DNA of 39,851 nt from a virus, in IMG/VR virus record IMGVR_UViG_3300030419_004974, positions 1 through 39,851 of that record; one strand, written 5' to 3'. This document shows positions 1 through 39,851 of this stretch, in pieces; the first letter of the stretch is position 1, and each line of letters begins with the position of its first letter. A program made the position numbers and the translations under genes. The notes beneath the pieces were generated by a model, which saw only the letters and a program-made list of their open reading frames with translations, did not search any database and was not told the origin of the DNA.

Positions 1-312
1 CCAGAAGAAACCAAGCTAATATCCACAGGAATAGCAATGGCTCTCCCTAAACATCACGTTGGTTTGATATGGGACAGATCTTCAATGGGTGTCAAAGGAA
101 TCCATCGTCATGCAGGCGTAATTGATTCTGGCTACCGTGGCGAAGTAAAAGTCTGCCTCCACAATACAACTACAGAAATGTACCAGATTAAAAAGGGCGA
201 AAGAATAGCCCAACTACTAATACAAGAAACCCCATTGTTTAGATTACACGAAGTAGACGAACTAGACTCAACAGATCGGGGTTCTGACGGGTTTGGTTCT
301 ACAGGTAAATAA
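1..312 (+). CDS. dut: dUTPase (trimeric type), 5'-truncated by window edge
   Basis: This enzyme hydrolyses dUTP to dUMP and pyrophosphate, which keeps uracil out of DNA and feeds dTMP synthesis. The frame is open to base 1, so the N-terminus lies outside the window. Visible family motifs are STGIAMALP (motif 1), DRSSMGVKG (motif 2), the catalytic-loop GVIDSGYRGEV (motif 3), GERIAQLLI (motif 4) and the C-terminal P-loop-like RGSDGFGSTG (motif 5). All are intact, so an active enzyme is expected. It sits 3 nt upstream of phoH in the replication operon. Confidence 0.95.
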   Translation, partial: PEETKLISTGIAMALPKHHVGLIWDRSSMGVKGIHRHAGVIDSGYRGEVKVCLHNTTTEMYQIKKGERIAQLLIQETPLFRLHEVDELDSTDRGSDGFGSTGK

Positions 313-315
313 TAT

Positions 316-1011
316 ATGTCCAGAAGAAAAACTAATGACACAGGACATACCAAAAGAAGGAAAGCGTTAAAACCTAAAACGAAAAACCAAGAAAAGTACA
401 TTAGTTTAATGTCACAGAATGATGTTACCTTTTGTACTGGGCCTGCTGGAACAGGAAAAACAGCCGTTGCTGTTGGTCTTGCTTGTGACTATTTATTAGA
501 CAAGAGAGTTGAGAAGATAATTGTTACTAGACCAGTGATTGAGTCTGGTCGGGGGCTAGGTTTTTTACCGGGAACTTTTGAAGAGAAGATACATCCATAT
601 TTAGTTCCTGTAATAGAAGAGATGGAATATAGGCTAAACACCAATAGGGTTCAGGCTTATAGAGATGAGGGTAGAATAGAAGTTTGCCCACTAGAGTATA
701 TGAGAGGGCGAAACTTTCATAATTGCTTTATGATATTAGACGAAGCCCAAAACGCCACATTTGAACAACTAAAGATGTTTATAACTAGAATTGGCTGGGA
801 TTCAAAAGCCGTAATCAATGGAGACATCGACCAGACAGATCTTATCAAAAAAGATCGGGGTGGATTAGAGGAATTTTTAGACCGATTAGATAACGTCAAT
901 GGAGTTGGGATTGCCGAATTGACTCAAGATGATATAATAAGAAATAAAATTATTTCAAAAATCTTGAACGCTCTTTATGACGAACCTGTAAAGTACGGAA
1001 AGCATTATTAA
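316..1011 (+). CDS. phoH: PhoH-like P-loop ATPase
   Basis: This is a PhoH-family ATPase, probably an RNA/DNA helicase-like protein; the family is very common in marine and aquatic phages and its exact role is unsettled. Walker A is GPAGTGKT at residues 42-49 and Walker B is LDEAQ at 141-145. The TRPV and GFLPG blocks between them are typical of the family. The roughly 30 N-terminal residues are Lys/Arg-rich and may bind nucleic acid. It is translated in the same run as dUTPase and the next gene, whose ATG directly follows its stop. Confidence 0.93.
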   Translation: MSRRKTNDTGHTKRRKALKPKTKNQEKYISLMSQNDVTFCTGPAGTGKTAVAVGLACDYLLDKRVEKIIVTRPVIESGRGLGFLPGTFEEKIHPYLVPVIEEMEYRLNTNRVQAYRDEGRIEVCPLEYMRGRNFHNCFMILDEAQNATFEQLKMFITRIGWDSKAVINGDIDQTDLIKKDRGGLEEFLDRLDNVNGVGIAELTQDDIIRNKIISKILNALYDEPVKYGKHY

Positions 1012-1371
1012 ATGCCCACTTATGACTATCTATGCAACGAATGTGGCTGCGAATTTGAGCAATTCCACGGCTTTAAGCAAGCTCCTGAACCATGCGAGTG
1101 CGGAAGCTCAGACATTAAAATAGTTATCAACGAAGTTCCTATGGCATTTGTGAAAGGCGAACCTACAACTCTTGGCCAGCTTGCCGAGTTAAATACAAAA
1201 AATATGGGCAGCTATGAACTCAGCGAAAAAAGAGCAAAGCAAGAGGAGGGAAACCTTAAAAAGAAAAAACCAAAAAACTGGGTGGAAAAATCTGGGGATG
1301 CGACCCAAGCGGATATAAACAAGATGACAAAATCTCAAAAAGCTAGATACATTAGGGATGGAAAAAAGTGA
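1012..1371 (+). CDS. FmdB-type zinc-ribbon protein
   Basis: The N-terminus starts MPTYDYLCNECG, the hallmark of the FmdB/CxxC_CxxC regulatory zinc-ribbon family. Likely zinc ligands are C8, C11, C28 and C30. The rest is Lys/Gln-rich, probably helical or disordered. Family members are small putative regulators found widely in bacteria and phages; no biochemical role is established. The stop overlaps the GTG start of the next gene. Confidence 0.8.
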   Translation: MPTYDYLCNECGCEFEQFHGFKQAPEPCECGSSDIKIVINEVPMAFVKGEPTTLGQLAELNTKNMGSYELSEKRAKQEEGNLKKKKPKNWVEKSGDATQADINKMTKSQKARYIRDGKK

Positions 1372-1652
1372 CATTTGACGATGAAAAGCTAAATGAGCTA
1401 CTCGAATCTGATTTGAAAGAGTTAAATATAGCCTGCGCAGACTGCGACAAGCTTTTATTAAAAATGGTTCGCTCCAGACAAACAAATCAGTCTCAAAGCA
1501 TTATTGTTTGCTGCCCCTTTTGCGGTGGTCAAAGCTGGCTACAAAAACTTGAAGGGGTTTATTTTCAATCTCCCCCTGAAGGCTTAGGTCTGGGAGAGAT
1601 GGAAGAAAAAGACGGAAACTACATCCTGAAAATGGAGATTATAAATGACTGA
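1368..1652 (+). CDS. Small Cys-rich putative zinc protein
   Basis: This 94-residue protein is not recognised as a named family. It has two cysteine clusters, C23-x2-C26 and C48/C49-x2-C52 in a CPFCGG context, spaced as in a zinc ribbon. Translation probably starts at a GTG that overlaps the preceding TGA, so coupling is likely. Function unknown; nucleic-acid or protein binding is an inference from the cysteine pattern. Confidence 0.6.
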   Translation: MTFDDEKLNELLESDLKELNIACADCDKLLLKMVRSRQTNQSQSIIVCCPFCGGQSWLQKLEGVYFQSPPEGLGLGEMEEKDGNYILKMEIIND

Positions 1653-1965
1653 AGACATTTCTGAGTTCGTACAAGCAGAACAAACAAGATATATCTTCTA
1701 CAACGAAGATGGTGAAGTTATTACAGAAGACGTGGGTGTTGCTTGCGCTTATATAGCATCTGTTAAAGATAAAGAGTCTTATTATATAAAAACTTTTAGG
1801 GGTGTATTGTTTGACCCTCAAGGTATGGATTCCAATAAAATAAACGCAATTTCTACCAAGTTTTCAAAAGTCCAACAAAAGACTTTCGACTTTTACATTG
1901 ACTATCTTAAGTCTAAAGAGAGAAATCATTATACTTGGGCTGAGAGGAGTAATATTGATGTCTAA
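1645..1965 (+). CDS. Hypothetical protein
   Basis: A 106-residue acidic protein with no recognised domain and no signal peptide or membrane segment. It overlaps its upstream neighbour by 8 nt and the downstream gene by 8 nt, the same tight coupling seen across the operon, which supports it being a real gene. Confidence 0.6.
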   Translation: MTEDISEFVQAEQTRYIFYNEDGEVITEDVGVACAYIASVKDKESYYIKTFRGVLFDPQGMDSNKINAISTKFSKVQQKTFDFYIDYLKSKERNHYTWAERSNIDV

Positions 1966-2299
1966 GAAAACTGGAAAAATTACCAAAGTTGAAAAATGTT
2001 ATTTAGAGAATAACACTGAGTCTACTGTTGAAGAGCTTGCCAAAGATCTAAATAGATCAGTTTCTTTTGTCGAAAAGCACAGTAAAGATCTTATTAAGAA
2101 ACAAGATGCTGGCCATGTAGACACAGCCAAAGAAAAAGATACACACATGAGTGATTTATTCGGTCACAAAGAAGATCGTGGTGTAACAATCATGACACCA
2201 GCAGCTTCTGAAGTCGCTGACGAAACCAGAGGAAGCAGGGTTAATCAATCACGCAGACATCAAAATGCAATTCATATAATTAAGCCAGATAAAAAATGA
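1958..2299 (+). CDS. Hypothetical protein with predicted HTH
   Basis: The start at 1958 is chosen over an upstream in-frame codon because GAGGAG lies about 10 nt before it. Residues about 20-50 (TVEELAKDLNRSVSFVEKH) read like a small helix-turn-helix, as in regulators or nucleases that scan DNA. The C-terminal half is polar and ends in a basic stretch. It could be a phage transcription accessory protein, but no family is recognised. Confidence 0.55.
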   Translation: MSKKTGKITKVEKCYLENNTESTVEELAKDLNRSVSFVEKHSKDLIKKQDAGHVDTAKEKDTHMSDLFGHKEDRGVTIMTPAASEVADETRGSRVNQSRRHQNAIHIIKPDKK

Positions 2300-2778
2300 G
2301 AGTCTTTCTAACCAAAGAATTTGATGACTATATAAAAGTCTATTCCGATAACAATCCTTTTTGGATTGTTACGCTTTCTAACGGTGAAACAATCTATCAA
2401 GATGATGGCAGGCCAAACGTTCAACCTTCTAGCGCATGGTCTAGATTAAAAATTTATTGCGAAGAAAATGATTTACACATTGTAAATATAAAATTAAGAA
2501 ATAGATCCAATGTAGTAGATGTTGGCTCTGATTACGACGGGTATTTTTTTTGCAAGAGTGCCGGAGCTTTGATGTTTGGCGATTTGACAATGCACTCTTT
2601 TGTTATTGGAACTTTGACTGGAGAAAAACTCTCCGCTAGAAAATGGAGACTTCCTGAGCTTATTGCTGAAGAAGTCGAAGAAAGAGACCCTTACGAATTG
2701 CCAGAATGTATTATTGCTAAAAAGGGAATTTTGAATGAACAAAGGCTACAAGCACAAAACGACAGGGCAGCAATGTAA
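2296..2778 (+). CDS. Hypothetical protein
   Basis: A 160-residue protein with no recognised family. Its start overlaps the preceding stop (ATGA), and its 3' end overlaps the next gene by 44 nt in another frame. It is soluble, with no membrane or signal features. The N-terminal half looks like a compact alpha/beta domain. Confidence 0.6.
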   Translation: MRVFLTKEFDDYIKVYSDNNPFWIVTLSNGETIYQDDGRPNVQPSSAWSRLKIYCEENDLHIVNIKLRNRSNVVDVGSDYDGYFFCKSAGALMFGDLTMHSFVIGTLTGEKLSARKWRLPELIAEEVEERDPYELPECIIAKKGILNEQRLQAQNDRAAM

Positions 2779-3160
2779 CGCTGCTCAGTACATCGCTGAA
2801 ATGGTTTGTCTCAGAAAAGCCGAAAAAGAAAATGTAGGCAGGCCAGCGTATGCTTTATGGAATACTAAAAAATGGAAAAAAGAATTCCAGAGTCAAGTGA
2901 CAAAAGCGTATGCACTTCTAAAAAAATACCACGAAAAGGCGGTTATCAACGCCTTGAATTCTTACAAGGGTAAAGGTATATACTCTCTTAGAGTGAAGTG
3001 GCTTGAGGATATTATAAAAAAAGAGCAAGTCGCTTTGAATAAAATAAACGAAAGAGAGATTAAAGAGATGGAGTACAAAGACAACAGTCTTTTAAACCCA
3101 CAAAACCCATACGGAAAACAAAGCAAGATATCAAGACTAAGGAACCTAGACAATGAATGA
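2735..3160 (+). CDS. Hypothetical basic protein upstream of recA
   Basis: A 141-residue protein rich in Lys and aromatic residues, with probable helices (for example YALLKKYHEKAVINAL) and a polar tail. The first 44 nt overprint the end of the previous gene. It ends 8 nt into the recombinase gene, so its translation is probably coupled to it. A DNA-related role is suggested only by context and basic composition. Confidence 0.55.
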   Translation: MNKGYKHKTTGQQCNAAQYIAEMVCLRKAEKENVGRPAYALWNTKKWKKEFQSQVTKAYALLKKYHEKAVINALNSYKGKGIYSLRVKWLEDIIKKEQVALNKINEREIKEMEYKDNSLLNPQNPYGKQSKISRLRNLDNE

Positions 3161-4223
3161 TGCAGCAGCACTAAAGACCATTACTAAAAAGTATGGAAAC
3201 ATACTAGTGAATGGCGCTGAAGTCTTTCAAGACCTAAAAGACATGCAAGTTATTCCCGTTAGCCCCGCTTTGGACTACGCTCTTGGTGGCGGTTTTAGGG
3301 AGGGTACTTGGATTCAAATGATTGGTGATCCAAAGTCTGGTAAAACAACAACAGCTTTGCAATTCGCCGCTAACTGCCAAAAGAAAGAATACGGCGAACG
3401 TCCCATATTTTATGTTAATGTTGAAGGCAGGTTAAGCACTAAAAATTTTGAAGGAGTGCATGGCCTTCAGGCTGACAAGATTACAGTAGTTCAATCTGAA
3501 AGCGAACCTCTTAGCGCAGAACAATACTTAGGAGCCGTAGAAAAATTAGTAAAAGCCCATCCTAATTGTGTAGTAATCATTGATTCAATATCTAGCTTAA
3601 TTGCACAAAAAGATTTGGATGAGGAAGTTAGGGGAGATTACAGGCCGGGAGTTCCCAAGATACTATCTAACTTCTGCAAAAAAATGAGTAGTACAGTTCC
3701 CAAACAAAAAGCCATTGTTATAATGATTACTCACTTTATAGCTAACACTGGTGGTATGGGTAAAAAGAAAGTAGCTGACGGTGGAGTAAAGGTTCGTTAT
3801 CAAGCAGACACCATTCTTGAAATAGCGTGGATTCAAGCTTGGAAAGACAAGAACGATGGTAATCAAATAGGACAAGCTCTCCACTGGAAAGTAATCACTT
3901 CTGCTCTTGGTGGTTTTGTTGGCGGTGAAGCCATTGGTTGGCTCAGATATGGAACTGGAATTGACTACAAACAAGAAATGTTTGAACAGGCTAATGATTT
4001 TGATTTGATTTCCGCTGCCGGTGCTTGGTACACATGCGACTTCTTAATCGACAACCCAAAGCCAATCAAAAAACTTCTTGAAGCAGAAGGTATCGAAGAT
4101 GGCGATGAAGAAAAGCTTGCCAAGTTTGTTAAGTTTCAAGGACAAAACAAACTCAAAGAATTCCTCGACGAAAATAATCTTTGGCCTTCTTTGCAAGATT
4201 CATTAAAGGAAATGCTGTTTTGA
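3153..4223 (+). CDS. RecA/UvsX-type recombinase
   Basis: This strand-exchange ATPase acts in homologous recombination and recombination-dependent replication. Walker A is GDPKSGKTT (residues 58-66) and Walker B is VVIIDS (about 140-145). The following segment EEVRGDYRPGVPKILSNFCKK resembles the loop L1 region of phage and archaeal-like RecA proteins. At 356 residues it is the usual size. Neighbours support recombination: a Vsr-like nuclease and a possible mediator follow directly. It is divergent enough that I do not assign uvsX or recA as a symbol. Confidence 0.9.
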   Translation: MNDAAALKTITKKYGNILVNGAEVFQDLKDMQVIPVSPALDYALGGGFREGTWIQMIGDPKSGKTTTALQFAANCQKKEYGERPIFYVNVEGRLSTKNFEGVHGLQADKITVVQSESEPLSAEQYLGAVEKLVKAHPNCVVIIDSISSLIAQKDLDEEVRGDYRPGVPKILSNFCKKMSSTVPKQKAIVIMITHFIANTGGMGKKKVADGGVKVRYQADTILEIAWIQAWKDKNDGNQIGQALHWKVITSALGGFVGGEAIGWLRYGTGIDYKQEMFEQANDFDLISAAGAWYTCDFLIDNPKPIKKLLEAEGIEDGDEEKLAKFVKFQGQNKLKEFLDENNLWPSLQDSLKEMLF

Positions 4224-4648
4224 GGGCGATTGGTTTTGATGGCAGGGAACGGTCATGGAATATTTCCAAGCATGTTGTCTATGGGGATGACAAAAGACCT
4301 CGCTCTAAATTGCATATTTCTGCAAGAAAACTCTTGCGTCAAATTTTCCCGTATGATACAATCCTTGAGGAAGTTCCCCTTCCCGGTTCACATAAGCCAT
4401 CAAGAAGATCTACGCTATTCGTTGACTTCTTGATACCGTCAGAATCTTTGGCGGTCGAAGTTCACGGGCGGCAGCACTTTGAGTTTGTCGCCCATTTTCA
4501 TGGTGATAAAGCGGGGTTTCGGAAGTCAAAAGCTAGAGATAGAGACAAGACGAATTGGCTTGAAATAAATTCTATCGCTCTCGTTGCATTAAGTTATTCG
4601 GAATCAGAAGATGAGTGGAAAAGAAGAATTATCAATCGAGAAGCTTGA
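4220..4648 (+). CDS. Vsr/PD-(D/E)XK-like endonuclease, free-standing
   Basis: The likely start is the TTG at 4220, which overlaps the recombinase stop; AAAGGA lies about 10 nt upstream. A TTG at 4181 is also open in frame. The core VDFLIPS...AVEVHGRQHF gives an acidic D69 and E80 separated by ten residues, with a GxxHF after them, as in Vsr-like and other restriction-fold nucleases. There is no obvious added DNA-binding domain. It may resolve recombination or repair intermediates. The same core recurs in the gene at 29286. Confidence 0.7.
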   Translation: MRAIGFDGRERSWNISKHVVYGDDKRPRSKLHISARKLLRQIFPYDTILEEVPLPGSHKPSRRSTLFVDFLIPSESLAVEVHGRQHFEFVAHFHGDKAGFRKSKARDRDKTNWLEINSIALVALSYSESEDEWKRRIINREA

Positions 4649-5102
4649 GGTTTTTATAAAAGACCTAGAAGAATACACTAGTGCTGAAGGTGTTGTCAGA
4701 GTAGAGCATAACCCTGAAGTTGAGGGTATAATAAATCTTAGCTCCTTTGAATTAAAATCGCTAACAGGAGAGGAGTGTTGCGAGAAAGCTTTTGTTGTTC
4801 AGGGGTATTGCAACTTTCTACAAAAAATATGCAATAAACATTTAGCTAGATTTAAATGGTGCGAAGAGCTTATAAACCACACAGTTGCTAGCAGGGCTAA
4901 TAACTTTGACAAATATACAAAATGGGAAGTAAAAGTAAACTCAATTATAAGAGAGGACGATTTCATACAAAAGGTATGGAGAGTCAAGAGGATCGCTGAA
5001 GGAAGAGTTACTATACTAACTGACACAATAAGAGATATTAGAAGACAGGCTGATACTCTTTTAGAACTTAGCCGGAGAAGAAGAAATGAATCCTATAGAT
5101 AA
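4611..5102 (+). CDS. Possible UvsY-like recombination mediator
   Basis: A 163-residue helical protein following recombinase and nuclease genes. Its C-terminal half (KYTKWEVKVNSII, then DDFIQKVWRVK, then a helix ending DIRRQADTLLELSRRR) resembles the layout of T4-type UvsY: a basic patch, a conserved acidic DD, then two long helices that drive oligomerisation. Position next to the recombinase fits a loader that helps RecA/UvsX displace SSB. The resemblance is by pattern only. Confidence 0.4.
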   Translation: MSGKEELSIEKLEVFIKDLEEYTSAEGVVRVEHNPEVEGIINLSSFELKSLTGEECCEKAFVVQGYCNFLQKICNKHLARFKWCEELINHTVASRANNFDKYTKWEVKVNSIIREDDFIQKVWRVKRIAEGRVTILTDTIRDIRRQADTLLELSRRRRNESYR

Positions 5103-5538
5103 AATTAAAGAAGGAATTATTAACAATGATATGGAACAAATTATTCAGGGCTTCGCAATCCTCACAGGAGAAGAAATCAGACCAGCAGGAAGAAGTGCAG
5201 AAGAAGCAAGAATCCCAGACCCAAAGCCAGAGCCAACAACAGAAGAAACCGTGCAACCATCAGTGCAGGTGCGGTCGAAAGACCTAGACTTCTCTACAGA
5301 ACCCAGAGAGATCGAATCAAAGTTTGGCAGAAAAGAGCCTATTAAAGTTGGATCAAATCAATTTACAGATGATGGCATTGAGGCCAAGGATGTTACAACA
5401 CCGGATGTTCCTAGAACAAAAAGACGACCTCCCGTGAAGTTGGTCGAAGTTAAATGTCACGCATGTGGTTCTACAGAGATGATTAACCCAGCATACAAAA
5501 TTGGCACTTTTCATCGTTGCGGTAGGTGTGTTGGTTAA
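5086..5538 (+). CDS. Disordered protein with C-terminal zinc ribbon
   Basis: The N-terminal 30 residues look helical. Residues about 35-115 are Pro/Glu/Lys-rich and likely disordered. The C-terminus carries a four-Cys zinc ribbon (C124, C127, C145, C148). Its stop overlaps the helicase start by one base. It could act as an adaptor for replication or transcription; no family is recognised. Confidence 0.55.
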   Translation: MNPIDKIKEGIINNDMEQIIQGFAILTGEEIRPAGRSAEEARIPDPKPEPTTEETVQPSVQVRSKDLDFSTEPREIESKFGRKEPIKVGSNQFTDDGIEAKDVTTPDVPRTKRRPPVKLVEVKCHACGSTEMINPAYKIGTFHRCGRCVG

Positions 5539-7031
5539 TGACAGAAAAAATAAGCAATCTAGCCTCAGAAAAGGCTGTTATATCCGGCTTAATCAAGCAT
5601 GGATCGGAAGCCTTTATTGATGTTGACGATATTATAGATACTAACGCTTTTACGGCTGAAGAGAACCAAATAGTTTATTCTTGTCTCAAGAAGGTTTTTG
5701 ATTCTAGCTCACGGGTGGACTTTCCTTCTATCCTGAGCGCCGCCAAAGATCTTGGCTTAGAAGATGCCTTTCAAAAAAGAATACCTAAAGATCACATAAG
5801 ATCAATAATGAGTCTAGACGTAGCTCTAGAAAACGTTAGAAGTCATGCGGTAAAACTAAAAAAGCTAGAGATAGCTAGAGACATAAGAACTAGAGCAAAA
5901 AGGGTCATATCAAACATAGCTGAAGCAACTGGAGAAGAGACAGTTGATGAGCTAATAAGCATAGGAGAGAAACCCTTTTTTGAACTTTCTTCTTCACTCA
6001 ATAACAGCGTTGAAGACAAACCTGTTAATATTAGCGATGATATTGATGATTACATTTGTCATCTAGAAGAAAATTCTTCAGAGATGATTGGTATTAGTAG
6101 TGGGTTTGCACGATTTGATGCGGCGATTGGAGGGGGTTTTAGACGTAAGTGTGTAGACCTCATAGCTGCAAGACCAAAGGTCGGTAAAAGTATGTTTGCC
6201 GACAATGTAGCATTGCACATTTCCAGCAAACTAAATATACCAGTTTTGGTTTTAGATACAGAGATGTCAAAGGAAGATCATGTCAATCGCTTGTTGGCTA
6301 GTTTAAGCGATGTAGAAATAAACGATATAGCCAGCGGCAAATTTTCAGAGACCAAAGGCAAGAAAGAAAGAGTTTCCCAATCAGCAGAAAGACTCAAAAA
6401 TATACCATACGATTACATTACGATAGCTGGAAAATCATTTGAAGAAACGTTATCTATAATGAGAAGATGGCTGGTGAAAAGGGTGGGGTTTGATGAAAAC
6501 GGAAGAACCAACCCGTGCATGATAATATACGACTATCTGAAGCTGATGCACTCGGAACAAATATCAGATGGGATGAAAGAGTTTCAGGTGCTAGGATTCC
6601 AAATCACACAACTACACAACTTCACTGTTCAATACGATGTTCCATGTCTAAGCTTTGTTCAATTAAATAGGGACGGTATCACTAAAGAATCCACCGATGT
6701 GGTAAGCGGCTCAGATAGGTTGATATGGCTATGCAGCAGCTTTACTATCTTTAAAAGAAAATCCGATGAGGAGATGGCAGAGGACAATGGAGAAAGTGGA
6801 AACAGAAAGTTAGTACCAATCGTAGCTAGGCATGGTGGCGGTTTATCTGATGAGTTTGATTACATCAACATGACTATGCATGGTGAATACGGAAAAATAA
6901 GTGAGGGCTTTACAAAGTCAGAATATATATTGTCAAACAAAAAACAAAACGAAGGATTTGATAATAATGTTACAAACAACGAAGAAGGCTTTACCATAGA
7001 AGAAGATATTGACCCGGAGAAACCATTTTGA
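5538..7031 (+). CDS. dnaB: Replicative DNA helicase, DnaB-type
   Basis: This RecA-fold hexameric helicase would unwind the replication fork. The ATG at 5538 overlaps the upstream stop and is preferred over an in-frame GTG at 5526. The first 110 residues form the DnaB N-terminal helical domain. Walker A is ARPKVGKS (211-218), Walker B is MIIYDYLKLM with D332, and the LNRDGI and SDRLIWL blocks match DnaB motifs H3/H4. Length (497 residues) is standard. The primase follows with a 4-nt overlap. Confidence 0.92.
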   Translation: MTEKISNLASEKAVISGLIKHGSEAFIDVDDIIDTNAFTAEENQIVYSCLKKVFDSSSRVDFPSILSAAKDLGLEDAFQKRIPKDHIRSIMSLDVALENVRSHAVKLKKLEIARDIRTRAKRVISNIAEATGEETVDELISIGEKPFFELSSSLNNSVEDKPVNISDDIDDYICHLEENSSEMIGISSGFARFDAAIGGGFRRKCVDLIAARPKVGKSMFADNVALHISSKLNIPVLVLDTEMSKEDHVNRLLASLSDVEINDIASGKFSETKGKKERVSQSAERLKNIPYDYITIAGKSFEETLSIMRRWLVKRVGFDENGRTNPCMIIYDYLKLMHSEQISDGMKEFQVLGFQITQLHNFTVQYDVPCLSFVQLNRDGITKESTDVVSGSDRLIWLCSSFTIFKRKSDEEMAEDNGESGNRKLVPIVARHGGGLSDEFDYINMTMHGEYGKISEGFTKSEYILSNKKQNEGFDNNVTNNEEGFTIEEDIDPEKPF

Positions 7032-8086
7032 AAAAGCTTTCAGCAAAAGAACTTAAAAAGCTGTCCGATAAAATTGCGACTAACATTGTTTCCATATTTG
7101 AAGATTTTGGAATTGAAGTAAACGATTTTGATGACTATATTTCCTGTGCTTGCCCTATACACGAAGGAGATAACCCAAACGCTTTCACTATGACGACAGA
7201 CTGCGATCATCCTTATTTTGGGATGTGGAAATGCTGGACTCAAGGATGTGAAGAAGAAAATGTTAACACGCCAATAGGATTGATTAGAGTGCTTCTCTCC
7301 AAAGCAAAAGATGAAGATGTTACTTTTGACGATACAATATCTTATTGTATGAACCTAGTAGAAACAAATTTTGAAAGTCTAAATAAAGAAGCAAGTTCTA
7401 CAAGCTTTAATACTGTATCTAGGATTGAGAAATCGTTACAAAAAAGAAACAGAAACAAAGAGAGTGGTATAAACAGAAGCCATGTCAGAAACTCTTTGGA
7501 AAGACCTGCCCAATATTATATTAATAGAGGTTATAGTAAAGAGGTTTTAGACCAATTTGATGTTGGAGTTTGCACAGACAATCGCAAGCAAATGCGTGGA
7601 AGAGTTGTTGCCCCCGTGTATGATGATGACTTTGAATTTATGGTTGGTTGTGTTGGGAGGGTCACTCATGAAAACTACAACGGAAGAAAATGGGTAAACT
7701 CAAGGCGATTTTATGCCGGAGCTTGGCTTTACGGGTATTGGCTGTCCCAAGAGCATATTCGCAAAAAAAGATCTGCAATTCTTGTTGAAGGACAAGGCGA
7801 TGTTTGGAGGTTGTGGGAAGCTGGAATAAAAAACGTAGTAGGTATGTTTGGCTCTAGTTTAACTGACACTCAAATTAGAATACTTGAAACCTCTGGAGCT
7901 TTTACGTTAATATTAATTACAGATAATGATAAGGCTGGAGAAAAAGCAAAGGCATCCATAAAGAAAAAGTGTGAAAGAAATTTCAACATAGTCGAGGTTG
8001 ACTTGTCAACAAAAGATGTTGGAGAAATGAGCGTAGAGCAAATAAACAAAGAACTAAAACCTAAATTAGAAAGATACTTACAATGA
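7028..8086 (+). CDS. DNA primase, short DnaG-type (CHC2 zinc finger plus TOPRIM)
   Basis: It makes RNA primers at the fork. The N-terminal CHC2 zinc finger has C42, H45, C69 and C74. The TOPRIM part has LVEGQGD near residue 254 and ITDNDKAG near 298, the acidic motifs that bind catalytic metal. At 352 residues it is much shorter than bacterial DnaG and lacks a clear helicase-binding C-terminal domain, like other phage primases. Translation starts at TTG overlapping the helicase stop. Confidence 0.88.
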   Translation: MKKLSAKELKKLSDKIATNIVSIFEDFGIEVNDFDDYISCACPIHEGDNPNAFTMTTDCDHPYFGMWKCWTQGCEEENVNTPIGLIRVLLSKAKDEDVTFDDTISYCMNLVETNFESLNKEASSTSFNTVSRIEKSLQKRNRNKESGINRSHVRNSLERPAQYYINRGYSKEVLDQFDVGVCTDNRKQMRGRVVAPVYDDDFEFMVGCVGRVTHENYNGRKWVNSRRFYAGAWLYGYWLSQEHIRKKRSAILVEGQGDVWRLWEAGIKNVVGMFGSSLTDTQIRILETSGAFTLILITDNDKAGEKAKASIKKKCERNFNIVEVDLSTKDVGEMSVEQINKELKPKLERYLQ

Positions 8087-8856
8087 CAAACATTCTTGGC
8101 CTCTCTGGAAGAAAGCAAAGCGGAAAAACCACATCCTCAACTTTTTTGCATGGGTATCAGTTAAGATACCATGATATAGTAGAAAAGTTTTTAATGGACG
8201 AGGAAGGTAATCTCATAGTTAATGCTGTCCAGATTGACGAAAAGGGTGAAGAGGTAGAAGGGATGGGCTTTCTAGATATTGAAAGGAAAGACCCGGAGTT
8301 TGTAGAGTACGCAAATAGAACAATATGGCCCTATGTAAAATCCTTTAGTTTTGCAGACCCTCTCAAGGTTATTAGTATGCAACTTTTTGGATTAACCGAA
8401 GCTCAATGCTACGGAACAGATGAAGACAAAAACACACCCATTAATATTAAATGGGAAAACATGCCTGTCTATAAACTGAGTTCTGCGGAAAAGAAAGGCT
8501 TTATGACCGCTAGAGAATTCTTGCAATATTTTGGAACCGATGTGTGTCGTGCAATAAAAGATAGTATATGGGTAGATAACTGTATAACCAGAATGTTAAA
8601 CAGCGGAACAGAATTGGCTATAGTTCCAGATATCAGATTTCCAAATGAAGTAGAAGCGATACAAAAAGCCGGAGGTAAAGTGATACGCCTTACTAGATCG
8701 CCGCACGAAGATTCACATCCTAGCGAAATTTCTCTAGACAACTATGAAGGATTTGATCATGTAATAGACAACAAAAATATGGATATAAATGAAACAAACA
8801 TGGAACTAATGAACACGCTCAGGAAATGGGGATGGTTAAAAACCAAAAGCTCATAA
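8083..8856 (+). CDS. Deoxynucleoside monophosphate kinase (T4 gp1-like)
   Basis: A P-loop kinase that phosphorylates dNMPs for phage DNA synthesis. Walker A is GRKQSGKT (9-16). The FADPLK block, the REFLQYFGTDVCR block and the late PDIRFPNEVEAI segment are typical of the phage dNMP-kinase family. The 257-residue length is normal. In T4 the homologue also accepts a modified dCMP, but that substrate is not implied here. Confidence 0.85.
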   Translation: MTNILGLSGRKQSGKTTSSTFLHGYQLRYHDIVEKFLMDEEGNLIVNAVQIDEKGEEVEGMGFLDIERKDPEFVEYANRTIWPYVKSFSFADPLKVISMQLFGLTEAQCYGTDEDKNTPINIKWENMPVYKLSSAEKKGFMTAREFLQYFGTDVCRAIKDSIWVDNCITRMLNSGTELAIVPDIRFPNEVEAIQKAGGKVIRLTRSPHEDSHPSEISLDNYEGFDHVIDNKNMDINETNMELMNTLRKWGWLKTKSS

Positions 8857-9407
8857 GTATACCGTGGGATTCACGGATGGTCGAACAAGCACAATCAAAA
8901 GCAAAAAAATTAGGAAGGATAAATAATTCAATATTGAAAGGCGGCGGCAACGCCGCTGGATACCTCGGAGAGGAAGCAGTAGCTGCTTATATTGGCGCTA
9001 AAATAACCAGTTGCGATAAAGGTGATGATAAATATGACTATGACATCATCGCTAAAGATGGTCGCAGAATAGAAGTAAAAACAAAACGAAGAACAGTTGA
9101 TCCTTTGGATTACTATGACGTTTCAGTTGCAAAAACAAGCGTTCACCAAAGGCCAGACTTGTATATCTTTGTAAGCATTAACTTTGAAGATATGACGATG
9201 GAAAAAGGAAAACGAGTCTATCGTGGTATTAAGAATATTTGGATAGTCGGGCAGGCAGAGCCTGAAGATTACTTTGCAAGAGCAAAGATTTGGAAAGCTG
9301 GAGAAATTGATAATAGAAATGGCTTTAAAACTCATGTAGATATGTATAACCTGCCCATATCAGAAATTGAACCATTAGATGATAGTTTGTTACCACAGAA
9401 GCAGTAG
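8832..9407 (+). CDS. PD-(D/E)XK-type nuclease
   Basis: The ATG at 8832 is preferred because AGGAA ends 6 nt upstream; an ATG at 8826 is too close to it. The core is GYLGEEAVAAYIG followed by YDYDIIAKDGRRIEVKTKRR, giving the D-x(n)-ExK pattern plus an upstream Glu helix. The fold matches restriction-like enzymes of phage origin. Target unknown; recombination, host-DNA degradation or genome processing are possible. Confidence 0.65.
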   Translation: MVKNQKLISIPWDSRMVEQAQSKAKKLGRINNSILKGGGNAAGYLGEEAVAAYIGAKITSCDKGDDKYDYDIIAKDGRRIEVKTKRRTVDPLDYYDVSVAKTSVHQRPDLYIFVSINFEDMTMEKGKRVYRGIKNIWIVGQAEPEDYFARAKIWKAGEIDNRNGFKTHVDMYNLPISEIEPLDDSLLPQKQ

Positions 9408-10392
9408 TCTTGGAACTTTGGAATTTTGTCAGCAAAAATATTTTTTGCAATACAATCTCTCCTTCAAGGACAAGACCAATAAAAAAGCCTTGATGGGTAC
9501 TATTACCCATAAGGTAATGCAGACTCTTGGAGACAAGAAGATTGCAATGAATAAAGGTCTTGATGTCGTAGAGGATGAAGAGACTGGAAAAACACTAACT
9601 CTCGAAGAGTGCGATAATCTGGAATTGTTAAATGACCTAGCCTTTGATTACTACTCATCTAGCTTTCCAGAAGTAAACATAACGCAAGCAGACAAGAGAA
9701 CCTGTTTGAAGTGGGCAGAAAAAGCGGTTGCGTATCAAGGTGGGTCTTTAGATCCCAGAAACCAAGAGGTGTTCGCAACTGAACTATTTTTCGATATTGA
9801 AATAAAAGAACCTTGGGCAAAATACTCTTACAATCTTGGTGGCAAAACAATAGAAGGCTACTTGTCAATCAAGGGAACGGTAGATCTCATACTAAAACAA
9901 TCTGAAGACTACTACGAAATCCTAGATTACAAGACAGGTAAAAGAATAGATTGGGCAACAGGCGAAGAGAAGACGTATGAAAAGCTACAAAAAGATACGC
10001 AGCTTCTCTTGTACTATTACGCCCTTAAAAATATGTATCCAGAACGTGAATTTTCAATCAGTATTTACTATATAAATTCTGGCGGTCTGTTCTCGATGGC
10101 GTTTGACGAAGAAGATTATGCAAAAGCCGAGGATATACTCAGGAAGAAATTTGAGCAGATAAGAAACACACAGCATCCCAGACTTCTTTCTAACGAAAAC
10201 AAGCACTGGAAATGCCAAAAGCTTTGTAAATTTAGCGAACCTTACAAAGATACGGGTAAAAGTTTATGTCAGCATATACGAGATGAAATCGTAAGCAAAG
10301 GCATAAACAAAGTTGTTGAAGAATATGGAAATATTGAAAAGATCACCACCTACGGAGATGGTGGTGGAAGATTAGCGGATAAGAAAAAATGA
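9379..10392 (+). CDS. RecB/Cas4-like exonuclease with probable Fe-S cluster
   Basis: This is a PD-(D/E)XK exonuclease of the PDDEXK_1 group. Motifs: SSSLGTLEFCQQKYFL at the N-terminus, H44 in GTITHKVMQ, D169 in KGTVDL, D183 and K185 in ILDYKTGK, and a Q-x-LLLYYY motif near 208. C17 plus C279, C283 and C297 bracket the nuclease core as in AddB and Cas4, where four cysteines hold a [4Fe-4S] cluster. It probably resects ends for recombination. It lies directly upstream of the polymerase. Confidence 0.8.
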   Translation: MIVCYHRSSSLGTLEFCQQKYFLQYNLSFKDKTNKKALMGTITHKVMQTLGDKKIAMNKGLDVVEDEETGKTLTLEECDNLELLNDLAFDYYSSSFPEVNITQADKRTCLKWAEKAVAYQGGSLDPRNQEVFATELFFDIEIKEPWAKYSYNLGGKTIEGYLSIKGTVDLILKQSEDYYEILDYKTGKRIDWATGEEKTYEKLQKDTQLLLYYYALKNMYPEREFSISIYYINSGGLFSMAFDEEDYAKAEDILRKKFEQIRNTQHPRLLSNENKHWKCQKLCKFSEPYKDTGKSLCQHIRDEIVSKGINKVVEEYGNIEKITTYGDGGGRLADKKK

Positions 10393-12311
10393 ATTGGACA
10401 CCTCTACACTTACACACGCATTACAGCCTTCTAGATGGCCTCTCAAAGCCCTCACAGGTCGCCTCACGATGCGAGAAGCTCGGCTTTGAATCCTGTGCAT
10501 TAACCGACCACGGCACTATATCGGGGGCTGTGGCCTTTACTCAGGCTTGTCGTTCTAAGAATATCAAACCTATTCTTGGCTGTGAGTTCTACCTAAGCTC
10601 TACCGATTGTACAATTAAGTCCGAAGAAAACAGAAGGCTTAGTCATCTTTGTGTATTAGCTAAAAACAAAAGCGGTTGGAACAAGCTGATACAAGCTACA
10701 TCAAAAAGCAATGATGAAGAAAATTTTTACTACAAACCTAGACTGGATTTAGATACCCTTGGTCAGTTTGCAGGTAATGACCTAATTGCTTTTAGCGGCC
10801 ACTTAGGAAGCGACTTAGCTAATTGTATATTTTCCGATGCCAAATTAGCTTACAGCGCTTCAACAGAAGAAGAAGCTAAAAGATATATCCATCCTGAATG
10901 GGTTGAGCAAACAGTAATTTTGGCAAATCATTATAGGGATATTTTTGGCAAAGAAAACTTTTTCATTGAAATACAAGCCATAGACCAAGAGAACTCGCCC
11001 GCAGCAAACTTGGTGGTTCAAGGTTTACGTTACGTGGCAAAGAAATATGGGTTTCAAAGCGTAGCTACAGCAGATTCTCATTATCCAGAAAAACAAGATG
11101 CTGGAGATCAGCTACTGCTTCTTTGTTCGGCCATGAAAACCACATTAAGGGGCATCAAAAAGAAAATACAAGAAAATGGTGATGTAGCCTTTAGCGGCTT
11201 TATGAAATCAAATAATTTTCATATACCATCTCTGGAAGAAATACAAGCGGTCAATCAACCTCATGAAATAGCCACAACTATGCAAATTGCAGACATGTGT
11301 GAAGACTATAACATTCTTGGACAACCCATGCTTCCAGAATTTGATTGTCCCTCCAGTCAATCTGAAGAAGAATATCTTAGGTACTTATGTAGAGAGGGGT
11401 GGAAAAACACACTAGTACCAACCGGAAAAATAAGCAGTATAGAATCAAAGAATTTGTATACCGACAGGGTAAAGAAAGAACTTGATGTTATTAGCAGGGC
11501 AAACTTGTCAGGATATTTTCTTATTGTAAGGGATATAGTTAACAGCGTTAAAAACAAAGGTTATATTCCGGGGCCGGGAAGAGGCTCTGCTGCCGGATGT
11601 TTAGTATCATACTTAGTGGGAATAACACAAGTAGATCCAATAGAATACGGCTTGATCTTTGAAAGGTTTTACAACGCTGGTCGAAATACTGATGATCATG
11701 TATCTCTGCCAGATATTGATATAGATGTTCCCGCATCCAAGCGCGATGAAACAATTGATTACATCCGAAATAAATACGGTCAACAAAGAGTTGGACAAAT
11801 GGTTACATTTGGAAGACTTCAAGGTAGAAGCGCACTCAAAGAAGTCCTGAGAATGAATGAAGCTTGTGGGTTTGATGAAATGAACTCAATAACCAAAAGT
11901 CTACCACATGAACATGAAATATCTGACCAATTAGCAGAGATGGACGACCCATCGGTTATCAAGTGGACATTAATGAATCAACCAGAAACCCTCAGAGATT
12001 ATTGCAGACTAAACGACGACGGAAAACTAGAAGGTGATTATTCAAAACTTTTCTCACAAGCGATGAGAATAGAAGGAACATTTAAATCTCAAGGAAAACA
12101 CGCAGCAGGTGTTGTTATATCGTCGCATAGCTTAAACAAAGTTTGCCCTATGGTTAGAGACAAAAAGGGCAGCGAAAAAATTGCAGGAATGGAAATGAAC
12201 GACCTTGAGGCAATGGGTCACGTTAAATTCGATATATTGGGAATTTCTTTATTAGACAAAATCATGGGGGTTAGAAACCAATTAGAAAGTAAAAATGAAC
12301 AAGAGCAATAA
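10389..12311 (+). CDS. dnaE: DNA polymerase III alpha, N-terminal half (split DnaE)
   Basis: It carries the PHP domain (HLHTHYS at residues 7-13, then LTDHGTISG) and the beta-nucleotidyltransferase palm. Catalytic Asp residues are D442 and D444 in LPDIDID, and D615 in VKFDILG. They correspond to E. coli D401, D403 and D555. The protein ends about 25 residues after the third Asp, in the region that links palm to fingers. All metal-binding residues are in this half, but the fingers, HhH and OB parts are encoded separately at 13942. Confidence 0.93.
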   Translation: MNWTPLHLHTHYSLLDGLSKPSQVASRCEKLGFESCALTDHGTISGAVAFTQACRSKNIKPILGCEFYLSSTDCTIKSEENRRLSHLCVLAKNKSGWNKLIQATSKSNDEENFYYKPRLDLDTLGQFAGNDLIAFSGHLGSDLANCIFSDAKLAYSASTEEEAKRYIHPEWVEQTVILANHYRDIFGKENFFIEIQAIDQENSPAANLVVQGLRYVAKKYGFQSVATADSHYPEKQDAGDQLLLLCSAMKTTLRGIKKKIQENGDVAFSGFMKSNNFHIPSLEEIQAVNQPHEIATTMQIADMCEDYNILGQPMLPEFDCPSSQSEEEYLRYLCREGWKNTLVPTGKISSIESKNLYTDRVKKELDVISRANLSGYFLIVRDIVNSVKNKGYIPGPGRGSAAGCLVSYLVGITQVDPIEYGLIFERFYNAGRNTDDHVSLPDIDIDVPASKRDETIDYIRNKYGQQRVGQMVTFGRLQGRSALKEVLRMNEACGFDEMNSITKSLPHEHEISDQLAEMDDPSVIKWTLMNQPETLRDYCRLNDDGKLEGDYSKLFSQAMRIEGTFKSQGKHAAGVVISSHSLNKVCPMVRDKKGSEKIAGMEMNDLEAMGHVKFDILGISLLDKIMGVRNQLESKNEQEQ

Positions 12312-12525
12312 AAACAGAAGTTACCGACAAAGAGTGAGAGAACGAATTGAAAGCGGCAGATATGAAGAGCATAAGGGTCTTTCTATTTGCAAAATAAATG
12401 ACTTCTATCGCCTACCAAATGGAAAGATTAAATATCAAGTACATTCTTATTACTTTAGTCAACTTTATGAAGATATTGACGAAGCACTAGACAAATTTTT
12501 TGAAATAAGAAGGAAAATTAGATGA
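12295..12525 (+). CDS. Small basic protein between polymerase halves
   Basis: A 76-residue, Arg/Lys-rich protein overlapping the end of the polymerase N-half by 17 nt and the exonuclease start by 4 nt. The N-terminus is strongly basic, and the rest has a likely beta-rich core (YRLPNGKIKYQVHSYYF) and a terminal helix. No family recognised. Its place suggests a link to the polymerase, but this is only context. Confidence 0.5.
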   Translation: MNKSNKNRSYRQRVRERIESGRYEEHKGLSICKINDFYRLPNGKIKYQVHSYYFSQLYEDIDEALDKFFEIRRKIR

Positions 12526-13205
12526 ATTATAGAGACATAATAGTCTTTGATTTTGAAACCGGATCTAGAAATCCAGATAAAACACAGCCCATACAAATAG
12601 CTGCTGTGGCTATACACGGAAGAAGACTAACCGTGCAGCCAGAAGGATATTTTGAAAGCCTAATAAAACCAGTGTTTGACGACGAGGAAGCTATAGAAAA
12701 AGGCTTAGATCCCATTGAAGATGAAGCCTTAGCTGTAAATGGAAAAACAAGGAAGGAACTAGCAAAAGCACCTGCCGCCAGAACGGTTTGGAAAAAATTC
12801 ACTAACTTTGTAAATAGGTACAATTTTAAGGGGACTCCTTACTATGCTCCAATCGCTGCTGGATACAACATAGTTGGTTTTGATTTACCAATCGTTCAAA
12901 GAATGTGTGAACAATACGGCCCTATAGACAAAAAAACAGGCAAGCAATGTCTCTTTAACAAAATACACAGAATTGACGTTATGGATAATGTCTGGATGTG
13001 GATGGAAAATAACGCTGATGTAAAATCCCTTAGCATGGATTCGATGCGTGATCTTTTTGGCATAAGTAAAGAAAACGCTCACGATGCTTTGCAAGACGTA
13101 AAAGATACAGCGAATCTAATGATAGGCTTCATGAAGCTTCATAGACGGATAGCACCAAAAATTAAATTTGAAAAGGCGTTTGCTGATGGAAACCTCCACA
13201 TATAA
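12522..13205 (+). CDS. DnaQ-like 3'-5' exonuclease (DEDDh)
   Basis: A proofreading-type exonuclease. Exo I has D10 and E12 (DFETG), Exo II is the AAGYNIVGFDLPIV block, and Exo III has H187 and D192 in NAHDALQDVKD, giving the DEDDh type as in polymerase III epsilon. It is encoded between the two halves of the alpha subunit, so it is likely this polymerase's proofreader. The 227-residue length fits a catalytic domain without a long extension. Confidence 0.82.
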   Translation: MNYRDIIVFDFETGSRNPDKTQPIQIAAVAIHGRRLTVQPEGYFESLIKPVFDDEEAIEKGLDPIEDEALAVNGKTRKELAKAPAARTVWKKFTNFVNRYNFKGTPYYAPIAAGYNIVGFDLPIVQRMCEQYGPIDKKTGKQCLFNKIHRIDVMDNVWMWMENNADVKSLSMDSMRDLFGISKENAHDALQDVKDTANLMIGFMKLHRRIAPKIKFEKAFADGNLHI

Positions 13206-13941
13206 AAAAGTATGGAAAGAGTTATCAACTTATGACAAGGGTGGATGGAGGCAAACGCTTGGACATCTTCCTTGGACTGAGGACTCCGTTACAAGTCTGA
13301 TAGATGGGGTTCTACCAAAACAACTAAAGGCTTTTTACCAATTTGGTGTTTTTACTGGAAAGAGTATAGTTGTCGCTCTGGACGCTCTTCAAAGATCAGG
13401 AAAAGAAATTGATTTTGTATATGGCTTTGATTCTTTTCAGGGATTGCCAGAGAGAACAAACGACGAAAGAGATCGTGTCGTTGCAGAGTACGGAGAGTAT
13501 TTGTGGAGCGCTGGAGACTATAGTTCTGATGAACTTTATGGCGTTGAAGACTCAAAAGAGTTCTTGCAAAAAATTTATGATGATAATTTAAATACAACCG
13601 TTAAGCTTATAAGAGGTTTTTACGAAGACACTTTAAATAATGAAACGGTTAAAAAATACGATCTTCAGCCAGCAGCCTATATTGATATAGATGTTGATAC
13701 TTATGATTCTTGCGTAGAAGTTTTAGACTTTATATTTGAAGAAGGTATAGCCTCTCATGGAACAGTAATTGGTTTTGATGACTGGGGTGGAACTCCGGGC
13801 TGGGAAGATATGAAAAACGGAGTATCGCAAGCATTTAAAGAGTGTCATGATAAATTTAATTTTAATGCTCAATTAATTTGCCAAGTTGGAAATAAGTATC
13901 CACAGGTGCAAGCCCTGTATTTGATAATGGAAAATGTGTAA
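13186..13941 (+). CDS. TylF/macrocin O-methyltransferase-like protein
   Basis: An SAM-dependent methyltransferase. FGVFTGKSIVVALDAL is the SAM-binding glycine motif, YGFDSFQGLPE is typical of TylF-like enzymes, and IDIDVDTYDS plus IGFDDWGGTPGW supply the acidic metal-binding residues. The ATG at 13186 is chosen; an upstream TTG (13168) would overlap the exonuclease further. TylF relatives methylate sugars, so its job fits the glycan locus more than the polymerase genes around it. Confidence 0.75.
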   Translation: METSTYKKVWKELSTYDKGGWRQTLGHLPWTEDSVTSLIDGVLPKQLKAFYQFGVFTGKSIVVALDALQRSGKEIDFVYGFDSFQGLPERTNDERDRVVAEYGEYLWSAGDYSSDELYGVEDSKEFLQKIYDDNLNTTVKLIRGFYEDTLNNETVKKYDLQPAAYIDIDVDTYDSCVEVLDFIFEEGIASHGTVIGFDDWGGTPGWEDMKNGVSQAFKECHDKFNFNAQLICQVGNKYPQVQALYLIMENV

Positions 13942-15546
13942 ATGGACACAAAAAACTTTGAACCCATGTCTTTAGGTTTTGATGACGAAAAATCTTGGGA
14001 TTTGATATGCTCAGGAAAAACAAAAGGTGTTTTTCAATTAGAGAGCAACCTTGGTAAATCTTGGGCTAAAAGGGTTAAACCAAGAAGTATTGAAGATCTT
14101 TCGGCTTTGATTTCAATCATTAGACCGGGAACTCTAAAAGCCATCGTAGATGGCAAAACAATGACTCAACACTTTGTTGACAGAAAGAATGGAGCCGAAG
14201 AGATAACTTACCTTCATTCATCTCTTGAGCCAATCCTTAGAGGCACTCAAGGAGTTCTTGTGTATCAAGAACAATCTATGCAGATAGCCCAACAGTTGGC
14301 TGGTTTCGATCTCCAAGAAGCCGATAACCTGCGTAAAGCTATTGGGAAGAAAAAAGCAGACCTTATGGCTAAAGTGAAAGAGTCGTTTTTAAAAGGTGCA
14401 TCTGAAAAGGGGATTGTAAGTAATGAAGTTGCTGAAGAGATATTTAGTTGGATTGAGAAGTCTAGTAGATACGCCTTCAATAAATCCCATGCTGTTTCTT
14501 ATGCTATCTGCGCTTATTGGAGTGCATACGCTAAAGCTCATCACCCTATAGAGTTTTATTGCAACTATCTACTTCATTCATCCGGTAAGCCAGATCCGCA
14601 ACAAGAAGTAAAAGAATTAGTAAACGATGCTAAGAATAACGAAATATATGTCAACCCTCCATCCATAAAAGCCATAAACACTTCAACAAGTATTATTGAT
14701 GGAAAGATACACTTCGGCCTTCTCGATATTAAATCGGTTGGATTAAAGCAGATAGAAAAATTTAAATCTGTTGTTTCTGAAATTCAGGAAAAAGTAGACA
14801 ATAAGCTTCTACACGATTGGTCTTGGTACGAATTTCTTATACTAGCTTCTCCAAAAGTTAATTCAAGAATGCTTATAGCATTAATATCAACAGGATTCTT
14901 TGCTCACCTTCCAGAATCTCGCCAGCAAATGTTGGATGAATTTGATACTTGGGGCAATCTAACAAAGAAAGAGCAAGAATGGGGCGCGTTAAATTATAAT
15001 AAACATGAAAACCTTGTTAGCTTACTAAAGGTTATGGTTCCTACCAAAAAAAATGGAGGAGCTGCGTTTAACACAAGAAGATCAGAAATTATATCCGACC
15101 TTCTAATACACTGTCAAAACCCATCGTATTCAATGAAAGATGATCCAGAGTGGGTTATAAGAACCGAAGAAAATTACTTAGGCGTGGCGCTAACCTATTC
15201 TAGAATAGAGGCTTACAATACAAAATTAGCCAACACTACAATTAAAGAGTTTTCAAACGGGAAAAGAGAAAACGTAAAAATAGCAGTTACTATTTCTGAG
15301 GTCAAAAAATATGTGACTAAAAAAGGAAGGATGGCTGGTGTTGAAATGGCTTTTATGTGTGTAGAAGACCACACGGGAACCTTAGACACTGTAACTGTTT
15401 TTGCAGAAAAATGGAAAGAACATAAGAACATCCTATACGAAGGAAACAATGTAATATTGTCAGGACAGCCATCAAAGGGAAGAAGAAGACAAATAGACGA
15501 TGGGTTAATCGTAGAAGATGTAGCGATCATACCACTAAAGGATTAA
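13942..15546 (+). CDS. dnaE: DNA polymerase III alpha, C-terminal half (split DnaE)
   Basis: It continues the alpha subunit from the fingers: GVFQLES, LYQEQSMQIAQQLAGF, AIGKKK and YAFNKSHAVSYA all match bacterial DnaE. A helix-hairpin-helix region follows (IKSVGLKQIEKF) and then an OB-fold near the end (VKIAVTISEVKKYVTKKGRM and on). It begins with its own ATG immediately after the methyltransferase stop. With the N-half it totals 1174 residues, close to E. coli DnaE. I see no clear beta-clamp-binding peptide at the C-terminus. Confidence 0.92.
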   Translation: MDTKNFEPMSLGFDDEKSWDLICSGKTKGVFQLESNLGKSWAKRVKPRSIEDLSALISIIRPGTLKAIVDGKTMTQHFVDRKNGAEEITYLHSSLEPILRGTQGVLVYQEQSMQIAQQLAGFDLQEADNLRKAIGKKKADLMAKVKESFLKGASEKGIVSNEVAEEIFSWIEKSSRYAFNKSHAVSYAICAYWSAYAKAHHPIEFYCNYLLHSSGKPDPQQEVKELVNDAKNNEIYVNPPSIKAINTSTSIIDGKIHFGLLDIKSVGLKQIEKFKSVVSEIQEKVDNKLLHDWSWYEFLILASPKVNSRMLIALISTGFFAHLPESRQQMLDEFDTWGNLTKKEQEWGALNYNKHENLVSLLKVMVPTKKNGGAAFNTRRSEIISDLLIHCQNPSYSMKDDPEWVIRTEENYLGVALTYSRIEAYNTKLANTTIKEFSNGKRENVKIAVTISEVKKYVTKKGRMAGVEMAFMCVEDHTGTLDTVTVFAEKWKEHKNILYEGNNVILSGQPSKGRRRQIDDGLIVEDVAIIPLKD

Positions 15547-15555
15547 TTAGTCCGG

Positions 15556-15584
15556 TTGACTTCTTTCAGCTTTACAAATATGAT
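15556..15584 (+). promoter_or_regulatory. Sigma70-type promoter for ssb-sigma-glycan operon
   Basis: A -35 box TTGACT (15556-15561) and a -10 box TATGAT (15579-15584) are separated by exactly 17 nt, close to the host housekeeping consensus. It lies in the only substantial gap (74 nt) between 312 and 26856, upstream of SSB, whose AAGGA ribosome-binding site is near 15610. Read from sequence only. Confidence 0.7.
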
Positions 15585-15620
15585 TAATGAGTTGTAGTCT
15601 TTTGCTAACAAGGAAAACAC

Positions 15621-15977
15621 ATGAACACTATTTCAAACTATTGTCGTTTTATCGGTAGGCTAACCGCCGACCCCAAAGTTATAGATTTTGAAAACACAAC
15701 CCTATGCACTTTTACTCTAGCGATTAGCGAGTATAGAAAAGAAAAGAATGGGGAAAAGAAAAAAAGTATCAACTTCTTTGACTTTGAAGCTTGGGACTCA
15801 GGTGGAGCTACAATAGAAAAATACTGCGAAAAGGGCGATATAATTGACTTGGTTGCCTCCGCAAGAAATAACTCTTGGATTGACAAAAATGGCAACAAAA
15901 GATTCTCAACAAAATTTAGAGTCAAAGAGTTCAAACTCTTTAACTCAACAAGAGAAAAACAAGAACAGCATAGCTGA
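15621..15977 (+). CDS. ssb: Single-stranded DNA-binding protein (OB-fold)
   Basis: A 118-residue bacterial-type SSB: CRFIGRLTADPKV opening strand, FTLAISEY, FFDFEAWDSGGATIEKYCEKGD and LVASARNNSW blocks. It covers and protects single-stranded DNA at the fork. The protein stops soon after the OB core with REKQEQHS, so it lacks the acidic Phe-ending tip that bacterial SSB uses to recruit partners. Its last 89 nt overlap the sigma gene in another frame. Confidence 0.87.
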   Translation: MNTISNYCRFIGRLTADPKVIDFENTTLCTFTLAISEYRKEKNGEKKKSINFFDFEAWDSGGATIEKYCEKGDIIDLVASARNNSWIDKNGNKRFSTKFRVKEFKLFNSTREKQEQHS

Positions 15978-16452
15978 AAATAAAAACCTTACCAATAAAG
16001 AGCTTGAAGAAAAGCTAATCCGTGAAAACTACGGTTTAGTTGTTTCTCAGGCTCTTTATTTTTTAGGCGATCCAAATTTTGAAGATTACATTCAGGCTGG
16101 GTTGATCGGTCTGCTTAAAGCTGTTAGAAATCACAATGAAGACAAAGCAAAGTTTAGCACCTTTGCAGCCGTATGTGTCAGGAATGAAATAAAGAACCTC
16201 AGCACAAAATCAAGAAAGCATAGGGCAAAGAATTACAGAAGTGTAAAAGAAAAGGATAAGCAGTATGATAAGAAGGAAGCGTTGTCTGAATGTTTGCCAG
16301 AATTTCTATCAGAAGAGTACAAGTTTATAATATCGTTGAAAATACAAAATTATACCAACAAAGAAATATCTGAGTTTATTTCTTGTAGTAAAGCAGAAGT
16401 AAAAGAAAAGATAGAGCTGATAATTAAACTTCTAAAAGAGTATAACGTATGA
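15889..16452 (+). CDS. Sigma70-family RNA polymerase sigma factor
   Basis: Residues about 40-105 match sigma region 2: YIQAGLIGLLKAVRNHNEDKAKFSTFAAVCVRNEI, including the -10-reading and melting segment. The C-terminus (YTNKEISEFISCSKAEVKEKI) is a region-4-type HTH. The 187-residue length and absence of regions 1 and 3 are typical of small alternative sigmas. The start is at ATG 15889; a TTG at 15844 is possible. It would redirect host RNA polymerase to phage promoters. Confidence 0.8.
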   Translation: MATKDSQQNLESKSSNSLTQQEKNKNSIAENKNLTNKELEEKLIRENYGLVVSQALYFLGDPNFEDYIQAGLIGLLKAVRNHNEDKAKFSTFAAVCVRNEIKNLSTKSRKHRAKNYRSVKEKDKQYDKKEALSECLPEFLSEEYKFIISLKIQNYTNKEISEFISCSKAEVKEKIELIIKLLKEYNV

Positions 16453-18083
16453 GAAAAAAAAGAATACTATTCTGCGGTGAAGCCACCTATCTAAATACAG
16501 GCTATGCTACTTATGGTCGTGAAGTTATAAGCCGTTTATATAGCACTCAAAAATATGAAATAGCAGAATTTGCTAGTTATGGTAGTTTGTCTGACCCAAG
16601 GGCTGCTAGTATACCTTGGAAAATGTATCCAAACCTCCCTACTAACGATGAAGAAAAAAAACAGTATGAAGAAAATCCCATCAATCAGTTTGGAGAATGG
16701 CAATTTGAACCTGTTTTGTTGGACTTTCAGCCTGATATAGTATGCGATATTCGTGACTTTTGGATGTTTGAATACCAAGAACGCTCTCCCTATAGACCGT
16801 ATTTCCACTGGGCAATTATGCCAACGGTTGATTCTTCCCCTCAAAACGAACAATGGATAGCAACGTTTGCAAACGCTGACGCAGTTTTCAACTATTCTGA
16901 ATGGGGTCATAAAGTTTTAAAGGAGCAATCGAATGGAACGATTAACTGTTTAGGCGTTGCTCCACCTTCTGCTGATGCAGCATACAAACCAGTTGAAAAC
17001 AAAAAAGAGCATAAATCTAGCATGGGTTTTGACCCAGACAAAAAAATTATCGGAACTGTAATGAGAAATCAAAGAAGGAAGCTTTTTCCAGACCTCTTTG
17101 AATCTTTCAGAAAGTTTCTTGATACTAGTGGAAGAACAGACGTATTCTTATATTGCCATACAAGCTATCCAGACTTGGGGTGGGATATACCAAAGCTATT
17201 AAATAGATACAAAATATCAAGTAAAGTATTCTTTACTTATATATGTAACGTGTGCGAACATACCTTTCCTTCGTTCTTCTCTGATGCCAGAGGAAAATGT
17301 CCAAAATGCGGTAGTTTTGCAGCAGGGTTGTCAAACGTACAAAAAGGCGCTTCTTATGAATACTTAGCCAGCATAATGAACGTGTTTGATTTATACATAC
17401 AATACGCAAACAGCGAAGGGTTTGGTCTTCCACAGGTAGAAGCAGCCGCATGTGGAGTTCCTGTAATGAGCGTTGATTATTCAGCCATGAGTAGCGTTGT
17501 AAGGAAATTAGACGGAACACCGCTTAAAACCAAAGCTTTATACAACGAAGTAGAAACTGGATGCGACAGGGCTGTTCCAGATAATGATTACACGGCAGAA
17601 AAAATAAAGGAGTTTTTTGAATCGTCTGACAAGGAAATAGAAATGGCGTCAAAGAACGTAAGGCTTAATTTTGAAAAATATTATCAGTGGGATAAAACAG
17701 CCCGAAAGTGGGAAAACTACTTTGACTCAGTACAATTAAAACCACCACATCTTTCATGGCACGCCCCACCTAGAATACATCAATCAGCAAGACCTTTAGA
17801 AAACGAAAATATTCCAGCTTCTGAATACGCCAGATGGCTTATAGTCAATGTTTTAGGAGAGCCAGAAAAACTAAACACCTACTTTGAATCTAGACTAATT
17901 AGAGACCTTAACTATGGAATGTATATAAATGGAACCGGAGAAATGTATCTCAATGAAGATTCCTACAAATTTGTAAAACCAGCTTTTGAAGAATTTACAA
18001 AAAAAGAAGCCTATAACATGATGGCTAACCTATGCGCTAGGCGAAATCACTGGGAATCAGCTAGAAAAGAAAGAATCAGATGA
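16449..18083 (+). CDS. GT4-type glycosyltransferase with zinc-ribbon insert
   Basis: A GT-B fold glycosyltransferase of 544 residues. The N-terminal domain begins RILFCGEATYLNTGYATYGREV. The C-terminal nucleotide-sugar site is NSEGFGLPQVEAAACGVPV. Between the two sits CxxC...CPKC (C266, C269, C284, C287), a zinc ribbon unusual inside GT4. A further ~150-residue tail contains no recognised domain. Donor and acceptor are unknown. The stop overlaps the next GT gene by 4 nt. Confidence 0.8.
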   Translation: MRKKRILFCGEATYLNTGYATYGREVISRLYSTQKYEIAEFASYGSLSDPRAASIPWKMYPNLPTNDEEKKQYEENPINQFGEWQFEPVLLDFQPDIVCDIRDFWMFEYQERSPYRPYFHWAIMPTVDSSPQNEQWIATFANADAVFNYSEWGHKVLKEQSNGTINCLGVAPPSADAAYKPVENKKEHKSSMGFDPDKKIIGTVMRNQRRKLFPDLFESFRKFLDTSGRTDVFLYCHTSYPDLGWDIPKLLNRYKISSKVFFTYICNVCEHTFPSFFSDARGKCPKCGSFAAGLSNVQKGASYEYLASIMNVFDLYIQYANSEGFGLPQVEAAACGVPVMSVDYSAMSSVVRKLDGTPLKTKALYNEVETGCDRAVPDNDYTAEKIKEFFESSDKEIEMASKNVRLNFEKYYQWDKTARKWENYFDSVQLKPPHLSWHAPPRIHQSARPLENENIPASEYARWLIVNVLGEPEKLNTYFESRLIRDLNYGMYINGTGEMYLNEDSYKFVKPAFEEFTKKEAYNMMANLCARRNHWESARKERIR

Positions 18084-19192
18084 AAGTTCTCTACACAGGC
18101 TGCTACAGAGATGGAACCGGATGGGGACAAGCCGCCATAGATTATATACTGTCTATGGACGCTGTTGGAATTGATGTAGTCCCCCGACCAATAAAACTAA
18201 ATCAAACCATTGTTGATATACCAAAAAGAATTTCTGAGCTAGAAAAAAAGGACAGCTCAGGAGCCTCTGTTTGCATACAGCATATTCTTCCACACATGAT
18301 GGAATTCAGTTCCAAGTTTGATAAGAATATAGGTCTTTACGCTACAGAAACCAGCAACTTTAAAGATTCAGGATGGGCTAGAAAAATAAATATGATGGAC
18401 GAAGCTTGGGTTATTAATAACCAAATGTTTCATGCGTCAAAAGACAGTGGGGTTACGATACCAATAAAGGTAGTTCCTCATGCAACAGATTTTTCAAAGT
18501 TTGAAAGAGGCTATAAAAAATTAGATTTATCAATCCCCGAAGATAACTTTGTCTTTTACACAATAGCCGATTTAAACAAAAGAAAAAACCTAGAGGCTTT
18601 TGTAAAAGCGTTTCACACGGAGTTTGAACCGTCAGAGCCTGTTTCCCTTCTAATAAAAACAAACAAATACGGAATGGAGCCTGATGAAATTGCATTAAAG
18701 GTGAGGGACTTGTGCAATAACATTAAATCCGGCCTTAAAAAATACAATTCTATCGGAGACTACAAGGAAGATTTAATCATAACGAGCTTTGTTAGTGACG
18801 AAGATGTGTGCCGAATACATAATACATGCGATTGTTTTGTGACATCTAGCTACGGGGAGGCTTGGTGTATACCGGCTTTTGATGCGATGGGTTTTGGGAA
18901 AACACCGATTTGCACAAACATTGGTGGCATGGCCGATTTCATAGGAGATGGCGGGTTTTTAGTAGAGGGGACGATGGAACCCGTATTTGGAATGATGGAA
19001 ACTTTTAATGACTTGTTTACTGCAAACGAAAGCTGGTGTTCTGTCAGTATACAAGGATTAATGGATTGCATGAGGCATGTCTATGAGAATCGTCAAGATC
19101 TTAAAAATATGAAAAAGACGGGATTAAAGCGAGCATATGAATACTCGCATGAGAATATTGGTAACTTGATAAAGGGTTTACTCGATGCTTAG
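18080..19192 (+). CDS. GT4-type glycosyltransferase
   Basis: A 370-residue GT-B enzyme. The N-terminal domain has MKVLYTGCYRDGTGWGQAA, with an unusually Gly-rich first loop. The C-terminal donor site is SSYGEAWCIPAFDAMGFGKTPI followed by NIGGMADFIGDGGFLV, the E-x7-acidic pattern of GT4. It is similar in design to the preceding gene, so the two could have arisen by duplication, though identity looks low. It probably transfers a sugar to a shared glycan. Confidence 0.8.
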   Translation: MKVLYTGCYRDGTGWGQAAIDYILSMDAVGIDVVPRPIKLNQTIVDIPKRISELEKKDSSGASVCIQHILPHMMEFSSKFDKNIGLYATETSNFKDSGWARKINMMDEAWVINNQMFHASKDSGVTIPIKVVPHATDFSKFERGYKKLDLSIPEDNFVFYTIADLNKRKNLEAFVKAFHTEFEPSEPVSLLIKTNKYGMEPDEIALKVRDLCNNIKSGLKKYNSIGDYKEDLIITSFVSDEDVCRIHNTCDCFVTSSYGEAWCIPAFDAMGFGKTPICTNIGGMADFIGDGGFLVEGTMEPVFGMMETFNDLFTANESWCSVSIQGLMDCMRHVYENRQDLKNMKKTGLKRAYEYSHENIGNLIKGLLDA

Positions 19193-20198
19193 TCCACTAT
19201 CTTACATTATTAGAGCTGCAACTAGAGATCCTGAAGATAAGTTAAATATTCTTACTTTCCCAACGCACGAGCGTTATGAAAGCATGTTATCTAAAACTGG
19301 CCACAATTTTTATTCCTATAGAGCCAAGGGTATTAAAGATTGGAATGAAACATATGCTAAACTACCAGATAATTACCACCTTCTTGATCCACAGCTTGAA
19401 AACAACCAAATTCCAGAACATGTTGATTTTGATTTAGTTCTATCTCAAAACAAGTTTGGTCAATTTCAAATAGCCTCACAGCTATCTAAACAATTACACC
19501 TTCCATTGGTTAGCTTAGAGCATACTTTACCAATGCCGCAATGGGCTGAAGGAACTCTCGCTCAGCTTAGAGAAATGAGAGGCCATACCAACCTTTTTAT
19601 ATCTGACTACAGTATAAATGCTTGGGGGTGGGAAGATAGAGGTGATACCCAAGTAATTACTCATGGAATCGACACGGATTTGTTTTGCCCAAAAGAAGGC
19701 GAAAGAAGCGATGAGATTTTATCTGTTGTTAACGATTGGATTAACCGAGATTGGTGCTGTGGATTTGGTATTTGGCAAGAAGTAATACAAGGGCTACCTT
19801 ACAAGGTGGTTGGCGATACTCCGGGTTTGTCTGAACCAGCCGCTTCAATTGAGGGGCTTGTCGCCACCTACCAAAACAGCAGGATATTTTTGAATACATC
19901 AACTATATCCCCAGTTCCGACAGCTTTAATGGAAGCGATGTCTTGTGGTTGTGCGGTTGTGTCTACTGCAACCTGCATGATTCCAGAAGTCATAGAGCAT
20001 GGAGTCAACGGCTTTATTACCAACGATAAAGAGCAGATGAAACAACATCTTGTTGATTTATTGAACGATGAGGATATGGCAAAAGAAATCGGAGACAATG
20101 CAAGAAAAACAATAGTTGAAAGATACTCTACAGATCTCTTTGTTAACAACTGGGAGTCTGTTCTACGCAACGCGGCAAATATAACCTTTAGGGGATGA
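19185..20198 (+). CDS. GT4-type glycosyltransferase
   Basis: A 337-residue GT-B-like enzyme. VSLEHTLPMPQW and DTQVITHGIDTDLF lie in the inter-domain region. The donor-binding motif is STISPVPTALMEAMSCGCAVVSTA followed by GVNGFI. The N-terminal domain is shorter than in most GT4 members. It overlaps the preceding gene by 8 nt and ends 1 nt before the next ATG. Confidence 0.75.
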   Translation: MLSPLSYIIRAATRDPEDKLNILTFPTHERYESMLSKTGHNFYSYRAKGIKDWNETYAKLPDNYHLLDPQLENNQIPEHVDFDLVLSQNKFGQFQIASQLSKQLHLPLVSLEHTLPMPQWAEGTLAQLREMRGHTNLFISDYSINAWGWEDRGDTQVITHGIDTDLFCPKEGERSDEILSVVNDWINRDWCCGFGIWQEVIQGLPYKVVGDTPGLSEPAASIEGLVATYQNSRIFLNTSTISPVPTALMEAMSCGCAVVSTATCMIPEVIEHGVNGFITNDKEQMKQHLVDLLNDEDMAKEIGDNARKTIVERYSTDLFVNNWESVLRNAANITFRG

Positions 20199-20199
20199 C

Positions 20200-20664
20200 A
20201 TGAAAGTTAGAATTACAGTTGGAGAACAAGAAAAGCTTAATGGGTACACCAATATAGACCCAATAACAAAATTTGATGGATTATCTATAGATGTAAGAAA
20301 TCTAGACGATTTAGTTTCAGATGCCGAATGCACAGAAATCATATCAGAAGGAGTCATAGACTATTTAAACAAAGATGATCTTGTTTTGTCAATAAGCAAC
20401 TGGGTTAAAAAGATGAGGCATGGAGGCAAAATAGTGGTAACATCAATAGACGCTCTTGAGGTAGCTAAGGCTTTTGCAAAGCAGAAAATTGATATAGACA
20501 CTTTCAATAAAGCAATTCATGGTAATTTCTCACAGGGTTGGGATGTATTTCTCAATCACACCACAATAGAAGAGTTGTCCTCCGTCTTGGAAAAGCTTGG
20601 CTTATTTGTAACAAAGAAAAGAATTAATGGTATTAAGTTAATAGTGGAGGCTCAAAGACCATAA
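20200..20664 (+). CDS. Methyltransferase-like protein without clear SAM motif
   Basis: The N-terminus reads like small sugar methyltransferases of the Methyltransf_11 group (KLNGYTNIDP, then a short acidic segment and MRHGGKIVVTS), but the usual glycine-rich SAM loop (GxGxG) is not seen. It may be degenerate or use a variant site. The 154-residue length is short for the family. AGGGG lies upstream of ATG 20200. It is sandwiched in the glycosyltransferase run. Confidence 0.5.
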   Translation: MKVRITVGEQEKLNGYTNIDPITKFDGLSIDVRNLDDLVSDAECTEIISEGVIDYLNKDDLVLSISNWVKKMRHGGKIVVTSIDALEVAKAFAKQKIDIDTFNKAIHGNFSQGWDVFLNHTTIEELSSVLEKLGLFVTKKRINGIKLIVEAQRP

Positions 20665-21521
20665 TGTCAGACGAACATGTAAAAGACCTGTCAGATTTTA
20701 TTCCAAAACCATTGAACGATGATGAATGGGAAAATAGAGAGGTTAAACAGGTCAATTTAACATCTTGTAAGGAATGCATATTCGCTATTAAAGATGGAAA
20801 CACACAAACAGGATGTGAGCTTGGAAGGTTAGAAAAATTTAGAAAAAAAGAAATTGATGTAATTGAGGCTCATGATGATAATTCTGAATTCTATGGCTTA
20901 CTCACTTGGTGTAACACATACAGAAGGGAGGCGTGGTCTATAGCCAATAAAGGTGAAGATCTAGTTGCTCTTGTTAAATCAGAAACCGCTCCAAATGTTA
21001 ACTTCATTGTACTTGTAAACAAAACTATGGACGGTCTTGAAAATACTGTTGATTCTATCTTGAAGCAAAAGCAAATATCGGCTTGTCGAATTTTATTTGC
21101 GCATATGGGAAATGAAAAAGACGTTTCCTATGTGGATTTAATCGAAAAATGCAAAGACTTAGTAGACGGTAGGGTTGGTTTTAAAGTTCAAAATCAACTA
21201 CCTAACCTTTCTCAAAGAGAAGCGATTGATGAAGCCTTTTCCGCTCTTTTAGCTGGTTATTATACAGTATTAGAGTGCGGCAAAGAAGCTCCTGAAGACT
21301 TGTTAAAAGTTCTTCAGGATAGTCTGCACGATGACATGAAAAACGTTGGGTTTATAGAAGGATATGATGGTATTAATGGCTTAACCGTACAATGCGTGTT
21401 ACACAAGTTTTTGTATGGTAATAGAGGGGCTGACATTGAAGTAAAGCTAAAAGAAGGCGAAGAATACGACGAAACTCTTCCCCAAAATTCTCTCCTTCAT
21501 ACTTGGGATGACTTAAGATGA
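20664..21521 (+). CDS. Cys4 domain fused to degenerate GT-A-like domain
   Basis: The N-terminal part has C35, C38, C51 and C83 in a CKEC...GCELGR...WCNTYR setting, probably binding zinc or an Fe-S cluster. Residues about 105-260 (NVNFIVLVNKTMDGLENTVDSILKQ) resemble the opening of a GT2 glycosyltransferase, but no DxD motif follows. The next gene is a complete GT2, with a 4-nt overlap, so this protein may be its partner. It is not a proven enzyme. Confidence 0.55.
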   Translation: MSDEHVKDLSDFIPKPLNDDEWENREVKQVNLTSCKECIFAIKDGNTQTGCELGRLEKFRKKEIDVIEAHDDNSEFYGLLTWCNTYRREAWSIANKGEDLVALVKSETAPNVNFIVLVNKTMDGLENTVDSILKQKQISACRILFAHMGNEKDVSYVDLIEKCKDLVDGRVGFKVQNQLPNLSQREAIDEAFSALLAGYYTVLECGKEAPEDLLKVLQDSLHDDMKNVGFIEGYDGINGLTVQCVLHKFLYGNRGADIEVKLKEGEEYDETLPQNSLLHTWDDLR

Positions 21522-22306
21522 ACCTTCCTGAAGTTACTATATTAATAGCAAACTATAATGATGAAGAGTATATTGATAGGGCAATAGAAAGCGCCGTTAA
21601 CCAAGACTATCCCGGCCCAACAAATATATGCATTGTGGACGATGGTTCTACAGATGGATCTTGGGATATCATCGAAACCTACATTAAAAACCCCGCAAAG
21701 GACACCACCGAAGACAATTTGGATGTAACCTTTTCTCAACACTCCGGTGGAAGATTTGGAAACACAAAAGTGTACGCTATCAAAAACGAGAATAGCGGCC
21801 CAAGCGAAGCAAGAAACGTTGGCATTAGATATATGATTGAAAAAACAGACATATTTGCCATCTTAGATTCCGATGACGAAATGTATGAAAACAAAGTTAG
21901 AGAATGCGTAATACCTTTTGAGGACAGTTCAATAGGTGTTGTTTATGCTGATTACGATACTCTACACACTAACACTGGAAAAATAATCAGAGAATTCAAA
22001 GAGCCTTATGATAAAGCAAGACTAGTGCAGGAATGTATTGTTCATAGCGGATCTCTTATATCCAAAGAAGCTTTAGAATATGTAGAAGAAGAAACTGGGT
22101 ACTACGACAAAACAATGAGAACCTGTGAAGATTACGACCTCTGGATGAGAATAAGTGAAAGATTCATGATAAGCCATGTGCCAAAAGCTTTAACACTTGT
22201 CAGGGTTACGGGTGACAACTCATCTTTTATTGTCAACCAAGAAGTCTGGCAAAAAAATTGGATGAGAGTGATGCAAAAAATGCAGGCGAGAAATGCGAAG
22301 AAATAG
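21518..22306 (+). CDS. GT2 family glycosyltransferase
   Basis: A GT-A enzyme of 262 residues. It starts VTILIANYNDEEYIDRAIESAVNQ, then IVDDGSTDGS (residues 39-48) and the metal-binding DSDD (117-120, in FAILDSDDEMY). RTCEDYDLWMRISE is the typical late acidic/helical block. All expected catalytic features are present, unlike the preceding protein. It transfers a sugar from a nucleotide donor to a growing glycan or acceptor. Confidence 0.88.
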   Translation: MNLPEVTILIANYNDEEYIDRAIESAVNQDYPGPTNICIVDDGSTDGSWDIIETYIKNPAKDTTEDNLDVTFSQHSGGRFGNTKVYAIKNENSGPSEARNVGIRYMIEKTDIFAILDSDDEMYENKVRECVIPFEDSSIGVVYADYDTLHTNTGKIIREFKEPYDKARLVQECIVHSGSLISKEALEYVEEETGYYDKTMRTCEDYDLWMRISERFMISHVPKALTLVRVTGDNSSFIVNQEVWQKNWMRVMQKMQARNAKK

Positions 22307-23003
22307 GTTTACAAGCCGAATCAAAAAGAAAGGGGCTGGCACAACACCTGACAACCCTTTAACTGTAATAATACCGGTGGCTGGCATGGGTCATAGAATG
22401 AAGTCGTATGGCCCGAAATGTCTTCTTCAAGCAAACCAAAAAGAAACAATAATTGAAAAAACAATATCGAATGTAAGAAAAGAATATCCATATTCTGACA
22501 TCATCGTTGTTGTCGGTTTTGAATCTGAAAAAATAATAAAGACCCTACCTCATAATATAAGAGTGGTTGAAAACCACAGGTATGAAGAAACGAACATAGG
22601 GGAAAGCATCCGAATCGGAATAAATGCAGCAGCGAATAAAAATTTACTAATAATATATGGCGACCTTATATTCAACGTATATTCAATTAGAGGTTTGACC
22701 TCAAATGGCCCTTGCGTAGTTATAGATTCAAAATTTAGATTTAAAGAAGACGAAGTGGGCGTAACTGTAGTTGACGACTTTGTAACCAACTTCGCGTATG
22801 GTTTGCCTAAAAAGTGGTCTCAGATAGTTTATTTAGAGGATGAGTCATTCGACTATTTAAAATTTCTATGTTCCGATAAAAGAAAAGACAAGCTGTACCC
22901 ATTTGAACTCCTTAATATAATTATCAACAGCGGCGTGGAGATAAGAGCAAAAGAACCAAAGGGTATGTTAATAAAAGAAATAGACTCTATGAAGGATTTG
23001 TAA
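22293..23003 (+). CDS. Sugar nucleotidyltransferase (NTP transferase)
   Basis: The signature VIIPVAGMGHRMKSYGPKCLL (G31-R35, PK at 41-42) is the NTP-binding loop of nucleotidyltransferases such as GlmU/RmlA or CTP:phosphocholine cytidylyltransferase. YGDLIF gives the metal-binding acidic site. It probably activates a sugar-phosphate or an alcohol-phosphate to its nucleotide form for the neighbouring transferases. The substrate cannot be read from sequence. Confidence 0.8.
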   Translation: MRRNRFTSRIKKKGAGTTPDNPLTVIIPVAGMGHRMKSYGPKCLLQANQKETIIEKTISNVRKEYPYSDIIVVVGFESEKIIKTLPHNIRVVENHRYEETNIGESIRIGINAAANKNLLIIYGDLIFNVYSIRGLTSNGPCVVIDSKFRFKEDEVGVTVVDDFVTNFAYGLPKKWSQIVYLEDESFDYLKFLCSDKRKDKLYPFELLNIIINSGVEIRAKEPKGMLIKEIDSMKDL

Positions 23004-23152
23004 TGGGTACTTACTGGGCGTATGTAAATAATCACTATAAATGGTATGCGTGGTATTACCTTGAAGGTGAGATCCAAGTTAAGCTAGGGCCATTTTTTAC
23101 ACAAGAGGAAGCTCAAGAAGCGGTAAAAGAATATGAAGATTCTAATAAGTAG
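23003..23152 (+). CDS. Small aromatic-rich protein, 49 aa
   Basis: An ORF of 49 codons starts with an ATG overlapping the upstream TAA by one base and ends 20 nt inside the next gene. It is rich in Tyr and Trp (YWAYVNNHYKWYAWYYL) and has an acidic helix at the end. The gap of 129 nt would otherwise be empty in an operon without gaps, so a real gene is likely. Function unknown. Confidence 0.55.
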   Translation: MGTYWAYVNNHYKWYAWYYLEGEIQVKLGPFFTQEEAQEAVKEYEDSNK

Positions 23153-24179
23153 CGATGGCCCACACGCTCATTACTACATAAGAATGTCTTGGTTAAAAGT
23201 CTTCAGGGCTATGGGTCATGATGTTCAATTATGGCATAAAGATGAAAAACCAGCCTTTGACATCTTTGATGAGTTTGAGCCTGATTTATTTATGGGTCAA
23301 ACATACAATCTAGACGATGCTCTTTTTAAGTGTATTAAGCATAGACCTCATATGAAAGTCGTGATGCGAGCCTCTGATTGGGGTTATATGCAAAAAGGTA
23401 TTGATTTAAAGAAGTACCCAATATTAGTAGCCCAAGAAGAAGAGAAGAAACTTTTAGAGAGATTAAAAGAAGAGACTGGGAAGCCAGACCTTGTACACAA
23501 TCACTACCACGAAAACTGGATTAAGGTGACGCATAATGAATGGGAAAGTATAGGAATTAGACCAATTTCACTTTTGCACGGGGCTGATATATTCGATTTC
23601 TACCTTCGCCCCCCAGTAAAGCAGCTTCAATGCGATATTGGTTTCGTGGGTGGTTATTGGCCTTACAAAGCTATCAATCTTGACAAGTATCTTATTAACC
23701 TTTGTCATCCAGTTGGAAAATACAACATCAAGATATTTGGAACTTCAAATTGGCCTGTAGCGCAATATAATGGAAGAGTATCTACTGAGAATGTTTGTGG
23801 TTTGTTTGCCTCTGCTACCATCTCTCCAAACATCAGCGAGCCACATTCCCAAGACTTTGGATACGACATTATCGAAAGACCTTTCAAGATTCTTATGAGC
23901 GGGGGTTTTTGCATTTCTGATTACGTTGAATCAATGGCAAACGATGTGTTTACAAACAACGAAATTGTTTTCGCTAAAACCCCAGAAGAGTTTGAACAGT
24001 TAATAAAATACTATATTAATAACCCAGAAAAAAGAATAGAACACATAAAAGCAGGGTACAATTCTGTTGTAAGTAATCACACATACTTTCACAGAATATC
24101 AAGTCTTCTATCCGAACTAGGAATGAAAGATGAATCCGATCATTGCATAAAAACAATGAGCAATTTTTTTGAGGAATAA
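23133..24179 (+). CDS. CgeB-type glycosyltransferase
   Basis: A 348-residue GT-B-like protein. The C-terminal half (SPNISEPHSQDFGYDIIERPFKILMSGGFCISDYVESM) matches the CgeB/Glyco_trans_1_2 group seen in spore-coat and phage glycosylation genes. The N-terminus starts MKILISSDGPHAHYYIRMSW. Donor and acceptor unknown. Confidence 0.72.
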   Translation: MKILISSDGPHAHYYIRMSWLKVFRAMGHDVQLWHKDEKPAFDIFDEFEPDLFMGQTYNLDDALFKCIKHRPHMKVVMRASDWGYMQKGIDLKKYPILVAQEEEKKLLERLKEETGKPDLVHNHYHENWIKVTHNEWESIGIRPISLLHGADIFDFYLRPPVKQLQCDIGFVGGYWPYKAINLDKYLINLCHPVGKYNIKIFGTSNWPVAQYNGRVSTENVCGLFASATISPNISEPHSQDFGYDIIERPFKILMSGGFCISDYVESMANDVFTNNEIVFAKTPEEFEQLIKYYINNPEKRIEHIKAGYNSVVSNHTYFHRISSLLSELGMKDESDHCIKTMSNFFEE

Positions 24180-24180
24180 A

Positions 24181-25116
24181 ATGACAACATTAGTCACCGG
24201 AGGAAACGGGTTTATAGGCAGGCATCTAATTGGCGAGATCTATAAACACAAAGAAGTTTTTGGGCCTATTGTAAATGTTAGTAGAAGATCTTTTTCTTCC
24301 CCTTTTATTTCGGCAAGTTACCCCTGCGATATTGGGCTACCATATGAATACGAACCTGAGTTCGAGTGTTTAAGGTACATCTTTAAGAAACATCAACCAA
24401 AGTTTATTTTTCATTTAGCTGGAAAAGCTACAGTAAAAATGGACGGCAGCGAACCTTTTGATATTATTCAAGATAATATCTTAAGCACGCAGAAAATCTG
24501 TCAATGGGCGCCGAAAGGCGCTAAGGTTATTCTAGCTTCTTCTGTAATTACTTATGGCGACTGGATGTTTCAACAAGAATCTCCAAGACCATACACAGAA
24601 GAGGATCGAACAGAACCAACTTCTATCTATGGAATCACTAAGCGGGCTTCCGAAGGAATAGTTAATTATCATGACAGTACGGATCGGATAAGCGGAGTTT
24701 CGGCTCGTATTTGTGCAACTGTTGGGCGTGGGTTAACCCACGGAGTTGTTTATGATTTTATCAGAAAAATAACAAACAATCCCACTTTAGAAGCTTTAGG
24801 GAGCAAGCCCGGATCTACAAAACCTTATTGCTATATAGAAGATTTAGTAAACGCCTTGGTTATATTGGCCATGAGTAAGAAAACCAGAGGAGAATATAAC
24901 ATTGTACCTGATGATTCAATAAGTATTGAAGAGGTTGCCAAAGCTGTGATGGAAGGTTTAGAAAACCACAAAGAAATCGAGTGGCTTGGAGAGAAGGCAA
25001 ACTGGAAAGGCGACAACAGGTTAATATCTGTTAGCAACCAAAAAATGCGAGACTTGGGATGGGAGCCAAAATACAAGTCCAAAGAAGCTATCATCCAAGC
25101 TGTTAAGGATATGTAA
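24181..25116 (+). CDS. NAD(P)-dependent sugar epimerase/dehydratase (extended SDR)
   Basis: The start is ATG 24181, with GAGGA 5 nt upstream; an in-frame TTG at 24169 is less likely. The Rossmann motif is GGNGFIG (7-13). The catalytic site is YGITK (YxxxK), with SSVITYG before it providing the Ser. It probably converts a nucleotide sugar, as in UDP- or GDP-sugar epimerases and dehydratases. Catalytic residues are all present. Confidence 0.85.
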   Translation: MTTLVTGGNGFIGRHLIGEIYKHKEVFGPIVNVSRRSFSSPFISASYPCDIGLPYEYEPEFECLRYIFKKHQPKFIFHLAGKATVKMDGSEPFDIIQDNILSTQKICQWAPKGAKVILASSVITYGDWMFQQESPRPYTEEDRTEPTSIYGITKRASEGIVNYHDSTDRISGVSARICATVGRGLTHGVVYDFIRKITNNPTLEALGSKPGSTKPYCYIEDLVNALVILAMSKKTRGEYNIVPDDSISIEEVAKAVMEGLENHKEIEWLGEKANWKGDNRLISVSNQKMRDLGWEPKYKSKEAIIQAVKDM

Positions 25117-25119
25117 TTC

Positions 25120-26142
25120 GTGAATATATTATTCAGCCCCTTGATGCCACTGGAAATATCCACTGAAAACGCCGGTATGGTTTCCGACTATCAATCCGAC
25201 ATGGTTTTTCATGGGTTGGTAAAAACACTAGGTCAAGATTTACATACAGGTCACGATCTCTGGTGGCATCACAAAGAAGTAAAACAAGACAACCCCAATA
25301 TCTTTAATAAAATATGGGGCAGTGGGTTTACTATGTATGGTCTTTTAGAAAAAGAAGAGTGGACATATACAAGCATAAAAAGCCCCTCTGGGTATGATGC
25401 GGTTGTTATACCGATACATCATACAATGAACAAGCAAGATGAGTATCTTTTTGATGTTGTTAGCTTTTTAAGATCAAGCGATGTTGGTTATTCTAAAAAC
25501 CAAGTAATAGTAATTGATGGCTGGGATCAAGAACATATATGCAAACAGGTTGCTGAATTGTGTACATATTACAAAAGAGAGATGCAAGATCATCATAAAG
25601 AGTACGCCTTTCCCATCTCTTTTGCTTTTCCTAAAGAGAAAATAAGAGATATAGATGACTCAAAAAGAAATGTTGCGTTTGCACCCCTTATACCGGTAAA
25701 CCAATCAATTGACCCCTCTTACATGTCTACATATATATATGACACAGAAGAAAGCTACTATGACATGTACCAGACCGCCTACTTTGCGTACACATCAAAA
25801 AAGGGAGGCTGGGATACCTTGCGTCATTATGAAATTATAGCAAACGGATCTATACCATTCTTTGTTGACATAGAAAGCTGTCCTAAACACACTCTTTGGG
25901 ATTTTCCAAAAGAACGAGTGTTATCAGCTAGAGGTATGCTAGGAGGTGTTCCAAAACTCAAAAAAGGTGTTTGGAAAAACCAAGAGCTTCCACATTGTGG
26001 GGTAATTGATAAAGACAACCCCGGATTTCTTCAGGATTTCCACAAAGAATTATGGATTCACTACAGGGATGAAATTTATTCATGGCTAAAGAGGGAAGGA
26101 ACAACCGAATCTTTAGCAGAGTACATACTAGGGAAAATATAA
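25120..26142 (+). CDS. Exostosin-like glycosyltransferase
   Basis: A 340-residue protein starting at GTG, with AAGGA 10 nt upstream. The late block GGWDTLRHYEIIANGSIPFFVDIESCP, followed by LWDFPKE, resembles the conserved donor-binding segment of exostosin-type (GT47-like) transferases, where an R-x-x-E-x4-G-x-I-P pattern recurs. The N-terminal half is not recognised. Assignment rests on this one motif and the locus. Confidence 0.55.
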   Translation: MNILFSPLMPLEISTENAGMVSDYQSDMVFHGLVKTLGQDLHTGHDLWWHHKEVKQDNPNIFNKIWGSGFTMYGLLEKEEWTYTSIKSPSGYDAVVIPIHHTMNKQDEYLFDVVSFLRSSDVGYSKNQVIVIDGWDQEHICKQVAELCTYYKREMQDHHKEYAFPISFAFPKEKIRDIDDSKRNVAFAPLIPVNQSIDPSYMSTYIYDTEESYYDMYQTAYFAYTSKKGGWDTLRHYEIIANGSIPFFVDIESCPKHTLWDFPKERVLSARGMLGGVPKLKKGVWKNQELPHCGVIDKDNPGFLQDFHKELWIHYRDEIYSWLKREGTTESLAEYILGKI

Positions 26143-26856
26143 ATGTTTGGAATAACAAAGGCTTACTGTTTATGTTTAGACAAAAGAAAAGAGCATTGGC
26201 TAGACTTAAAACAACAGTGCGAATCTAAAGGTTTGGAATTTAATCGCTTTTTGGTTGGGGAAGGTAAAATTTTTGACGAAGATGAATATGACTTAATTGA
26301 TACTTCGGTGGCTGATTTATCTAATTGGTCTTATGGTGGCCATGAAAAAGATAGCCCTTATGAAAAACAAGTCAAAAAAACCAAACATTACAACGCTTTT
26401 TTGTCACATCAGGCAATGGCTAGAAAAGCCCTGCAAGATGGAGATGAAAAGGTTTTATTTTTAGAAGACGATGCATACTTCACAGAAAGATTTGACAAAG
26501 TCGTTGAAAAATCAAGCGCTGATATTGAACAACTAGATTACGACATGCTTTACTTGGGATGGTGGATAGGCAACGAAGGAGACGAGTGGAACCAACAGAT
26601 TGAAGACGAGTGGAGCAAAGATGAAAATTACGGCATTGGATCAACCAGAAGAATTGGTGGACTCCATGCTGTTATTATTTCAAGAAGAATGTTAGACATC
26701 ATAACAAGACTAGACCCATTCGACCCCATAGATTCTCAGCTTTCCACGTATTTTCACGATAAGATAACGTCTTTCTTTTTAGCTCCAAAGATCATTCACG
26801 ACAAAGGTATTTTTAGCGAATGTGAACAAAATGTAGTTGAAAGACTGAAACTATGA
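26143..26856 (+). CDS. Glycosyltransferase family 25 protein
   Basis: Matches the GT25 (LPS/procollagen galactosyltransferase) pattern: an N-terminal AYCLCLDKRKEHW, then AFLSHQAMARKAL and FLEDDAYF with the acidic metal site. GGLHAVIISRRM and a final HDK segment fit the family's C-terminal part. It is 237 residues, the usual size. It is the last gene before the second gap. Confidence 0.82.
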   Translation: MFGITKAYCLCLDKRKEHWLDLKQQCESKGLEFNRFLVGEGKIFDEDEYDLIDTSVADLSNWSYGGHEKDSPYEKQVKKTKHYNAFLSHQAMARKALQDGDEKVLFLEDDAYFTERFDKVVEKSSADIEQLDYDMLYLGWWIGNEGDEWNQQIEDEWSKDENYGIGSTRRIGGLHAVIISRRMLDIITRLDPFDPIDSQLSTYFHDKITSFFLAPKIIHDKGIFSECEQNVVERLKL

Positions 26857-26884
26857 ACATAGAATTACCAGAAGAAGACTGGGT

Positions 26885-26909
26885 ATAATAAACCATCTCT
26901 GGTTATTAT
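26885..26909 (+). other. Hairpin in the 91-nt gap before the second sugar block
   Basis: The 91 nt between 26857 and 26947 contain an imperfect hairpin, arms 26885-26894 and 26901-26909 with one bulged A and a 6-nt loop. A TATAAT (26884-26889) overlaps its left arm, but no matching -35 was found. An 11-codon ORF (26853-26888) ends at the hairpin. It could be a processing site, attenuator or weak promoter. Confidence 0.35.
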
Positions 26910-26947
26910 ATATAAGCAGATTAGTTTACGACAAACAAGGGTTATAG

Positions 26948-27883
26948 ATGACAAAAATATTAGTGACTGGCGGTGGCGGCTATGTTGGGAATGTTTTATG
27001 CCGACATCTTCTAAGCAAGGGATATAGAGTAAAATGCGTTGACAACTTTCATAAGGGTCAATGTGATGCAATTATACCGTTAGCAACAAATCCAAACTTT
27101 GAATTTGAGTATGGAGATGTAACAGTTCCAGAACAAATGAAGGAGACTATCGTTGGGTGTGACGCTATTATTCATCTTGCTGCTATTGTTGGCTTTCCGG
27201 CTTGCAAATCCCAACCCGCTCTTGCAACGGCGGTAAACGTAGATGGTACAAAAAACGTATTAGACGCTCGTGAATTCTACAACCCAAAGATGCCTTTCGT
27301 TTATGCGTCCACAGGCAGCGTCTACGGTAAGGTAGAGGGTATATGCGATGAGGAGTCCCCATTGAACGCCGTATCGCTTTACGGGCTAAATAAGCGTGTT
27401 GCAGAGCAAATGGTGATGAATCAGGAGAATACCGTATCTTTTAGATTCGCTACCGGATTTGGTGTTAGCCCATGTATGCGGGTGAACTTGCTCGTAAACG
27501 ACTTTGTTTATCAGGCTATCACTAATGGCATATTAACTATCTTTCAGGCAGATTTTCGTAGAACCTTTATCCATGTTAGAGATATGGCAAAAGCTTTTAC
27601 TATGGGTTTTGAAAATATGAAAAACTGGAAGCATAAGGTTTATAACTGTGGTGCTAACCACCTTAACTGGACTAAAAGAGAATTAGCAGAATATGTAAAA
27701 GAGCAAACTGGATGCTTTGTTCATTACGAAGAAATTGGAACAGACGCTGACCAAAGAGATTATGAAGTAAGTTATGACAAACTAGAATCCGAAGGCTTTT
27801 CTTGTGACGTAGACATGAAAACAGGCATTCAAGAACTAATTAAAGTAGCACCCATACTACAAATAAGGCATCAATATTCATAA
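26948..27883 (+). CDS. NAD(P)-dependent sugar epimerase/dehydratase (extended SDR)
   Basis: A 311-residue SDR. The Rossmann motif is GGGGYVG at residues 8-14. The active site is STGSVYG...LYGLNK, with Ser/Thr, Tyr and Lys present. The RRTFIHVRDMAKAF block is typical of nucleotide-sugar epimerases. AAGGG lies 6 nt before ATG. Its exact reaction (epimerase, dehydratase or decarboxylase) is undetermined. It overlaps the next gene by one base. Confidence 0.85.
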   Translation: MTKILVTGGGGYVGNVLCRHLLSKGYRVKCVDNFHKGQCDAIIPLATNPNFEFEYGDVTVPEQMKETIVGCDAIIHLAAIVGFPACKSQPALATAVNVDGTKNVLDAREFYNPKMPFVYASTGSVYGKVEGICDEESPLNAVSLYGLNKRVAEQMVMNQENTVSFRFATGFGVSPCMRVNLLVNDFVYQAITNGILTIFQADFRRTFIHVRDMAKAFTMGFENMKNWKHKVYNCGANHLNWTKRELAEYVKEQTGCFVHYEEIGTDADQRDYEVSYDKLESEGFSCDVDMKTGIQELIKVAPILQIRHQYS

Positions 27884-28833
27884 TGGAAATTAAAGACGCA
27901 AAAGTTTTAGTCACTGGTGGAGAAGGTTTTCTCGGCACTGCCCTGTGTGAAAAAATAATTGAGCATGGAGCTACGCCAGTCGTCTTAAGACATGAAGAAG
28001 TAAATCTTCACGACCTCCAAGCTATCATACATTTTTTGACAGCAACCAAGCCAGATTTTTGTATACACGCCGCTGGCTACAATGGTGGAATAGAATTTAA
28101 CAGAATGTATCCAGCAGACATTCTTTATTCAAATACAGTAATGGGACTTAATATCCATCACGCATGTGAATACATGGGTGTAAAAAAAGTGCTATCAATT
28201 ATGACATCCTGTGCTTACCCAGACACTGGCATGGATTTATTAAAGGAAGAAACTTTCTGGAATGGACTTCCTAACAAGACTATCAGAGCGCATGGAATCG
28301 CTAAAAGAACACTTCAAGCCGCGTCAGAAGCCTATAATGATCAGTATGAATTAAATGCCTCTACTGTATGTGTTACAAATTTATATGGGCCAAATGACAC
28401 ATTTAATTTGGTCAGAACTAAAGTCGTTGGCGCTCTTATCAGAAAATTTGTAGAGGCAAAAATTGAAGAAGATGAGACTGTTGAGTGTTGGGGTACTGGC
28501 GCACCAATGAGAGAGTTCATGTATGTTTACGATGCGGCAGAGGCGATTGTTCAAGCATTAAAGAAATATGACGACTGTTCTCAACCACTTAATATAGGCA
28601 CTGGGAAAGACATTAGCATAAAAGATCTTGTTGGATATATAACTAAAGCTATAGACTACGAGGGAGAGGTTTTCTGGAATACGGAAAAACCAGACGGTCA
28701 AATGAAAAAACTTCTTGACACATCAAGAATGAAAGAATACATTGACATAACTCCGATAGATGTGGGAGAGGGTGTTAGAAGGACGGTAGAGTGGTATTCA
28801 AAAAATAAAGAAAAAGCCGATGCCAAAAAATAA
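27883..28833 (+). CDS. GDP-L-fucose synthase-like SDR with altered active site
   Basis: Clearly related to GDP-fucose synthase (WcaG/Fcl): AAGYNGGIEFNRMYPADILYSN, TNLYGPNDTF, CWGTGAPMREFMYVYDAAEA and KPDGQMKKLLDTSRM all match along its length. However the catalytic Tyr (E. coli Y136) is His137 and the catalytic His179 is Lys180. Cys110 and Lys141 remain. It may be inactive, regulatory or catalyse a different step. No GDP-mannose dehydratase gene, which would normally supply its substrate, is identified with certainty in the window. Confidence 0.82.
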   Translation: MEIKDAKVLVTGGEGFLGTALCEKIIEHGATPVVLRHEEVNLHDLQAIIHFLTATKPDFCIHAAGYNGGIEFNRMYPADILYSNTVMGLNIHHACEYMGVKKVLSIMTSCAYPDTGMDLLKEETFWNGLPNKTIRAHGIAKRTLQAASEAYNDQYELNASTVCVTNLYGPNDTFNLVRTKVVGALIRKFVEAKIEEDETVECWGTGAPMREFMYVYDAAEAIVQALKKYDDCSQPLNIGTGKDISIKDLVGYITKAIDYEGEVFWNTEKPDGQMKKLLDTSRMKEYIDITPIDVGEGVRRTVEWYSKNKEKADAKK

Positions 28834-29293
28834 CCAGATAGGGTTTTTAGTAGACAATACGATGGCCAATCAGCTATCTTATAATCTAATAAAAAACATA
28901 AATGGCTACTTAGAGAATAGTAGTGATGACATCGTTCTATTTTTTGAAAATTCAACAACCAGCATACTGCCTCCAAATTTTTCATTAATGTCTACAAATG
29001 AAATATGGAGCTTTGAAGGTTCGTTGTTTGCCACCAGCGTTTCTACATCTCTTTCTGTGCAAAAATCCTTTGCTCCTAAAAATAAGTTTTTTTACGTTTG
29101 GGATCTTGAATGGACTAGAGAGCATGGAAGAGACTTTGAATCTACCATAAAAGCTTTTTCCAACGAAGACATGGAGCTGATAGCAAGAAGCGAAGACCAC
29201 GCAAAGGCAATAGAAAATTATTGCAACGTAAAAGTAAAACATATAGTAAAAGACTGTAACGTAGAACAATTAGTGAGGATATCAAATGAGTAG
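28820..29293 (+). CDS. Hypothetical protein of the glycan locus
   Basis: A 157-residue protein with an opening IGFLVDNTMANQLSYNLIKNI that resembles the first Rossmann strand and loop of GT-B enzymes, but no C-terminal donor domain. It could be an N-terminal-only GT-B relative. It overlaps the upstream gene by 14 nt and the downstream one by 8 nt. Function unknown. Confidence 0.5.
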   Translation: MPKNNQIGFLVDNTMANQLSYNLIKNINGYLENSSDDIVLFFENSTTSILPPNFSLMSTNEIWSFEGSLFATSVSTSLSVQKSFAPKNKFFYVWDLEWTREHGRDFESTIKAFSNEDMELIARSEDHAKAIENYCNVKVKHIVKDCNVEQLVRISNE

Positions 29294-30074
29294 CGCGTTT
29301 ATAAATAAATACAAAGAGTTTATTATAGATCAGTATACAAATCATAAAAAAAGCACTTATGAGATAGCTCAAGAACTTAAAACTTATCCTAATAAGATAA
29401 GAAGAGCTTTAAACACTCTTGGGGTCGATCTAAGAGACAAAAGTAAAGCTCAAACTATTGCCATACAAAATGGAAGGCATGAACATCCAACAAAGGGAAA
29501 GAAAAGAACAGAAGCAGAAAAGGTTGCAATCAGCAACGGAATGGCTACCTATTGGGACGAAATGGAAGAATCAGAACGAGAAAGGCGATCTAAGCTTTCC
29601 AAGAAACAATGGGAAGAAATGTCTGATGAAGACAAGGCCAATCTCAGAAGATTAGCCGCTGAAGCCGTAAGAAAAGCATCAAAGGAAGGCTCAAAGATTG
29701 AAAAATTTATCCTTGAGGGGTTGACCAAAGCTGGTTACGATGTTATCTTTCATAAACGTGGATTAGTAGCAAACGACAAACTTGAAGTCGATCTGTTCAT
29801 TCCATCTCTTAGAACCGCAATCGAGATTGATGGGCCTGCTCACTTTTTACCGATTTGGGGTCAAAAAAATCTCGAAAAACACATTAAAGCAGACGCTCAA
29901 AAATCCGGCCTCCTGATCAACCGAGGATTTGTTGTGCTTAGGGTTAAAAACATAACTCGCAATTTGTCGCAAAAGAAGATGCGAGAAACACTAACTGGTG
30001 TTGTCGAGCAGTTAGAAAAAATAGAAAAGAAATTTCCCCCACCAACAAAACGTTTAATTGAAATTGAATCATAA
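29286..30074 (+). CDS. Vsr-like endonuclease with HTH and NUMOD-type repeats
   Basis: Residues about 20-50 form an HTH (STYEIAQELKTYPNKIRRAL). Residues 62-85 (NGRHEHPTKGKKRTEAEKVA) are like NUMOD3 DNA-contact repeats found in homing endonucleases. The C-terminal nuclease core has D169 and E180 in VDLFIPS...AIEIDGPAHF, matching the stand-alone nuclease at 4220. This is the architecture of a homing or mobile endonuclease, although it may be domesticated. It lies between glycan and recombination genes. Confidence 0.7.
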   Translation: MSSAFINKYKEFIIDQYTNHKKSTYEIAQELKTYPNKIRRALNTLGVDLRDKSKAQTIAIQNGRHEHPTKGKKRTEAEKVAISNGMATYWDEMEESERERRSKLSKKQWEEMSDEDKANLRRLAAEAVRKASKEGSKIEKFILEGLTKAGYDVIFHKRGLVANDKLEVDLFIPSLRTAIEIDGPAHFLPIWGQKNLEKHIKADAQKSGLLINRGFVVLRVKNITRNLSQKKMRETLTGVVEQLEKIEKKFPPPTKRLIEIES

Positions 30075-31006
30075 TGTACAGCAATAAAACTATTAAAGAA
30101 CTCAAACAAATATTGAACGAACACAATTGTGCCGTTCCTAACGGTGCAAAGAAAAAAGACTTAGTTGAATTAGTGGAGGCAATCATGGCCAAAGATGAAG
30201 ATTTTGTAACTATGCAGATTCCCGATGTAACAATGTTCGATGATGTTTTTGAAGAAGAAACAGAAGAACAGGAAGAAAAAGAAGGCGTGACTGTAATAGA
30301 AGAAAACGCTAACGAAGAAGATAGACCTTCGATGTTTAGCGAAGAATGGAATGAGTATGTCATGGCTCATTTCAAACGCAACGAGTTAATAGATGGCAAC
30401 CCTATATGTGCTGGGTTAAGAAGGGTGGCAGAGTTATTACTTGGGGACATTATCGAGTCTGGCCCAGAACAAGTTTTTCCAGCATCAGACAGCAATGGCC
30501 CCGGTAGAGCCACTGTAGTTTTTAGCATAACTTTTAACTGGATGAACACTGGCTCAACCAGAACGTTCAAAGAGGTAGCAGATGTGTGGCATGGGAATAC
30601 TGATGACTTGTTCTGCGCTCATCCTGTCGCTACTGCTAGCACGAGGGCTGAAGGCAGAGCTTTAAGAAAAGCTTTGAAGTTAAGATGTCTTGCCGCTGAG
30701 GAATTGGCAAAGAAAGACATTGTTGACATTGTGCAGCAAGCAGTCAAGCAAGCTCCAACTTCAGGAGAATACGAAGCGGGTAAGAGCATTAGTAGTCAGC
30801 AAATACAGTTTATTGATAATAAATGTAGTATGCTAGATATTGACGCCTTTGCTTTTATTAACATGGGAAATGGTAGTTTTTCAACCGTGTCTGAAGTAAC
30901 AAAAGACAGTGCGAAAAAGATGATAAAAGTCTTGAACAATTATCAAAATAACAGCGGGGACATACCCGACAGTATTAAAGGTTATAAGGTTAACTGGAGA
31001 GAATGA
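30074..31006 (+). CDS. SAP-domain Rad52/ERF-like single-strand annealing protein
   Basis: Residues about 3-42 (SNKTIKELKQILNEHNCAVPNGAKKKDLVELV) form a SAP-type DNA-binding motif. An acidic linker follows. The core (RATVVFSITFNW, then HPVATASTRAEGRALRKALKL) resembles Rad52/ERF-type annealing proteins, with the conserved RAEGRALR helix. A C-terminal helical module (QQIQFIDNKCSMLDIDAF) is common in phage annealing proteins. It would anneal single strands in recombination. Function is inferred from motifs. Confidence 0.6.
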   Translation: MYSNKTIKELKQILNEHNCAVPNGAKKKDLVELVEAIMAKDEDFVTMQIPDVTMFDDVFEEETEEQEEKEGVTVIEENANEEDRPSMFSEEWNEYVMAHFKRNELIDGNPICAGLRRVAELLLGDIIESGPEQVFPASDSNGPGRATVVFSITFNWMNTGSTRTFKEVADVWHGNTDDLFCAHPVATASTRAEGRALRKALKLRCLAAEELAKKDIVDIVQQAVKQAPTSGEYEAGKSISSQQIQFIDNKCSMLDIDAFAFINMGNGSFSTVSEVTKDSAKKMIKVLNNYQNNSGDIPDSIKGYKVNWRE

Positions 31007-31335
31007 TGAAAGTAACATATACAAGCGGAAAAATTAGCGTACAAATTGAAGCAGACACTCAAATAGAACTGTTTCAGCAGCTAGCTAATTTTCAAGAGAT
31101 CTTTGATGAAACCAAATGCGGCAAATGCGGCAGCGAAAATATCAGATTCCAAGTTAGGAATGTAGATGATAATCTTTACTATGAAGCTAAATGTATGGAT
31201 TGTGGAGCGAAATTAGCATTTGGAGTTATGAAAAAGGGTGGTAGACTCTTCCCTAAGCGCAAAGATAAAGAAGGCAAATGGCTACCTGATGGCGGTTGGG
31301 TTAAGTGGAACCCAGACACTCAGAAAGAAGAGTAA
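31003..31335 (+). CDS. Zinc-ribbon protein downstream of annealing protein
   Basis: A 110-residue protein with four cysteines (C39, C42, C64, C67) forming a zinc ribbon. Two ATGs (31003 and 31006) are possible; the first overlaps the upstream stop. A Lys/Gly-rich tail ends with DGGWVKWNPD. Its coupling to the annealing protein suggests a shared DNA role. No family recognised. Confidence 0.55.
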   Translation: MMKVTYTSGKISVQIEADTQIELFQQLANFQEIFDETKCGKCGSENIRFQVRNVDDNLYYEAKCMDCGAKLAFGVMKKGGRLFPKRKDKEGKWLPDGGWVKWNPDTQKEE

Positions 31336-31985
31336 TGGTTGATATAATCAAATCAAATATCGAGAACATAAGAACGTGGAGAAATGAGCAACGTAGATTT
31401 AGAGATGCTTTGCTTGCCACGTTAGTTCGTTTGAAACCAAAATGCTGCCTAGAAATAGGCACGCATCTTGGTCAATCAACAGAAGTGTTCCAAAAATATT
31501 TCGATGAATATCAACAAGACGGTGTTGTTGTTACGGTTGACATACACAAATATAAAGACCTTAGTCATCTTAAAAACGTCAAACAGTTAATTGTTCATCC
31601 ACATGTCGATAATTCATCTGACTGGCATTATGTAAACAATGAAGAATTGCTTGATCACAACGTAGACTCTGTTGCTAAAAACACCGAGATTATAAGAGAG
31701 GCGATAAGAAGCCTTCCAGAAAACGATTTTGATTTTTGTTTTCTAGACGGTGATCATCAAAGAGATTCAGTTATAAAAGACTTTGCAATCTCAAGAAATC
31801 TTTTAGCAGAACCTCAGTACATACTTTTTGATGACACTCAAGAAGATGGCGGTGGACACGATTCTGTAAAGGTGTATGAAGAAATTGTAGCTGAACAAAA
31901 GTACAATATCTTCGATTTCTCAGAGAACTGGGGTGTGTATTGTGGATGCGCTCTAATATGGAATAAAAAAACCCCATCAACCTAG
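31335..31985 (+). CDS. Class I SAM methyltransferase (Methyltransf_24-like)
   Basis: Start at ATG 31335, with GAAGAG upstream; an in-frame codon at 31305 lies inside the previous gene. SAM motif is CLEIGTHLGQST; FLDGDHQRDSV and LFDDTQEDGGGHDS are the acidic metal- and substrate-binding blocks of the Methyltransf_24 group. It is the last plus-strand gene, and its final codons lie inside the minus-strand terminator hairpin. Probably a sugar or small-molecule O-methyltransferase. Confidence 0.78.
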   Translation: MVDIIKSNIENIRTWRNEQRRFRDALLATLVRLKPKCCLEIGTHLGQSTEVFQKYFDEYQQDGVVVTVDIHKYKDLSHLKNVKQLIVHPHVDNSSDWHYVNNEELLDHNVDSVAKNTEIIREAIRSLPENDFDFCFLDGDHQRDSVIKDFAISRNLLAEPQYILFDDTQEDGGGHDSVKVYEEIVAEQKYNIFDFSENWGVYCGCALIWNKKTPST

Positions 31986-32002
31986 AGTCTAAGCTGATGG
32001 GG
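31964..32002 (-). terminator. Rho-independent terminator for the minus-strand block
   Basis: Perfect 8-bp stem: CCCCATCA (31972-31979) pairs with TGATGGGG (31995-32002), loop 15 nt. Read on the minus strand the stem is followed by seven U (complement of 31965-31971), a textbook terminator 20 nt after the stop at 32022. On the plus strand no T-run follows, so it stops mainly leftward transcription. The stem overlaps the end of the methyltransferase gene. Confidence 0.88.
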
Positions 32003-32021
32003 CTGTAGAGCGATAAGGGGA

Positions 32022-32732
32022 TTATAGATATTCTAACTCTACATATAACCCGTATTGAGTCTTGCTTCCAATGCTATCTGGAGATGCAGTAATTCCAACA
32101 TACCAATCATGTTGGTAGTATTGACCTGTATTCGCTGATCCATTACCGGCGTATTGACCGCTTGGCCCCGGAGATTTTGCTAGAGGAACATAAATTCCAC
32201 TTCCACCTACCGTAAGCGTTCCAGCAGGAAGTCTTGCGCTTGGGTTAGTAGAACCAATGAATGTTCCCTGTGCATCTGACCCAGTGTGACTGGTGCTTCC
32301 CCACCATGTAGTGTCTCCAGAACCTTCTACGCTATAAGAATTAGAAGGGTGCAAAAATTCACACACTCTAGTTATCACACCGCTGGCTGGATGGTTTTTG
32401 TTAGTTCTGTCAAATATTCTTAGCTTTGCGTTTTGGGTTCTTACCGCACTGTCATTGCTAAACCTAATATTCAAGCTCGCCTTTTCATTGGGGATATACA
32501 ACAATCCTGTAGCGGGAACGACACCAGCAGCAAATGCCTTAGTGTCAGTAGAATACTTTACATTATTGCCAGCTCCACCATTATTAGTGCCGTTACCATC
32601 GGTAATAAAGGTAGTATCTTGGAAGCTGTTTAATTGTACTGATTGACCGAAAGAACCTCCAAAAAACCCCAAGCCAGAGCCTGATAGGTTGTTAATAGAG
32701 GTGCTTCCAGCAAAAAAACTTATGGATGCCAT
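32022..32732 (-). CDS. Probable virion structural protein
   Basis: A 236-residue Gly/Ser/Asn-rich, beta-strand-rich protein with no signal or membrane segment. The NAKLRIFDRTNKNHPASGV segment is notable, since LRIFDR also occurs in the giant protein at 34047. A strong AAGGAG lies 8 nt before ATG. Composition and strand position suggest a head, tail or decoration protein. It is followed by the terminator, so it may be highly expressed. Confidence 0.55.
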   Translation of the reverse strand: MASISFFAGSTSINNLSGSGLGFFGGSFGQSVQLNSFQDTTFITDGNGTNNGGAGNNVKYSTDTKAFAAGVVPATGLLYIPNEKASLNIRFSNDSAVRTQNAKLRIFDRTNKNHPASGVITRVCEFLHPSNSYSVEGSGDTTWWGSTSHTGSDAQGTFIGSTNPSARLPAGTLTVGGSGIYVPLAKSPGPSGQYAGNGSANTGQYYQHDWYVGITASPDSIGSKTQYGLYVELEYL

Positions 32733-32765
32733 GTCTTAATCTCCTTAGAGCTTAAATTCTATATT

Positions 32766-32771
32766 ATTATA
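32766..32771 (-). promoter_or_regulatory. Possible -10 box upstream of the 32022-32732 gene
   Basis: The 44-nt gap 32733-32776 reads, on the minus strand, GTGTATAATAATATAG, with a perfect TATAAT at 32771-32766, 33 nt before the start codon. No good -35 box is seen 15-19 nt upstream. It may be a weak or phage-sigma-dependent promoter, or just AT-rich spacer. Confidence 0.35.
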
Positions 32772-32776
32772 CACCA

Positions 32777-33361
32777 TTACTCGAAAAAGCCTTTTGTTTT
32801 CCTTTTCTCGGCTTCTTCTTTTTTATAGGGAAATAGCTTATTTAGTTTACTTTGCCTTTCCCTGCATCCGCAGTCCTTATTAAAAGCACCAAACACTGTC
32901 TTTGTCATCTTTTTTATTCCTGTAGCTTTTGTTATTTTAGCTACAGTATCTCCTAACCCCCTTGATTCAGAGGGTATTTCTGGGTCTCCCATAAAGAATC
33001 CTGACATATCTTCTTCTTGCGAATCATAAGATTCCTCTGCCTTTATTTCTTTCTCTTCTTCTTTTTTGATTATTTTTTGAACTAGTGTTTGCATTGGCCC
33101 GTGTCCATTCTCCCACATTTCAAAGTAATCCATTCTTGTTCTACAAAGTTTTTGCAAAGACGGACTCTTCATGCATTGATGTCTATCGCAAAATACAGTA
33201 CCTTCTTTCATGCTACATTGGCATGGTGTAGATGGTGGTCTTTCAGGAGGTTTATAGTCATAATTTTCCTTCTTTGAATCGAAAACCTGAAAACGATTCT
33301 TTTTAGGATATTTATTTTCTAGCGGGTTTGTGTCTTCATCACTCTTTAAAAATCCTGTCAT
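32777..33361 (-). CDS. Cys/His-motif protein in the virion block
   Basis: A 194-residue protein with two metal-like sites: C47, C49, C58, H61, C63 and C73 in a CQC...CDRHQC...LC setting followed by YFEMWENGHGP, and CGCRERQSKLN (C164, C166) near the C-terminus. Between them lies a charged Glu/Lys-rich, probably coiled segment. No family assigned; it may be a zinc-binding structural or assembly protein. Confidence 0.55.
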   Translation of the reverse strand: MTGFLKSDEDTNPLENKYPKKNRFQVFDSKKENYDYKPPERPPSTPCQCSMKEGTVFCDRHQCMKSPSLQKLCRTRMDYFEMWENGHGPMQTLVQKIIKKEEEKEIKAEESYDSQEEDMSGFFMGDPEIPSESRGLGDTVAKITKATGIKKMTKTVFGAFNKDCGCRERQSKLNKLFPYKKEEAEKRKTKGFFE

Positions 33362-33379
33362 TCTTAATTAACCTTTCTT

Positions 33380-34036
33380 TTACTCATCCTCATCTGGAGT
33401 TTCTGTAATAGTTACTTGAATTACAGAGTCGCCATGTAAGCCAAGTGCTAGTTCCATATCCATTAAAGTTGGGCCTTGATAACTATGCCAACATTTATCC
33501 TCACATGCATGATATATTAAAGGGCCTCTATCATTACAACATATCTGTTGAAAATTTAAATAATATTCTAAATTAACTGGATAGTTGCTATTTGCCTGTC
33601 TGCAATCATTCATTGGTGCGGGATAGTCCACAACAATATCAAAAGATCCACCATGTCTACTCCAGACAGACCTCCAATGCATATCTGAAAATTTGTCATA
33701 ACCCTCATTTTCTTTATGCGCTTCTGTATCTATTTGTGGCGCATATATAACACCTTTAAAATTTCTTGGCGCTAGCCCAATAGCTACATCGTTTCCCATA
33801 ACCATAGCCTCTAAAGAAGATAGTTTTTCTAGCCTGTCTCTTTGGCTAATGATGTTTGTTTTGTTATCTTCCCTAGAATGAGCATCAGATTTTCCTATTG
33901 AATTAGAGATAACTGTACCCTTTGCAATTTCTGTGCATTCTTCTGGTGTTCTCGCTTGCAAAGGGGCGTCCACTCCTGCGTAACCTTTAGTTTGAGGTTC
34001 TACACATTCAAAAGAATAAATAGCTCTTGCTGTCAT
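33380..34036 (-). CDS. Probable virion protein
   Basis: A 218-residue protein with several cysteines (for example QQICCNDRG and HACEDKCWH) and no signal or membrane segment. AAGGAG precedes ATG and overlaps the stop of the giant upstream gene. The Cys-rich character matches the giant neighbour, suggesting the same virion structure. Function unknown. Confidence 0.5.
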   Translation of the reverse strand: MTARAIYSFECVEPQTKGYAGVDAPLQARTPEECTEIAKGTVISNSIGKSDAHSREDNKTNIISQRDRLEKLSSLEAMVMGNDVAIGLAPRNFKGVIYAPQIDTEAHKENEGYDKFSDMHWRSVWSRHGGSFDIVVDYPAPMNDCRQANSNYPVNLEYYLNFQQICCNDRGPLIYHACEDKCWHSYQGPTLMDMELALGLHGDSVIQVTITETPDEDE

Positions 34037-34046
34037 GTTTTACTCC

Positions 34047-37000
34047 TTATGGCGTGCTTTCTGTTCCACCAGTGCCAACAGCGGAAATGGTTGATATTGC
34101 GTTAAGTCTAGAATTTGATGTGCTAGGTGTTCCACCAGTTGCAATAGGTTTAACGGTGGCTACTGCGTTCATACCTGCTTCGCCAAATCTTGTTACCGTT
34201 CCTTGACCTTGTACTGTTGCGGATGCGTTAAGTGTGCTTTGTCCTAATTTGATTAGTGTACCCCAAGCTTCAGACCAGCCCGTGGGAAAGAGTTCAGCTT
34301 CTCCTCCATGATTCATCTGGCCAGTTGCTTCGATTGTTGCTTCGCAGTGCAGTGAGGCTTCATTTTTGTCAATATCCCCATCTGCCTTTATTTTAGCTTC
34401 TGCTTTCAACTCTGCTGCAAAATTAGGGGGATAACCGCGATAAACAATACCTTCGTCTAAACTATGACACTCTTCTTCAGTTAGGTGTAGGTTTTCTCCA
34501 ATCCATATGTGAGATGAAGGACAATCTCTTTTTTGAATAAGTTCTTTGCTATCCCGATAAACAACAGCTTCTCCAGCTTTGAAAGCCCACCAAGGTTTAC
34601 TCTCATCACCTAAATGAACACACTCTCCATAAGAATCTGGTCTTTGATCTAAACACTTTGTATATTCACCTGATGGTCTATTAGTCCTTCCAGCCATTCT
34701 TCCAATACTTAAGAAGAATTCAACTGAGTCTATTTCGTGATAGGTTGCTATTCCTTCTTCAACAATTTCTTCATTAGTTTTATCCTTGACTCCTGTCTTA
34801 TAGTCAAATATTTCTGGGAATTCTTGGTCGATTATTGTGGCGTCTACACATCTTCCTTCTTTATATGTTTGTAACCAATCTGCATACTTATTGTAATCAT
34901 TCTTAAAGTATTCTAACTTTCTAGATCTGTACGCTTCGTTTATTTGGCTTTCTTCCCCACCCTTCATCCAAGACCATCCAAGGTGAGAATTTTGATTACA
35001 AGTTGCTTCATCCTTTGGCATTTCATGGCGAACTTCTGATAAATCGTACACCCAATCTAATTTGGTTTTGTCTGAAGTTCTTGATGTTGGTTTAAATTGG
35101 GATAAATTTGATCGAAGCTTGTTTGCGTCATGAGTTGCTGAAAACGGATTCATTTCTCCATGTAGAGCAAATTCATATTCTTTGTCGGATACTTCTCCAA
35201 ACCAAATCCATCCTGCTTCTTCACAATCTTCTCTATTTATGTAATCAGCATGTTGACACGCCCTCTTTCTAGCAACATAGCTTCCATCGGCAGGGCCAAG
35301 AGGACATCTAAACTCTGCTCGACGTTCAGGATTTTCTTTGTTTGGCCCCTCTGTGACTTCTATACATTCTAAACACTGACCGTTTGGATTCGCATCGCTT
35401 GGTGGATCACATGGTTCTTCTAGGAAAAACCCATTCAATCTACACCCAACCGGACAACCTTCTGAGAACCCCTTTACTTCATCTTCTATTTTTTTCGGTG
35501 ATAGGTTATCAGGGTCTGCATACACGCCGTTTCCTTCTTGGCTGTCATTTCTTCTTCCTACAACCCAACTTCCCTTAAACACACTTTCACATATATATTG
35601 ATCAGCTTCGCTGTCTTCAAATACTTGAACCCATTTTCCATTTTTCTTGAAGACTAAATCTGGAACTCCATCACCTTCACTTTGCTGTTTTTCTAAGCTT
35701 GCAAACGAACACTCTGCTTCATTAGTGATAAAATCTCCATTGGCATCTTTTATCCATTTGGAAGTTTCCCCTAGCACTGTGTCAACACATCTTCCTTCAT
35801 TACACTCATTAATATTTAATTCCAACTTTCCTTTGCAGTAACCCATTCTTGAGCCTTTGCAAGTTGCTGGATAGGTAACGCTACCACTAATTACAATCTT
35901 TTCTCCATCATTAATATCGTTTGTATAGTGAGTAACGGCTTTGGTGTATAAGAAATTTGGAATCCATATATGACCTTCTTCTTCGCATAGATCTTTAGGG
36001 GAAACAGCCTTCCATTCTCCTCCCCTAGCTATACATTCCATTTTGTCTGTAATTGCCTCTTGGGTGTCTGGATTTCCTATAGTACATCTGTATATTAAAG
36101 AAATTCCTTCACGAGAGTATCCATTTAATGAGGCATCTGTACAATATCCATTTTTATCTGATTCCTCATCATACACATTGTGGAATTCATTTATTGCTAC
36201 AGGTTCAACTGCTTGTATTTCTGGTATTGGGGTTGTAGTTCCATCTCCCATTGCCTCTTCTCTAAATCTAAACATCCTGTTCAGGTTGTCCATGGTAGGA
36301 AGTGGGCCAACTCTTCCCGGTTGACTTAATGATGTAGCTGGGTCTAATCTGAGACTTTCTGTATTTTTTGGCCCCATAAGCATCCCCTTGGGCCATTTAT
36401 CTGAGATGGTTGAGTGAGTTTGAGTGTCAACTGGCCAAGGCTTTATTCCATAGGGCTGAGCCATGTCAAGATTGATTAACATGTCCATATCTTCAAGATT
36501 AACAGCTCCACTTCTATCAAATATCCTTAAGTGCCTGCTCTTTCTTGGGTTTTTAGTTATCAAAGCTCCTACATTAGCAACCTTTACCTCCATAAACTCG
36601 CCGTTACCACGACCTTTATCACCGTTTTCGTCTGCGGGATTGTTTCCATACGGAATTCCTTCATGTTCTGTATAAAGGATTTCATGTCTTGCACCATATG
36701 AATCACTAACAAACTTTCTGGTAGAAGTTTTACATCCAGTAATTATCGTACCACCCGCTGGCAGGTATGGGTTTAGAGATTTGTTACTTCTAGAGTATGA
36801 ACCAAACGTGTCGTTTTCTGCTTCTGAAAGGTTTGCTATTCCTATTCCAACCATAGCATGAGATACCGTGTATCCGCTATCATCTGTTGCGTGTTCGCAG
36901 TGTTGCTGTCCTGCCGGATAAGCTCTAACGACAAGAGTTCCCTCTCCTGTTTTAGGATTTACATCTTTAACGTAATAAACAGTGAAATTTTCAGAAGGTT

Positions 37001-39851
37001 TTTCAGGATATATATCCATACCAAGAGCGCTACATTTGTGTTTTATATCTCCTCCTTGAGAACAAGCAACCGCCCCACTCCACAAAGGCCCATCAAGATG
37101 AAAAGGTTTATCTTGGTGGTTATATGTACAACACGCAACATTTACACAAGGCCCTCTTGGGCCAGCCATTGATGAGTCTAGACATCTACCAGCAAAGGTA
37201 AATTTTCTTTCTAAAGGACTAGGCCCTCTTGCTTGTTCACGAGCTGGAGTTTTGCTATCTGATGTGTCTTGAATAGGTTTAGTCCAGTCACCAACAACAC
37301 TTCTCTTAGAGAAACAACCTCGCTTATAAATAGGTGGCGCTCCTGAAGTGCCATTTGGAGATCTATCAGTTCTAAGGGTTTCAGAAGACATGAAATTGGT
37401 AAATGTACAATTTGTAATTTCAGCCCATAATTGCAACCCATTGTTTCTGTAATCAGTTGCTTGGTCAAAACCTCCTTGTATAGCTCTTGCATCACCATCT
37501 GGATAAGCTAATATTGAAGGAACTGAAGATCCACACCCTAGAACAAGTCTAATAAAGTGACCATCTTGAGGAATTGATGGTTCTTTAACACGTCTGAATT
37601 TAAGGGGGTAGCCTCCATCAGCAAGTGCGTTTATAGGTCTGCCAGCCATCTCAGATTGAGACATGTCGCAAGCATCACAATCTGCGTTAATTGCAACAAG
37701 TTCATCAGAAGGAACAACGCCCTCACCGTCAGGGCGACAATTTGAAGGCCATTTAAATCTATGTTGACCAAGATCGCATTGGTGTGTTCCAACAGTGTTC
37801 ATCAATGTCCATTCAGATCTCCAAACCACGCCATCAAATTTCATACTTGTGCTTATTGAGCCTAGACCCGGACAAGTTTCTGCAACTGGTGCGGCTGAAT
37901 TTGGAATATCATAACAAGAGGCGTCAGCGTCCGTCGTGATTTTGGTGTGTCCACACCCAGAAGATCCTTCAAACCACGTTTCTGTGTCTTGTGCAGAAAC
38001 TTCAATCCATGTGTAATCATCTCCCTCACAACCCTGTGTCCATGTACAAGGAGATTGGTTACTATCACAAGCTCCCCCTGCTGATATGAGTGTTGTACAA
38101 TCATCTTCATTTGATGCGGATACATTTTTTCCATCTTTGTCTTTACAACTAGAGTGTTGGGGTATATCAACCGTTTCTCCAGTAGCAGTTAATGTACATC
38201 TTGATCTATTGCAGTCTTGTTCTGTAGCGCCATCTTCAGATTTTGACTTTCCATCAACTAAATTGCCATCCGAGTCACGACACCCACCTCGATTATCCAA
38301 TTCCTCACAACTAGCGTCGGGAAGATCACCATATACCGTGTCGCCTTCACACTCTAATGCAACATTGTTTGGAAAACATGTACATGGTTCCATTTCCCAT
38401 TTGTGATGCTTTGTATCAGGCCAACCGCCCGTGCTATACTCAGTGCAAGTGGCTGTAACATTACCAACATTTACAGAAGTACCTGCGGTTCGACTATCAC
38501 AAGACTTGCCTTGGTCAGTTAAGCACTGAATAACTTCTTTGCATGTTGGATAAGCATAAGTACACCCGTATGTACTGTGGTCTTGTGCGTTATAAAGACA
38601 TTCACATCCGGGGCAACAGCTTTCTCCATCGTAACCTACTGGCCCTAAAAAAGAATCTTTATCACGAATAGGTACTTTGTTTTGAGAAGAATAAACATCT
38701 GAACATCTTCTGCAATTAGTTGTTCCATGAACTATCATCTTTCTTAGGAACATTTGGCAAGTGTCTTCTATGTCTTTGCCATCTTTGTATTCTTCCAATT
38801 TCATTATAGGGGTGAATGTTCCACCTGCTTCTTGGCAAGGTTGTCTTTTATGCGCCCCTACAAAACTTAATGGTTTGTCACTTTTTAGACAGGCTCCAAA
38901 ATTGCCCTCAGTTTCTCCATCTTGAACTTTTTTCAGGTCTTTCTTACACGCTTCAAGATCTTTCATATCACAAGGATGTGATCCGTCGCTACAACACCAA
39001 CCATCGTATCTTGGCCCATTGGCACACTCATCAAAGCCGCAGCCTATAACATTTAGTATTGAACTACTCTGGCCGGTTAACGTAGCCGTGAGATGTTCTG
39101 GCATAAAATGGTCACAACAAACTGGGCAAGTACCTTTTTGCTCAATTTGTACATAGTAATCATTTGCCCTATCTTCCCATTTGTATCCCGGCCCTCCAAA
39201 GCCAAATCTATACATGTCATCTAAAGTGTCTTGCCCTAAATGACCTACATAGCCAGCTTCTATTCCAGCATCTTGCCTTGAATTGACAAGCATTAAATCC
39301 CCGGTGAACGGACAGGTTCTATATACGCCAACGGTTGGAACACCAAGTGTATTTGTTGAGCTGTCACTGAGACTAGTGTCCATGTCAGCTATGCTTTTCC
39401 ATTGCGCTTGGATATAACATGCTTCAAAGTTTGGATTGTTAATATCCGTTTGCTCTACGCAGTCGTTGTATCTAACAGTTAAGACCGCTTTCTTCCAAGT
39501 GCCTCCCATTTGTTCACATTGGTCTTGGTTTTTTGCATCGCTCTCATTTTCTCCTTGGAAACACTTTGAGTGCTTTTCTTCACAGGCTTTTTGGCTTTTT
39601 GTCACATCTTCAGTGATATAAACTTTACCGGCCCCATCTTGGCACTGCCTTGCAAATACGCTATTTCCATCTGGAACAAAAGTGTGATATGTATTAGCTA
39701 ATAAAATACAGTCATCTTTTGTCAGCAATGATTTTTCGTCACCGAACGGATCTTCAAAAATCATACATGTTCCATAATTTGAACAGAAGGCTTCCCCTTC
39801 AACCTTTTTGGTGTCAGGATTGTCTTTTAAATTTTGTTCGGTTATCCACCT
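34047..39851 (-). CDS. Giant Cys-rich virion protein, 5'-truncated by window edge
   Basis: The frame is open to the right edge, so at least 1934 residues are encoded and the N-terminus is missing. Many cysteine-centred short modules of the form (E/D)xxC(x2-4)GxW recur (for example QCEQMGGTWKK, ECIARGGEWKA, DCEEAGWIWFG, ICESVFKGSWVVG). A duplicated Cys block lies at 38090-38355 and beta-rich Ala/Thr repeats end the protein. There is no enzyme domain seen. It most likely forms a tail, fibre or adhesion structure, in a virion or possibly on the host surface. Confidence 0.75.
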   Translation of the reverse strand, partial: RWITEQNLKDNPDTKKVEGEAFCSNYGTCMIFEDPFGDEKSLLTKDDCILLANTYHTFVPDGNSVFARQCQDGAGKVYITEDVTKSQKACEEKHSKCFQGENESDAKNQDQCEQMGGTWKKAVLTVRYNDCVEQTDINNPNFEACYIQAQWKSIADMDTSLSDSSTNTLGVPTVGVYRTCPFTGDLMLVNSRQDAGIEAGYVGHLGQDTLDDMYRFGFGGPGYKWEDRANDYYVQIEQKGTCPVCCDHFMPEHLTATLTGQSSSILNVIGCGFDECANGPRYDGWCCSDGSHPCDMKDLEACKKDLKKVQDGETEGNFGACLKSDKPLSFVGAHKRQPCQEAGGTFTPIMKLEEYKDGKDIEDTCQMFLRKMIVHGTTNCRRCSDVYSSQNKVPIRDKDSFLGPVGYDGESCCPGCECLYNAQDHSTYGCTYAYPTCKEVIQCLTDQGKSCDSRTAGTSVNVGNVTATCTEYSTGGWPDTKHHKWEMEPCTCFPNNVALECEGDTVYGDLPDASCEELDNRGGCRDSDGNLVDGKSKSEDGATEQDCNRSRCTLTATGETVDIPQHSSCKDKDGKNVSASNEDDCTTLISAGGACDSNQSPCTWTQGCEGDDYTWIEVSAQDTETWFEGSSGCGHTKITTDADASCYDIPNSAAPVAETCPGLGSISTSMKFDGVVWRSEWTLMNTVGTHQCDLGQHRFKWPSNCRPDGEGVVPSDELVAINADCDACDMSQSEMAGRPINALADGGYPLKFRRVKEPSIPQDGHFIRLVLGCGSSVPSILAYPDGDARAIQGGFDQATDYRNNGLQLWAEITNCTFTNFMSSETLRTDRSPNGTSGAPPIYKRGCFSKRSVVGDWTKPIQDTSDSKTPAREQARGPSPLERKFTFAGRCLDSSMAGPRGPCVNVACCTYNHQDKPFHLDGPLWSGAVACSQGGDIKHKCSALGMDIYPEKPSENFTVYYVKDVNPKTGEGTLVVRAYPAGQQHCEHATDDSGYTVSHAMVGIGIANLSEAENDTFGSYSRSNKSLNPYLPAGGTIITGCKTSTRKFVSDSYGARHEILYTEHEGIPYGNNPADENGDKGRGNGEFMEVKVANVGALITKNPRKSRHLRIFDRSGAVNLEDMDMLINLDMAQPYGIKPWPVDTQTHSTISDKWPKGMLMGPKNTESLRLDPATSLSQPGRVGPLPTMDNLNRMFRFREEAMGDGTTTPIPEIQAVEPVAINEFHNVYDEESDKNGYCTDASLNGYSREGISLIYRCTIGNPDTQEAITDKMECIARGGEWKAVSPKDLCEEEGHIWIPNFLYTKAVTHYTNDINDGEKIVISGSVTYPATCKGSRMGYCKGKLELNINECNEGRCVDTVLGETSKWIKDANGDFITNEAECSFASLEKQQSEGDGVPDLVFKKNGKWVQVFEDSEADQYICESVFKGSWVVGRRNDSQEGNGVYADPDNLSPKKIEDEVKGFSEGCPVGCRLNGFFLEEPCDPPSDANPNGQCLECIEVTEGPNKENPERRAEFRCPLGPADGSYVARKRACQHADYINREDCEEAGWIWFGEVSDKEYEFALHGEMNPFSATHDANKLRSNLSQFKPTSRTSDKTKLDWVYDLSEVRHEMPKDEATCNQNSHLGWSWMKGGEESQINEAYRSRKLEYFKNDYNKYADWLQTYKEGRCVDATIIDQEFPEIFDYKTGVKDKTNEEIVEEGIATYHEIDSVEFFLSIGRMAGRTNRPSGEYTKCLDQRPDSYGECVHLGDESKPWWAFKAGEAVVYRDSKELIQKRDCPSSHIWIGENLHLTEEECHSLDEGIVYRGYPPNFAAELKAEAKIKADGDIDKNEASLHCEATIEATGQMNHGGEAELFPTGWSEAWGTLIKLGQSTLNASATVQGQGTVTRFGEAGMNAVATVKPIATGGTPSTSNSRLNAISTISAVGTGGTESTP
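34050..34415 (-). repeat. C-terminal beta-type peptide repeats in the giant protein
   Basis: The last 122 residues contain five imperfect copies of an xAxATVxxxG-type strand: AEAKIKADG, CEATIEATG, NASATVQGQG, NAVATVKPIATGG and NAISTISAVGTGG. The spacing is about 20-25 residues. Such stacked repeats form beta-structures in phage fibres and surface proteins. Confidence 0.6.
38090..38355 (-). repeat. Tandem Cys-block duplication in the giant protein
   Basis: Two adjacent units are similar: unit one (38355-38211) runs CEGDTVYGDLPDASC...CRDSDGNLV...TEQDC; unit two (38205-38090) runs CTLTATGETVDIPQHSSC...KDKDGKNV...EDDC. Cysteine spacing and the DSDG/DKDG core are kept, while unit two is shorter. 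Confidence 0.55.

Follow-up and report, generated by a model that had tools for sequence, protein, structure and literature searches.

Glycosyltransferase (GT) gene clusters are already known from phages, where they form variable islands that often lie among the structural genes and have been read as modifiers of the host surface (PMC7029224, PMC7824862). The host recognition cluster of pelagimyophages and cyanomyophages, which are large marine phages, comprises hypervariable islands that contain many GT and sugar-enzyme genes and are found among the structural genes, together with those for the tail fibres (PMC7029224). The polysaccharide GTase clusters of jumbo phages and cyanophages contain epimerases, a nucleotidyltransferase, several GT families and methyltransferases; their occurrence is described as sporadic, and they are polymorphic even among related viruses (PMC7824862). 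Moraphages, which are large aquatic phages, possess four core orthogroups annotated as glycosyltransferases, together with PolB and a tail sheath (PMC12619734). In mycobacteriophages, phage GTs are reported to decorate capsid and tail proteins (Freeman et al. 2023, as cited in PMC12619734). Finally, in adhesin O-glycosylation the active GT4 enzyme GtfA/Gtf1 modifies Ser-rich proteins jointly with GtfB, a GT-like protein that deals with the acceptor (PMC5796085).

The window analyzed here is the complete IMG/VR record IMGVR_UViG_3300030419_004974 (39,851 bases), which is itself a fragment. Directly 3' of ssb (15621 to 15977) and a sigma factor gene (15844 to 16452), 18 plus-strand open reading frames (ORFs) are tightly packed between 16449 and 31985. 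Nearly all of their junctions overlap or touch; real gaps occur only ahead of 23133 (129 bp) and 26948 (91 bp). Protein functions were assigned by homology and fold, and proteins are referred to below by their start positions.

10389 to 12311, plus strand: N-terminal half of dnaE (dnaE_N), PHP and palm/NTPase domain (Pfam PHP, DNA_pol3_alpha)
12522 to 13205, plus strand: 3'-5' exonuclease between the dnaE halves (Pfam RNase_T; same position in relatives)
13168 to 13941: TylF-like methyltransferase gene inside the split dnaE region, upstream of the island
13942 to 15546, plus strand: C-terminal half of dnaE (dnaE_C), fingers onward (Pfam DNA_pol3_finger)
15621 to 15977, plus strand: ssb (Pfam SSB)
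15844 to 16452, plus strand: sigma factor, a clade-specific neighbor (Pfam Sigma70_r2)
16449 to 18083, plus strand: core GT "GT1zn," a GT4 with an inserted Cys4 zinc ribbon, the hallmark gene (Pfam Glycos_transf_1)
18080 to 19192, plus strand: core GT4, second slot (Pfam)
19185 to 20198, plus strand: core GT4, third slot, with Ser replacing the first Glu of E-x7-E (Pfam)
20200 to 20664, plus strand: core protein, possibly methyltransferase-like
20664 to 21521, plus strand: core protein of predicted GT-A fold without DxD (AF2, Foldseek)
21518 to 22306, plus strand: GT2 glycosyltransferase with intact DxD (Pfam, motif)
22293 to 23003, plus strand: core MobA/GlmU-like nucleotidyltransferase (NTP_transf_3; Pfam, motifs, hhalign)
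23133 to 24179, plus strand: CgeB-type GT (Pfam Glyco_trans_1_2)
24169 to 25116, plus strand: SDR sugar epimerase/dehydratase, variable cassette (Pfam Epimerase)
25120 to 26142, plus strand: cassette protein of no recognized class
26143 to 26856, plus strand: GT25, variable cassette (Pfam)
26948 to 27883, plus strand: GalE-like SDR at the right edge of the cassette (Pfam)
27883 to 28833, plus strand: SDR closest to GDP-L-fucose synthase (NCBIfam NF047922)
28820 to 29293, plus strand: right bracket, predicted N-terminal half of a GT-B enzyme without the donor domain (AF2, Foldseek)
29286 to 30074, plus strand: right bracket, VSR/DUF559-type (VSR/homing-nuclease-like) nuclease (phrog_559; position conserved)
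30074 to 31006, plus strand: right bracket, HeH/LEM N terminus plus a conserved domain (Pfam HeH; alignment)
31003 to 31335, plus strand: right bracket, Zn ribbon (51 to 81% identity among relatives; position conserved)
31305 to 31985, plus strand: Methyltransf_24/CmcI-like methyltransferase, variable (Pfam)
32022 to 39851, minus strand: convergent proteins past the strand switch, presumed virion proteins (ORFs)

Among the window proteins, six GTs (three GT4, one GT2, one CgeB-type Glyco_trans_1_2 and one GT25), the nucleotidyltransferase, three sugar SDRs and one methyltransferase scored above Pfam cut-offs. As in marine phage LPS/glycan islands, several GT families are thus clustered with nucleotide-sugar enzymes. 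The sequence-only reading, made before any database search, had counted seven GTs. Its GT4, GT2, CgeB and GT25 calls were supported by Pfam, but its exostosin-like call, at 25120, found no support, as no Pfam model and no useful PDB profile matched this protein, even as a family of ten sequences. The nucleotidyltransferase and the three SDRs were recovered as proposed; the SDR at 27883 reached 246 bits against the GDP-L-fucose synthase model, below its cut-off of 500. Of two proposed methyltransferase-like proteins, that at 31305, found at the same place in few relatives, held up, whereas the signal at 20200 consists of weak, sporadic, sub-threshold matches and the motif-I glycines of SAM binding are not kept. 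The described succession of overlapping genes behind ssb and sigma was confirmed. In contrast, treating all of 16449 to 31985 as a glycan locus was too broad: judged by their sequences, the nuclease, HeH and Zn-ribbon genes (29286 to 31335) lie outside glycan metabolism, and the 30074 protein may, as a guess, have a recombination-related role. Likewise, of the claimed connection to replication and transcription, the replication part proved universal, while the sigma factor is clade specific and missing from the position beside the island in distant relatives.

Gene order was mapped over about 90 loci by tblastn and profile mapping, the relatives being metagenomic fragments throughout. The left part reads dnaB-primase-kinase-cas4-dnaE_N-exo-dnaE_C-ssb-(sigma)-GT1zn and continues with the second-slot GT, the third-slot GT, 20200, 20664, (GT2-family), the nucleotidyltransferase, (CgeB) and the cassette. 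To the right of the cassette come 28820, the nuclease, 30074 and the Zn ribbon, followed by the switch to opposite-strand genes. In a wider scan, GT1zn had at least 588 viral relatives. Among the 80 closest of these, dnaE_C lay 0.1 to 1.5 kb (103 to 1,481 bp) upstream in 80/80; the two sets of loci share some contigs. This recurrence indicates that the arrangement is more than chance, and the gene order is an ancient one. dnaE_N was an ORF separate from dnaE_C in 97 loci, counted by BLAST, the iterated dnaE_C profile having absorbed full-length DnaE sequences. Distant relatives were too diverged for simple searches, and their slots were linked to the window families by hhalign, with probabilities of 94% for 20200, 98.5% for 20664 and 99.7% for the nucleotidyltransferase. 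The third-slot GT gave a weaker match (57%) over nearly its full length, and no homology to distant relatives was established for the CgeB slot by hhalign.

While the core keeps its gene order between relatives, the content of the cassette (24169 to 28833 in the window) varies freely, from 0 to 20+ genes. Distant relatives such as G011 and G012 have no cassette genes, one relative (G002) has few, and three others (G006, G003 and G001) carry cassettes of more than 10 to more than 20 genes. The larger cassettes also include cupin and oxygenase genes, a further likeness to the jumbo phage and cyanophage clusters (PMC7824862). The locus is bipartite: its core is inherited vertically and co-evolves with the polymerase, while its cassette varies. 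All relatives examined keep the core genes beside the DNA polymerase, around the exchangeable cassette, which suggests that sugar decoration is a core function of this phage group and not an optional extra.

The conservation is clearest for GT1zn. The motifs GxxMRNQxRKLxP and E-x7-E are retained in 37 loci, even where identity falls to about 35%, and the Cys4 zinc ribbon is present in most of these lineages and degraded in some. In four informative close pairs, dN/dS was 0.006 to 0.041, as low as for the polymerase and a sign of purifying selection; in these respects the core resembles housekeeping genes. Pairwise distances of GT1zn and dnaE_C were strongly correlated (Mantel r, 0.93), with equal means (0.496 versus 0.487). 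In two relatives (L075 and L078), an intein of 403 residues with splicing and LAGLIDADG domains sits immediately before the catalytic Glu of GT1zn. Inteins usually occupy conserved sites of important proteins. GT1zn is a hallmark of the lineage, and the locus differs from an ordinary accessory LPS cluster. The PDB profile matches of GT1zn include GtfA/Gtf1 and chlorovirus B736L; both are weak and come from the donor region that GT4 enzymes have in common, and therefore identify no acceptor.

Several of the proteins that accompany GT1zn are short of catalytic motifs. The second-slot GT4 keeps E-x7-D/E in most loci, and the third-slot GT4 has lost E-x7-E in distant relatives. The "GT-like protein" of the sequence-only reading, 20664, was borne out in its fold: the AF2 model (pLDDT, 91.5) is a predicted GT-A fold that Foldseek matched to GT2-family/GT-A enzymes (E value, 1e-6), with only generic GT-A matches among viral models. 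However, DxD was absent from 37/37 sequences, in contrast to the adjacent GT2 21518, which keeps it and served as a control. Four nearly invariant Cys residues are found at the N terminus of 20664, which had no match among cultured phages; the same was true of 25120. The model of 28820 (pLDDT, 89.7) is a single GT-B Rossmann domain, for which Foldseek gave matches of marginal E value but high probability to the N-terminal half of BshA-type enzymes. In the nucleotidyltransferase, GxGxR and a GD motif are retained by members of the window's clade, whereas the distant clade has lost both. The GT25 keeps its EDD motif.

The lineage is one of large, uncultured, probably long-tailed phages. No cultured close relatives were found: the matches among cultured phages were a GT of Synechococcus phage S-EIVl, with 22% identity and a primase as its neighbor, and weak GT matches from Streptomyces phages and one Microcystis phage. 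Moraphages were considered and rejected as the same lineage, since they carry PolB and a tail sheath (PMC12619734), whereas in the lineage here DnaE is split and no match to a sheath was found. Related contigs occur in GTDB MAG bins assigned to SAR202, Verrucomicrobiales, Alphaproteobacteria, Chitinophagia, Phycisphaerales and Lokiarchaeota. As nearly all of these contigs carry the phage module, they were treated as phage contigs in bins, and host assignment from the bins was rejected. No published description of the lineage was found in the open-access literature searched, which is not proof of novelty.

In contrast to the pelagimyophage islands, the island here lies outside the structural/tail-fibre region, between ssb/sigma and the nuclease/Zn-ribbon block at a replication-virion strand switch, and virion-side genes appear only past that switch. 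The minus-strand block encodes proteins of 236, 194 and 218 amino acids, which are conserved beside the island in relatives, and a Cys-rich ORF of more than 1905 amino acids that extends beyond the window end. In relative G001, this block comes after the tape measure gene. The 236-amino-acid protein at 32022 contains 22% Ser plus Thr, the maximum in the window; several G001 proteins exceed this value, and it was not counted as evidence.

The sequence-only reading had left open whether a complex glycan would be built on the virion, the host surface or DNA, a fair statement that the present results support in part. Our leading explanation, a tentative one given a little under even confidence, is a bipartite glycosylation operon in which a conserved core complex and a diversifying cassette act on soluble targets, among which virion proteins are the likeliest. 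The genes would be co-transcribed, and the core would form a cytoplasmic multi-subunit glycosyltransferase complex in which one or two GT4 enzymes (16449 and 18080) catalyze transfer, with 16449 initiating. The GT-like, half-GT and nucleotidyltransferase-like proteins may support these GT4s in acceptor binding or as scaffolds. Next in sequence, the recombining cassette would supply modified nucleotide sugars and extra transferases, varying the finished glycan. As the core shares an operon with genes for replication and recombination, it would be made before the virion proteins of the phage itself, which are the most likely acceptors. Consistent with virion glycosylation by phage-encoded GTs, active-site motifs appear intact by sequence in GT1zn, 18080, 21518 and 26143. 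The mycobacteriophage system cited above is an analogue of the proposed function only. The proposed core may resemble GtfA/GtfB, but the partners here are modelled as GT-A and half GT-B folds that look inactive, and DUF1975 was not reported for the window GT proteins (Pfam, E value of 0.05).

The main rival is modification of the host envelope, in which LPS core, O-unit or capsule precursors would be reworked through host flippases and ligases, blocking superinfection or removing receptors. We regard it as a possible, second-ranked explanation. It is the standing reading of GT islands in pelagimyophages (PMC7029224) and in cyanophages and jumbo phages (PMC7824862), and it fits the variable cassette, the GT25, the fucose-synthase-like SDR and, by sequence inspection, KdsA-like and WavE-like proteins in G001 that point to Gram-negative envelope sugars. 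However, the jumbo phage and cyanophage islands are described as sporadic and polymorphic, whereas the core here is universal and tracks the polymerase, with all 80 GT1zn loci keeping their polymerase neighbor; this co-inheritance with replication is why virion proteins are preferred. Furthermore, a hydropathy scan of eight relatives found at most one protein with a transmembrane-like stretch per island, compared with 1 to 10 such genes elsewhere in the same records, and no multi-spanning flippase, polymerase or initiating transferase in the islands. Assembly would thus be cytoplasmic or host reliant. A soluble enzyme set is equally compatible with host LPS-core or O-unit assembly via host flippases, and sequence alone does not decide between virion proteins and host precursors. 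That these two are the main candidates follows from the lack of multi-spanning proteins and of a hydroxymethylase homolog in these searches.

The latter bears on DNA as the target. Decoration of phage DNA would explain the place of the core inside the replication operon, its conserved neighborhood of dnaE, ssb, nuclease and Zn-ribbon genes and its co-evolution with the polymerase, and co-location with replication genes could hint at such a target. The sequence-only reading had doubted base glycosylation and called for a hydroxymethylase search beyond the window. When this search was run on 14 large relatives (67- to 238-kb fragments), none had a thymidylate-synthase/hydroxymethylase homolog (PF00303; positive in 9 of 14 control genomes), in agreement with that doubt. 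In the same incomplete records, C5-methyltransferase (PF00145) and QueC (PF06508) were each found in 1/14, and TET/JBP (PF12851) in none, with an equally silent control. DNA hypermodification by these known routes thus left little or no trace in the 14 records. The T4 alpha/beta-GT family was likewise unmatched in Pfam scans of the window, whose GTs match only GT4, GT2, CgeB and GT25 models. Base glycosylation is unlikely in this lineage, and we consider a DNA-decorating core improbable. A largely non-catalytic assembly, degenerate in some lineages and recruited for a non-glycan structural or regulatory job, seems very doubtful. Fixed gene order despite motif loss in the nucleotidyltransferase and third-slot GT of the distant clade, the DxD-free 20664 and the half-GT 28820 would suit it, but GT1zn has full catalytic motifs everywhere sampled, and the nucleotidyltransferase, 21518 and 26143 keep theirs in the window's clade. 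We give equally little weight to a new multi-subunit GT machine of catalytic and pseudo-enzyme subunits, tied physically or temporally to the replisome, with a nucleic-acid or replication-linked target instead of surface glycans.

What is new here is a GT core kept beside dnaE while its cassette is swapped. The conserved DxD-free 20664 and half-GT 28820 may represent a new kind of pseudo-glycosyltransferase partner, and a constant core combined with a cassette that can be exchanged makes it possible to test directly how phages diversify glycans. The usual view of GT clusters in large phages is that they are optional metabolic cargo. In this group of at least 588 public contigs, the proposed initiating transferase shows the same degree of conservation as the replicative polymerase, so that the phage life cycle probably includes glycosylation as a basic step.

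DNA polymerase III alpha is encoded in the window by two open reading frames (ORFs), with the break falling between palm and fingers.

10389-12311: DNA polymerase III alpha, N half (dnaE_N)
13942-15546: DNA polymerase III alpha, C half (dnaE_C)

The halves are separated by an exonuclease gene and, in the window, also by a TylF-like methyltransferase gene. Separate ORFs were found in 97 loci, with a fusion only in the outgroup locus L093. Group 2.2 jumbo phages have a minimal split Pol III whose two halves are encoded far apart (PMC7824862); the arrangement in this lineage is similar to it but not the same. In two large relatives of the window phage, G011 and G012, an extra ORF lies between dnaE_N and the exonuclease gene.

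G012:121386-123935: extra ORF, 849 aa
G011:226631-229081: extra ORF, 816 aa

Judged by eye, the 849-aa ORF begins with RCC1-like repeats.

In two related loci, the core GT4 glycosyltransferase carries a 403-residue intein with a homing-endonuclease domain, which adjoins the catalytic Glu and has Gln as its last residue, where inteins usually have Asn.

L075:12005-14863: intein-bearing glycosyltransferase
L078:8136-10985: intein-bearing glycosyltransferase

Two VSR/DUF559-type nuclease genes occupy positions that are fixed across the lineage, which suggests that they are domesticated rather than mobile.

4181-4648: nuclease gene beside recA
29286-30074: nuclease gene in the right bracket, 3' of the variable cassette

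The polymerase-glycosyltransferase module was also present on three contigs in Lokiarchaeota MAGs (L156, L157, and L159) and on two contigs of a single SAR202 MAG; these are probably phage contigs placed there by binning. Both ends of G011 (238 kb) fall inside one operon with matching gene order, so this record probably covers almost all of a genome that is circularly permuted.

Within a block presumed to encode virion proteins, the window contains a large Cys-rich protein, for which no family match was found.

34047-39851: Cys-rich protein, >1905 aa

Giant ORFs were located in the tail regions of three large relatives.

G001:33560-46801: 4413 aa, tape measure family match
G012:41905-59718: 5937 aa, tape measure family match
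G011:54587-70465: 5292 aa

Because two of these three ORFs match tape measure families and a search for a sheath gene in the lineage found none, the tails are predicted to be very long and non-contractile, at roughly 0.7-0.9 µm (estimated at 0.15 nm per residue).
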